Shown in pieces: positions 1 through 64,000 of a DNA stretch of 64,000 nt. The notes below the pieces were generated by a model. That model did no database searches and was not told the origin of the DNA. It worked only from the letters and a program-made list of their open reading frames with translations. The stretch comes from Lactarius indigo. Taxonomy: Eukaryota; Basidiomycota; Agaricomycetes; Russulales; Russulaceae. Where the stretch lies: assembly GCA_025766275.1 (NCBI GenBank), contig JAFKAC010000017.1, forward strand, positions 930,001 through 994,000. Reading direction: 5' to 3'. The position numbers and the translations under genes were made by a program. The stretch's first letter is position 1; the number at the start of each line of letters is the position of its first letter.

Positions 1-3000
1 AGCTCATAGGAAACGTCTGATAGAACCCTAGTGATCTTAAAGGGTCCATATCACTTCGGAGCTAGCTTGCTTGTGGGGTAGAAAGTTCGAAGGTTGGTCC
101 CTTCTAACCATACTTGATCTCCCTGCTGATAAGGTGTGAACCCCCTTTTCCCTCGTTGCGCCATGAGGCGCTGCGCATGTGCGATGCTATCTTGCGCGTG
201 TTGGCGGAGTATTAGTAACTCTTCTAGTCTTTGGTCCACCGTGGGATTATTGGATGGTTTAGGTGTCCATATAGTTCGCGGTTCCCATCCCATGATGAGT
301 GAGAAGGGGGAGTGTTTGGTAGTGGTGTTTTTCCAGGAATTGTGGGCAAACTGGGCCATCGGTAGGAGTTCTGCCCAGTTGTCCTGTTGCACGTTACACC
401 AGTGTCGTAAATATTGTTCTAGCCACTGGTTGGTGCGTTCTGATTGGCCGTCCGTCTGTGGGTGATATGCGGAAGATATGTTCTGTTGTATTCCTAGCGT
501 TTTGCATAACTGCCTCATGAATGTGGATGCGAATCTTGGATCTTGGTCCAATATGACTTTTCGGGGTAGACCGTAATGAGGGTATACGTGTTGGAGGTAG
601 AGTTTGGCCACTCCTTCTGACGTGATGGTTTCGTTGCATGGTATGAATATTGCCGCCTTTGAGCAGTCGTGGTCGGTGATAGTAAGAATCGAGTCGAATC
701 CCTCTGATAATGGGAGTTTGACTATAAAGTCCATGGCTACCACCTCGAATGGTTCGGCTTCTGGTTCGGTAGTGATGGGGAGTAGATGTGGTTTTTGTCG
801 GTGGGAATTAATCTTGTTGCTTTGGCATGTTGCACATCCTTTGACGTAGGCCTCCACATCTTTACGCATATTTGGCCACCAGAAGTCATGTCGTACCAGT
901 TCTAGGGTGTTTGCAATTCCCGGGTGTCCGGCGCTCGGAGTGTCGTGGAAAAAGGTGATTACCCCCCGTTTAAGATCGTTGTTTCCCACAACAACGAGGG
1001 CGTCGTTCTTCCACCAAAGTCCGTCGTGTTTTTTTAAATTGTGCGGCTCGATCCATGGGAGGAGTGTCGCTTCGTCCATATTTTGCGCGATTTGGGTCCA
1101 TATGTCCATATCGTGCATGGACGTCTGGGTTATTTTGAGGAAGACCTCTTCTGGGAGTACCGTGACATGATCGTTGTCGTTGGTACTGTCGTTGTAATCT
1201 GGTCGTCTTGATAGTGAGTCGGCCTGGGTATTTTTCTTGCCTGAGATGTGTTTGAGTACGAAGTTGTACTCTGATAGTTCTTGAAATTCTTGTGCAACTC
1301 GTCGATTGATTTTTCTGGGCTCCTTCCAGTACTGCAAGTTCGCATGATCTGTGTGGATCATTATCAAGTGGGGGGATCCCACAAGATATGTACGCCAGGT
1401 TCGCAACGCTTTGACAATTGCCAATAGTTCCCTATCGTAGATGTCATAATTGCGTTCTGCTTCGGATAAGGATTCCGAGTAGAACGCGACTGGGTGGAGC
1501 TTGTCGTCTTCTCCCTTCTGATTCAAGACTGCGCCCAGGGCGTATCCTGAGGCATCGACTTCGATTTCGAAGGGTTGGTCGAGTTTCGGGAATAATAGGA
1601 CTGGTTCTGAGCTGATTCGCTCCTTGATGGTGTCAAAAGCTCTTTGTCTGGCCTCTGTCCATTCCCAGGGGACGTCTTTCTTTGTAAGGTCGTGGAGGGG
1701 TCTTGCGATTGTAGAAAACCCCCGTATAAATCGCCGGTAGAAGTTGCAGAATCCTAGGAAGGCTCGTACTTCTTTAAGTGACGCCGGCGCTTTCCATTCT
1801 CGGACTCCTTGAACCTTGACTGGATCCATTCGTAGTTGTCCATGTCCAATGATGAGCCCCAAGTATTCCACCTCGTAGACCTCAAATACGCATTTTTCTG
1901 GTTTGATGTATAGGTCGTGTTTGTCACAGAGGTCGAGGACTTGGTGTAATATCGTTCTGTGGTGGGCGCGGTTGTCTGAGGTTGCGATTAAGATATCGTC
2001 CATGTAGACGATTACTTCTCCCGTCAGAACCAACTCCCGGAAAATGGTGTCCATCATTGTTTGGAACGTGCTTGGGGAATTCGTGAGACCGAAGAACATC
2101 ACTCACGGTTCGAACAGTCCTTGATTCGTCTTAAATGCCACCTTCCATTCATCCCCTTGTTTGATTCGAACATTATTGTACCCCCATCGGATATCGAGTT
2201 TTGAGTAGAGTCTCGCTTCTCGGATTTTGTCGATAAGTTCGGGAATTAGGGGAAGGGGGTAGTGATTCTTCACTGTTAGCTCATTAAGGCGGCGATAGTC
2301 TTGTACTGGACGTAGTTTCCCATCCTTTTTCTTGATGAAGAAGAAGGGGGAAGCGTAAGGGGACTTGAACGGTTGGATGTACTTTTTTTCCAGATGTTCG
2401 GTCATGAATTCCGTTAGCTTCTCATTCTCTGGGATTGTGAGAGGGTATACTTTGCAGTCCATTGTTTCAGGGGCGTTCGGGACTAGGTCTATGGCGTGAT
2501 CCCACGGGCGTGAGGGGGGGAAGCGTTGCGAAGCTTCTTCGCTAAAGACCTTTTGGTGCCTTTGATACTCTTCTGGGACCATTTCTTCGAAGGTTTTCTG
2601 GGGTTTCTTTGCCACTTCTTGTTGCGCCAGTTCTGATGCCGTTGTTGTTTTTCGTAGTCAGATGTAGGGTTCATCCTCTTTTTGCAGTTGTTCCCAGGCT
2701 AATTCGTCCAGTTGATACGTCTCCAATGCCTTGATAGTTGCTTCAAGGGGCATGGCTTCGTCGGACAAATGTAGGCTGGTGATGACTACTGGTTGGAATT
2801 CTTCATCGAGCGTGGCGTCTCGCCAGTGGAATTTGGGCTCAAATGCTGTAAACCAGGGATATCCCAGTATGACTTCGTCGTTTCCTAGGTCGGTGATAAG
2901 GAATCGAAGATTTTGGGTTTTCCCTCCGGTTTTCACGGTGAGGTTGGTGAAGGATGTGATTTCCCCTCCTTGGTTATGAGTTCCATCTACGTTCCATATT

Positions 3001-3209
3001 TTGATGGAGCGTTCAGTCGCTAGCCAGGCTATTTTGAGTCGTTTCAGGAGATTTGCGCTTATAAAATTGTCTGTTGCGCCTGAGTCCACTAGGACGTTTC
3101 GTTCGGCCGTTGCGTGAGCAGATTTGAAAAGTACTGGAATTCGCATAGATTGGAATCTGCTATTGTACACGCTAAGTTTTAATGCTCTAGCCCAGGCCGC
3201 CGGGTTCAA
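1..3209 (-). pseudogene. pol: Chromovirus copy 1 pol, interrupted by three stops
   Basis: Three open segments run on in one frame: 2658-3209 (aspartic protease, DSGATDNF), 2103-2615 (start of reverse transcriptase) and 51-2102 (RT with YMDD, RNase H, and integrase with its HHCC zinc domain and catalytic core). They are separated by TGA codons near 2656, 2103 and 51, where the intact copy 2 reads Arg-Leu, Arg-Val and Arg-Tyr. All three are arginine codons (CGA or CGG) changed to TGA. Homology continues past the last stop to position 1 (in-frame residues YGPF then a match to copy 2), so the 3' part lies outside the window. The TTG-containing overlap with gag is the same as in copy 2. Confidence 0.9.
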
Positions 3210-4912
3210 GTGTTCAGAAAATCCTTTTTTTGCCCGAAGAGTTTGTCCACCATTAATTCTCGTACTTCGGGGGTTTGGGTGAATAGGGCCGCTACTTGGG
3301 CGTCGGCTTGTTCCTCATTGGAAAGGGGGCGCGATGCGGTCATTGAAATGGTAGCGGTGGTTGGGGTAGAGTCGCTTGTGCTTGCGGTTTTGGCTGTAGT
3401 GGTTGACTTTTGAGGACAAAATCTGGAGATGTGTCCTTGTCCTCGGCATCTGAAGCACCTTCCCTCCTTTTGGAGTAGCTTCTTCTCGTCCTCCGTCATT
3501 GCTGCCCTGGCGCGCGTGCGGCTGACGTCCATCGCGTTTGGGTCTCTTGTTTTGTTAAGGGCATTTAGCCACTGGTCGCGGGAGGCCCCTCCCTTCTTGT
3601 CTGTTCTTCCCTTGGTAAGCCTGTCTTTAAGGAGGAGGTATTCCGCCTGTTGGAGCGTGACTGCTGTCTTCCAGTCATCCCAGTCTACAGGGTGATGGAA
3701 CTTGATTGCGTTTATAACTAACGCGTTCGGAAGGCCTTTCTGGAAGATTTCCAGAGTTGTGGCCTCGTCCTTGTTATAGCCCACCTTGTTGGCCAAATTA
3801 GAAAATTTGGCTATGTAGGTATCGATGTCTTCTTTGTCCATTTGTAAGTTCTGAATGGCGTGGCGGGCCTTCTGCTGTTGGGTGGTATCGGTGTACGCCT
3901 GGATAAAGCGTGTTTCTATGGTGTTCCACAGGTTTTTGGCGTTCATGGCTACCCCTCCAACTAGTTGGTCGGCCAGCCATTGTATTTGTTCTTCTACCCA
4001 ATCGTCGACGAGTGGTCCCCGAATATAGGACAGAAGCGTCATGGCTCGTGAATATGGGAGAGTGAGTTGTTGGACGTTTGGGTTCATTCCCCTATACAGG
4101 GCGAATGCATTGAGGAAAGCTCGGCTGGTTTCTCGGTCTCCTGTGAATTCTGGTGGGGGATTTCCCCCGAGTCGTCCGTTTGGTTGAGGGGGTCCTCCAG
4201 CTGCGGGGCCAGCTGCTGCTCCGCTGCCTCCACCTCCAGGCGCGCCGCCTCCACCTCCAGGCGCACCGCCTCCACCTCCAGGCGCACCGCCTCCACCTCC
4301 AGGCGCACCGCCTCCACCTCCAGGCGCACCACCTCCACCTCCAGGCGCACTGCCTCCATGATGGCCTCCTGCGCTTCCCGCAGCGCCTCCTCCGCTTGTC
4401 GGCATACTTCCTCCCACAGGATGTCCTCCACTACCTGCAGGATTCGTTGCCGAGGGGCCTGCGGTTGGTTGCGAGGAGGTGAGGGTGGTGGAGAGTTGGG
4501 TGGTGGACATGTTGGCATACGATGCAAAATCTACAGGCCGTTGAATGGTTGGTGTGAGGGTAGGGTTGTCTAAGTCTGGTTTGGAGGATGGTTCTTCGAC
4601 GTCTGAATCTGCGTCGATGGCACTGATTTGTCCTTTTTCTGGTCCTAATCCAAGGTGTGCAGGGACGGGTTTGTATGAATACCAGGAGTGCTTTGTATCG
4701 GAGTAGGCAACGTAGGCCCAGATATGCTGATCTTCGATGTATTTGATGGGTTCGTATGTGAGTTTGTCAGGGTCGTAAACGTAGTATCCTTCGTCGTGTG
4801 GGGTGTTCCTCCAGAGAGCGGTTCCCTTGATGGATGGTCTTAGGTCATCGTAGGGATGTCGCTCCAGGTACTCCTTGACAAACTGCATTCGGCTGCGGCT
4901 GGTGAGAGCCAC
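3206..4912 (-). CDS. gag: Chromovirus copy 1 Gag polyprotein
   Basis: 568-aa structural protein with an N-terminal region, a central retrotransposon Gag (capsid) domain starting near PPEFTGDRETSRAF, and one CCHC zinc knuckle near the C terminus (CFRCRGQGHISRFC) for RNA binding. A tandem repeat of APGGGGG units (six units, encoded by a 21-bp repeat at about 4226-4351) precedes the capsid domain; copy 2 has four. The reading frame is intact although the pol of this element is broken. The ATG lies only 21 nt inside the LTR boundary, directly after the primer binding site. Confidence 0.88.
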   Translation of the reverse strand: MALTSRSRMQFVKEYLERHPYDDLRPSIKGTALWRNTPHDEGYYVYDPDKLTYEPIKYIEDQHIWAYVAYSDTKHSWYSYKPVPAHLGLGPEKGQISAIDADSDVEEPSSKPDLDNPTLTPTIQRPVDFASYANMSTTQLSTTLTSSQPTAGPSATNPAGSGGHPVGGSMPTSGGGAAGSAGGHHGGSAPGGGGGAPGGGGGAPGGGGGAPGGGGGAPGGGGGAPGGGGSGAAAGPAAGGPPQPNGRLGGNPPPEFTGDRETSRAFLNAFALYRGMNPNVQQLTLPYSRAMTLLSYIRGPLVDDWVEEQIQWLADQLVGGVAMNAKNLWNTIETRFIQAYTDTTQQQKARHAIQNLQMDKEDIDTYIAKFSNLANKVGYNKDEATTLEIFQKGLPNALVINAIKFHHPVDWDDWKTAVTLQQAEYLLLKDRLTKGRTDKKGGASRDQWLNALNKTRDPNAMDVSRTRARAAMTEDEKKLLQKEGRCFRCRGQGHISRFCPQKSTTTAKTASTSDSTPTTATISMTASRPLSNEEQADAQVAALFTQTPEVRELMVDKLFGQKKDFLNT

Positions 4913-4920
4913 GGTGATAG

Positions 4921-4931
4921 AGACTAGACTT
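4921..4931 (-). promoter_or_regulatory. Self-complementary primer binding site, copy 1
   Basis: Coding strand reads AAGTCTAGTCT, two nt inside the LTR edge. It is the exact complement of AGACTAGACTT at 5154-5164 within the adjacent LTR. There is no TGG tRNA 3'-end complement at the LTR boundary. The arrangement matches self-priming in Tf1-type elements. Confidence 0.7.
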
Positions 4932-4933
4932 AA

Positions 4934-5492
4934 TGTAACGCCACTACAGGGGCGTTGAGTGCGACCTGCACTAAGTCAGTCAAACGATTGGTAGTCAAAG
5001 CTCAAAGGCTCGACTTCAGTAGTGGTGATGCACAAGAGTCACAAGGACGCGCGTCACTTGGACTGTAGAGGAGGGCTAAGACACGAAGGTCTAGCTAAGA
5101 CGAGAGTCGGGGTTCTGCGAGACTACGCGTAGACGAGTGTAGTATTACACAAGAAGTCTAGTCTACCGTACAAGCTAGGTGGTACTAGGCTTAAATACGT
5201 TGGTACGAGTGAGGGCGTAAGGTCATCCCTCATCGGAGAACAAAGGCGAAACATAATGGGAACAAAGGACGTCTGTATCGAGAACAAAGGGGAGGATCAC
5301 GCGGGTCTACGCGTGATTGAGAAGTGGACGGAAACTAACACATGTCGAGCTTTATCGAAAGATAACAATGATAAGCAGAGTGCGTGATAGGAACCGGGTA
5401 AACATATTGTCCGCGTAGTCATACAGGGCTTGTAACGTGGAGGTAAAGGAGTTAATGGAAAAAGAAAGGAACGAGTCTGGGAAATCGTAACA
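4934..5492 (-). repeat. LTR (5') of chromovirus copy 1
   Basis: 559 bp; plus strand begins TGTAACGCC and ends ATCGTAACA (TG..CA ends). It is clearly homologous to the 568-bp LTRs of copy 2 with scattered substitutions and small indels. A TTAAATA box on the plus strand (5191-5197, reading TATTTAA on the coding strand) lies 27-33 nt upstream of the predicted start at 5164. Satellite begins at 5493. Confidence 0.9.
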
Positions 5493-6789
5493 CTGACCCT
5501 CCAACACTCTGACTGTCTGACACTCTGACTGTCTGACACTCTGACACTCTGACTCTCTGACACTCTGATGCTCTGACTCTCCGACTTTCTGACACTCCGA
5601 CTCTCTGACTGTCTGACACTCTGACTGTCTGACTGTCTGACTCTCCAACACTCTGACACTCTGACTGTCTGACTGTCTGACTCTCCAACACTCTGACGCT
5701 CTGACTCTCCAACTCTCTGACTGTCTGACTGTCTGACTCTCCGACTCTCTGACTCTCTGACACTCTGACTCTACAACTGTCTGACTGTCTGACTGTCTGA
5801 CTCTCCAACACTCTGACTCTCCAACACTCTGACTGTCTGACTGTCTGACTCTCCAACACTCTGACACTCTGACTCTCTGACTCTCTGACTCTGACTCTCT
5901 GACTCTCAAACTGTCTGACTCTCCGACTCTCTGACTCTCCAACTGTCTGACTCTCCAACTGTCTGACACTCTGACACTCTGACACTCTGACACTCTGACT
6001 CTCCAACTCTCTGACTCTCCAACTCTCTGACTCTATGACTCTCTGACTCTCTGACTCTCTGACACTCTAACTCTCCAACTCTCTGACTCTCTGACTCTCT
6101 GACTCTCCAACACTCTGACTCTCCAACACTCTGACTGTCTGACTGTCTGACTCTCCGACACTCTGACGCTCTGACTCTCCGACACTCTGATGCTCTGACT
6201 CTCCGACTTTCTGACACTCTGACACTCTGACACTCTGACACTCTGACACTCTGACTCTCTGATTGTCTGATTGTCTAACACTCCAACACTCTGACTGTCT
6301 GACTGTCTGACTCTCCAACACTCTGACGCTCCAACTCTCCGACTCTCTGACTCTCTGACTCTCTGACTCTCCAACACTCTGACGCTCCAACTCTCCGACT
6401 CTCTGACTCTCTGACTCTCTGACTCTCCGACACTCTGACTCTCCAACACTCTGACTGTCTGACTGTCTGACTCTCCGACACTCTGATGCTCTGACTCTCC
6501 AACTTTCTGACACTCCGACTCTCTGACTCTCTGACTCTCTGACTCTCTGACTCTCTGATTGTCTGATTGTCTGACACTCCAACACTCTGACTGTCTCACT
6601 GTCTGACTCTCCAACACTCTAATACTCTGACTGTCTGACTGTCTGACTCTCCAACACTCTGACGCTCTGACTCTCCGACTCTCTGACTCTCTGACTCTCC
6701 AACTCTCTAACTCTCCAACACTCTGATTGTCTAACTCTCTGACTCTCGGACACTCTGACGCTCTGACTCTCCAATTCTCTGATTCTCCG
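5493..6789. repeat. 8-bp-unit satellite array, segment 1
   Basis: Tandem octamers of the form CTGACTCT with variants (CTGACACT, CTGACTGT, CCGACTCT, CCAACACT, CTGACGCT). Because 8 is not a multiple of 3, all three minus-strand frames read cyclic versions of one octapeptide, giving long spurious ORFs. The plus strand has TGA in every frame. The segment lies between the LTR of copy 1 and the target duplication of copy 2. Confidence 0.95.
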
Positions 6790-7357
6790 TGTAACGCCAC
6801 TACAGGGGCGTTGAGTACGACCTGTACTAAGTCAGTCTGCTGTCCGGTAGTCAAAGCTCAAAGGCTCGACTTCAGTATAGATGGTGCACAAGAGTCACAA
6901 GGACGCACGTCACTTGGACTGTAGAGGAAGGCTAAGACGCGAAGGCCTAGCGAAGACGAGGATCGGGGAACGAGGAGACTTTGCGAAGACGAGTGTAGTA
7001 TTACACAAAAAGTCTAGTCTACCGTACAAGCTAGGTATAACTAGAGTTAAATAGAAATCGTACTGTATGGCCATTGCAAACAGATGGCGCCATCGCCAAG
7101 TCGAGAAAGAAAGGGACGAACATAAAGGGGACAAAGTAAGGACATTCTGAGAACAAAGGAGAATCACGCGGGGCCGCGCGTGAGAGAGAACAAGTCGGAA
7201 ACTGGCACATGTCAAGCTTTATCAAAAGAGAGCGTCGATAAGCAAGGCGCGTGATAGAAATCGGGTAATCGTAACGTCCGCGTAATCGTACAGGGTTCGT
7301 ATAGTGTGGGAAGGAAGTAGTGATAAGGAAAGAAACGAGTCCAAGAAAATCGTAACA
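6790..7357 (-). repeat. 3' LTR of chromovirus copy 2
   Basis: 568 bp; plus strand starts TGTAACGCC and ends ATCGTAACA. It carries the same internal motifs as the 5' copy, including AAGTCTAGTCT at 7010-7020. Target duplication CTCCG is at 6785-6789. Confidence 0.95.
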
Positions 7358-7370
7358 TTACCCCCCGTCT
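7358..7370 (-). promoter_or_regulatory. Polypurine tract of copy 2
   Basis: The coding strand reads AGACGGGGGGTAA immediately before the TGTTACG start of the 3' LTR. Its position and purine content fit the plus-strand primer of an LTR retrotransposon. Confidence 0.7.
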
Positions 7371-7391
7371 TGGTCTGAAGACGCCTCGACT

Positions 7392-8840
7392 TCAGGACTC
7401 CGGATCGATGAGATCGTAGATGTCGGCATCGAGGTCATTCTCTGGCCACGGAGAAATGTCGAGTCGGCAGTAGTGCGTTTTGAGGAAGAGAAAGGGGCCA
7501 CGTTTGCCACACTTGCGACACATTTCATACTGTGGGCATCGAATCTCGTCATGGTTGGCATCAGTGCGGAAGCACCGCCCGCACCATCTCCCTTGAGTGT
7601 GGGTCGCGATCGTTGGTGGTTCAGGGACGGTGAAGGAGGTGGTGGCCTCTGTAGCCACTGCTTGCCGTATACGTTCATCTGCCTGATAGGTCGTGATCAC
7701 TTCTTCGACCATACCTGCGCGGCGGAATATACACCGATGGGATTGGTGTTCCTGACTTTGGCAGTGCCGACAGGCAGGTCGTGGTCTGGTGGGGCAGTCG
7801 CGTACGATGTGGTGGGGGCTATTGCAGTGATAGCAACGTCGGCGGTGGGGTTTGTCTGCGAGACGGGGGAACTCCAATGGACCTCCACGTCGTGGGGAAA
7901 ATGGGATGGCGTAACGGGAGTGGCGGAGTGGGGCTGGTAGGGCCGTCATACGCGCATATTCGTTGCCGATGATAGCTAGTGCTCCTGCGTACTGAAGGCG
8001 CCTTTTGGTGCTGGCTAACATCAAGTCAACCGTGAGTCGCTCCGCTCGCAGTTTTCGTGCGTCCTCCTCCAGCTTCTCGCACTTCTCGTCGAGTTCTTTG
8101 AGCGCCGAGAGTCCTGTCCTCAGCCTAGTGATCTCGGCCGTGAGACGAGGTGAGTTGAGCTCTATAAGTGTTTCGTCCAGAGCGCAGGCGCGGATGTCAT
8201 GGGGGTCAAAGAACTGCAGCTGTTCCGCTGTAAAGGGCGGTGCCGAGACGTTCGGCCTAAGTGACGAGAGGTAGACTTCCTCTCCGTAGTGGGGTTGTCC
8301 CATACCCATCGTCCCCACTACCTCAGTGAATCCCTTGCGATAGTAGATGTACTTCGCTGGGTTAGATCCACCGTCTGGTAGCGGGATCTGTAATGGGTAG
8401 TACTTGGGGGTGTCAGGAGTGTTTGGAAAGAATGGGGCGCCGGGGTCGTCTGTATCGTTAGGAGGGGAGTCGGGTCGGTCGTAGTCGATGGGGGTATGGA
8501 CGCGAACTGGGGTGAATGGTTCTAAAGGTGGGGGTGGTGTGGATGCTGGGGAGGATGGTGGTGATTGAGGTCGTGGTTCAGGTGGGGGCGTCGACTGTTG
8601 CTGAGGGGGTGGAGTCGGAGAGTACTGCCCTTCTTCTGGTGTTGATGGGGTAAGTTCCCCGGGTTCTCGTTCGATGGGAATGGGGGCGATGATGGTAACA
8701 TGCTGGGGGGACGGTGGTGGTGACAGACGGGGGATATCGGTGAGGTTGATGGTAACAATCCCTCGTTCGAGGGCGGCTTCGAGTTGGGGGTTGCTGAGGA
8801 TGTTGATGAGGGTGGTGTCGGATACTGGGGTGTCGGTCAT
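7392..8840 (-). CDS. Chromovirus ORF3: proline-rich, coiled-coil, multi-zinc-knuckle protein
   Basis: ORF after pol, inside the element, in the position occupied by env in retroviruses. The ATG at 8840 (MTDTPVSD) is 39 nt after the pol stop and gives 482 aa; the frame is open further upstream to 8975, overlapping pol. Visible parts in order: acidic/proline-rich N-terminal third (about residues 45-150), a charged probable coiled coil (LTAEITRLRTGLSALKEL onward), then a Cys/His-rich C-terminal third with CCHC-like knuckles (CYHCNSPHHIVRDC; CRHCQSQEHQSHRC) and two further Cys clusters (CGRC, CRKC). There is no signal peptide or membrane segment, so it is not an envelope protein. Nucleic-acid binding is likely and the role is unknown. 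It is about as intact as gag and pol in this copy. Confidence 0.8.
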   Translation of the reverse strand: MTDTPVSDTTLINILSNPQLEAALERGIVTINLTDIPRLSPPPSPQHVTIIAPIPIEREPGELTPSTPEEGQYSPTPPPQQQSTPPPEPRPQSPPSSPASTPPPPLEPFTPVRVHTPIDYDRPDSPPNDTDDPGAPFFPNTPDTPKYYPLQIPLPDGGSNPAKYIYYRKGFTEVVGTMGMGQPHYGEEVYLSSLRPNVSAPPFTAEQLQFFDPHDIRACALDETLIELNSPRLTAEITRLRTGLSALKELDEKCEKLEEDARKLRAERLTVDLMLASTKRRLQYAGALAIIGNEYARMTALPAPLRHSRYAIPFSPRRGGPLEFPRLADKPHRRRCYHCNSPHHIVRDCPTRPRPACRHCQSQEHQSHRCIFRRAGMVEEVITTYQADERIRQAVATEATTSFTVPEPPTIATHTQGRWCGRCFRTDANHDEIRCPQYEMCRKCGKRGPFLFLKTHYCRLDISPWPENDLDADIYDLIDPES

Positions 8841-8878
8841 TGTTGGGCTGAGGGGTACGGGGCTACGAAAGGGGGTCT

Positions 8879-11800
8879 TTATATCGTTCGTCCAGCCCCC
8901 TTGGCGGTCGGGTATCGTTGGTAGAAGTCTTTGATAACATCTGTAGCGTGGGTCATGTTCGTTGCGGGTTCCCATGTGTTATCGCTTGGTGGGAATCCTT
9001 TCCACTTTACTAGGTAGTGGAGTTTGCGCCCTCTTCCTCGTTCCTGGGCGTCTTCAATCTGCTCCACTTCATACTCCTCTTCTCCATTGATAAGGTCCGG
9101 CGGGGGTCGGGTATAGTTTGCGCCGTGCATCTCCGTTTCCTTATATGGCGTTAGAAGGTTCGCATGGAATACTGGGTGTATTTTCCATGATGCCGGAAGT
9201 TCCAGTTCGTACGAAACATCTGATAGAACCCTGACAATGTTAAAGGGTCCGTACCGCTTCGGGGCTAATTTGCTTGTGGGGTAGAAGGTGCGAAGATTGG
9301 TCCCTTCTAGCCATACCTGGTCCCCTTGCTGATAAGGTGTGAACCCTGTTTTTCCTCGTTGGGCCATGAGGTGTTGCGCGTGTTTGATACTATCTTGTGC
9401 GTGTTGTCGGAGTATCTGCAACTCTTCCAATCTTTGATTCACCGCGGGACTGTGAGATGGTTTTGGGGTCCACATAGTTCGTGGTTCCCACCCCATGATG
9501 AGAGAAAAGGGGGAGTGCCTGGTAGTGGCATTTCTCCAGGAATTGTGAGCGAATTGCGCCATGGGTAGAAGTTCCGCCCAGTTATCCTGTTGCACGTTAC
9601 ACCAATGTCGCAGGTATTGTTCTAACCATTGGTTTGTTCGTTCTGATTGACCGTCCGTTTGCGGGTGATACGCTGATGATACGTTTTGCTGTATCCCCAG
9701 CGTTTTGCACAGTTGTCGCATGAACATGGATGTGAATCTTGGATCTCGGTCGGATATGATCCTTCGGGGTAGGCCGTAATGGGGGTAGACATGTCGGAGA
9801 TAGAGTTTTGCCACGCCTTCCGACGTTATGGTTTCGTTACACGGTATGAATATTGCTGCTTTCGAGCAGTCATGGTCTGTGACGGTGAGGATCGAGTCGA
9901 ACCCTTTTGATATCGGGAGTTTGACTATGAAATCCATGGCTACCACTTCGAACGGTTCGGCTGATGGTTCGGTGGTAATGGGGAATAAGTGGGGCTTCTG
10001 TCGGTGATGATTGATTTTGTTGCTTTGGCATGTTGCGCACCCCTTAACGTAGGCTTCCACGTCTTTGCGCATGTTGGGCCACCAGAAGTCGCGTCGTAGT
10101 AGCTCTAGAGTGTTTGCGATTCCTGGGTGTCCTGCGCTTGGGGTATCGTGGAAAAAGGTAATCACCCCCCGTTTAAGTTCGTTGTTTCCCACAACAACAA
10201 GAGCATCGCCCTTCCACCACAACCCATTGTGTTTCTTTAGGTTGTGGGGTTCGATCCACGGGAGGAGTGTCGCTTCGTCCATATTTTGTGCAATTTGAGT
10301 CCATATATCCATGTCGTGCATGGACGTTTGGGTGACTTTGAGAAATACGTCGTCCGGGAGTACAGTAACGTGATCATTGTCACTGGTGCCGTCATCATAG
10401 TCTGGTCTTCTTGATAGGGAGTCTGCTTGTGTGTTCTTGGTACCAGGGATATGTTTGAGTATAAAGTTATACTCCGATAGTTCTTGGAACTCCCGCGCTA
10501 CTCGTCGACTAATTTTCCTGGGTTCTTTCCAGTATTGCAGGTTGGCGTGGTCTGTATGGATTGTTATTAAATGGGGGGATCCCACGAGGTACGTTCGCCA
10601 AGTGCGTAGCGCCTTGACGATTGCTAATAGCTCCCTGTCGTAAATGTCGTAGTTGCGTTCGGCTTCTGATAGGGACTCGGAATAGAATGCGACCGGATGC
10701 ATTCTATTGTCTTCTCCCTTCTGGTTTAAGACCGCCCCTAGAGCATAACTTGAGGCGTCGACTTCGATTTCGAAGGGTTGGTCTAGCTTCGGGAATAGTA
10801 AAACCGGTTCCGAACTGATTCGTTCTTTGATAGTGTCGAAGGCTTTTTGTCTGGCTTCCGTCCATTCCCAGGGGATGTCTTTCTTCGTAAGGTCGTGGAG
10901 GGGCCTCGCAATTGTGGAGAATCCTCGTATAAATCGTCGGTAGAAGTTGCAGAATCCTAAGAAGGCTCGTACTTCTTTGAGTGATGTCGGCGCCTTCCAT
11001 TCTCGGACTCCCTGTACTTTGATTGGGTCCATTCGCAGTTGTCCGTGCCCGATGATTAGCCCCAGGTACTCCACTTCATAGACTTCAAATACGCATTTCT
11101 CTGGTTTGATGTATAGGTCGTGTTTGTCGCAGAGGTCAAGGACTTGGTGTAACACCATTCTGTGGTGGGTACGGTTGTCCGCAGTCGCGATTAGGATATC
11201 GTCCATGTAGACGATCACTTCTCCTGTTAACACCAACTCCCTGAAGATAGTGTCCATCATGGTTTGGAAGGTGCTTGGGGAGTTAGTGAGGCCAAAAAAC
11301 ATGACTCGTGGTTCGAATAACCCCTGATTTGTTTTGAACGCCGCCTTCCATTCGTCCCCTTGTTTGATCCGAATGTTGTTGTATCCCCATCGAATATCGA
11401 GTTTCGAATAAAGTCTTGCTTCTCGGATTTTGTCGATAAGTTCGGGGATTAGGGGGAGTGGATAGTGATTCTTTATGGTTAGTTCGTTGAGGCGGCGGTA
11501 GTCCTGTACCGGGCGTAGTTTCCCGTCCTTCTTTTTGATAAAAAAGAAGGGGGATGCGTAAGGAGACTTGGATGGTTGGATGTACTTCTTTTCCAAGTGC
11601 TCAGTTACGAATTCCGCTAGCTTTTCGTTTTCCGGGATTGTGAGTGGGTATACTTTGCAATCCATTGTTTCAGGGGCAGTTGGGACTAGATCAATGGCGT
11701 GGTCCCATGGGCGTGAAGGGGGAAAGCGCTGAGACGCTTCTTCGCTGAAAACTTTCTGATGCCTCCGATATTCTTCCGGAACCATCTCTTCGAAGGTTTT

Positions 11801-12412
11801 CTGAGGTCTTTTGGCCGCTTCTTGCTGCGCCAGTTCCGATGCTGTCGTCGTCTTTTGTAGCCGGATCGAGGGTTCGTCCTCTCCTTGTAGTTGTTCCCAG
11901 GCTGATTCGTCCAGTTGATACGTCTCCAATGCCTTAATAGTTGCTTCAAGAGGCATGGCTTCGTCGGACAGATGCAGACTGGTGATGACCACTGGTTGGA
12001 ACTCTTCATCGAGTGTGGCGTCTCGCCAATGGAACTTGGGTTCGAAAGCCGTAAACCAGGGGTATCCTAGTATAACTTCGTCGTTTCCTAGATCCGTAAT
12101 AAGGAATCGAAGGTTTTGGATCTTCCCTCCGGTCTTAACAGTGAGGTCGGTGAAGGATGTGATTTCTCCTCCTTGATTGTGGGTTCCATCTACGTTCCAT
12201 ATCTTGATGGAACGTTCGGTAGGTAGCCAGGCTATTTTGAGTCGCTTCAAGAGGTTTGCGCTGATAAAGTTGTCTGTTGCGCCTGAATCTACCAAAACAT
12301 TTCGTTCGGCCGTCGCGTGAGCAGATTTGAAAAGTACTGGAATTCGCATGGATCGGAATCTGCTATTGTACACGCTAAGTTTTAATGCTCTAGCCCAGGC
12401 CGCCGGGTTCAA
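8879..12412 (-). CDS. pol: Chromovirus copy 2 Pol polyprotein
   Basis: 1177 residues, uninterrupted. Order: aspartic protease (DSGATDNF near residue 42), reverse transcriptase (YMDD near 402), RNase H (EIEVDASSYALGAVL; TDHANLQYW), integrase HHCC zinc domain (GHPGIANT with CATCQ), catalytic core with D (AMDF), D (SDRDPRF) and E (HPQTDGQSERTNQWLEQ near 915-930), then a C-terminal chromodomain (about 1112-1167, YLVKWKGFPPSDNTWEP). The chromodomain places it among chromoviruses, whose integrases are known to be guided to particular chromatin. The frame begins at a TTG overlapping the gag stop (TTGA). The first in-frame ATG is about 21 codons in, so expression needs a -1 shift or reinitiation. Confidence 0.95.
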   Translation of the reverse strand: MNPAAWARALKLSVYNSRFRSMRIPVLFKSAHATAERNVLVDSGATDNFISANLLKRLKIAWLPTERSIKIWNVDGTHNQGGEITSFTDLTVKTGGKIQNLRFLITDLGNDEVILGYPWFTAFEPKFHWRDATLDEEFQPVVITSLHLSDEAMPLEATIKALETYQLDESAWEQLQGEDEPSIRLQKTTTASELAQQEAAKRPQKTFEEMVPEEYRRHQKVFSEEASQRFPPSRPWDHAIDLVPTAPETMDCKVYPLTIPENEKLAEFVTEHLEKKYIQPSKSPYASPFFFIKKKDGKLRPVQDYRRLNELTIKNHYPLPLIPELIDKIREARLYSKLDIRWGYNNIRIKQGDEWKAAFKTNQGLFEPRVMFFGLTNSPSTFQTMMDTIFRELVLTGEVIVYMDDILIATADNRTHHRMVLHQVLDLCDKHDLYIKPEKCVFEVYEVEYLGLIIGHGQLRMDPIKVQGVREWKAPTSLKEVRAFLGFCNFYRRFIRGFSTIARPLHDLTKKDIPWEWTEARQKAFDTIKERISSEPVLLFPKLDQPFEIEVDASSYALGAVLNQKGEDNRMHPVAFYSESLSEAERNYDIYDRELLAIVKALRTWRTYLVGSPHLITIHTDHANLQYWKEPRKISRRVAREFQELSEYNFILKHIPGTKNTQADSLSRRPDYDDGTSDNDHVTVLPDDVFLKVTQTSMHDMDIWTQIAQNMDEATLLPWIEPHNLKKHNGLWWKGDALVVVGNNELKRGVITFFHDTPSAGHPGIANTLELLRRDFWWPNMRKDVEAYVKGCATCQSNKINHHRQKPHLFPITTEPSAEPFEVVAMDFIVKLPISKGFDSILTVTDHDCSKAAIFIPCNETITSEGVAKLYLRHVYPHYGLPRRIISDRDPRFTSMFMRQLCKTLGIQQNVSSAYHPQTDGQSERTNQWLEQYLRHWCNVQQDNWAELLPMAQFAHNSWRNATTRHSPFSLIMGWEPRTMWTPKPSHSPAVNQRLEELQILRQHAQDSIKHAQHLMAQRGKTGFTPYQQGDQVWLEGTNLRTFYPTSKLAPKRYGPFNIVRVLSDVSYELELPASWKIHPVFHANLLTPYKETEMHGANYTRPPPDLINGEEEYEVEQIEDAQERGRGRKLHYLVKWKGFPPSDNTWEPATNMTHATDVIKDFYQRYPTAKGAGRTI

Positions 12413-14073
12413 GCGTTCAGAAAATCCTTCTTTTGTCCGAAGAGTTTATCCACCATTAGCTCTCGTACTTCGGGGGTTTGAGCGAATAGGGCAGCTACTT
12501 GGGCGTCGGCTTGTTCCTCGTTGGAAAGGGGGCGTGATGCGGTCATTGAGATAGTGGCGGTAGTTGGAATGGGGTCGCTCGTTCCTGCTGTTTTGGCGGT
12601 AGTGGTGGTCTTTTGAGGGCAGAACTTGGAAATATGTCCTTGCCCTCGGCATCGGAAGCATCTTCCTTCTTTTTGGAGTAGCTTCTTTTCGTCCTCCGTC
12701 ATGGCTGCTCTGGCGCGAGTTCGGCTGACATCCATTGCATTTGGGTCCTTGGTTTTATTGAGGGCGTTCAGCCACTGGTCGCGGGAGGCTCCTCCTTTCT
12801 TGTCCGTTCTTCCTTTAGTGAGCCTGTCCTTGAGGAGGAGATATTCCGCCTGCTGAAGCGTGACCGCCGTTTTCCAATCGTCCCAGTCTACAGGGTGATG
12901 GAACTTGATTGCATTTATGACTAGCGCATTTGGGAGGCCTTTCTGGAAGATTTCTAGGGTAGTGGCCTCGTTCTTGTTGTACCCTGCCTTGTTGGCCAAG
13001 TTAGAGAACTTGGCTATGTAGGTGTCGATGTCTTCTTTGTCCATTCGTAAATTTTGAATGGCGTGGCGGGCTTTTTGTTGTTGGGTAGTGTCGGTGTATG
13101 CCTGGATGAATCTTGTTTCGATAGTGTTCCATAAGTTTTCGGTGTTCATGGTTACTCCTCCCGCCAGTTGGTCGGCTAGCCACTGGATCTGTTCTTCGAC
13201 CCAGTCGTCTACTAATGGTCCTCGGATGTACGAGAGGAGGGTCATTGCACGTGAATAAGGAAGAGTCAGCTGTTGGACATTCGGGTTCATTCCTCGGTAG
13301 AGTGCGAAGGCATTTAGGAACGCTCTGCTAGTTTCTCGGTCCCCTGTGAATTCTGGTGGGGGGTTACCTCCGAGTCGTCCGTTTGGTAGGGGGGGTCCTC
13401 CAGCAGCGGGGCCTGCTGCTGCTCCGCCGCCTCCACCTCCAGGCGCGCCGCCTCCGCCTCCAGGCGCACCGCCTCCACCTCCAGGCGCACCGCCTCCACC
13501 TCCAGGCGCACCGCCTCCATGATGGCTTCCTGCGCCTCCCGCAGTGCCTCCTCCGCTTGTCGACATACTTCCTCCCACAAGATGTCCTCCACTATTTGTA
13601 GGATTCGTTGTCGAGGACCCTGCGGTTGGCTGCGAGGAGGTGAGGGTGGTGGAAAGTTGGGTGGTGGACATATTGGCATATGATGCGAAGTCCACAGGTC
13701 GTTGGATGGTAGGCGTGAGTGTTGGGTTGTCTAGATCAGGTTCGGAAGATGGTTCTTCGATATCGGAATCGGCCTCGATGGCGCTGATTTGTCCTTTTCC
13801 TGGTCCTAGGCCTAGGTGTGCAGGGACGGGTTTGTAGGAATACCAGGAGTGCTTTGAGTCGGAATAGGCGACGTAGGCCCAGATGTGTTGGTCTTCAATG
13901 TATTCGATTGGTTCGTATGTGAGTTTGTCGGGGTCGTAGACGTAGTACCCTTCGTCGTGTGGGGTGTTCCTCCAGAGGGCAGTTCCTTTGATGGAAGGTC
14001 TTAGGTCGTCGTGAGGATGCCGCTCCAGATACTCTTTGACGAACTGTGTTCGGCTTCGGCTGGTGAGAGCCAC
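12409..14073 (-). CDS. gag: Chromovirus copy 2 Gag polyprotein
   Basis: 554 aa. N-terminal region, glycine/proline repeat (four APGGGGG units at about 13429-13512), Gag capsid domain (from PPEFTGDRETSRAF), Gly/Ser/Thr-rich linkers and a CCHC zinc knuckle (CFRCRGQGHISKFC). The ATG is 18 nt inside the LTR edge, so the whole leader is essentially the primer binding site. It overlaps the pol frame by 4 nt at its stop codon. It differs from copy 1 by scattered substitutions and two fewer glycine repeat units. Confidence 0.93.
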   Translation of the reverse strand: MALTSRSRTQFVKEYLERHPHDDLRPSIKGTALWRNTPHDEGYYVYDPDKLTYEPIEYIEDQHIWAYVAYSDSKHSWYSYKPVPAHLGLGPGKGQISAIEADSDIEEPSSEPDLDNPTLTPTIQRPVDFASYANMSTTQLSTTLTSSQPTAGSSTTNPTNSGGHLVGGSMSTSGGGTAGGAGSHHGGGAPGGGGGAPGGGGGAPGGGGGAPGGGGGGAAAGPAAGGPPLPNGRLGGNPPPEFTGDRETSRAFLNAFALYRGMNPNVQQLTLPYSRAMTLLSYIRGPLVDDWVEEQIQWLADQLAGGVTMNTENLWNTIETRFIQAYTDTTQQQKARHAIQNLRMDKEDIDTYIAKFSNLANKAGYNKNEATTLEIFQKGLPNALVINAIKFHHPVDWDDWKTAVTLQQAEYLLLKDRLTKGRTDKKGGASRDQWLNALNKTKDPNAMDVSRTRARAAMTEDEKKLLQKEGRCFRCRGQGHISKFCPQKTTTTAKTAGTSDPIPTTATISMTASRPLSNEEQADAQVAALFAQTPEVRELMVDKLFGQKKDFLNA

Positions 14074-14078
14074 TGTGG

Positions 14079-14089
14079 AGACTAGACTT
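14079..14089 (-). promoter_or_regulatory. Self-complementary primer binding site, copy 2
   Basis: The coding strand reads AAGTCTAGTCT, exactly complementary over 11 nt to AGACTAGACTT at 14312-14322 in the 5' LTR. It is separated from the LTR by 2 nt, as in copy 1. No complement to a tRNA CCA end is present at the boundary. Confidence 0.72.
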
Positions 14090-14091
14090 AA

Positions 14092-14659
14092 TGTAACGCC
14101 ACTACAGGGGCGTTGAGTACGACCTGTACTAAGTCAGTCTGCTGTCCGGTAGTCAAAGCTCAAAGGCTCGACTTCAGTATAGATGGTGCACAAGAGTCAC
14201 AAGGACGCACGTCACTTGGACTGTAGAGGAAGGCTAAGACGCGAAGGCCTAGCGAAGACGAGGATCGGGGAACGAGGAGACTTTGCGAAGACGAGTGTAG
14301 TATTACACAAAAAGTCTAGTCTACCGTACAAGCTAGGTATAACTAGAGTTAAATAGAAATCGTACTGTATGGCCATTGCAAACAGATGGCGCCATCGCCA
14401 AGTCGAGAAAGAAAGGGACGAACATAAAGGGGACAAAGTAAGGACATTCTGAGAACAAAGGAGAATCACGCGGGGCCGCGCGTGAGAGAGAACAAGTCGG
14501 AAACTGGCACATGTCAAGCTTTATCAAAAGAGAGCGTCGATAAGCAAGGCGCGTGATAGAAATCGGGTAATCGTAACGTCCGCGTAATCGTACAGGGTTC
14601 GTATAGTGTGGGAAGGAAGTAGTGATAAGGAAAGAAACGAGTCCAAGAAAATCGTAACA
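14092..14659 (-). repeat. 5' LTR of chromovirus copy 2
   Basis: 568 bp, by eye identical to 6790-7357. If priming is by the transcript 5' end, U3 is 14323-14659 and R starts at 14322. Confidence 0.95.
14322..14355 (-). promoter_or_regulatory. Predicted retrotransposon core promoter and start site
   Basis: A coding-strand TATTTAA box (14349-14355) lies 27-33 nt upstream of 14322, the 5' end of the 11 nt complementary to the primer binding site. Copy 1 has the box (5191-5197) at exactly the same spacing from 5164. Confidence 0.6.
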
Positions 14660-14712
14660 CTCCGACTCTCTGACTCTCTGACTCTCTGACTCTCTGACTC
14701 TCTGACTGTTTG
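14660..14712. repeat. 8-bp-unit satellite, segment 2
   Basis: A short stretch of the same octamer array between copy 2 and the next LTR-like insertion. It starts with the CTCCG target duplication. Confidence 0.9.
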
Positions 14713-15532
14713 TGTTACGGTCTCACCCTCATACCCTTGGCAAACAGCAATACGAAGGGTGCAATCATGTGAAGAAAAGGAAGAGGATGAAGAAAAGGCT
14801 GAGATAAGCCGCAAACCAAGAGATAAGTGTCCTGGCCCACAGTATCACTGGACCTTCTGTGATGATGCACAGAATTATAGGTTCCACCAGCCCAGATAGA
14901 GCAATATCCAAGTTGCCTGTCATGTGACCCCGGCATGTGACCTGGCTAGAATGCACCAGAAGAGTCCAGATGAGCTTGTGCCTGGCTGACTGATGTTTGG
15001 TACCTGATGACTGATACTGACTGCAGATGACTCATAGACGATTACACTGTTACGATAAGGATGACTGATGCCTCATTCTGATTGGTTGATTGACTGTATG
15101 CTGACTGATACTTACACATTCCCGATGACACTCTTACTGTACGATTACTCACCCTAGGATCATTGTATTAGGGTTTCTGAGTTCGAACCTTACAATAGTT
15201 GGAGTATAAGTAGGGTAGCTTGTATCCCCTAGTTCTCCAGCTTGAGATTTTCAGGAATTGTACCAGCTGGTCACCATCTTCTCCTCTCTATCTTTCGAGC
15301 TGTGGTTGGCTGACTGCCACCTCCCTTTGGGCTGTCTGCTCATCCCCCTTCCTCCTCTTATCTGCCATTCTCTGCCTCTCAATACTTCTGTCTGATGGAA
15401 GGCTGCCAGTACCTTTATCGACTAGGGGATGCCTTGGCTGTGTTTGCCTCCCCTGGAAGTTGGCTGTGATTTGGGGTATTGTGTTCCCATAGAACCATCC
15501 AAGTTGGACACTATGCCCATACAAGCGTAACA
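14713..15532 (+). mobile_element. Solo-LTR-like insertion A in the satellite
   Basis: 820 bp of non-satellite sequence with inverted ends TGTTACG...CGTAACA and near-matching flanks GTTTG/GTCTG (4 of 5). A TATAAG box at about 15205 suggests plus orientation. No coding region is seen. It is a different family from the chromovirus LTR although the outermost bases are alike. Confidence 0.6.
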
Positions 15533-15853
15533 GTCTGACTGTCTGACACTCTGACACTCTGACACTCTGACTCTCCGACACTCTGACACTCTGACTCTCC
15601 GACTCTCTGACTCTCTGACTCTCTGACTCTCTGACTCTCCAACTCTCTGACTCTCTGACTCTCTGACTCTTCAACACTCTGACACTCTGACTGTCTGACA
15701 CTCTGACACTCTGACTGTCTGACACTCCAACACTCTGACTGTCTGACTGTCTAACTCTCCGACACTCTGACGCTCTGACTCTCCGACTCTCTGACTCTCC
15801 GACTCTCTAACTGTCTGACTGTCTGACACTCTGACGCTCTGACTCTCCAACTG
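15533..15853. repeat. 8-bp-unit satellite, segment 3
   Basis: Octamer array of mixed variants between the two solo-LTR-like insertions. Confidence 0.9.
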
Positions 15854-16640
15854 TGTTACGTTCCTACAAATGTATTGTCCGACTTGGACCGATAACGGGT
15901 GTTGGCACGTGACTACTACTCGTGGAACGGGCTGAACTGCTGAAGCGTCCCCTTAGCAGTCAAGCAAGGTCACCTCCTGATGAGATAATCAGGGAATAAG
16001 AGAAGAGTTGAACAGCTGTCAACCAAAAGAGAGATGGGAGGCAAGCGACAAGTCACAAAGGAGGGGAAAGCCTGAAGTCCTATTGAACAGTAGGAGTGGT
16101 ACAAGAACTCAAGCTGGGGAATGCTCCATCCCAGCGTACTACCTATATACTAGTACACAGTAAAGTTCGCAGTCAGATCCAAACACAGAAACCCTAGTAT
16201 CGTACTGAGTCATACCGAGTCATAGATAAGTACAACCAATGGCATAAGGCCCTCGGTATCGTATCAGTCAGCACAAACGTATCAGCCAATAAGAACACAC
16301 ACAGTAATCGGAAGATAGGCGCGTAGGCCTGTAGAGTCTGTACAAAGGAACCCAATAACCTCTAAGCTTGATAAGGCAAGCGGACCGTAACACTGGTTCG
16401 GCGTGATGTTTGTATTACGCAAACATCACACTGAAACATTGTCACGTGACCACCAACCGTCCACACCACGTATACGCAGCTCAGGCATACTCTTCTCGAT
16501 GTTGCAGCTGCGTAAGCAGCCCGTCTTCTTCGTCATCTTCTTCAGGAGAGTCGGCATCTGTCTTGCCAGACTCTTGGTAATCCCACAGAGGTCCAACACG
16601 TGATGCTGGTAAGTCACGTGGTCGAGGCGCGTTCGTTACA
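15854..16640 (+). mobile_element. Solo-LTR-like insertion B in the satellite
   Basis: 787 bp with ends TGTTACGTTCC...TTCGTTACA and flanks AACTG/GACTG (4 of 5). The undisturbed array contains CCAACTGTCTGAC, so the flanks fit a target duplication. A CTATATACTAG box near 16142 suggests plus orientation. An internal CCGTAACA ends at 16392, followed by TGGTTCGGCG, which could be a tRNA primer site. The alternative is therefore a 539-bp LTR (15854-16392) plus 248 bp of internal remnant. No gag-like ORF is seen in that remnant. Confidence 0.55.
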
Positions 16641-17900
16641 GACTGTCTGACTGTCTGACTGTCTGACTGTCTGACTGTCTGACACTCTGACACTCTGACT
16701 GTCTGACTCTCCAACTGTCTGACTCTCTGACTCTCTGACTCTCTGACTCTCTGACTCTCTAACTCTACGACTCTCTGACTGTCTGACACTCCAACTCTCC
16801 GACACTCTGACACTCTGACTGTCTGACTGTCTGACTGTCTGACTCTCTGACTCTCTGACACTCTGACTCTCTGACACTCCGACTCTCTGACTCTCTGATT
16901 GTCTGACTGTCTGACTGTCTGACACTCTGACACTCTGACACTCTGACACTCTGACTCTCCAACACTCTGACGCTCTGACTCTCCAACTCTCTGACTCTCT
17001 GACTCTCCAACTCTCTGACTGTCTGACTGTCTGACTGTCTGACACTCTGACACTCTGACTGTCTGACTGTCTGACTGTCTGACTGTCTGACTGTCTGACT
17101 GTCTGACACTCTGACTGTCTGACTGTCTGACTCTCCAACACTCTGACGCTCTGACTCTCCGACTCTCCAACTCTCCGACTCTCTGACTCTCCGACTCTCT
17201 GACTCTCCGACTCTCTGACTCTCCGACTCTCTGACTCTCCGACTCTCTGACTCTCCGACTCTCTGACTCTCCGACTCTCTGACTCTCCGACTCTCTGACT
17301 CTCCGACTCTCTGACTCTCCGACTCTCTGACTCTCCGACTCTCTGACTCTCCGACTCTCTGACTCTCCGACTCTCTGACTCTCCGACTCTCTGACTCTCC
17401 GACTCTCTGACTCTCCGACTCTCTGACTCTCCGACTCTCTGACTCTCCGACTCTCTGACTGTCTGACTGTCTGACTCTCCGACTCTCTGACTCTCCGACT
17501 CTCTAACTGTCTGACTGTCTGACACTCTGACACTCTGACTCTCCGACTGTCTGACTGTCTGACTGTCTGATACTCTGACACTCTGACACTCTGACTGTCT
17601 GACTCTACGACTCTCTGACTGTCTGACACTCTGACACTCTGACTGTCTAACTGTCTGACTCTCCGACACTCTGACTGTCTGACTCTCCAACACTCTGACG
17701 CTCTGACTCTCTGACTCTCCGACTCTCCAACACTCTGACTGTCTGACTGTCTGACTGTCTGACACTCCAACACTCTGACTCTCCGACCCTCTGACTCTCC
17801 GACACTCTGACTCTCCGACACTCTGACTCTCCGATACTCTGACAATCTGACTTTCCAACTCTCTGACAATCTGACACTCCAACTCTCTGACATTGTGAGT
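16641..17900. repeat. 8-bp-unit satellite, segment 4, with homogenised 16-bp units
   Basis: Octamers as in segment 1. From about 17178 to 17460 the array is nearly perfect 16-bp dimers (CTGACTCTCCGACTCT), about 17 copies. The satellite ends in degenerate units near 17900. Confidence 0.95.
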
Positions 17901-18420
17901 CTCCAATTCTGACACTTATTGAATATATTATCTATAAATAGTTTCCCTAAATAATATATTATGTGAGTTTCAGGTAACCTGGCTTACTGATTTTGTGATA
18001 ACTTTTAAATTTTTACATGGAGTCTTGTGTAGCAGAAATTGTTAAGTTATTTTTCAATGAAAAAACATTAAATCTTTTCTGAATGTGGCCACAGAATGGA
18101 CTGTGAAAAAATGCGTGACAGGTGTGACAGGTATGGACTTTATGTCTTTTCAGGGATTTTCTGTTTTTGAGAAATTGTGGAAAGACTTTAAATTCATGCC
18201 ACAGCTTTTCTTGAGGACAATTGTGACATAAGCTATATGTTTTTTGCATATGTAATTGTTAAGTTTTTTCACAGTTTTTCTCATCTGATAATCCCTGAAT
18301 GGACTTAAAGTCCATTTACCATAATTTTCCGAGTACAGATTTTATAAAATCTTTAAGTATTAGTCATCACTTTTTTACAATCTTTTCGTGTAAAGACAGA
18401 ATCATGCTGTCAGTGACGGC
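17901..18420. other. AT-rich non-coding flank of the satellite
   Basis: Base composition changes sharply to AT-rich (TATTATCTATAAATAG and similar), with no ORF of interest and no recognised element. Confidence 0.6.
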
Positions 18421-19591
18421 GTGCTCAAGCTAGCCTCCACGTGGGGCGGGTTTCCACTTGTGCCACCTGGCGAACATTCTCGTCTTCCTCCGCGAAAATC
18501 ACGTGGCGAACCGCATGGCCCCGTATACTGGCCTACTTCTGACGGTACCTTGTCCGCACCGCAGGATTGGTTGGTTACCCCTTACATTCTCTGCGCTGAT
18601 TTGGATGTGGGACATTCTGAGAAAGGCATAACACGTTCGGGCACCCCCACGGGGAACTGCTCTTGGAAGCCTTGGTTTTGACTTTCGGGGTCGGTCCAAG
18701 AAGGAACCACCCCGATGTACGGTAACTGTATGAATTAAAAAATATAAACATACTGCAGCCCCGTCAGGTACCCCTTATGTGTGTCAGTTGTTCGAAGCTC
18801 TGGTTTCCGTTTCTCCCTGTTTTTGGAGCGCCTTGCCCTAATTCTTGGACCCTTCGGACGCCATAGTGTCTGGCGGTTCATGAATGAATCCGTTGACGAG
18901 CTGGGTTACCTCTGCGTGTAGAGACACTGCCCAAACATCCCGAGCTTCCTTGGGTTCAGGGAGGCGAGAAGCCGCGTTTCCACCCGTGCAGGCCCCTGCG
19001 CGATTCGTAACTTCGTACGAACATCCACTATGATTGAAAACACGTCTCTATGAAGTAGCTAAGGACGCGCGAAGGTGCAGAACGCTAGAGAGAACGAGAA
19101 AGCGAGCACACTGATCTTGAAAGGGTTCTGAAGCCCAGAGAGAAAGGCGCTAAGACTAACGAAGTAGATACAGGAAGTATTGGAAAACAGGGAAGTAGGT
19201 CTAAAGTTAGAAGGGAGTCCAGAGAGCAACCAACGAGGTCGTAATACCAGAGGAAAGGGTACTAAAGTCGTAGAAGCCTCATCGGGCGAAGCGCGGAAAA
19301 GTCCGGTCCGCCTGAGCGACCATACGGGAAAAATGGAAATTGAGCCTCAGGATTCAGGAAGGACCCGAAAAGTGATGAGTTCGACAATGCGCACGCCAAG
19401 CGGTACAGTACCTGCAGTTGACAGATGGTCGTTGGCGTGAATGTATATATTGGAATATCCAGTGGCTGCCGTTTTGACCCTCGATAATGCACATCATCCA
19501 TCGTCCTACAACAATTGCATACAAAAAAAAAGAAAGAAAAGACAGAGTCCCTGGATAACATAGAAGGTAAGAAAACAGAAGCGATGATACT
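18421..19591. repeat. Downstream flank of ubiquitin-like paralogue A, shared with 29600-30675
   Basis: There is no convincing gene. Patches match the region 29600-30675 next to paralogue B: AAATCACGTGGC, the GTTCGAAGC block near 18790/30052, and the CAGTTGACA segment near 19418/30560. These show that the duplication that made the two paralogues included about 1 kb of downstream DNA. Confidence 0.55.
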
Positions 19592-21328
19592 TCACTGGAC
19601 TTCCATCCCTCCCCATTCCAGCACGCGGAATAACCCGCTATCCGCTGCTCGCGCAGCGTCGACGCCAACGACGTCCGCCCAGAACCCCGCCCCGTCCGCG
19701 CCCGTGCCGCTGGCACGGGCGCTCGCCGCTTCCCAGAGTCCGAGGTCGCCCACCGGGACACCGCGGAAGAGCATAAACACGCGAGTGACGACATCCGGTG
19801 CGGGCGTGATGCGCATCGGCGCCGCCCGCTCGTACGCGTCCTGCGCGACGAAGCGCAGTGCGATGTAGTCGTGTTTCAGTATGTCTGGGAGCCAATATCT
19901 GTGCGGAAGATCGCCGTCAATTTAATTTTCCCCAGGAAAAAAGAGGGTACGCAACGTGATGAATGATGTGCGTGCCTCGGTGTGCAGCGCGAGTGCCTTG
20001 AGCACCACATCTAGATAGCCGGGAACTTTGCTTGTTGGGAGAAGGACCGAGCTACCCGGGTTTACGGACGGGCGTGCGGGATCAAATGTATCTATGTCCA
20101 CTATGGGCGACGTGGCACGGGAGGCGCTCGGTGTCACAGGATGTGGGGTCGCGCTATGGAAAGAGGAAAAGAAAAAGATGGTTTAACTACATTGGATCAC
20201 GGAGCAACTGAGGTCTCACATCGCTTCCCAGTATAGGTAAGATACTTCCATCCCCGAGGTCTTGTCGAATAGCGTGCCATTGGGCTCCGCTGCGACTGTC
20301 CAAGTGAGGGACTGGGCCGTGTGAGGCTCTCCCGGTGGGATGGTAGTCTGCGGCGGAGGGTGGACCGCGGAAAAACGCCAGGAAGGTACTAATGCGAGCT
20401 CTACGGTGACATCCGCGAAGTTCGATGGGGGGTAGAGGTAGATCACAGGCTTTCTGCAACGCCTTCGCGGACTCGGCTTTGGGCTGAGCGAGATGGTGTC
20501 CCCAGAGACAATCCCATAGTCAGAAAAGGTCCGGTCGTTGTTCAGGAACGAATTCCCGAAAGTGAGATCGCTGTTAGATGCCGAATAGCCTTCTTTGGGG
20601 TCGATGAGCTCGTAGACACGGGAGACCTTTTTCCCGAGTAACCCAACCTCGCCGATGTCAACAGACGCGGGACTGGGACTGAAGTGTGCTAGAAACGATA
20701 TGTTGATGGCCTGAAGCACGTTGCTGGACTGTTGAGCTTCGGACTGGACCGGAGAGTCGCGTCGTATCGAAGGCAACCTGAAGAAAGAACGGAGTCCCTG
20801 CCGGGATGGTTGGGGAGTAGGGTGAGGGGGCAGAGGTGATGATAAATTAGGGGGGGTCTTCGACCCAGGAAGATGCGCTTTGGATGAGCCGGGCGAGCCG
20901 CGGACTGTCGTGCCATCGCAAGTACTCTGCATGTCTAAAAAAGATAAATTCTCATCACTTATTGTCACAGGTACATTTCAAACCGCGATATACCTGACTC
21001 CAGAGCAATCGTCACTGTGTGCACTACATGGCAAACGTTCGTCCAAGTTTCCGGCAAGAGTTCTACGGGCTCAGTGTCGGGAGATCCGGGGATAGGCGCT
21101 ACTAGAACAATATCGCCTGCAGAAACATCCTGCAGGGAGGGAAAGGTGCGTCGGGCGACGGCAAGTAGGCTCTATCCATAGATGCGATCAATGCTCTCGC
21201 TAAGCGCAGACAACACGAGACATGCAAATGGCACGGCTTACCTCGTGATTGAGGCAGTGTTCACGAATCACGGCGACACTCCTACCACTGTACTTGAGGG
21301 TGAGGAGGGTTAGAGGGTCGAACTCCAT
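19592..21328 (-). CDS. Ubiquitin-like-domain protein of unknown function, paralogue A
   Basis: Five exons: 21242-21328, 20994-21171, 20220-20934, 19956-20153, 19592-19898, giving 494 aa. All introns are GT-AG, 57-70 bp except the first. The first two exons form a small beta-rich N-terminal domain (MEFDPLTLLTLKYSGRS), followed by a proline/serine linker. A segment at about residues 195-240 resembles a ubiquitin fold: FGNSFLNNDRTFSDYGIVSG parallels the FAGKQLEDGRTLSDYNI stretch of ubiquitin. The C-terminal half starts with KPVIYLYPPS and ends in FRVLEWGGMEVQ; I recognise it as a conserved fungal unknown, without function. Paralogue B at 30676-32401 has the same exon phases. The ubiquitin-like call is inference from motif similarity. 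Confidence 0.82.
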
Positions 21329-21594
21329 GATGAGGAAAAGACGCAGCCAACTTGACTCACTTATTGCCTTCGACAGGCATAGTCTCGGGAACTCCCGTCG
21401 CGGAGCAGTGTACTTGTATTTGTATCTGTCGTAAGTGTACAGCACGCACAGGGACACCATGGTCCTTATGTATCACGTGTATGCGATGATAACTGGTGCC
21501 AACTGAGCCCGCACAACTTTCATTCTCTTCATTCTCTCCTAGCTGCCTCCTGCGGGCTCCCATAACTGACTAGCTCGTACAAATTGTGGTTAAA

Positions 21595-24500
21595 ATGTCT
21601 CAGAGTTCCCCCGCAGCTACATCCAATTTCCACTCCATCTTCGTTGCTGCCCTGAAAGCATATGAGAAAAAGACGAAGAACGACCTTCTCAAACATCCCC
21701 TCGCGGCACAGCTACAATCCTGCAACTCTTCCGCCGACATTCTTGCCCTTCTCCGCGACAAAGTTGAAGAGTACGATCAGTCTAAGAGTCGCGATGAGAG
21801 ATTATCAAGTTGGCTGAATCCGACTATCAACGTCCTCTATGCCTTCTCCGCGACCCTGGGCGAAGGTGTTGGACTAGCAAGTCTCGACTGATCGATATCT
21901 CTTCTATTCGGCCCTAATCATTTTCCTAGATTTTCTCACCCGCCAAAGTAATCTCGGCAGGCGTCGGGGTCTTACTCTTGGTAAGTGTCGTCCTTGGTCC
22001 CTGCGTAGAAAAATATTCAACATCGGTGTCGGTCAGGCCGCCAAGGACGTTGACGCGAGCCGAGAAGCCCTTGTCGATATCTTCGAGCGTATCGAATACT
22101 TCTTCAAACGCCTTGAGTCTTACGCAGAAGTCCCACCAACTGATGCGATGACTGACATCATTGTGAAGATAATAGTGGAAGTTTTGAACATATTCGCGAT
22201 TGCGACGAAGGAGATAAAGCAGGGTCGAGCCAGTGTGTTTCTCCCTGGAAATACGTGAATGTAGGCTAATCCAAGGCTAATTTATGTTCAGAAAGATATC
22301 TCAAGAAGCTCGTTGGAAGGAAGGACGTGGAAGACGCACTAAAGAGATTAGACAAGTTGACCCAAGAGGAAGCTCGCATGGCGGCTGCGCAGATCCTGAG
22401 GCTCACCCACAGCGTCGAACATACAATCAAGGGTGTGGACAGCAAGATGGATGCCGTCTTGAGCGGTATGTCGAGCGCATTCGCTACTCATGGACCTATC
22501 ATGATTGCGCTTATGTTGGCTAGACGGAAAGGATGCGAAAGTGGTCCTACAGCAAACTTCGGACGGCATAGATGACGTCAAATGTTAGTGATCAAACCCG
22601 TTCGCTACTGGTGCTGGTCTAACCTTCTAACAGGGAACCAATTGAGAGAGAGCCTTAGAAGATGGGTTACCCCTCCAGATCCATCAACGAATCACAACAT
22701 CGCATGTGACATTCACCATGGGGGAACGGCCGAGTGGTTCTTTCAAGGTAGTATCTTTGCGGAATGGAAGTCCGCTGGCTCTCTCTTGTGGGTCTACGGA
22801 AAACGTATGCTCCTCCAGTCTTCCGTAATCAATTCCTGATTACCATCTACTTTCTTAGCCGGCTCTGGCAAGAGCATCCTTTGGTTCGTTATCACGCAAC
22901 GCCTTCTGTGTGACTCAATGAACTTACATTATCCTCTAGCTCTACAGTCATTCAAGACGTCTTGACTCTACGGGAGGCAGGATTGGCTTCTATGGCGTAC
23001 TTTTATTTTGACTTCAGGGACCTCGATAAGCAACATCGTCGCAACCTCCTCCCGTCCCTCCTCATCCAGCTCTCTGCTCAGTCACGCTCTTGTTGCGACA
23101 TCCTCTCCCGCCTCTATTCTGCATACGACAATGGCGCACAGAAGCCCAGCGATAGTGTAATGACCCAATGTCTCAAGGATATGCTCATGATCCCCAATCA
23201 AGGCCCCGTTTACATTATTTTGGATGCGCTCGACGAGTGTCCAAACTCGTCCGGAATCCCATCACCTCGTGAACAAGTCCTTCGCCTTGTCAAGGAGCTT
23301 ATCGAACTTCGCTTACCACATCTCCATATATGTGTCACGAGCCGTCCCGAATTTGATATTCGAGCCACTCTTGAACCTTTGGCGCTTCACTGTGTGTCCC
23401 TTCATGATCAAAGTGGACAGAAGAAAGACATCGTCGACTACGTGAATGCCGTGGTTTACTCTGACTCCGAGACGATGATGAAGAGGTGGCGAGATGATGA
23501 TAAGAAGATGGTTGTCGAGACCCTGTCAGAGAAGGCGGACGGAATGTAAGCGCGTCATCCTAACTTCATGATGGCGGCTCATGTGTCGAACCAGGTTTCG
23601 ATGGGTGTTTTGTCAACTAGATGCGCTGCGACATTGTCTCCCATCAAGTGTGCGGCATACGCTAGACGAACTTCCGGAATCGCTAGACGAGACATATGAG
23701 CGGATCGTAATGGACATCAAGAGGGGAAACCAAGCGCATGCTTACCGTATGTTGCAATGCCTGACGGCGGCAATCCGACCACTTTCTGTCGAAGAGCTCG
23801 CGGATCTACTCGCTTTTGACTTCGATGGGGCGAAGGGAGGAATTCCGAGATTGAACGCGGACTGGCGCTGGCAAGACCATGAACAGGCGGTACTTTCAAT
23901 ATGCTCAAGTCTAATCACTATCGTCGGTACCGATGATACCAGGCTTGTCCAGTTTTCGCATTTTTCGGTGAAAGAGTTCTTGATGTCGGATCGCCTCGCA
24001 ATGTCGACGAATGACATCTCCCAGTACCACATTGTACTCGAAGACGCCCACACGGTTCTCGCCCGGGCTTGTCTCGGCGTCCTGCTCCGGGATCCTGTTG
24101 ATCAAGACGCCGTAGATGACGTTTCACTAGCCCTATATGCCGCTCGCCACTGGGTGCGTCATGCGCGGGTCGAGAATGTGTCCCCACGCATCCGTGACGG
24201 GATGCAACGCCTCTTTGACCCAAACAAGCCGTACTTTTCGGCGTGGGTCCGGTTGCATGACGTCGATATGGGATTCGTCCCTGACGATCTCGAGAACAAG
24301 AGGCAACCTCAAGCGGCGCCATTATGCTATGCTGCGTTTTGTGGATTCAATGAGATGGTCACAATCCTTACTCTCGAAAATCCACAGTACGCAAGTGCTC
24401 TCGGCTGTGGTAGTGGGGCGGCAATACACGCGGCATCGCTCCAAGGCCACGTGCAAGTTGTACGGTCACTTCTTCAGTGCGGTGTGGATGTAGATATTCG

Positions 24501-24762
24501 GGGCGTATGGAACTGGACACCACTGCATTTTGCGTCGTGGGGAGGATATGTGGACGTTGTGCAGTTTCTACTCGACCACGGCGCGGATGCTAATTTACAG
24601 GATAGGTACAGTCGCACACCGCTAGCTCTTGCAAGAATCCATGCGATCGCGGACGTTGTTCGGGTCTTACTTCTCCATCATTCGGATGCCAATCGCCAGG
24701 AGACTGAAGACCGGACCTCATTGGACAACGCAGGTCCTGCCAACAGCGATCTTCCCAGGTAG
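21595..24762 (+). CDS. NACHT-ankyrin NLR (STAND) with Goodbye-like N terminus
   Basis: Nine exons: 21595-21876, 21930-21980, 22037-22232, 22292-22465, 22524-22583, 22634-22804, 22859-22883, 22940-23545, 23595-24762, giving 910 aa in one frame. Residues 1-210 match the fungal STAND Goodbye-type domain (YEKKTKNDLLKHPLAAQLQS). The NACHT NTPase has Walker A GKPGSGKS (about 311-318, spread over two splice junctions) and Walker B VYIILDALDEC (about 409-419). Ankyrin repeats start near 765 (APLCYAAFCGFNEMV; TPLHFASWGGYVDVVQFLL). The first intron uses a GC donor (GCAAGT). Such proteins act as intracellular sensors in fungal non-self recognition or programmed cell death. The frame stops at TAG 24760 although ankyrin-like sequence continues in frame, so the C terminus is probably truncated. 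Confidence 0.88.
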
Positions 24763-24918
24763 TGGAGAATGGTAGGAATTCGAACGCCCGTGCATTTGGT
24801 GTCATCTTCGAAGCCCGAAGTCGCGCGTATCTTGCCGGAGTATGGCATAGATGTAGATGCGGAGGACAATGAAGGAAGAACTTCATCGCTTGCTGGCGGC
24901 ATCGGTGGAAGGACGTAA
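24763..24918 (+). pseudogene. In-frame ankyrin remnant beyond the NLR stop
   Basis: Reading on through TAG 24760 in the same frame gives an ankyrin-like stretch (KPEVARILPEYGIDVDAEDN, then EGRTSS) before TAA near 24918. It resembles the next repeat with lost residues, so the NLR once had at least one more repeat. Confidence 0.6.
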
Positions 24919-27900
24919 ACGAGATTCGTGGTTTCTGTCAGCGTATTTGCTACTGTGATGATGACGACGACGACGAACAACCTTACTTTTCCTGTTTCTT
25001 CTCTAGAGTTTTTGTAAATCGCACTAACTACCGACTCTGACCAGATGTTTGTGACGACTCGTATCGAACTAGCTACATTTATGATAGTTGGATTTACGTG
25101 GCCAGTACGAGACGCAGGTTCTCGGGATTAAGCTTGATCTTGTGCACTTAACTACAGTTGTCTTTCGCTCAACTCGATTGCTTTCTCGGACCTGCTTTGT
25201 GAGTCCATTGCTTTGAGCGAACACCTACGTCCCTGACTTGGTGTGGCGGTATCACCCTAATTGAGAACGATTGCAGGGTCACGAACACTTTGACTTCGAT
25301 GACAGAATATAGCTATTCGCGTTGTTGATCTTGTTACTAATTCCTGCTCGACTGGTATTCACTACACTATGTTATATGTCACCTCAACATTGTACTATAA
25401 AGTATACGCGAGCATGCGCGGTTTGTATCCGGGTCCGGGTGTGTCCCAAGCTCTGGAAGGGTCGGTTCTGCCCGCCCATGCTGCAAGACGAGAGGGCCCC
25501 CGGAGACTACTGCGAGCATTGCCAATACAACGATGCTTTTATGATTTGAGCTGCGTATGGGAAGTTCATGTGGTGCAGAATGCCTAAGCTTGCCCCCACG
25601 AGTTAGTCAGGACGAGCTTGAGGACGAGAGTGGGAAAGATAAACGAAGGATATCAGGGCCTCATGAGTGATATTCAAGTGCAACGCAGACTCGGAGTGGG
25701 GCGGAGACCTTGAGCTAGGGATGGCTGCAAGGATAGCCGCCAGAGTTGCTTAGAAATCGAACGTCTTGTCTTGTTGCTTCACGGCGCGAGTCGCGCTGAC
25801 AGAAAGTCAAGAGGTCATTGATGGGAACGGAAGTCCTTGCTTTCTATTCAAAGTAGGTACAGTGGGTTTTTCTTCGTTCATGAGCCGGGAGGAAAGCGTG
25901 GCACTGAGGACTGGATGAGATGAGCCTTAAAGCTGAATGGACGCCGGTGCGAAAGAAGAAACTATCTCTGGTACCCTGAGATTGTTCGGCTGAGAAAGCC
26001 GTCATTGAGTGCCATCCTAAAGAATCTGGTCCGAAAATAGGGGGGAGGAGAGTTTGATACAAGCCAGAGGGCGAACCAAAGGGCGAAAACACAAGAAGTC
26101 AAGTGAGGGGAAGAAGATAGAGTATCCTGGTCATTAATTCTCAATATATCTACGTCTCTAGCCGCAAAGAGCAGCGTGCCACGTGCCAGAGTGGTAACCT
26201 ACAACTCGGCTGCTGGCTTGGAGCTACCACATTTCAGGGACAAGCAGGAGAGCGCAATGCAGTTAGAAAACAGAGCAATAAAAGTGCCACACAAGGCGTG
26301 AAAGGATGAAAAGAGGCTTCCCAAACAAGTCCAAGCAGACGTGTTCACACAGACCTTCCAGGTGATGATGGGCGCTCGGCTGGTACCCGTCCCGTCCCAG
26401 GGCGCTCTCCCCGCACGAGTCAAATCTAGCCCAAATATAGAAACCACATGCCCAGAAGTGCTGATGAGCCCTGACTATGCCCTCGCGTGCAATGAGGCCG
26501 GACGAGAAATGGTCGAAAGATTGCCCGTCCCATCGCTCCTGCCACGCGTTGATGATGCGCCGACGTTGCTGTCGATGATGGCATCAGCGGCGTTCTCGAA
26601 AAAACTGAAGAAGCTGAGGGAGGATAATCTTCGCATCAACTTGACGGAGGCGGCACATATTACTATGTTGTCGTTAACGTTTTGTGAGGACACACACAAC
26701 CTCCCCTTACAAAGAAAAGGGACGCACGATTGTTAACCTTAACGAACCAGATGAAAGGCATTCGGAACCCTACGCATGCATAGCCTATCTCAATAATGAG
26801 GAAGAGTGCTAAGGACACAATAACGATGAGCAGGGAGCCGGGACGAACAGTGAGCGATCGCCTTACAAAGAACAAAGACGATTCCGAAGATGACCCTGTG
26901 ATCTAAGTGGGAGTGATCCAGATTGGAGGACTTGGGATTCGGGGGTCCGGGGAATGGCGGGTGGCCTTGCGGGGGGATTGGGATCGCCAACACAAGGAAG
27001 GGGGTAAGTGCGACAAAGATGAAGAGCGGGACCAACGAGAAAGGTTGAAGGATATTGTGCAATGTGTGCGGCATAATCACGAGGGTGGGTCTCAATACTG
27101 TAAAAGGATAGGGGAAGGGAAGTACTGATCGGAGGGAAAACAAGGTAAAGGAAGGAACGTTTCTCTGTCCTAAATAGTGGAAGTCACCACCCAATCAGCA
27201 CAGCCACGGATTGTACTCGGCATTCTCTTTCATCACGGGAGGTAGAACGACCGACGAAGGACGTCCAGGGACCTAGATTGATGGTACTGCTGCTAAGGGA
27301 GAGATGGGGGACGGCTCCTGGAACGCGATGGGAATAACGACGACTCGGAACCATGAGACAGCACCTGTCCATCGGTTTCAGAACAAGAGGTGGACCTCCC
27401 GTAGGCGCTGGCGCAAAAAAAATAAAATCGACGCACTTCTAAACATGATCATCACAATCGCGCTCATCTTGTTGCTCCACCTTGTCCATACGCACGCACA
27501 GGGTCCTGTAAGAGTGTCCATCGCCCTCGATAGGCCCTAGGGCTCAGCCTGATGCCCAGGAAGAGACATCCTTTCACCCGACAGGTGTGAGTCTCATCGT
27601 CGAGCATTCGTCACTTGGTCTTGAAAGAGTCGTCCTAATTATAGTCGGCGAAAATTCTGCAGACGTCTCCATTTGACACGTCGAAATCTGCTTGGACTCG
27701 GAATTTGCCTAGGTAGATAAGTGCCTTTTCGTGATGTGAACACATTCCCTAAGGTGCGAGGGAGGACCGAGAACTGGCATAAATCGCAAGCTCCACACTC
27801 CCTAGGGTCAGGGCTGACAAAGAGTGAACTCGTACAAAGAATCATGGAATAAAGTACCTTTGCCAGTGTCCCATCGATGTTCCCAGGAAACCTGTAGCCA

Positions 27901-29599
27901 GACTCGGACTTCGACTGCGCCGGAGAAGATCGTCGTCAGACGGAGCTGCCCGGATGTCTTGAGCTGCTTCCGAATCACCGTCGTGAATCGAATATGTATT
28001 TTAAGACTGGAGTAAAAGGGTGAGCGTAGAGACCGAGCAGGAAATTGCGAAGGCCACTTGCTCACTTGGAATACACAGTTTTTGATCCCCTGAAGAGCAT
28101 CGATTTGATGTCTATACGAAAATGAAATGCGAATGTGCGCTCTTCGTGAATACATGGAAGGTTCTGATGTCGTTGTGCCGACGCAGAAAGTGTAGACGCA
28201 TTGCGACGTGTCGAGGTTAGCAAAGATGTTAGAAACAAATGGAAATTTCTTTACTACGACACTGAGTCGATAATAGACGTTCTTGGTCAAGATCCGATTC
28301 GCGGAGTCGCCGTCGATGCCCCGTTAGCAATCGATGACTGATCAACGTCCAACGATCAACCATGGCAGCAGCCGCTGTCGGTCTCGGCTCACGCGCCCAC
28401 ACCCGAGCCACAAATCCCGACTTCCGACTCCGACCAGACCTGACGCACTTTCGCGAGCATTGGGATCTTTCCCCTCACCTTCCTCACCTCATACCCGTGC
28501 CTACGAACTGTCCATTTCCTTGCGAAGGGTTGCACCGGGGTCGTGACAAGAAACCTGCCGTTCCTCTTGGGACTCGGACATAGAAAGCATAGAAACCGAT
28601 TGCCCAAATACGCACCAGCAGTTTCGCATCCTTTAAATATTCTCACTAATTTTGGCCCGTTCTCGTCCCCCATCACTTCCTACTTCGGCCCGTATCCATG
28701 ATGTAGTGAACGACTGTCGTTTTTCGCTACTTCGGTCACATTGAACACGATGACACCTTCCAATCGAACTCCCACCCGAATCACCTTTCTCCGTCTGGGC
28801 CCAGTTGCTCATGTAGCCTAAATGTCTCCACAAAAGCCGTTACTAGCGAAGTAGATGCTTCCAAAAGCCATCCCGATCTTGAAAGCCTCATCTGTCAGAA
28901 AGTGTGGTACTTCCGACTCGGAAACAATGGCTTCAAAATCCTTCCGAATCGCCATCTACAAAGAGTGGCCTAGGGTCGTTTCCCGGTTCTGCTTCAAAAC
29001 CTTTCCTGACTACGGCCGACAAATCGATGCAGAAGTGGCCGCGGCCGTGACCCCTTGGGTCGATATCTACTGTGTTTGCGTGGACCTACTCTACAACCGT
29101 CTTCCCTCGGTCTAATGTTCCTGATATTTTCCCTGTTAACTTGGTTTGCTGGCGAGTCAACGAGACATCGTACCTGTGACAGTCTCCTACATCTCAAATC
29201 CACAGCCCACCCAGTGGCCCCAGTTGTCCTCATTACGAATTACTCAGCTCTCGTTTTGCCCACGTCAGTTCTTCGCTGTTGTTTACCGCTTCCCTCATTG
29301 GGGCCCCTCTTGTCGTTACAGTCTGCTTACCATATGCTTCCTCCTCTTTTCTTTCGTTCACCTCATCGTCTCTGTCGGTTATGTATAAATATGCGGTCTT
29401 CTCTCCCGATGCCGAAATCATCAAGGCATGGAATCTCTGGTATTTTGTCTGCTCGCAGATGGTGTTGCTTGGCCGTTGCGCGGGTGAGCCACTTCATGAT
29501 GGAGCTGTGTCCGGCACGTCTTGTCCGTTTCGGGCACGATGTGCTCCAGTTGACCTTCGCGTCATGCGCAGTGTATTTTCGCTTGTGAGGCTACATCTA
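24919..29599. other. Long gene-poor stretch
   Basis: I find no gene I can defend. There are two weak hints on the minus strand. The first is a short ORF from 27074 to 26790 with a hydrophobic N terminus (MPHTLHNILQPFSLVPLFIF) and a second hydrophobic segment in another frame downstream, possibly a spliced small membrane protein. The second is a terminal-exon-like frame ending at TAG 27635 (IYLGKFRVQADFDVSNGDVC) preceded by an acceptor. Neither joins into a full model. Confidence 0.4.
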
Positions 29600-30675
29600 G
29601 CTGGGTAGCAGACATTTTCGTTTGCGTGCTCTGCGCAAATCACGTGGCAGACTGTTTGTCAAGGACATAGCTCCCGCGCGGTACCGTACTAGTGGTATCG
29701 TCCCACTACTGACGGCATCTCGTCCGCGGGACTGGTGGAGCAGAAGATTAGGCTGGATTCCCTCCTTCCCCATTGCGCTGATTGGCATGTGACGTTCTCA
29801 GAGACCTCAGACATTGACATGGGAGATTCTGCTTGGAAGCGTAGGCCCAGTCTTGGCTTTTGGGGACAGCGTGGATATCTTAGGTTTCCCTCACATCTGA
29901 CTTGGACGAATGCAGAGAAAACCTATGATCCAGCCCTATCAGCCTCCTCTTACTTATCTACCGTTCCTTTGGCTTATATGTACGTTAACAGTATGGATCG
30001 CATAATGAAGCTCTATAACTTCGTCACAATCCTCCTTACGTGTGTCGGGTGTTCGAAGCACTGGTTTGTCTCCCATTGGCTCTGGAACAATTGTTATCCC
30101 GGATCTCTGATCAGCATATGAACCGTTGTGACAGTTGTGGCGTCTAGTGGTACGTGAATGAATACGCGGAGTGTGTACTATGGGGACTTTTGTCCACCCG
30201 ATCCCAGGGAACTGGTTGCTGTGAAAAAATCAACCCGCATTCGACCAAAAAAGGGTTTCTTAGGGAAAGACTCTCGTCTTGGCTATACATGTGGTATGGT
30301 GTGGGGTCGAACAGCGCCTTTGCAACACTCGGGGATTTGAGAATAGACACGGCCTCTCTTCTATCCGGAGCCATTCTTACTGGAATCACTCCACAGTTTT
30401 CAAATTCACGTCATCCTGGTTTGTCCACTGTCTCACTGTTGTCACCTCGGTTGCCACACCCCATGCTGTACAGGGAGGAAAAGAGTTGAGCCGCAGCAAG
30501 GACCTCAAAAGTGGCGAATCTGACAATGGGCGTGCCAACTGGCAGTAATACGGCGCGCGCAGTTGACACATGATCATTGGCACGTAACACCAGAAAGAAA
30601 GAAAAAAACCCAAAGCCCCTGACTAACGGAGAAGGAGATAGGGGAGAGAAGAAAGGCGATAACACTTCACACACC
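29600..30675. repeat. Downstream flank of ubiquitin-like paralogue B, shared with 18421-19591
   Basis: There is no convincing gene. It holds the diverged counterpart of the flank of paralogue A, in the same order (AAATCACGTGGC block, GTTCGAAGC block, CAGTTGACA segment). Confidence 0.55.
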
Positions 30676-32401
30676 TTACTGGACTTCCATCCCACCCCAT
30701 TCCAGCACGCGGAATAACCCGCTATCCGCAGCGCGCACAGCGTCGACGCCGACGACGTCCGCCCAGAACCTGGCCCCATCTGCACCTGCGCGCGCGCTCG
30801 CCGCCTCCCAGAGTCCGAGGTTGCCCACCGGGACTCCGCGGAAAAGCATAAACACGCGAGTGACGACGTCCGGTGCGGGCGTGATGTGCATCGGCGCCAC
30901 CCGCTCGTACGCGTCTTGCGCCACGAAGCGCAGCGCGATATACTCGTGCTTCAGTATGTCTGGGAGCCAATATCTGTTCACAAGATCCCTGTCAGTTACA
31001 TTGTCCCCACGAAACGAACACGGAAGGGGGATACGCAACGTGATGAATGAGGTGCGTGCTTCGGTGTGCAGCGCAAGCGCCTTGAGCGCCACATCCAGGT
31101 AACCGGGGACCTTGCTTGTTGGGAGAAGGACAGAGTCGCCCGGCTTCACGGATGGATGCGCAGGGTCAAACGTTTCTGTGTCCGCGGTGGGCGTGGTGGC
31201 ACGGGACGCGCCTGGTGTCGCAAGCTGTGCGCTCGCCCTGTGGTAAAGGGGGAAAGAAACATGGTTTAATCACGATTGGACCACGGAACAGATAACATTT
31301 GAGGGCTCACATTGCTTCCCAGTAAAGGTAGGATACTTCCATCCCAGAGGTCTTGTCGACTAGTGTACCATCTGGCTCTGCTGCGACCGTCCAGGTGAGG
31401 GACTGAGCCGTGTGAGGCTCACCCGGCGGGACAGTAGTCCGGGGCGGAGGGTGGACAGCGGAAAAACGCCAGGAAGATGCCAATGCGAGCTCGATGGTAA
31501 CGTCCGCGAGGCTCGACGGGGGGTAGAGGTAGATCACAGGCTTCCGCGGCCTCGAACCTGGGTTGAGCAGGATGGTATCACCAGATACAATACCATAATC
31601 AGAAAAGGTCCGCTCGTTGTTCAGGTACGAGTTCCCGAAAATGAACCTGCTGTTAGACGCCGTATAGCCTACTTTGGGGTCGATTAGCTCGTAGAGGCGG
31701 GAGATCTTTTTCCCGAGTAGCCCGGGCTCGCTGACGTCAAAAGACGCGGGTGCGGGTCTGAGGCGCGCTGGAAACGAGATGTTGATAGCCTGAAGCACGT
31801 CGCTGGACTGTTGAGCTTCAGATTGGACCGGAGGGTCGCGTCGTATTGGAGGCAGCTCGAAGAGAGAGAGATGACCCTGCCGGGGCGGCTGGGGAACAGG
31901 ACGAGGGGGGAGAGGTAGTGATAAACTAGGGGGTGTCAGAGCCCCAGGAAGATGTACTTCGGGTGAGACAGGCGCGCCGCAAGCTGTCGTGCCATCGCTA
32001 GTACTTTGCATTTCTAAGAAGGATCAAGTCCGTCACAGATTGTCGGGGATAGGTCCAAATAGCGACATACCTGACTCCAGGGCCATCGTGACTGCATGCA
32101 CGCCGCCTTGGCAAATGGTCGTCCAGACTTCCGGCAAGATTTCTACGGGCTCATTGTCGGGATATCCGGGGATGGAGGCCACCAGAACAAGATCGCTAGT
32201 AGAAACACCCTGCAAGGACGGAAAGGTGCGTCGGGCGACGGCAAGCAGGTTCTACCCATAGAGGCGATTGGGTATTTTTACTACTAAGCGCGCACAATGC
32301 GAGGCGCGACTCACCTCGTGATTGAGGCAGTGTTCGCGAAATACAGCGACACCCCTACCGCGGTACCTCAAGATGAGGAGGGTCAGAGGGTCAAAAGTCA
32401 T
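30676..32401 (-). CDS. Ubiquitin-like-domain protein of unknown function, paralogue B
   Basis: Five exons: 32315-32401, 32071-32251, 31311-32013, 31040-31237, 30676-30973, giving 488 aa with exon phases identical to paralogue A. Exons 1 and 4 have exactly the same lengths (87 and 198 bp); exons 2, 3 and 5 differ by whole codons. The same parts are present: N-terminal domain MTFDPLTLLILRYRGRG, proline-rich linker, ubiquitin-like segment (FGNSYLNNERTFSDYGIVSG) and C-terminal block from KPVIYLYPPS to FRVLEWGGMEVQ. No inactivating change is seen, so both copies appear under constraint. Function is not known. Confidence 0.82.
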
Positions 32402-34948
32402 GATGAGGAAAGGATGCAAGTACAAGTTGCCTAGACAATCGGTTTAAATGCGGCCAAGGGCAAGGTCGTGCACGGTCAAGGATCACAGGCGTCAACAAAA
32501 TTGGCAAAACGGCGTATGCCTAATCAGGCATGTATTACACTGCTGACACAGGGCTGTAGCCACAGCAAGCTGTGCTGTCGGCTTGGCTGTCGGGGTCAAT
32601 TAGTTTTACGGGGTGAAGTGTATGAAAAGGCGATATAGTGAGTTCACATTCTCACCATGCACTGGTCATTGGCGCGTTCACAGCATGCTGTTCTTAGGTG
32701 AGATCCCACTTGAAAGATATCCAATGTTCAATCTTCGGATAGTTCAGTTGCGCAGACGTTCTGGGTAAGGGACAATGACGACCTATTCGATGTCAATGGG
32801 CGGGGTCTCGCCTAGCGTGGAAGGAGGGCGAACAGGAGAGGAGCTGGGTTCAATGCACAGACAGAAGTTCATTGGAAGCGCGCGAGCCTGAGGAATCCAA
32901 ATAATGAGGAAGCCCCGCATAGCCTAATCCCAATCACTCACTGCGGAAATACGAGGACAACCCTCCAGGACTCAGCTGCGTAGAATATTGGCGGTGAAAG
33001 GGGCTATCTGAGATATTTGAGGAGCGACCTCTTAGTGATATGATTTGCGAGAATAAAGGCGTGAAAGCAAATCGAAGATGAACCACAGCTTCATTGACCC
33101 CGGTATAGCACAAAGTGTTTATCGATTACTAGTAGTCACAAGTCTGCAGACTCGGAGTTGCTGAGGCTCACAGCAAAGTCCAATGAGCTCCACTTTCCAA
33201 AAAAAAATCGTCGAGGCCAAATTGACAATCGATGCTGTAATTATTACTTGAAATGGGTCGACTATGGGTCGTGCGTGCCACACTCGGCCTAGCGCGCGTC
33301 GGCATTACTAACCACCGTAGGGCCCGGTGTTCAGTGCCATTGTGACTGACTATTGTTCACCTTTCAGAGCTATCCCACTTGCTTCAAGGGTGAGATCTGG
33401 TGGGAGCTCTGGGCTACGTCGACCCATCTTGGTTCTCGGCGCTAGATCTCAATGCTCAGCGCTCAGCGCTAGATCGTGATCTGCAAGGTGATCTGTCCTC
33501 GCATTTCCGAGTCTCCCACTATCATCTGTACTCGGTCGTGGTCACATTTGGAACTTGGAACAACGTCACGGGACGTACACGACTCAGACACTTCTATATC
33601 TTTCACCGCCATGTCCGCATTTTTTTCCGTAGACGTACCCCCGACCTAATCCGAACCTACTCTCGTCCGCCACCCCGTAATCTGCCTCCTGTGTCAAGTG
33701 ATACGATTCTCGTTGTGTACTTGCGTGCGTGCTAAATAACCACTAGGAAGGTAAACATGGGGTGCTCGATTTGTGATACGATGCAGCGTTCTAGGTGTGT
33801 AGCGGCAGTCGGCCATCATTACTCTAATACCTCTACCGACTGACTTGTAGACTGGCCTACTACAAGACCAGGTGGAGCCGCACTACAATGTGCATTACGT
33901 GGCACTTGTTGCATGTGCATCCAGTAGTTGGGCCCCCGCAGCTCAGGTGTACAACAGGTGGGGGGTTGAGGCCCTTATATCGCGGTATAGGTCGTGGCAG
34001 CTGGCGAGGCCTCGTTATTATGACGTCGGGGCACCTCATTCGACTTCAGGGATTAAACGTATACTGTGTGCGTGTATATAAGGGCCGACGATGGTTAGTT
34101 TCGAGAACGTGTCCTGGCGCAGCCCTTGGTCACTGCCTCGGCAATGAACAACTCACTTGGTCCGCGGACAGATAAACTTAGCCTCGGACCCCTGATTCGT
34201 TGTCCACCCCTTCAATTATATTCGTCTTACACTGGGAGATAAAACTGCGCCACTATTGGTTATTGGACCCTCGTCATCAAGGTAAGACGCCATCTCTCCA
34301 CTATTTCTGATTAGTGAATCGCTGGCTGATACCTTAGCTGCCGGCAATTCGCCTCTGTAGCCAGGGCCCAGCGGACTCGGTCCAAATTTCGTTGCAACTA
34401 GGAGGCTTGCGGGCTATCCCACGTTCACCTATGTCGTCCGTGTCTACCCCTCGTACAGACACGAACGCTGGGCATTATAAATTATTTAGCAGTTGAAAAG
34501 GCAAAGAACCCACCATAGCAGAGATACTAAAGGATAGTAAGCTCGCGCGTTACCACTCGCAAATTTCATACAGGCGAGCATACAAACTACTGGAAGGTGC
34601 GAACGAAGTTCAAGACTAAGTCAAGAGAAGTGTGGCGAAGACTCCGACGCCAAGTGGCCCAAGTGATGGCTTGCGGAATTTATTCATCTATCTCCTCGGT
34701 GTCTCGAACCAGCTTAGCGTGTACGTAGTAAGTTATGCGAGTAGGACTGCCATATCGCTGCTGTTCAGTCGTTCCGAGAATGTCGTTCTTATCCTTTCGT
34801 TTTGCGTCGCCTGGACCTGGACCATATAATCAAGTGTCTGCTGTAGGGCCGCAAAATTTGGCGTCCCGAGACCTGTCACCTACCAAGCGGGACATCAGAC
34901 CAACGTGGTATGTGAAGAAAGGACAAGTCTCGCGGAACGAACAGGATC
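32402..34948. other. Gene-poor stretch
   Basis: Only short unrelated ORFs. No conserved domain, RNA gene or repeat that I can recognise. Confidence 0.5.
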
Positions 34949-36147
34949 TCATCCAACAATGGCCGTGAATCCGTCAGTGCCGCAGCCTGGGTTAGACACA
35001 GATGTGATGTCGTTCAGGCCATTGGAGCCAAGGCCGTACAGCCAGGGATTGAGGAAGCGGAGGGCAGTCTTGCCTTTCGATAGTCGGTAGTCGTTAAGCA
35101 GTGTTATTATGGCTACTATGGTCTATACATATTTAAGTAGTCAGGTGGGTACTTGAGGCAGAGCAGAGGGAGGAGGGAAAACGCACAGGTGCCGAGCAGC
35201 TTGTGCCGTCCACGAGAAGGCCTTCGCCGTTTGAGATAATAAAGTATTTGAGCGCCTGTGCGGAGATGTCGGGGATACCACGGCCTTGCGCGCTGCACAA
35301 ACCACGAAAATTACAAAGTGAGAATAGAACGCGTAAGGAAGTGGCAAAAAACGCACTTGTAAGAGCCGTAATACTGGCCGCCGAGCTGTTGCAGGAAGGC
35401 GGGAAAAACAAACTTCTGGTAGGGCGGTCGAGGAAAATGGTTCGAGAAGCCGCCTCCAGAGAGGGGAGCTGCCGCCTCGGGGTAGCCCGTCGTGCCGCCT
35501 ACGGCAGTCACGAAGTGACCTACAAAACCGTGGAAATTATGAGCGACGTGCGCCCACTGCGGTGTACTACCATCAAGGAGAAATAAAGGGCCACACGTAC
35601 AGGAGCCAGGGAACTCGGGGATGAACTCGACTCTTCCGGAGCCATTTTCGGCGAGGCAGTTCCCACGGCCGACACAGGAATGCCGGTCAACTTCAGCCAG
35701 CTACCGCGCTGTATCGTCGAGATGGACGAGGACGGCACGGCGTGGTAGTCAAGCCAAGAGTTAATGAGGCCGAGGGTGTCCGGTTGTGGCGCGACAAGCC
35801 GAGCGACCTGCTCTTTTGAGAGGTGTGCACCATATCTGCAACAGAGCAGCAGTACATGTAAGCACGTCGTGGGCAGAGGAATGTTGGAAAGGACGTACTT
35901 TGGACTCCTTGGATCGCTGACCTCGTAGAGTGCGTTACTTAACACGTTCTCGTGGCGAGGCCTGAGCGCAACGTGGAGGTCGATGGTCGTGCCATCGGGA
36001 GGGTGCCCTAGGGCCTCCCAGTTTGGTGGGACAGTATTCCAGGTGTGTTTGACACGCATGTTGCCAAGGTGGTGGGAGAGGCGTTGCGAAGTCGGCGAAT
36101 GACACGGCGCCGAGGACAGAGAAAACAGAGAGCTGGTGAAAGCGCAT
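34949..36147 (-). pseudogene. Sedolisin (S53 tripeptidyl peptidase) pseudogene with internal deletion
   Basis: Sedolisins are secreted acid serine proteases, normally about 550 aa. Here the parts are: signal peptide (MRFHQLSVFSVLGAVSFADF, 36147), pro-domain (VKHTWNTVPPNWEALGHPP; YGAHLSKEQVARLV) to about 35675, then directly the C-terminal catalytic region (ENGSGRVEFIPEFPGSC; VGGTTGYPEAAAPLSGGGFS; GIPDISAQAL; the serine motif GTSCSAP; NPWLYGLGSNGLNDITS). Exon junctions still splice well (introns 35836-35898, 35520-35600, 35293-35356, 35188-35291 region, 35123-35186). Lesions: a 2-nt frameshift after PPPW near 36076, loss of the stretch carrying the catalytic Glu and Asp together with a frame change near 35670, and TGA at 34949-34951 where the family has the Trp of WDP. 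Confidence 0.85.
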
Positions 36148-36872
36148 GATTAGAGGGTCACTGAGGGTCAAGAAGACTAGAGGTGCGGAGACAAGAGCAC
36201 TGAGAAAATGGCTGAGAGGCAGAGATTTTGTTTTGTATCAGGGCTAGAATCGAGGTAGGAGCGGGACTGCAGTCACTGTGTGCCGAGTGCTCCTATGATA
36301 TTAAAAAGACGAGGCCCATGGCGTTAGACTCGGACATAAGCAGGACGACACATAGTTGAGCGAGCCTGAAACCACATGAGGCATACGAAGCCTTCCATTG
36401 GACTCGGAGCACTGGCAGGTCCCGCTTACATTCCCGAGGATACACAGAAGCCAGAGCCTGAGAGTGTTGCTTTTTTTTGGACAAGCGATATAGTAGGTAG
36501 CGAAAGATAGTAACTAGGTTACTGTACCTGACAATCTTTATCTAACTCGCTGATATGGGCTTCTGAGGTTCAAAAACGGGGAAAAATGCTTCGACGCACA
36601 CCCAGGGTATGGCCCGGGGTGGCGTGGGACTCAGGTGTTTCGGGACTACCAACCAACTGCTACCCGCTAGAAAATAACGTTTCGATTCATTCCATCTCTT
36701 GGGAGCTCCTGCTGATCGCCCTGGGCAATCTTTCCGTGTGTATCTCGCCCAAGATTTTGCCACGGATATTTCTCAGTGTCCAGACCCGATATGCTGATTT
36801 GGAGATAACAAATTTGAGCAGGCGCGATGCTCCTGGGTCATACCGTAATTTTATCGTTTGTGTCTGGCTGTT
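36148..36872. other. Intergenic, no feature seen
   Basis: No supported ORF. It ends at the LINE target duplication. Confidence 0.5.
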
Positions 36873-36890
36873 CCTATCTCTCTCTCTTTG
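36873..36890. repeat. LINE target-site duplication, 3' side
   Basis: CCTATCTCTCTCTCTTTG, identical to 44707-44724. Confidence 0.9.
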
Positions 36891-36908
36891 TTTTTTTTTT
36901 TTTTTTTT
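36891..36908 (-). other. LINE poly(A) tail
   Basis: 18 consecutive T on the plus strand, directly next to the target duplication, are the 3' end of the retrotransposed transcript. Confidence 0.9.
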
Positions 36909-37097
36909 GGAGAGCGTTTTATTTCCGGTAACTACCTTGTCTCTAATTACCGAAAATAAGTGCTAGATAGCAGGAGATTTACCATCAGCCCTATCTAGCC
37001 CGCATGTAGCCAGGCCGAAGCCCAGATGTGAGGGAAGATGCCTTTACGCACGCCCCATGGTGTTGGGGTAGTGTGGGACTCAGTGCACGTGATCATC

Positions 37098-40000
37098 TTA
37101 GAACCGGACGCTACGTGCTCTCATACCCACTAAAACCTCACTGTCTTTCATCCAGTTGGGTGGTAATTCCCGTTCCCGGCTGAGGGCTTCCTTCCATGTG
37201 CTGTCCACTGACTGCACCATGGCACCACATCTTTTTATCTTGGTCGCGGTTATTTTGTCATTCGTGAGTCTCTCGTTAATTGCCTGTATCCATCGGTTCT
37301 TGATTTCTTGCTCTGAGTGGGTTTTTAATTGGATTGACCTTTTGCATCTTAGGACCCATATCAGATACGCAGACTCAGAGATTAGGATATGAAGCAGTTG
37401 GTTCGGGCCAGAGAGATTAGGTCTGTTTTGTCTTTCCTGGTCCTGTCGGATTTGATTTTCCGGTGGAGCTATAGCAAGGGAGCCACACCCTAATATCGTT
37501 CCGTAGTCCATCTGGGGCCAGCTGTCTTGGGAGTGTGGCCAGGTTACCCGTGCCATTTCCCATATGAGTTTTCTTGGTGTGGCGCGGCAGTCAGTTAGTA
37601 TGTGTTCCATTGTCTCCGTCTCGTGGCATTCAGCGCACCACTTCCTGTACCCGTTTTCCGGTATGTTCTCCCAGAAGTCGCCCAACCTGAAGATTCCGTG
37701 CATAGTTTTGAATAGGTATTGTTGTATTTTTGGTCTGATTGCCTTCCTTCTTATGTTCCTCCAGATTGTTCCGGTTGTCTCCGGTGCCTTGTTGAAGCGT
37801 GCTATTGCTTCTTCCACCCGGTTAAGGTTCCTTATGGTGGTGGGGCGCGGGTGGGGGGGGCAGAGGTTGCGTATGCCTCTGTAGGCGGTGGACTGCGATA
37901 GCGATGCTAGTTTCGCCCCTTGGAGATCGAAGTCTGCTGGGACATTGAGGGGTAGGTCGTCCGGGGTGTCTTTTTCTGCTCCTATCTTTGCTAACTTGTC
38001 GCTCTCTTCATTTCCTAGGATGCCGTCATGTCCCTTGACCCATTGGAAGGACGTCGTGGCAGTCCGCTTCTTTAGGAGGTATGCTGCCCTCTTGAATAGC
38101 TCTGCGTTGCTGATTCCGATCCATCCAGCGTCCTCCCATTTGCCGAGGTTGGTTGTAAGTCCGTCTATAACATACTTTGAGTCCGTTTTTATTAGAATCG
38201 GCCAGAAGCTTGGGATTTTCGCGATTGCCGCAGATACTGCTGCAATTTCGCCGACCTGGTTCGATTGTTTGGGGCCTGGGACCCTTATTGCTTTGTTTCG
38301 CGGGTCCTCCCGATCGATCCATACACCACTCCCACATTTCGCGTTTGCTTTGCCATTATTGAGGCATGCGCCGTCCGTGTAGATCGTGACTTTTTGGTGG
38401 CGCAGGTTTAGGCCTACCGCGTAGGGTCTGCGCGCCGGTATCGGGACGACTTTCTCCGGGTTGGTAAAGATTCTAAAGCACTCGGTGAGGTCATTTTTGC
38501 ATGTGATTGACGGGTCGAAGAGTATTTCTTCGTTCTTTTCCCTAGCTCTTACGTTCTGCCTCTTCCGGCGCCGGGTGAGGGAGAGGTTGTCGTGCGGGTC
38601 GCCCGGGTTAAGGGGGTTTAGCTTGGGGATGATGTTGTGAATGCGGGTGAGTGCTTCTGCCGCGCATTTGTGTGGATTTTGGCAGCCGTTAACTCTGTCC
38701 AGGATGCAGTCTTCACAGCCGCAGCGTGGTTCGGGCACGTGGGGAAGTGCGGCGGTGCGGGGGCGGAGTCTCGCGGAGGCCTTGATTAGGTCTGTCATGT
38801 TCTTGATCTTGTGGTTCATCATCAGGCACTTTGATTGACGGTTATTAAGGGATTTCGGTTTGGACTTAAGGTGGTACCATGCGGGGAGGCTCGCACGTAG
38901 GGATGGTGATAGGCGGATTGCCGCCAGACAGGTTCCATATTTCTTCGCGACCTTCAGCATTCTCGCCGTGTCATGGCCTAGCATGGCTGCCCTTCGGCCC
39001 CTGGTTGGGGGGGGCCAATTCTGGATGTAGCAATTCACGAGAGCAAGGGGGGAGAGTCCTGGCGGCGCCGCTGCGCTTATTGTTAGGTCGGTGACTGTGG
39101 CCCAGGTGGGGCGGGAGTTAGAGAAGTTTAGGTATGACTTTAGCCATCCAATTTCTATGGCTTCGTTCCTGGCTCTGATGTCGAGCAGGTCTAGTCCTCC
39201 TTCTTCGAGGGGGCTGTGCAGGGCTTCCATGGCAATACGCGATTGTGCGTCCTCTCCCCATATGAAGTTTCTTAACATTTTAGTGAATGCCGTTTCGATG
39301 GGCTTTGGCATGCCTTGGGCCTTCGTTAGGAATTGAGTGTGTCCGCCGATGATGGCTTGTGCTATTAGTCTTTTTCCGTATAACGTCGGGCGCGTTTCCT
39401 CCCAATTGTCGATTTGTCTCTTGGTTTTGTCTAATATTGGTTCCCAGGGTACCGCCACGTCTGCGTGGTTGCCCAGCCAGGCTCCCAAGATGCGTACCAC
39501 ATCTCCGTCTTCGGCTATCCTTATGTTCCCTCGGAGGGGGGTAGTTTCCTCTCTGTTGAGTTTTCTGGTCATCACGATGTTCCGTCTGTGGTCCTCGGTC
39601 CCGATAGGTATGATTTCAGTTTTTTCAATGTTGAACTTGGCCCCGGCTACCTTACACCATTTTTCTAGGATTTGTTCAGCCACATCAAACTTATCCCTCG
39701 CGCTCAGGAAGAGGTTTGTGTCGTCCGCGAAGAGAGTGACAATTAACTTGTTTGTTAGTCCAGGGATTTGGATGCCCTCCAGTTGGTCCGTGTTCCGGAG
39801 TGTGCATGCGAGGGGTTCAATTGCAAGGTCGAAAAGGGCACAAGACAGGGGGTCCCCTTGCCTGACCCCCCTCGTTATTCTAAAGGGTGAGCTGAAGACT
39901 CCGTTTATGGCCACTTGCATCTCCGCTTGGTGGTATAGGGATTTGACCGTGCTTATAAATCTTTCCGGTAGGTTAAAGGTTTCCAGTGTTTTCCACAGGT

Positions 40001-40676
40001 AGTCGTGGCGGATTTTGTCATATGCCTTTTCCTGGTCCAGGGCAATGATCGCCCCGTTCTCTTCCATCACCTCCGCGTAGTTGATGATGGCTTTTGCCAG
40101 TCGAATATGGTCGAAGATGGAGCGTTTTGGGACGAATCCCGCTTGGTCCGGGTGTACCAGGGTGTGTATGGATTCCATCAGTTGGAGGGCCATCGCCTTT
40201 GTTAGAAGCTTATAGTCCGTGTTGAGCAGCGTTATTGGGCGGTAGTTGCCTATTTCAGATGGATCTTTTTTCTTAAAGATCAGGCACATCCATCCCAGAG
40301 AGAACCCCGATTTTTCGTCGACACCATACTCCTGGATGTCTTGGAAGACAATTGTGAGTACATTAATTATATCAAAGCCCCGGGCTCCTGCTTGTGTTGC
40401 GTTGTCATTTAGATCTTTCATGGTCTTCCATAATTCGTAAGTGCACCCGTCCATTCCGGGGGCTGAGCCATTTTTTGATAGGTGAAGTGCTTGTTCGACT
40501 AAATTTGGGGTTATTTTCCAGTTTTCGTCCCTTTCCAGGTGGTTGGGGAGCTTTTGGTTTCGAGGGATTTCATGGAGTGTCTGTCCTACTTCCTCTTCGT
40601 ATTCCGTGGCGTTTTGTTGGGGGTCGATACCTTGTTTCTGTAGGTTTTCGTGGTAGTCCCGGGCTAGCTTCGCCAT
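37098..40676 (-). CDS. LINE ORF2, 3' part: reverse transcriptase, RNase H, C-terminal zinc motif
   Basis: 1192 aa. The reverse transcriptase starts near GSAPGMDGCTYELWK and includes GNYRPITLLNTDYK, ALDQEKAYDK and the catalytic FADDTN. RNase H follows (YTDGACLNNG; KTDSKYVID; WVKGHDGILGNEESDKLA). Beyond it is a Cys/His segment (CAECHETETMEHILTDC) typical of the RT zinc-binding tail. The frame is the same as the upstream endonuclease ORF and separated from it only by a TGA, so the two belong to one original ORF2. Translation of this part alone could begin at the ATG right after that TGA. Confidence 0.92.
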   Translation of the reverse strand: MAKLARDYHENLQKQGIDPQQNATEYEEEVGQTLHEIPRNQKLPNHLERDENWKITPNLVEQALHLSKNGSAPGMDGCTYELWKTMKDLNDNATQAGARGFDIINVLTIVFQDIQEYGVDEKSGFSLGWMCLIFKKKDPSEIGNYRPITLLNTDYKLLTKAMALQLMESIHTLVHPDQAGFVPKRSIFDHIRLAKAIINYAEVMEENGAIIALDQEKAYDKIRHDYLWKTLETFNLPERFISTVKSLYHQAEMQVAINGVFSSPFRITRGVRQGDPLSCALFDLAIEPLACTLRNTDQLEGIQIPGLTNKLIVTLFADDTNLFLSARDKFDVAEQILEKWCKVAGAKFNIEKTEIIPIGTEDHRRNIVMTRKLNREETTPLRGNIRIAEDGDVVRILGAWLGNHADVAVPWEPILDKTKRQIDNWEETRPTLYGKRLIAQAIIGGHTQFLTKAQGMPKPIETAFTKMLRNFIWGEDAQSRIAMEALHSPLEEGGLDLLDIRARNEAIEIGWLKSYLNFSNSRPTWATVTDLTISAAAPPGLSPLALVNCYIQNWPPPTRGRRAAMLGHDTARMLKVAKKYGTCLAAIRLSPSLRASLPAWYHLKSKPKSLNNRQSKCLMMNHKIKNMTDLIKASARLRPRTAALPHVPEPRCGCEDCILDRVNGCQNPHKCAAEALTRIHNIIPKLNPLNPGDPHDNLSLTRRRKRQNVRAREKNEEILFDPSITCKNDLTECFRIFTNPEKVVPIPARRPYAVGLNLRHQKVTIYTDGACLNNGKANAKCGSGVWIDREDPRNKAIRVPGPKQSNQVGEIAAVSAAIAKIPSFWPILIKTDSKYVIDGLTTNLGKWEDAGWIGISNAELFKRAAYLLKKRTATTSFQWVKGHDGILGNEESDKLAKIGAEKDTPDDLPLNVPADFDLQGAKLASLSQSTAYRGIRNLCPPHPRPTTIRNLNRVEEAIARFNKAPETTGTIWRNIRRKAIRPKIQQYLFKTMHGIFRLGDFWENIPENGYRKWCAECHETETMEHILTDCRATPRKLIWEMARVTWPHSQDSWPQMDYGTILGCGSLAIAPPENQIRQDQERQNRPNLSGPNQLLHILISESAYLIWVLRCKRSIQLKTHSEQEIKNRWIQAINERLTNDKITATKIKRCGAMVQSVDSTWKEALSRERELPPNWMKDSEVLVGMRARSVRF

Positions 40677-42194
40677 TCATTTCGTGTTTCGCTCAAATTG
40701 TGGGGGGGATGAGCCGGGTATCTGTAGGCGGCGTATGTAGTCTCTCGGTTTCTTCTTCTTGCATTGGGCTGACCATATTCCGCCCAGCCTTTCCCCGTGG
40801 TCCGCGGACATGGCTTTGTAGAACTTTTTACTACCGGCGGCATCTAGTTTTTCTAGGTGGGATAATTCGCTCGCAAGGAATGCTTCGTTCGCTCTCAGGG
40901 GGTCGTTCATGTCTATCTCTGGGTTGTTCGTGAGGCTCCGTATGTCTTTCTTAAGGTTTTCCTTCATCGTGCTACGCTTATACTGCGACGCCCTTTGCTT
41001 CTTTTTTAAGAGATCGCATATTTCTGTCTTGAACGTTTTCCAGAGGAGCTGGGGGTTCCTCTCACTTCGCGGTAGGCCGTTTCTTTGTATTTCTAGCAGC
41101 TCTTCTTCCAGTTGCTTACCTCTCTTTTCTATTTCTGCTAAGGATTTTTTGTCATTCAATGTGTGGTTCTTCAACAACCAGCGTCCATGTCCGATAACTG
41201 GGGCCTCTGTGGGCACGTATTTCACCATGGTGATCCAGTGGTCCGTTGGTACTGGTGTAGGGGCTATCTTCCATTCATAAGTGAGTTCAGCAGTTCGTCT
41301 TCCCGCATATATTCTGTCGATACGGGAGTGTATTTGTCGACCATTGACGGTTGCTCTATAGGTGAAGCATCTTTCTGTTGGGTTATAGTGTCTCCAGGTG
41401 TCCTCAAGCTCGTTTTTGTGTCGGAGGTCTCTTAGCGCTTCAACAGCGTTGGCGTCGTCCTGGTGGGCTGGAGCTCGGTCTATTGGGTCCTCTACCAGGT
41501 TGAAGTCTCCTAGTAAGAAGTTAGGGGGGCCGATACCATAGTCCTGTCTTGCGGTGTCGATTCGTTCCCAGAAGGTGGGGTGTTCCATCTTATTATTGGG
41601 GGCATAGACGTTGATTAGCGTCGTTGATTCAGAGTCCAGCCAGTCGATTTTGAGGGCTAGCGCCCGTCCTTCAATCAGTTTGCTTACCGTGCATCTCCTC
41701 GGTTTGATCAGGGTTTTGTTGATGATGAAGGCAACGCCCGCGGACGTGCGGGGAGTTTCTGGGTGGGGGGACAGCAGGATTTCCATTTTGCGGCCGTAGC
41801 AGGCCCTGACATTTTGTAGGAGTTCTGCGTCTATATGTGTCTCTTGTACCACGAGGATCGCTATGTTGTAGTTGTTAAGTGTTTTATTAATCATCGACCA
41901 TTTTGCTATGCCGCTCATGTTATTTGATGGCGCTGCAAATCCGTTAAGGTTTAGTGATGCTATGTTAATATTTGCTTTTCTTTTAAGCGTGTTTTGGGCA
42001 GAGCGTGGTGCGGGTTGGTTGTTATTAGCGGGGCGGCGCGGGTGGGCGCTCATGTGTCTTCCGTTTGGGTTATGCGCCGGTCTACCCTGGGGTAGGTCGG
42101 CGGTGGGCAGAGAGCGATGGAGGGACATGGAGTGGGGCATTTTGGAAGGAAGGAAATCTATTTCTTCGCTACTTAAGTAGCGGTCCCTCGCCAA
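40677..42194 (-). CDS. LINE ORF2, 5' part: apurinic-type endonuclease
   Basis: 505 aa up to a TGA at 40677-40679. The exonuclease-endonuclease-phosphatase fold is shown by NIASLNLNGF, VVQETHID, the AGVAFIIN region, INVYAPN, LLGDFNLV and the terminal TDHWIT. It nicks target DNA to prime reverse transcription. In known elements of this type the endonuclease and RT lie in one polypeptide. Here the coding strand reads ACG AAA TGA ATG, a stop immediately followed by a start codon in the same frame. Confidence 0.92.
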   Translation of the reverse strand: MARDRYLSSEEIDFLPSKMPHSMSLHRSLPTADLPQGRPAHNPNGRHMSAHPRRPANNNQPAPRSAQNTLKRKANINIASLNLNGFAAPSNNMSGIAKWSMINKTLNNYNIAILVVQETHIDAELLQNVRACYGRKMEILLSPHPETPRTSAGVAFIINKTLIKPRRCTVSKLIEGRALALKIDWLDSESTTLINVYAPNNKMEHPTFWERIDTARQDYGIGPPNFLLGDFNLVEDPIDRAPAHQDDANAVEALRDLRHKNELEDTWRHYNPTERCFTYRATVNGRQIHSRIDRIYAGRRTAELTYEWKIAPTPVPTDHWITMVKYVPTEAPVIGHGRWLLKNHTLNDKKSLAEIEKRGKQLEEELLEIQRNGLPRSERNPQLLWKTFKTEICDLLKKKQRASQYKRSTMKENLKKDIRSLTNNPEIDMNDPLRANEAFLASELSHLEKLDAAGSKKFYKAMSADHGERLGGIWSAQCKKKKPRDYIRRLQIPGSSPPQFERNTK

Positions 42195-42280
42195 ATCCTA
42201 CATGGGCTGCAGGGGGGGACGGGCGGAGTTGTCTATGTGTCACATAGGTAGTCTAGGGGGGTCTCTACGTGGTACTTGGT

Positions 42281-43966
42281 TTAAAATCTAGGTGAGCAGC
42301 CATTTTGGCCTCTGAATCTGTCTCCTCTTCCACGTGTTCCGTTCTGGTCCCGGCGTCTCTTGGGGCCGTTCCAGCCCTCAATGGTTGGGAAGGGGCAGAG
42401 CCCACGGGGGTGGTCGATACCGTGGCATATGCCGCAGTGGTATGGCCTCGGGTCAATGAATCCTAGGCCGTGCATGGGGGAACCGTAAGTGCGGGAGACG
42501 AGGTAGTTTCTGAGTCTAATCCAGATGTCGTCATTCTGGATGTACCTGCCTATTCCGTAGACGTTGAAACGGAGCATTAGGGTATCACCGGTGTCTTTGA
42601 TGTCAAGGCGAAGGATATGCAGGGAGCTAAGGAAATCTTGGACGGATAGGTAAGTTTCGCGTCTTATGTCATCCGGCAGGGGGCTTGTTAGGTCAGCGAT
42701 GAAGGCGCACGTTTCGTCGTCAGACCATACTCTTTTGACAATCTCCCAGACACCGGTGTCTATGAGGGTGGAAAATCCTTTAATCGAGAAGACAAATCCA
42801 GGGCATGGCGGGCAGAGGTCGGTGACGTGGAAGGTGATGGCTTGTGAGGACCAGACCCTGCGTTGGAGCAGAAGATTTTGCTGTTCTGAGGTTAGATTGT
42901 AGATTAGGAATGTGGTCGGGGTGCGGTCTCTTCTAATGGCCTCTTCACTGGGTTTGGGGGCAGAGACACCAACGGTTTGAGATCCAGTGATCTCTGTAAT
43001 TGCTGTGAAGATCCTATTTTTGATGTTTTCATGGAGGTCGGGGAATCTGGCCTCATTGTCAAAGGGGTGGGCTAGGAGCTTTTCACCTTCTGCTTGTTCC
43101 CAGAGTGAGATCAGGTCAAGGTCAATGTGTTCAAGAGCAGCCATGGGACTCGTGGTGTGGACAAGTGGCATACCGGAGTCGGGACTCTTTGTGTACTTGT
43201 CAATTGGGTTTTTAGGGGAGGGTTTGCCTGATAGGGATATTTGTCTGCCGGCTGCTGCTTCGAGTCGGGCACGCAGGGAAAGGGGGTTCGGGGCTACCCC
43301 CGAGACCTCGGGCTGGGAGGTTTTGTTAGGGGAAGGAGGGGTGTGGAGAGGGGGTGCGGCTTACAGTTCCAGGTTCCATACTTATATCCAGGGTGGTGTC
43401 CTCTTGTTGCGGCGTATTGGGAATGGTGGGAGGGTAGCCCCTGGAGGGGGTAGCTGGGGGGGTCGGGGTGCCTTCGTTTTGGAACATCGGCATGGCGAAG
43501 GGGGGGGGGGTGCTGCCCGGCTCCGAGGGGGGGTACGGGGGATTTGTGGGGGAGTTCCAGGACTCCTGTCTGATGGCCTCCACTGGGACTGTTAGGGTCG
43601 TGATGGTAGGGACTGGGGGGGGGAGTAGTGCTGTGGGCGCCGATGCCATCTGCTCCGCTTCGTCCGCTAGGGCTGGGGGGTGTTAGGTCGTCATAGGGGG
43701 ACTCGATAAGTTTTATGCTCACTCGTTCGCTTTTTTCGGCTTTTGCGGGCTTCTGCTGTGGTGGCTGCAGGGCCGCTGGACGCCGCCATCCTGGCAGCGG
43801 TGGTGGATCTGGTGGTGATTTGCGGGGGGTCTGCTGGATTGGCGGTCCCTGAGGGGTCGGCGCGAGGCTGGGATGCGGGCGGGGCGGTGGTATTCATTTG
43901 GCACGGGTGCCGGGTGGGTTGTAGGCCTGGTTTTAAATTGTTTCGAGGGAGTCGGGAGTCGTGCAT
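42281..43966 (-). pseudogene. LINE ORF1 (Gag-like), broken into several frames
   Basis: The 3' segment 42281-43171 is open (296 aa) and ends in a CCHC knuckle (CGICHGIDHPRGLC) and a basic Arg/Gly tail. The same frame extends upstream to a TAA near 43353. Above that, proline-rich sequence continues in a second frame (43326-43649) and a third (43691-43966, MNTTAPPASQP...). The frame changes fall at runs of C on the coding strand, near 43335-43353, near 43675-43680 and near 43700. ORF1 proteins of this class bind the LINE RNA. The breaks could be real decay or homopolymer sequencing errors. Confidence 0.75.
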
Positions 43967-43969
43967 CGC

Positions 43970-44576
43970 CGGGGGGGTTTTGGGGGTTCGGTGCTGTGTT
44001 CGTGCCGGGGGGCTTCGCTTGCTAGAGGAAAAGCTCCTGTCATTTCAGAGTGGGTCCATGCTACGATTGACAGTTGAGTTGTTCTGTTGCGGCGGTGTTT
44101 GGTGTCAGGGTGCTCGGGCTAGCCTTTGGTGGGAGTCAGTTTATGGGCGATGAGGGGGAGTGGGAACTTAGCTCGGGGGGCAGGTTGCTCCGTATTCCTA
44201 AATGGGTGGGGGATCGGGGTTTCGGGTGGTGTGGGGGGTTGGCGTTATCGTGTGGAGAGAGGGTTGGGTGGGGGGTTTTTTTTCGCGTTGTTGTCCTCTT
44301 GTCTCCGGGTTCGGTTGGATCGGTGCTGTGGTTGTTAGGGGTGGGCTTACCGTGTCAGTTTAGTTTTTTGGTTTGGGATCAAGTCGTGGTCTATTTTGTT
44401 TTCGGGGTTTCGTCGTGGTTATTCGGTCGGGGGGGCAGGGGGGCATGGGGCGGTTGTTCGGACTTGGGTGGGATGGGTTGGGTTTTTATTGTCTCATCGT
44501 AGTCTCATATCACACATTGTTAGGGGGTCTATGCACGTATTCAAGGTTTTTCTAGTTGTATTGCTACTGGTGTGTC

Positions 44577-44607
<31 letters not shown>

Positions 44608-44706
44608 GGGGGCCGTTGGTGACCGAGGACACTGGCATGCCCACCCTTGCCCCGACTTGTGTCGTGGGAATTTCCGCCCATGATGGTGGTTGCGGTTCAA
44701 GGGGCC
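43970..44706 (-). other. LINE 5' leader, C-rich, with a (GTT)10 microsatellite
   Basis: Very G-rich on the plus strand (many runs of 5-8 G), no ORF resembling a protein family. A GTT repeat occupies 44578-44607. It probably contains the element's internal promoter, but no motif proves it. Confidence 0.55.
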
Positions 44707-44724
44707 CCTATCTCTCTCTCTTTG
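44707..44724. repeat. LINE target-site duplication, 5' side
   Basis: CCTATCTCTCTCTCTTTG, identical to 36873-36890. Confidence 0.9.
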
Positions 44725-45174
44725 GTGTTTGGGGAACCCGAGGGAGTCACGCTCCGATCGCGCGCTTCCCACACCCCGGTCCGCTCTCCCGTCGAGAGGT
44801 ATCCACTTATTTTTGGGTGACTAATCATGCTGACCATTTCCTGTTCTCGAGTTCTAATTTCGGTGGATTGTGGGTCAGGGTGACATACTTACTAGTGGAT
44901 CGCGTTGACCCGCTAAGTCCATCCGGAAGCAGGAATATTCCCGACAGAAACTGATTGTCGATTGACATCAGCCCCATGGCCCACATAATGAATTGTTTGA
45001 ATGCGCTAAGCTCGACGTTGTAGCGCTCTGTGACCCACACTGGCCCACACATTAGTCGGGCTCTATCGAATCATCAAAAAGTGTCGAACCACCATGAACG
45101 TATAAAAGCTCATCGTTGTTTGGTGTTGCTCTATATCCATTGTATCACTTCACATTTCGAACCAAGTCACAGTC
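44725..45174. other. Intergenic region upstream of the aldo/keto reductase
   Basis: No ORF supported. It contains the promoter of the next gene, a short stretch from the LINE insertion point to its ATG. Confidence 0.5.
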
Positions 45175-46723
45175 ATGACCACCCCCACTGTAACAAAGCG
45201 GATTCCCTACGGTATGACTTTGCACCTCAAAATATTTTGCACGTACTTTTCTGACACGAGCAATCACAGTTCGACTAGGAAAGTCAGGACTGAAGGTGTC
45301 CAGGATCATTCTTGGCATGATGTCGTACGGCGATCCTCGTTGGCAACAGTGGGTCCTCGGCGAGAAGGAGGCCATCGAACACGTGAAATTCGCGTGAGTG
45401 TATCCTCGTCGTCCCCACATCTACGACTATCTAACGAGGGCCGTCAAGATATGAGCGCGGCGTGAACGCCTTTGATACTGCAGACACATACTCGAATGGC
45501 CTTTCTGAGGTGTATCTTGGCAATGCCATCAAAGTGCTTAACCTACCACGCGAAGAGATCGTGGTCATGACGAAGGTATGTGGAACCACAGTCTGCGTCC
45601 ACATCGACATATAGCCGATGCTTATATCTTATCTAAGGTCTTCCTCGCTGTCGGTAAAATAGGTGACGAGGCAAATTGGATGAAGACCCCTGCTGAACTT
45701 GACAAGATCGGATTTGTGAATCAACATGGTCTTAGTCGCAAGGTACACATTGTCATCTCATCTTATGCACGCCGTTTGTGACCTCTCGTGGCAGCATATC
45801 TTTGATTCGGTCAAGAAGTCACTTGAGCGTCTGCAACTCGACTATATCGATGTCTTGCAATGTCATCGCTTCGATCCCAGTACGCCAATCGAGGAGACGA
45901 TGCAGGCTCTACACGATGTCGTCAAGGCGGGATACGTCCGATATATTGGGATGAGTAGTTGCTACGCTTGGCAATGTAAGTGCTCATCCACGCGAACTCC
46001 GCGGCCAGCTCACAGACCGTTGGTTCAGTCCATGTCATGCAGAGTGAGTAAACGACCCCCCTAGCTCTGTACGTGTTGCTGAGGGAAACCATAGATTACG
46101 CCATTACAAACAATCTCACGCCTTTTATTTCGATGCAAAACCACCACTCGCTTGTATACCGTGAGGAAGAGCGCGAGATGTTCCCCACACTGAGCCACTT
46201 TGGCGTGGGCGTCATCCCGTGGTCACCGCTTGCGCGCGGCCTCCTTACCCGTCCCTTCAAAACTGACGCAACCACATCACGGGGTAACGCTGATCTGTGC
46301 GTGTCTTTTGACTACTCTCTGTGCCTTAGTTGCTTGATTCTTATGGTGCCTACAGCTACACCGATGGGTATCTTGCAGGAGCGGGCACCCAGGAGATTGT
46401 CAACAGGTCCGTTCTTTCCCGCGAAGATGCATGACTCAGGTCTCACGAGAGCTCCAATAGGGTTGAAGAAATCTCCAAAAAGCGCGGGATAAGCATGGCC
46501 CAGGTCTCCTTAGCGTGGTCACTGACGCGTGTGACTGCGCCCGTTATCGGCTCTACGAGCATCAAGAACCTAGAAGAACTCATAAGTGCGTGCAACTAAT
46601 ACATATTGGGAGATGGGGGCAATCCCTAACTTCTTTGTAGATGGTACCGAGATCACATTGACTCAAGAAGAGATTCAGCATTTAGAGGAGCCATACAAGG
46701 CACGTTCAGTGATGGGACATTGA
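45175..46723 (+). CDS. Aldo/keto reductase
   Basis: Ten exons: 45175-45211, 45270-45393, 45449-45575, 45638-45742, 45795-45975, 46029-46043, 46095-46296, 46356-46406, 46461-46585, 46641-46723, giving 349 aa, in frame throughout. The family reduces aldehydes and ketones with NADPH in a TIM barrel. The catalytic tetrad is visible as Asp63 and Tyr68 ([10 protein letters not shown]), Lys96 (IVVMTK) and His155 (VLQCHRFD). The C-terminal NADPH-binding region is present ([15 protein letters not shown]). Exon 6 is only 15 nt. Length and motifs fit fungal aryl-alcohol-dehydrogenase-type AKRs; the substrate cannot be read from sequence. Confidence 0.9.
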
Positions 46724-48359
46724 TCTGAAACGTAAGGGGTTGTGGAAAGGAAAAGGAACGCGCTCGTGTACCGTACATTGCATGTTACAATGATCTCGAA
46801 TTGGGCTACCTTTCGCGAAGAATAGTAACACCTGCTCTGTAGCTCCATGTGAGAGAGGCGCCGAGTACGCCTACCCAGTGGCGGCAGGGACAATCAGGCG
46901 TTCTCACAGATTGTTTATTTTATTCGCCCTTCTCCCCAATACGCAGCGCTCTGGTCACCGCTCCCTAGAGAGGACTTTGGTCGTGTATTTGGCAAGCCCA
47001 AAAATACTAGAAGCAGCGTTTCATTGGTCAGTGGTGGGTGAGTTTTCCCATCTGGCAATAACTTTATGAAATTAGGTTCGTCGTACATGGTCGCCATGTG
47101 TAGGCCAGCCTCGCCCTCCCAATTCCGTGGATCTTCGAAATTTTGGAGACAATCTCTACTGGCCGTTTCGAGTCAGAGTCCCGGATATATTGCTATCAGA
47201 CTTCGTGGCTATTGCGTCGCAAAATACGTAGGATACAAATGCACCGCCTTGGATTATATATCTTGTTCTCCCTTTCGTTTAAAAGGGAGGGTTTGTTTTC
47301 CTCTCCAGAGAACTGCTTTCAAACTTCTCACCCATCTCTGTCCAACAAGGAACATCAATGGACCATTCCACTCGTCACGGGGTACGAAATTATGCATGCT
47401 ACTTGGCATGCTGCGTCTTTAAGGGCTCATTTCAGCTCCCCATTGCTCCTGTCCGCGGTGTTCTGAGGTGGGGCGCACTCAAACTCGTCCAACGACTTGG
47501 TACCTTGTTGAACAACAGTAGGCATTTCGACACAAACAGCTTCTATGATGAACAATACTATTCCACCCCTGATCCCATCTCTGTTCAAGAACACCGATAG
47601 TCCATTTGAACCATGGCGAGAATGTCAATAGTCATGTGCCTGACCGCGCATGGGCTCCACAAACCGCCGTGCGCGCCAATATTCCCCCCTACATACCTCT
47701 TGCTGAGGTCTTGGTATAGAGGGTCCAGGATGACAACTTCGGTTATGCACCTGTCCATGAGAGAGCAGGCCAGGCTCTGCCACTCGACGCGTCGATTGCG
47801 GAGAGTCGGAGGCGTCTCGCGGGCCGGTACCGTGATGCATTATGTGAGCACGATCCGTCTGGAGCCGGGCCCAGATGGTGAATTGCAAGTCGTCATCACG
47901 CTTGGAATAGCCGACGTCCTCTGAGGCCACATCGAAAGGAGACGAAGAACCCAATATGTCCTTTGGCCGATGCCATTGTGATAAAGGTTCTGTATAACTT
48001 TGTGTTGGACTCTAGCATGTTTTGCAACCGTGATTCAGAATGGAATGTATAAACACGACATGTACATATACCCGAGTAGCGAACCCAAATAGAATAACAC
48101 ATCCTATCCCAATCCTTGTCCTATCTCCACACGAAGGGAGTTCCGAACCCAAAACTTTGTTCGCTCAGCCGTGTTGGTCGATATGCCAGGGAACGAACAG
48201 CAGTAACAGTCGCAGAGCAGTATCGGCAAATGCCGTGAGGAAAGTTCAGCCACGGGTTGAAAGCCCGCGTCGGATGTTGCCGAGTTTTCAAGAGGGAGAG
48301 TGAGCTGTGTTTGGGTCGTCGCAGCACCCACTTCTATTCGAACAGCTTTACTCGCTACA
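46724..48359. other. Intergenic, no defended gene
   Basis: Short overlapping ORFs only. A stretch around 47630-47880 has codon-like composition in shifting plus frames (NIPPYIPLAEVLV; VQDDNFGYAPVHERAGQALP) and could be a decayed exon. Confidence 0.4.
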
Positions 48360-49275
48360 ATGACCGACTTCTGCCCTGTTTACGCTCCTTTCTTCGGCGC
48401 GATGGTGAGCCCTATTATTGTCTTGACAAATGGTGACAATTTTGACTGTTGAAAATAGGGTTGCACCAGCGCCATCGTTTTTACATGTCCGTCTTTTCTG
48501 TCGTCATTTCTTAAAATAGTTCTCTAAACTCTTTCTCTCAGGTATCGGAGCGAGGCAAGTGCAACACCTGTACACGCACCTGGCAGCACGTAGCTGATGT
48601 TTTCTACCCCAGTTATGGAACCGCAAAATCTGGTGTCGGCATCTCAGCCATGGCCGTTCTACGACCGGATCTCATGATGAAGAATGTCGTTCCTGTCGTC
48701 ATGGCTGGTATCATCGCCGTGAGTTATCATTGGTTCTCAGACTTAAGGGTGGGATTCAATTGTGACATTCGCAGATCTACGGTCTCGTCGTCTCGGTCCT
48801 CATTTCTGGAAATCGTACGTGTTTCTTGTCAGCATGGCCGTTTACACTGTATGCTGAACTTGACCTTCCAGTCACGCCCAAAATGCCTCTCTACACTGGC
48901 TTTGTCCAGCTTGGTGCCGGTCTTTCTGTCGGGCTTGCCGGTCTTGCTGCGGGCTTTGCAATTGGTATTGTAGGTGACGCCGGCGTTCGAGGTACTGCGC
49001 AGCAACCCAGGTTGTTTGTCGGAATGGTGTGTTATTCAGTGACTAATCGTCAGTCTGATTGTACTTACCCATACCAACTCACTAGATCCTCATCCTCATT
49101 TTCGCCGAGGTCTTGGGTTTGTACGGTACGTTTAGCAGCACTACCGACGTCATCTACGTCTTCATAAATATCGTGTTTAGGTCTCATTGTTGCCCTCATC
49201 ATGAACACAGCAACAGCAGGAGTGACCGTTGGTTGTTCTTTTAGTCTCCTCGAGTCCTGTCTGATATTCTCTTAG
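48360..49275 (+). CDS. VMA3: V-type H+-ATPase proteolipid subunit c
   Basis: Eight exons: 48360-48404, 48459-48486, 48542-48554, 48613-48718, 48775-48814, 48872-49026, 49086-49125, 49181-49275, giving 173 aa. Subunit c forms the membrane rotor of the vacuolar proton pump. All four membrane helices are recognisable ([79 protein letters not shown]), with the proton-carrying Glu137 in the fourth. Exon 3 is 13 nt and the following intron has a GC donor (GCAAGT). The C terminus ends about ten residues later than usual in the family. Confidence 0.94.
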
Positions 49276-49621
49276 TGTCCATGATTTTTCCGGAACACAT
49301 AAGCGCACCTCGACTGAACTTGTGCAGCAATGTCGTAAGGATACGGCGCAGCCGACCTAGGTCATTACGTTGCGGTCAATGTAACCGGGTTTTTGTTCGG
49401 ATATCCTTCTCTTAACGAACATGGCTGTCAGTTCTTAATATATATGTTTTTTTCCACGCATTTGCGAGAAATTGTGTACAGAAATTTGTGTGTGGGTGGG
49501 TAATTCTGACGTGGCAAATTGAATCTGATGTGAGAGCCGCGAGCCGTGTGCCTCGGACTCGGACTCGGCGTCTGTGCAACACTTGGATGTTTGGTGGTTC
49601 TAGTCTCATTTCCCCCGAGTG
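49276..49621. other. Intergenic between VMA3 and the SUN-like gene
   Basis: No ORF supported; it holds the 3' end of one gene and the promoter of the next. Confidence 0.5.
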
Positions 49622-52321
49622 ATGTTCAATACTCGCTTGTCCTGGCTTCTAACTTCGCTCCTTTGTCTGTTGTTTGCATCTCCTGCGCTTTCTGGCCACC
49701 GCCCATTGACGACGCCCTACGACCCGTTCCATGCCATTGCCACTCTTGCACCAAAACGACCCGAGGAGCCCATCTGCTGCCTCAAACCTCTCACACCACT
49801 GGAGCCAGTAGATGACGACCCTTTCCTTTCCTTTGAAGACTGGAAGGCAAAGCGGTTCAGCGAGAGCAACAACAGCCAAAAGGGCAGTGCGCCTCCCAAC
49901 GACAGCGCGCCAAGTCGCTTGCCAGACGAGAGCGCCCCGGAGCACCATGCTTCTGCCGTCATCGCCGGCGCCCACACCCTAGATGCTTCAGACTTTGCGC
50001 CTACCGCGCAGGGCCCCCACACCCCGACACCAGCGTCGCCGCCGCATTTCCGCGTGCCGCTCACGGACCGATTCAACTACGCGTCGCTGGACTGCTCCGC
50101 GCGGGTGCACACGGCGCACCGCGGGGCCAAGTCGGCGTCGAGCATCCTGTCGTCGAAGCGGGACCGCTACATGCTGTCGCCGTGCGCGGCGGCGCCGCAG
50201 TTCGTCGTCGTCGAGCTGTGTGAGGATATCCGCATCGACACGGTGCAGCTCGCCAACTTTGAATTCTTCAGTGGCGTGTTCAAGGAGTTCACGGTTAGCG
50301 TCGCCAAAACGTACGCTACGGACGCGGAGGGCTGGACAGTCGTCGGCACGTACGTCGGGAAGAACGTGCGTGGGGTGCAGGTAGGCCCCCGAACCGCGTT
50401 GTGGAACGTGTCTCGTCGCTGATATTTTGCAGTCGTTCCACCCCCCGATGTATATTCGCGACTTTTATCGATACATCCGCATCGACTTTCATTCTCACTA
50501 TTCCACCGAGTACTATTGCCCCATCTCACTCCTTCGCGTCTATGGCCTCACGCATCTCGAGCAATGGAAGTGGGACACATGGGAGGAAGAAAGCAGAAGC
50601 AAGGCCAGGCAGGACCCCAAGGCATCGAACACGCTAGTCCATGCAGATGCTATCTCTGAGGCCGAGAAGCCCGAGGAAGAGCACTTTGCCTATCAATTCA
50701 CACCTCCCTCACCCGTACCCCCGGCAGAGTCCAACAACACGCAGGAACAACGGACGGAAACATCGCAGTCGCCTGAGGGCGTGGAAGGATCCTTCCGACA
50801 CAGCACAGACATCGCTCGGTTGGAACCCTCGACAAGCGCTCCGATCCCGACGGCTAGCTCTGATTCTCCGATTATCGCCACCTGTTCACCACCTGCTGCC
50901 TCACCGTCCTTGAAATCTAACCAAGACTCTGTAAACGTCAATGACTCTACCCAACGATCTCACATATCATCAAGCTACGACTCTTCCACAGCATTGTCAT
51001 CTGTATCATTATCGTCGTCTCGGCAAGCGAACGGCTCTGCATCCCGCTCGTCTTCCCCATCATTAACAACGACAGTTTCTCCTCACCCCGTCGCACAGGC
51101 CCCTCCTTCAGCCCCCGTAATTAACGTCCCTCTCTCGCCGTCACCCGTCGGCGTACACACCGGGGAGTCTATCTATCGCACAATCATGAACCGCCTCAGC
51201 GCCCTAGAAGCAAATACGACGCTCTATGCACGCTACGTCGAGGAGCAGACAAGCGCCATGCGGGAGATGCTCCGGCGTCTAAGCGAAGATGTCGGTCGAC
51301 TCGAAGGGATAGGTCGCGCGCAGGCCCAGCTGTACGAGCGCTCTATCAACGACTTCGAGAGGCACCGTCGAGAAATGGACATTGAGCAACGTGCGCTTAT
51401 CTCACAAGTCAATTATCTCGCAGAGGAGGTCAGTGCTGGTCCCTTGCGGTTGACGACGACTCACCCCCCTGCACACCGCAGGTCGTCCTGGAAAAACGTC
51501 TCGGCATAGCGCAGCTGTGCCTCCTACTCGCCGTGCTCGTATTCCTCAGCGTCACCCGTGGCTCTCCCGGCGAATTTCACGTGCCACCCCGCCGCGCGGA
51601 CGCCGTGCGTAAATGGGGCCAACGCAACTTGGGTCTGAGCGGCGACTGGGTCTCCCGCCTGCGCAGTGGGCCACCCGCACACTCGAACGGTGAGAACGTA
51701 CCAACGCCACATACCGCCGCGCCCGCCGACAGTTCGCCCCCCCGATCACTGCCCACCACCACCACCAACAACAACATCGCGACGCCGACGTCGTCCCGCC
51801 AGAGACGCCCCCCGCTCTTCCTCACCCCTACACATCCTTACCACCGCGCGCCCGCGCTCCGTAGCACGGGCATCACACGCCCACGCCCTACCACTCATCC
51901 GCGCTCCGGCGCTACCTCACCTGTCCCCGTATCAGCCCCATCGCCGGTCCGGCGCTCGAGCTCGCACAACGGCCCATCGCTCATTGGCCCCGTACCGCGC
52001 TCCGCACGGCGCTGGGCGCGCTCTGCGCATCTGCACGAGGTGCGCCGCACGCATAATATGCACGATGTCCCGGACGGGGATGTGTTCACTGTCGCGAGGG
52101 CCAAGGGAAAGAGCGCACCTGTGACGGCGGTGGTGGGGGCTTTTCTTGCGAAGGAGGTGGGGATGCCTGGGAGTGCCAGGGCGACGTGGACAAGGGACAC
52201 GGACGCGGGTGCGGGTGCGGGTGTGGGTGCAGGTGCAGGTGCTGCTGAAACGTGGGTGGACACGGACTCGGATGCGGATGTGGGCAGTGAGGGGGGGCTG
52301 TGGGAAATCGACGTGGATTGA
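49622..52321 (+). CDS. SUN-like (Slp1 family) ER membrane protein
   Basis: Three exons: 49622-50380, 50433-51428, 51482-52321, giving 864 aa. An N-terminal signal sequence (LSWLLTSLLCLLFASPALS) is followed by a lumenal SUN-like domain at about residues 150-300 (FNYASLDCSARV; FVVVELCEDIRIDTVQLANFEFFSGVF; YIRIDFHSHYSTEYYCPISLLRVYG), split by the first intron. A Ser/Pro-rich stretch and a coiled region (RLSALEANTTLYARYVEEQT) follow. A single membrane helix comes at about 594-610 (LCLLLAVLVFLSV) with a long basic and proline-rich cytosolic tail. In yeast, Slp1-type SUN-like proteins act in ER membrane protein folding or stability. The tail ends in a Gly/Ala repeat coded by GGTGCG-like repeats. 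Confidence 0.9.
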
Positions 52322-53005
52322 TTGTCACACTAGCGTCTCCGCATTCCCCTGTCCCGTGGGGACGTTTGACTTTTAGCCTTGCTCGCGGCTTCGATGGGAC
52401 CTGATCCATACCATACTGAGTGACCTTTGTCTTCTCATTATTCTGGGTCTCCTGACCTTCCCACGGGGGATACTCTTTTGTCTTTTTTTGACCGTGTACA
52501 GTATGTTTTTTTTTTCATCCTCATAGCCCCTACACATCATCTCATTATGTAGTTCTCCTCACACAGTACTATTTCTTTGTTTCTATTTTTGTTATTTGTT
52601 ATCTCTGGCTACCCACCGCAATGGATTCATACATCACATCACTCCACATCATCAGACCCGGAAAATTTCACCCTCGGGGCTTCGTCATCACCGAGAGACC
52701 TGTAGCGGTCGCTGGATGATGCTAGTGCTTAGTGGCGCCATCAGTCGAGACCTACTATGAAGTGTGCTCCTCACCAAGCCATTCGTGCCACCTGCCCTAT
52801 TCATTTCAATCGCGGTGTATTGTTCATTAATCTCGGAACAAGCAAAGGAGTGCTCTGATAGAAGTGCCATTGTCAGACTCGATCGAGTCCTAATGCGCGT
52901 GGCATGGACCATTCAATCATCACTCGGACACTTTGATCAGAGACTCGGACCCGCCACTCAAACAAAATCTAAAATTATGGTCGGCCCCTGTGAAGCCTCC
53001 CAGTA
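52322..53005. other. Intergenic between the SUN-like gene and U6
   Basis: Pyrimidine-rich 3' flank of the SUN-like gene, then the upstream region of U6. An AAAATTATGG stretch near 52970 lies about 35 nt before U6 and may be its TATA element. Confidence 0.5.
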
Positions 53006-53035
53006 GTAATTGCTCCCTTCGGGGATGCATACGAA

Positions 53036-53066
<31 letters not shown>

Positions 53067-53113
53067 GGCCCCTGCACAAGGATGACACGCTGTTTCAGAG
53101 TGGTAGACCTACG
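53006..53113 (+). ncRNA. U6: U6 spliceosomal snRNA
   Basis: The highly conserved U6 core is present without change: AATTGGAACGATACAGAGAAG followed by ATTAGCATGGCCCCTGC and AAGGATGACACGC. This includes the ACAGAGA box that pairs with the 5' splice site, the AGC triad and the internal stem-loop. The 5' stem-loop (TGCTCCC-TTCG-GGGATGCA with a bulged T) is present. The 3' tail differs from common U6 and its end is uncertain. A hairpin (AGACC-TACG-GGTCT) follows at about 53105-53118, and a T5 run at 53133-53137 could be the Pol III terminator. Confidence 0.93.
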
Positions 53114-53132
53114 GGTCTCAATATTTATTTTG

Positions 53133-53137
53133 TTTTT
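53133..53137 (+). terminator. Possible Pol III terminator of U6
   Basis: TTTTT is the first run of five T after the U6 core (an earlier run at 53127 region has only four). Confidence 0.5.
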
Positions 53138-53697
53138 GTCTCCTCATTTCCATTTTCTGGCTGTGACTCGTTTAGGGACCAAGTCCCGCAGCGGCCAACC
53201 ATGCGGACCAAGATGGCACTACTATTGTAATCACGAAGTAAGCCCACCCTTTGCCAGGTATGTCATTGTAGTACTAGGGAGACAGGCTGTCACAGCGTTG
53301 TGTCTAAAGATCGAGTGCCCGAAAATCCTACAGTAGTGGGGCATCGAGAGATCCGTGGGCAGATTATATCAATCGATTAACCAAAATTGGCTCCCAGAGC
53401 TGTATTGCCAAAAAGTAACAACGAAGGTACAGTATTCGTAAGTACATACATGGGAAAGGCTTGCAATCCCCGAGGCGCAGACAGATGGCATTTTTTTCAG
53501 AGTCCGTTTTGATTGGGTCTACAGAACAAAAACGAGGCAATAGGATAGACCCAAGCAATCAAATGCGCGCCAGTACAGACAGTCCAGTGCCCGTGTTGGT
53601 GGAGATAGCAGTAGGTAGTTGTATGGTATTTGGAATGCATGGATGAACAAGAAGCTATGAAACGTACAAATGCTAATGCGTGTCCAAAAATAAAATG
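53138..53697. other. Intergenic between U6 and the small membrane protein gene
   Basis: No ORF supported. Confidence 0.45.
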
Positions 53698-54379
53698 CTA
53701 ATGCGCGGGGCTGGGCAAATTGGAGTGAGAGGTGCCGGAATAGGGGTTCGACGGGACGCGGAATGAACTGAGGTCGCGAGGCACCGCAGGGCGCGGAGGT
53801 GCAAGCACGGGTTCCCGAAATTCTGGCTCTGTGTACATCGGGAGCTCGAGGGCCGGCCGCGGACGCGACAGGGCGCCGATCGAGGACGTGGTCGCCGTCC
53901 TGAGGCTCTGGAGAGGGGGAAGGACCGTTGTGAAGAAGTAACGTAGCATCATTCTGACGAGGGTGGAGGCTATTGGCGGAAAAGGTCAGATGCACTCTTT
54001 CCGGGAAGTTCGGTAAAATGGAGAGATGTTGTACCTAAGTTACCTGGAAGAGTATAGGACGTCGAATCGGGGCTGGGGCTCCTCGGATCCATCTTTCCTC
54101 TCCAAGGCGTTGATATGGTCCACTCGACGCGCCCGAGGTAAACAATGATGGCTGCGACGATGGCAACGATGACTGTTGGTTGGTAGGTTGGTAAGGGGGA
54201 AAGATAAGGGGCCGTGAAACAGCGAGGGAAATGGCATATCACATACCAAAGACGATCACGAGGTATAGGGCAGTTTGCCACGCGATGTTCTTGGCAGAAA
54301 CGGCTGCCCCAGTTGGACTAGCCGTTGCCGTTTGCGAAGCCGTCAGTGAGATCGTTGGGGAGGCCAAGGTGGACGACAT
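53698..54379 (-). CDS. Small single-pass membrane protein, unknown function
   Basis: Three exons: 54247-54379, 54044-54172, 53698-53969, giving 177 aa. The N terminus is Ser/Thr-rich (MSSTLASPTISLTASQTATA) and followed by one hydrophobic helix made by joining exons 1 and 2 (ALYLVIVF then VIVAIVAAIIVYL). The cytosolic side starts with GRVEWTISTPWRGKMD and ends in a proline-rich stretch (EPVLAPPRPAVPRDL). The first splice completes the membrane helix, which supports the model. The second junction is less certain because another frame is open downstream. I do not recognise the family. Confidence 0.55.
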
Positions 54380-56339
54380 GGTTTGGGGGGTAGAGGAGAA
54401 ATAAAGTAGGTGGAAAAGAGAGCTAGAGAAGGAGGGAAGAACGATGTCCAACGACGACGACAAGGACAGGTGGTTCGTTGGGCCCGTCCAACAACAGCTC
54501 TACGAGGCTTTTGTAGCTAACACCATGATATCGGCACAAAAGCACAGTTGTCGCCAGTCGTTGGGCGATCTGTGGGGTGGCACACTTTGGAGCACCGTGA
54601 ATGGATGTTGTGCAGTGCTTTGGGTGTCACTGCAGTGCACAAGCGCGCCGTCATCTATGACTTGCCGGGACAGCTGGAAGGAGAACTGTGCCAGCTCGCG
54701 GGGACAAACACGTTGTACACAACGGTCAGAACCGGACACGCAATAAACAAAATAAGAACGATCGCGGGCACCTGAAACCGAATCCCGCGAGCAACGTACT
54801 ACGTCAACGTGGTGTCCTTGAGGTTGTAGGGCGTGATGTAACACGAGGGCCCACCGCATGTCACGATGAGATCAGTACATGGAGACCCCCGAGCCCGTGT
54901 GGGGCCAATGGCCCACAACTGACTTTGAACTGGGTGAGGCGTGCCCCCCGAGGACTGTAATTGTCTCTCGTTTCGACCGTCTTGCTGTTCAGTATCGATC
55001 ACAGTCAAGGCCTGAACCACGAGCTGGCCGGGGGTAAGAAGCCTATCAACGGAGATAGTTTTCTGACCGTGGTCGCGATGTCCGAAACAACAGTTAACAA
55101 CATCCATCCAAATCGTGGAACGATGTCAAGGGTTGCAGAGAGCGCCGCACTCGTGGACGAGGAAAATGCTGGGCTACGAAACGCATAAAGGGGGGAGTAA
55201 ACGTCATTCGCGTAGTGTTTGACGAACACGCAAGAGGGTGTCATAATCAATTTGTGCCATAATCAATTTGTTGACAAAAAACGATCGCCGCCAACATTAG
55301 TACAAGTCGCTGGCGGCGCGAAAAAGAGAACGCGCGAGTCAGCGACGCGTGACAGAAAAACCCCGGTTACGAGCGTTTACACAGCCCAATACCTGGATGG
55401 GCTCAAATCCCTGTACTCGGGGAGTCCAAGGGGAGTCAAAGGTCGCGCCCGCTGGACGTCCACTGGACCAGTTGATGATACAGTAATAATTTGGTGGGCC
55501 AAGTTGCCGTCGAATTTTCAAATTATTCGGATCCAATACATTGACCAAAACGTAAAATACATACCAAGTATCTTCTGGTAAGTACCATGCGTCTTGACTT
55601 TCAAAATTCGAGAAATCGGGGACTCGGAAGTGATCTGCACGAGGTCGTGCATGCACCCGACTCGTGACTGTCTTCTTTTCACGCTGCACCCAATGCACTG
55701 TTCGCCTTTTGTTCCGTTCGATTGTGCCACCTCCAACTACAGTCCTCGCTGATCACTTCCTCGGCCAGTCTAAAGTTCTCCTCTGGTGGTGCAAGCGATA
55801 CTGGTGCCCGTTCATCTAACAACTCGGCGCACGCCCTCGGGGGCACGATTCTAATTTCAGGTCGGATCTCGAACTCTACGACATATGTTACTGCGCTTCC
55901 GAACTTCTTTCTGGCCCCGCCCAATCGATCTCCCAGTCGTGTGGTCGCAGGGCAGAGGCACTTCTATCGCAAACGCCAAGCCTTCCTGATCAGCGGTAGC
56001 CGATGCGATTCTGTCACAGCTATCGACACTCCAGTGCAAACCACCAAAGAACCTCCAGGGTGAAGCACCATCGGTACTGGCAACTGCGCGCCGTTTCCAT
56101 GTCGACAAACTCACTATTAATGTAGCAGGCATGGTAACAGCACGGAAGATGCACCAGAACCGCAACCTCTGGATTAGGAGTCCCGCAGCGACTTGTTTGG
56201 CACGAAATACGGGCACAGCACTTTCGGGAATCCTATCTTTGAATCAATCTATGTACAACTTGCTTACAACCCATGGAATCCGCCAGACTACAGCGTTTTC
56301 GATACCCGGAGAGGAAAAAACCCCGCTCCCGATCCTCAG
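54380..56339. other. Intergenic, about 2 kb
   Basis: Several short overlapping ORFs on both strands, none with a recognisable domain or coherent splice structure. Confidence 0.45.
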
Positions 56340-57525
56340 CTAGTGCCACTCTGTGGCTCCTATCTGCTGCTCGTCTCCATCGCCTCCTATCACTGCGACC
56401 TTCTCCCGGGCGGCCTCCACCTCCTCGTGGACGCGCTCGATCGATTTGAAGTATTTGACCGTTTTTACGCGAAGTTCTTAAACGCAGGCGGGCGAATTAG
56501 CGCGCCGGCGCAACGGACCAACCCACCGCGTTTACGTACCAGCCGTCGCGTCCTCGTCGACAACGATCAGCGCCCAGGGATGCGTCTGAAGCGCCGACAG
56601 CGTCCAAAGGTGGTTCACGCCATGCTCGATGGCCATGCTGAGCGCGAGCGCCTTGCGCTGGCCAGTGACGACGACGACGACCTCGCGCGACTCGAGGACG
56701 GTCTTGACGCCGACGGTGAGCGCCATACGGGGCACGGCGGCGATGTCGTTGGCGAAGAAGCGCGCGTTGGCGAGGATGGTGTCGTACGCGAGCGTCTTGA
56801 TGCGCGTGCGCGACGCGAGCGACGATCCAGGCTCGTTGAACGCGATATGCCCGTCCTCGCCGATCCCGCCCAGGAAGAGCTCGATCCCGCCCGCGGCGCG
56901 GATCTTCTCTTCGTACGCGTTGCACTCCCCGACTAGGTCCCGCGCGTTCCCGTCGAGGATGTTCACGTGTTTCGGGTCGATGTCCACTGGGTGAGATTTT
57001 AGGAGGTGTGAGGGGAGGGGGGAGGGGAATGGGTGCGCGCGTACCGTGCGAGAAGAACTCGCGGAACATGAACGTGTGGTATGATTCCGGGTGATCGCGT
57101 GGCAGCCCCACATACTCGTCCATGTTGAACGTCACCACGTTCTTAAATCTGTGCCGGCATCAGGTACTCGCACAAGGCATTTTCAGCAACGACGCACGAG
57201 AGCTTGCCATCTTTGACGAGGCGGATGAGGTGCTTGTACGTCGGGATGGGCGACGAGCCCGTGGGCAGACCAAGCACGAATGGCTTGTCCGGCGTCGGCC
57301 GGAAGTCGGTGATCCTGGCGCGGACCGAGCGCGCGAGCGGACCGATTGCGCGTGTCAGCGGCGGATTTGGCGCCCGCGCCCCTTATGATAAACCCACACA
57401 CCGTTTTGCGATGTAGTCCCCAATGTACTCGCCCACTGCCACGGGGTCATCGCGAATAATAAGCCCTAGTCGTCGTGCCGAGTCTGTGTGCGTCGTACGG
57501 ATGACGTGGGGTGCCACTCACGCAT
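56340..57525 (-). CDS. NAG1: Glucosamine-6-phosphate deaminase
   Basis: Six exons: 57522-57525, 57402-57465, 57198-57314, 57045-57148, 56540-56986, 56340-56476, giving 290 aa. It converts glucosamine-6-phosphate to fructose-6-phosphate and ammonia, the last step of N-acetylglucosamine (chitin) catabolism. Key residues fall at the same numbers as in the E. coli enzyme: Asp72 (FNMDEYVGL), Asp141, His143 and Glu148 ([15 protein letters not shown]). The phosphate-binding [11 protein letters not shown] is also present. Exon 1 is only ATGC, so the second codon spans the first intron. The C terminus ([16 protein letters not shown]) is complete. The symbol follows the fungal NAG1 usage. Confidence 0.93.
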
Positions 57526-57855
57526 TGGCGCGAAAACCTTTGAAGAAAAGTGTGGGGAAGGAAAGGAGAGGGATGGGAGAGATCCGTGATGTGGAGGCTT
57601 TGTTACTTTGAGATTTATGTGCGCTGGCAATACGGGAAAAACACGGCGGCGTTGGCCAGTTGTGGCCCTGGAACCATATGGTCCATTGGCTAGATGTGGA
57701 TTTGTCCACCTGGATTACAGTAGCCACCTGATGAACCCGGGACGGACGTACGGGACGGACTACCGGTAGGCTGCTTTACGGACCGACCGGGTCACCAGAC
57801 ATCGAGCAGGACGTACAAGTACAATGTTGTATATTGGTCTTACAGCTCGTTCAAC
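57526..57855. other. Intergenic between NAG1 and oxidase copy A
   Basis: No ORF supported; it is the upstream region of NAG1 and the 3' flank of the oxidase gene. Confidence 0.5.
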
Positions 57856-59459
57856 TCACAATCTTGTCTTGGCAGACGATGTGTCCGCCTTCTCCAATAT
57901 TTCTCCCCGCTTCGCCCATATCTCCTCGATGCTCTTGTAGCCGCTCAGCCCGAGCGTAATCTCCGCCTCGGCCAGGATAGACCGGAGGACCTCCGCAACA
58001 CCCTGCTCCCCAGCGATAGCGAGCCCATACATGAACGGCCGTCCAACTGCAACCCAAATTAATAAAGGGGTCATAGTCAATCAAACATGTGCGTACTTAA
58101 GACGCCCTGTGCACCCATTGCAATCGCCTTGATGACGTCGCTTCCCTGACGGATCCCCGAGTCGAACAGCACCGTGAACTTCCCTTCCTTCTGAGCGCGC
58201 AGCACCCTCGACGACGCTGTGATCTTCTCCAGAGCAGAGAACGATGAAATCGCGCCATCCACCTGCCGTCCACCTGCCCGCCACCCTCAGCCAGCGCAAC
58301 GGACCGTGATCCGGATCAACGTGAGCGCACCGTGATTGGACACGACGATGCCGTCCATCTGGGCGTCCATAGCCGCATGGGCATCGTCCACCGTCCGGAT
58401 GCCCTTGAGCATAATAGGGCCGTCCCAATTATCGCGCAAGAATTTAAGGTCTTCCCACGTGCGAAACAAGCCCGAGTCGATCTCGTCCAGCCACCCAGTG
58501 ACGAGCTTAAATGTCGCGACCGTCTGCTCGTCAGCTGCAGCGAGACGCGTGCGGAAAGCCTCCATGTCGAGCGGGAACGCGGGGCGCTCGTCCGGCCTCA
58601 CCGGGACGCCCAAGCGCTTCATGAAGACCGGGTCTGACGTGCCCACCTGTATGCCGACGCCCGCAGCGAACGGAAGGTACGCGGTGTTGAGGTCGGCCGG
58701 CCGCCAGCCGACCACGAAGGTATCCAGGGTGACGACGAGCGCGGAGAAACCCGCTGCCTTGGCGCGGCCTAAGATCGAGAGCGTCACGTCGTTGCTGCGC
58801 GGCCTGCATTCATTTTGTTAGCCGCGAAAAGAAAGTGGGGTAAAACGTGAACGCGTACCAGCATAGCTGGTACCATCGGTGCCCGTCCCCGTTGGCTTTG
58901 GCCACGGCTTCAATGGAGCGCGAGCTGGCGGTCGACAAGATGTACGGCACCCCGACACTCGCTGCGGCGCTTGCAGTGGCGAGCTCCCCGTCCCTGTGTA
59001 GGATGCCTTGTACCCCCACAGGAGCGATGAGCACCGGCGAAGGGAGCTTGACGCCAAACAAGGTAGTCTAGAGACGCAACCGGGTCAGGTGAGGTGGAAG
59101 AAGCAAGTAGGCGCTGCCTACTCCAAGGTTGCGGTTGGTGGCGTCGCGAAGCATACGAGGTATGATACGCCATTGCTGGAGTGCTTCGAGGTTGTTCCGG
59201 TAGGTGCTGCCGCTCCCAGCAGTGCCATATGTGTACAAGAAGGCAGCTGACGAACACAATGCTCTCATTTAATGGGAAAATACACGAGATCTGTGATGTG
59301 CAGTCAGTCACCGTGGTAGTCCTTCGTCACCTCGCGTGCCTTCTCCTCGATGGCACGATAGTCATATGAACCGTTGACTGGACGCCTGTCCGTTAAATAG
59401 ATCTGAGAGAGGAAGGAAGACCATGTCGTTAGGGGGGCAGATGGGTTGTCGCCGGCCAT
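57856..59459 (-). CDS. FMN-dependent alpha-hydroxy acid oxidase, copy A
   Basis: Six exons: 59312-59459, 59122-59246, 58859-59067, 58331-58803, 58097-58273, 57856-58046, giving 440 aa. The family oxidises lactate, glycolate or similar 2-hydroxy acids with bound FMN in a TIM barrel. Visible motifs: SPVLIAPVGVQGILHRDGEL (FMN site), HRWYQLCW, VTLDTFVVGWRP, the lysine of IMLKGIRTVDDA, and the catalytic SNHGGRQVDGA (His318, Arg321) joined across the exon 4-5 junction, then FDSGIRQGSDVIKAIAMGA and GRPFMYGLAIAGEQGV. The N terminus before the barrel resembles lactate 2-monooxygenase-type proteins. There is no targeting signal. A close relative lies 1.7 kb upstream. The substrate is not determined. 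Confidence 0.92.
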
Positions 59460-61154
59460 AGGAATAGTGAGGAGCGTCTAAGGGTGTAGTAGAAGGTGCC
59501 GAGTTCTAGTAGGACCCAAACTTGCCAACTTATACGAATGAAGGGGTGCGAGTCGAAATTGCGAAGCACGCCAAGGAGAAAGGTCACACAACGTGGGACG
59601 AGGTCAGTAGAATCTGATGCCGGGGACGGCGTCGAGAAACACTGAGAATGAACTAACCAAGATGGAACGAAGATGAGGTCTCAACGTTTGGGAGAGTGCC
59701 AGTGATATGTGTAGGAAGGGAAAAAGGAAAGGAAAATACTGAGCACTGATGGGCGCATTAAGTCGTCTTATATCTGTTTGGCCTGAAGTGAGTCCTAATT
59801 GGAGCAGGAGGGCGTAGATGGGTGACTCAGACGCCCAACCAAGCGTCCGACTGCGCCGCAAGTTTTGGTGCAAGTGGAGTGATAAAACGACTCGGAGTAT
59901 CGTGCTATCAGGAACCACACGGTGCACCCCTACTCATGTAAGCAATATCACAAGGTTCACTTGATGGTTTATACAGTATCCCTAGCTCCAAGAATGCTCT
60001 GGGTCAAGGGGATGTCAGGGGAATTGTAAGCACCCTTAGGCTCACTACGTCACGTTAGAGAACCTGAGGCAGGGGCGGCAGGCCCGGCCCTTGGCAGATT
60101 TTTGTCTACCAGCGTCTATCGGGCACCACTGTAAACCTGTACAGTGGCTACAGCCCTACTATTGCCAGTATGGTGTCAAGAATATCGTAATTGACGCCCT
60201 CTTGAGCTTGGCTTTCTGCGAAAACCAACTACAGCAGTGTTGTGACATCCCCGTCGTTCCATCTTCCCCATTGACTCCGTGAATTCTCCAATGTGGCCCA
60301 TAATCCACAGCTTCATGGCGGAGGACAATGCGGCATTGTCGCCTTCCTCACAGTCGTGTTCTCCACGATGCATGACAAATGGCTCCCCTCACCATGGAAC
60401 CGGTCACTAGACCTGTGCCTCTCTGCCATCACACCTCGGCACCCTATTGAAACATGGTGACTTGGAGGTCGTCCAGTAACTTCAGGGCTAGAGTTCCTTC
60501 GTTGTCCCCTTAGGTGTCCTTTTCGACTTCAGGACATTGTCGAGCCTGGGAGTTCAAGTTGCTATGCTGGAGCTTCTCAAATGACTCAGGTCCAAATGAC
60601 TCAGGTCTTGGGTTCAGGGAGGTACAAAGCGTCGAGATCAGTCGTACAGGCGTCAGCACGGCGCAAAACTTCGTACATGTGTCCTCTGTGTTCGGGGACG
60701 CGCTGCTTTCAAATAGTCAGGGCCGCGTACAGGTGCGTCATGCTCGGCAATGCAAACGGTGAGCTACTCGGGCAATTCAGTGACCAGCCTAAGGGACACA
60801 ACAAATCACGCACGCCTCTGCGTTTCGCGAAATTTTACGGACTTTACTGTACATGTTGGGAAATCATTGCGCTTGAGTCGATAAGGGTGCGTGCAAGTGC
60901 GGCGCTCTCAGGAACATGGACTGAGCGTCTCACCGAGCCCAGTAGCCGAGGAACCGGAATCATATGGGCTATGATAAGTCAGACGTAGATTATTCACCCC
61001 AGGCCATCTTTATTACAGTATCTATCTGATGAGCCCGGAACGGACGTGAGGCACGGACTGGAGAACAGATGGCATCTCGCACAGGGGATATTTTGTAGAA
61101 AATACAATTGAGCAGGATGGTGCGACAGTCTTACAGATTTCGGCATCGTTCAGC
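59460..61154. other. Intergenic between the two oxidase genes
   Basis: No ORF supported on either strand and no recognised repeat. Confidence 0.45.
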
Positions 61155-62767
61155 TCACAGTCTCGTCTTGCTGAGTGATGTGTCCGCCTTTTCTATTACT
61201 GCTCCCCGCTTCGCCCATATCTCCTCGATACTCTTGTAGCCGCTCAGCCCGAGCGTAATCTCTGTCTCGGCGAGGAGAGATCGGAGGACCTCCTCAACGC
61301 CCTGCTCCCCAGCGATGGCGAGCCCATACATGAACGGCCGTCCAACTGTAGTCCACATTAATAGAGGGGTCATGGTCAATCAAACATGTGCGTACTCAAG
61401 ACGCCCTGTGCACCCATCGCAATCGCCTTGATGACGTCGCTTCCCTGGCGAATCCCCGAGTCGAACAGCACCGTGAACGTTCCTTCCTTCTGAGCGCGGA
61501 GCACCCTCGATGACGCGGTGATCTTCTCCAGAGCAGAGAACGACGAAATCGCACCATCAACCTGCCGACCACCTGCAAAAACTCGTCAGCACAGCGGACC
61601 GTAATCTGGATGACTGATCCACGTACCGTGATTGGACACGACGATACCGTCCATCTGGGCGTCCATAGCCGCATGGGCGTCATCCACCGATTGGACGCCC
61701 TTGAGCACGATAGGGCCGTCCCAATTATCGCGCAGGAACTTGAGGTCCTCCCACGTGCGGAACAAGCCCGGGCTGGCCTCCTGCTGCCATCCGACGCTGA
61801 GCTTGAGCACCAGGTCCGCCTGCTCGTCATCGGCCCCTGGCGCGAGACGTTGGCGGAACGCGTCCAGGTTGAGCGGAAACGCGGGGCGCTCATCCGGACG
61901 CACCGGGAGACCCATGCGCTGCATGAATACGGGGTCCGATGTGCCCACCTGCACGCCGACGCCAGCAGTGAACGGGCGGTACGCGGTGTCGAGGCTGTGA
62001 GGGCGCCAGCCGAGCAAGACTGCGTCCACCGTGACGACGAGCGCGGTGAAGCCCGCCGCCTTGGCGCGGCCCAGGATCGAGAGCGTCACGTCAGTGTTGC
62101 GTGGCCTGCAGTACATTATAAACATCGTTATCAGCACCTCGCAAAAACGAAACGCGTACCAGTATAGCTGGTACCACCGATGCCCATCGCCGTTGGCCAT
62201 GGCCACAGCTTCGATGGAACGCGAGCTAGCGTTCGACATGATGAATGGTACTCCGACGGTCGCTGCGGCGCTCGCAGTGGCGAGTTCGCCATCCTTGTGT
62301 AAGATGCCTTGCACTCCAATAGGTGCAATGAGCACTGGCGAGGAGAGCTTGACGCCAAACAGGGTAGTCTGGGGAGACACGCAATTGGGTCAGGTGGGGC
62401 GCAGTGAGTAAGTAGGCGCCGTATACTTCAAGGTTGCGATTGGTGGTGTCGCGAAGCATACGGGGGATGATATGCCATTGCTGAAGTACTTTGAGATTGC
62501 TCCGATGCGTGTTGCTGGTCCCGGCACTGCCAAAGGTGTATATGTAGGCAGCTGACGGTCACGATGCGCTCATTCACACGATGGGAGAATACACCAGATT
62601 GGTGTGCAGTCAGACGCACCATGATTGTCCTTCATCACCTCGCGTGCCTTGGCTTCGACGGCACGATGGTCATACGAGCCATTGACTGGACGCCTGTCCG
62701 TCAAATAGATCTGAGTAAGTAAGGAAGACCATGTCGTTTTCGAGGCGGATGAGTTTTCGTTGGCCAT
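61155..62767 (-). CDS. FMN-dependent alpha-hydroxy acid oxidase, copy B
   Basis: Six exons: 62620-62767, 62427-62551, 62160-62368, 61627-62105, 61396-61572, 61155-61345, giving 442 aa. Exons 1, 2, 3, 5 and 6 have exactly the same lengths as in copy A; exon 4 is 6 bp longer. The catalytic SNHGGRQ (His320, Arg323) and all FMN-binding motifs are kept. Differences gather around the substrate side, for example VTVDAVLLGWRPHSLD against VTLDTFVVGWRPADLN, and in the region between the barrel strands near residue 250. An upstream in-frame ATG at 62812 would add 15 residues; 62767 matches the start in copy A (MAGDNPSAP versus MANENSSAS). Confidence 0.92.
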
Positions 62768-63692
62768 ATCAGAGTATTGAGGAGCGTCCAAGGATATAGT
62801 AGGTGCTGACATCAGCAAAAACAAGGAAAAATATTGGGTGATTATAATTACTTATAATCACCGTAAGTGGTGTGAGCAGAACCTGGATTATAAATCAGCG
62901 AAAGTGCATACGATAGCTCCCCAAATTGGAAATCTATTGGTGATCAGTCACAATCATGCCTGTGAATGGTAATCGCTTTTGTGGATTGTATTGCCTAACA
63001 CTCTTCATATGGGTTGTATGCACTTATAATTGATTTTAATTCAGAGGATACTAGTTGGAAAAATTACAATGCTATTGTACTTTGATATTCTCATGATTTA
63101 TTATTTAATTCCTTATCATTGGACATCCTTCTCAGATTTCATAATACCAAGCTACTAAGAGTTGAGACCAAGGCGCATAATAAATGGGCATAAGCAGATT
63201 TGAACACTGGCACGCAGTTGACAGGTGCTGACATAATGAGTTGAGATCACAACAAATATTACCGCTACACTACAAGGTCATCAACATGAACCCAATAAGT
63301 TTATACTTAAATAGCAGGGGGGGATTCTGCTGGAGTCAGAGAGCAGAGGAACAGGGGAGGGAAGTGACCAATGTTGCAGAACAAGGACGAGATAGAGCGA
63401 GAATCAGGTTAGGGAAACACCATGGGTCACCCCCAGGTCACTCAAGGGCTACCCATGCCCATACCCACCAAAACCTGTACCTGCACCCATGACTATGGGT
63501 ATGGGTCCAGATGGGTATGATGGGTTCATGCGGGTTTGGCAGGTTACCCTTAGCCCACAGAGGTATGGAAGTCAGAGGCCAGGAGGATTTATTTCCTACT
63601 AGTAGTACACATAACCATTGTTGCCGTCGCTCCAGAGTCATTGTAGCTCCTCATCGCCATCACTGCAGTCATCGTGGTCGTTGCACCACTGC
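62768..63692. other. AT-rich intergenic region
   Basis: Promoter side of oxidase copy B, then AT-rich DNA without a gene. A small cluster of GGGTATGGGT-like repeats is seen near 63450-63530. Confidence 0.5.
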
Positions 63693-64000
63693 TGTAACAC
63701 CACTACAGGGGTGTTAGGTACGACCTGTACCAAGTCAGTCAGATCGTGGTAGCACAAGCTCCAAGGCTTGGCTTCAGTAGAATGATGCACAAGGATCACA
63801 AGGACGTTAGTCACTTGGACTGTAGGGAAGGTGTTACGATGCGACGCAGATACTGTACAACGCAAGCCATGGACCCTTACTGTACTGGTTGCAACTACGG
63901 CGGTAAGGTAGATTAGTTGCGGACTTACCTATGGTGATATGAAGTACGATAGGAGATTGCACGAGATTGCTGACTGAGAACGGACGCCACTAATACTAGT
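63693..64000 (-). repeat. Diverged relative of the chromovirus LTR, cut by the window edge
   Basis: It begins TGTAACACCACTACAGGGGTG and follows the LTRs of copies 1 and 2 for about 145 bp (through CACTTGGACTGTAG, including AAGTCAGTCA, then CACAAGGATCACAAGGACG), after which similarity is lost. The AAGTCTAGTCT motif is not found at the expected position. It may be the end of another element of a sister family; the rest is outside the window. Confidence 0.7.

What the first reader, a model, noticed from the sequence alone, without database searches (positions are those of the whole stretch)
14079..14322. Self-primed chromovirus: an 11-nt primer site complementary to the predicted 5' end of its own transcript
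In both copies the coding strand carries AAGTCTAGTCT two nt after the LTR, and its exact complement AGACTAGACTT inside the same LTR (14312-14322; 5154-5164 in copy 1). In each copy a TATTTAA box lies 27-33 nt upstream of that complement, so it should be the very 5' end of the RNA. There is no tRNA-type TGG site. This is the arrangement known from Tf1 of fission yeast, where the first 11 nt of the mRNA prime minus-strand synthesis. Conservation of both halves and of the TATA spacing in two diverged copies argues against chance.
Basis: partly seen in the sequence, partly recalled or inferred. Interest (0 to 1): 0.78.

Follow-up and report, generated by a model that had tools for sequence, protein, structure and literature searches.

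The report
Self-priming retrotransposon of a milkcap-like fungus
This jumping DNA element of a mushroom-forming fungus seems to start copying itself with the first 11 letters of its own RNA instead of a cell tRNA, a trick already known from fission yeast and its relatives; here natural copies that changed one half of the match have changed the other half too.

Summary
AAGTCTAGTCT lies 2 nt after the 5' LTR of a chromovirus (14079-14089, minus strand). Its exact complement begins 33 nt after the start of a TATTTAA box in the same LTR (14312-14322). Copy 1 has the same arrangement (4921-4931, 5154-5164). Of 59 usable LTR loci, 23 are 5' LTRs by gag homology (the two window copies included), and 23 of 23 match over 11 of 11 letters. 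Two carry a changed primer with the matching changed site; a third matched variant sits in an element without a gag match. Genome-wide, 172 places fit a pattern free at those two positions, 0 in the reversed control; 168 are the common pair, and the fourth of the other four is unresolved. No tRNA examined fits (28 distinct, no Met tRNA among them). Self-priming from the RNA 5' end is well supported at sequence level; RNA start and cleavage were not measured. This is the established mechanism of Tf1/sushi chromoviruses, so it is a new member of a known kind. The host is probably Lactarius or a near relative.

The parts
14092..14659 (-). 5' LTR of copy 2 (568 nt, TGTTACG...CGTTACA)
   Evidence: identical to the 3' LTR
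6790..7357 (-). 3' LTR of copy 2
14079..14089 (-). primer-binding site AAGTCTAGTCT, 2 nt (TT) after the 5' LTR
   Evidence: concordant in 23 of 23 gag-defined 5' LTRs
14312..14322 (-). self-primer AGACTAGACTT, predicted first 11 nt of the RNA
   Evidence: RNA start inferred
7010..7020 (-). same 11-mer in the 3' LTR
14349..14355 (-). TATTTAA box, -33 to -27 from the primer
   Evidence: sequence; TATTTAA at -33 in 59 of 60 LTR loci
4921..4931 (-). PBS of copy 1
5154..5164 (-). self-primer of copy 1
5191..5197 (-). TATTTAA box of copy 1
   Evidence: sequence
12409..14133 (-). gag open frame (stop to stop) with one CCHC knuckle
8879..12445 (-). pol open frame (stop to stop): protease, RT, RNase H, integrase, SH3_Tf2-1, chromodomain; -1 frame relative to gag
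7392..8978 (-). extra open frame after pol with two CCHC knuckles
7358..7366 (-). GGGGGGTAA, likely plus-strand priming tract (inferred from its place)
14660..14664 (-). target site duplication CGGAG, 5' side
6785..6789 (-). target site duplication CGGAG, 3' side

Best explanation
The element is a self-priming chromovirus of the Tf1 type. Transcription starts about 33 nt after the start of the TATTTAA box, so the RNA begins AGACUAGACUU. These 11 nt fold back on the AAGUCUAGUCU site 2 nt after the 5' LTR. RNase H of the element cuts after nt 11, and the freed 3' end primes minus-strand DNA through U5 and R. Shown here: the exact pairing, its TATA spacing, its maintenance in many copies, and compensatory changes at two of the 11 positions. 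Inferred from Tf1: the RNA start, the cut after nt 11 and the use as primer.
For: 23 of 23 gag-defined 5' LTRs have a perfect 11-nt match, among them L077 and L081 with both halves changed; L074, with no gag match, has a third matched variant. On the alignment of 24 leaders (23 distinct) all 11 pairs form in every row; pair 6 is AU 20 / GC 3 and pair 7 GC 21 / AU 2. Sliding the partner by 1-3 columns gives 18-36% paired cells and no double change; of 500 shuffles none reaches the observed number of doubly changed cells or the covariation score, but 37 reach the 2 doubly changed pairs. RNAalifold finds the 11-bp helix unprompted. Mean pairing probability of primer with PBS exceeds 0.5 in 23 of 23 distinct leaders (this set was chosen for at most 1 mismatch). 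172 places fit the pattern free at two positions, 0 in the reversed control, 168 of them the common pair. In copy 2 the bases on both sides of the 11 do not pair, and the bases after the PBS differ between subfamilies. Tf1 likewise pairs its first 11 bases and is cut between 11 and 12 (passage of PMC7175516).
Against: No transcript or cDNA data. The double changes come from related LTRs (L074 95% and L081 90% identical to the L077 LTR), so they may be as few as two events. The loci examined are the best matches to two LTR queries, not all copies. The flanking duplexes of the Tf1 pretzel are only partly supported: LTR-end pairing is possible in 23 of 23 leaders but predicted with mean probability above 0.5 in 8 of 23, and RNAalifold prefers local hairpins there. 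The whole leader of copy 2 does not fold better than shuffles (z -1.1, 26 of 200 as good). L029 has TT plus an 11-mer with 3 mismatches and no gag behind it: probably flanking DNA, but a decayed element is not excluded. One of 172 genome places was not resolved.
Confidence: 0.87

Rival explanations
1. The 11-nt match is real and selected, but as an RNA or DNA structure with another job (packaging, dimerisation or transcription control), and another RNA primes reverse transcription.
For: Covariation shows pairing, not priming. The stretch from about -15 to +30 is highly conserved as a whole, not the primer alone: 59 of 311 windows of 11 nt are at least as conserved as the primer window.
Against: The site lies where a PBS must lie, 2 nt after the LTR; no TGG follows the LTR; the match sits at the predicted RNA 5' end, as in Tf1.
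Confidence: 0.08
2. A tRNA or tRNA fragment primes, and the LTR match is secondary.
Against: The best tRNA match to the primer has 3 mismatches of 11, and the best tRNA 3' end has 6 mismatches of 11 to the site. A tRNA primer does not explain matching changes in the LTR half.
Confidence: 0.04
3. Chance complementarity inherited by all copies.
For: Most copies examined share the same pair by descent; 37 of 500 shuffles reach the number of doubly changed pairs.
Against: 36 of 20000 LTR shuffles reach the match even without the TATA condition, and exact matched changes at two positions in three elements would not be expected.
Confidence: 0.01

Closest known systems
Tf1 (Schizosaccharomyces pombe), founding self-primed element
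   Same: First 11 RNA bases complementary to the PBS next to the 5' LTR (passage of PMC7175516); chromodomain integrase (section of PMC10085805)
   Different: Tf1 has one ORF and no CCHC in Gag; here gag and pol are separate frames, Gag has CCHC, and there is a third ORF
Other Tf1/sushi chromoviruses of fungi, such as marY1 (Tricholoma matsutake) and Tcn1 (Cryptococcus)
   Same: Self-priming is described as a common feature of the group; Tcn1 was proposed to self-prime; -1 frame pol and CCHC Gag are usual outside fission yeasts
   Different: Different host; extra 3' ORF whose only hits are Lactarius proteins. marY1 and Tcn1 sequences were not compared here. A clubmoss Tcn1-like element showed neither tRNA nor self-priming sites (passage of PMC2864245)
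Tj1 (Schizosaccharomyces japonicus)
   Same: PBS complementary to the 5' end of its mRNA; active element (section of PMC4600332)
   Different: In-frame stop between gag and pol instead of a frame change

Membership tests
Tf1/sushi chromoviruses | chromodomain behind the integrase | tested here: met
   PF00385 at E 1.5e-15 and SH3_Tf2-1 in pol
Tf1/sushi chromoviruses | PBS complementary to the predicted RNA 5' end | tested here: met
   the RNA 5' end itself is inferred
Tf1/sushi chromoviruses | two further duplexes beside the primer duplex (pretzel) | tested here: inconclusive
   LTR-end arm possible in 23 of 23 distinct leaders, predicted above 0.5 in 8 of 23, replaced by local hairpins; downstream arm 5-9 bp and not uniform
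Tf1/sushi chromoviruses | CCHC Gag and pol in the -1 frame, as in members outside fission yeast | tested here: met
   frame position only, frameshifting not shown
Tf1/sushi chromoviruses | RT-IN tree position inside the group | not tested
   no tree was built; named proteins in the 120 listed hits include Lyophyllum shimeji 'tf2' and chromo-domain proteins at 59% and frog proteins at 45-50% identity over RT-RNase H
Tf1/sushi chromoviruses | RNA start at the primer and cut after nt 11 | not testable with these tools
   needs RNA and cDNA mapping
tRNA-primed chromoviruses | PBS starting with TGG and complementary to a tRNA 3' end | tested here: not met
   LTR is followed by TTAAGTC; 28 distinct tRNAs without a fit, Met tRNA not among them

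The most novel reading that the evidence does not exclude
The matching changes are not only selected but copied: when plus-strand DNA is made over the attached self-primer, the new PBS takes the sequence of the RNA 5' end, so one mutation in the LTR half can spread to both halves within one or a few replication rounds. The matched subfamilies here would be natural records of that templated conversion. This is inference; no call tests it.
Probability: 0.35. Interest if true: 0.45.

Novelty: new member of a known kind. Interest (0 to 1): 0.3.

Why it matters
It extends sequence evidence for self-priming to a large family (168 places with the common pair) in a probable Lactarius genome, and it gives natural compensatory variants, which is stronger than complementarity in one copy. 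It changes no accepted view: the group is already described as self-priming.

Tried and rejected
A first listing of LTR loci read minus-strand matches on the wrong strand; it was redone. One search recognised 5' LTRs by likeness to the common PBS, and by complementarity, which is circular; therefore used gag homology alone. A repeat search was swamped by an 8-bp satellite. No tree of RT-IN was built. The genome-wide count of discordant pairs is incomplete: two count patterns and a variant pattern (from then on) did not complete. Looking by eye at the gag-pol overlap printed I saw no canonical slippery heptamer; not tested further. Literature: a search for Lactarius with self-priming found 0 papers. 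They cover open PMC papers only. The Lin and Levin papers were not held and are known to me through citations in other papers and recall. Of the papers used I saw passages (PMC6317226, PMC7175516, PMC2864245, PMC5006619) or single sections (PMC4600332 section 3, PMC10085805 section 28), none in full.

Full report
What is there. The window holds two copies of one LTR retrotransposon on the minus strand. Copy 2 has both ends: LTRs at 14092-14659 and 6790-7357 are identical over 568 nt, flanked by CGGAG on both sides, with GGGGGGTAA before the 3' LTR. Its pol frame (8879-12445) carries protease, RT, RNase H, integrase, SH3_Tf2-1 and chromodomain matches; its gag frame (12409-14133) a Retrotrans_gag match and one CCHC knuckle. 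Identical LTRs and long open frames point to a recent insertion (inference). Copy 1 has its 5' LTR from 4934; an LTR 98% like it over the stretch searched lies outside the window at C79:918076.

The 11-mers. AAGTCTAGTCT follows the LTR after TT in both copies, and its exact complement lies in the LTR, with TATTTAA starting 33 nt before it. In the shuffle test 36 of 20000 LTR shuffles contain a complement of any of seven 11-mers that begin 0-6 nt after the LTR; asking for the TATA position as well would lower this.

Other copies. The genome (G000, 90.3 Mb, 291 contigs) was searched with the LTR ends of copies 2 and 1 (41 and 40 matches listed, with more than 800 candidates each, 30 loci cut from each). 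Of the 60 loci, primer 11-mers are AGACTAGACTT 53, AGACTGAACTT 4, AGACTGGACTT 3. L071, a partial match, was dropped from later counts, leaving 59. To find 5' LTRs without looking at the PBS, the DNA behind the LTR was compared with gag: 23 loci qualify, L001 and L061 being the window's own copies, and all 23 have a PBS that is the exact complement of their own primer; two of them (L077, L081) carry AGACTGAACTT with AAGTTCAGTCT. L074 carries AGACTGGACTT with AAGTCCAGTCT but has no gag match behind it. L029 has TT and an 11-mer with 3 mismatches and no gag match; I take it as flanking DNA.

Covariation. On 24 leaders (23 distinct) all 11 pairs form in every row; pairs 6 and 7 show changes on both sides in 3 and 2 rows, and no row is mismatched. 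Slid controls give 18-36% paired cells and no double change. Of 500 shuffles, 0 reach the doubly changed cells or the covariation score, 37 reach the 2 doubly changed pairs, and all 500 reach the number of pair types. This set had been chosen with at most 1 mismatch, so the percentage paired is partly by construction; the concordance is not. The three variant rows belong to related LTRs (L074 95%, L081 90% identical to L077), so independent events are few. RNAalifold on the same alignment returns the 11-bp helix and a hairpin at the LTR end.

Genome-wide count. Allowing any base at the two variable positions in both halves, 172 places fit and none fit the reversed control. The common pair accounts for 168. 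Three of the other four are the matched variants: the L081 and L074 places appear in the list and not in that, and L077 fits the pattern by its sequence. The fourth is unresolved because the service stopped answering. The pattern fixes the other nine positions, so it cannot see changes there.

Other structure. Nucleotides 15-29 of the RNA can pair with the end of the LTR in all 23 distinct leaders, like one arm of the Tf1 pretzel, but this is predicted above 0.5 in only 8 of 23 and competes with local hairpins. The second arm is weak and not uniform. Single folds pair primer and PBS in both window copies, with z-scores for the whole leader of -1.1 and -2.4.

tRNA. No TGG follows the LTR. Of 63 tRNA matches listed, 50 loci covering 51 of them were read, giving 28 distinct tRNAs; the best internal match to the primer has 3 mismatches, and the best 3' end 6 mismatches to the site. 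Met tRNAs are missing from this set.

Comparison with what is known. Self-priming was found in Tf1, where the first 11 bases pair with the PBS and RNase H cuts between 11 and 12 (passage, PMC7175516). It is described as a common feature of the Tf1/sushi group, whose tree in that paper includes marY1 of a mushroom (section, PMC10085805), and was proposed for Tcn1 of Cryptococcus and for most plant Tcn1-clade elements (passages, PMC6317226). Not every relative shows it: a clubmoss Tcn1-like element had no recognisable tRNA or self-priming site (passage, PMC2864245). The present element has the group's domains, CCHC Gag and a -1 pol frame; its place in an RT-IN tree was not tested. It works like Tf1 at sequence level and is most likely a member of the group.

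Host. ORF3 matches two Lactarius indigo proteins at 87% identity (over 61% and 57% of the query) and one of L. sanguifluus at 37% (over 35%), and nothing else at E up to 0.001 among 7988 scored candidates, so the host is probably Lactarius or close to it (Russulaceae).

Verdict. Observation confirmed, interpretation supported, mechanism known: a new member of a known kind, with compensatory variants as the useful addition.

Noticed in passing
7392-8978 (-): A third open frame (528 residues stop to stop) after pol, with two CCHC knuckles and further CxxC pairs; Pfam gives only a sub-threshold zinc knuckle, and the protein search found only three proteins, all Lactarius. Function unknown; perhaps an RNA-binding accessory protein.
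   Followed up: partly
12409-14133 (-), leader and gag start: In 18 of 24 leaders the first AUG lies at +644 to +648 of the predicted RNA, yet codons upstream differ mostly synonymously: L001/L077 34 synonymous and 5 not of 110, L077/L081 17 and 3, but L001/L079 27 and 20; five of eight pairs asked for gave no result. Gag may begin at a non-AUG codon or after splicing.
   Followed up: partly
L074 (G000:C112:1412033-1412362): An LTR with a matched variant primer and PBS is followed by DNA without gag similarity: possibly a non-autonomous relative that keeps the self-priming signals.
   Followed up: no
5388 onward: An 8-bp satellite (332 register positions 8 nt apart); copy 2 is inserted in similar sequence. 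The Pfam matches of ORF 16481-17983 to a phage spike domain may be satellite translation; not checked.
   Followed up: no
37098-42197 (-): LINE-like pair of frames: endonuclease, then RT with RNase H.
   Followed up: no
22914-24762 (+): NACHT-type domain followed by ankyrin repeats.
   Followed up: no
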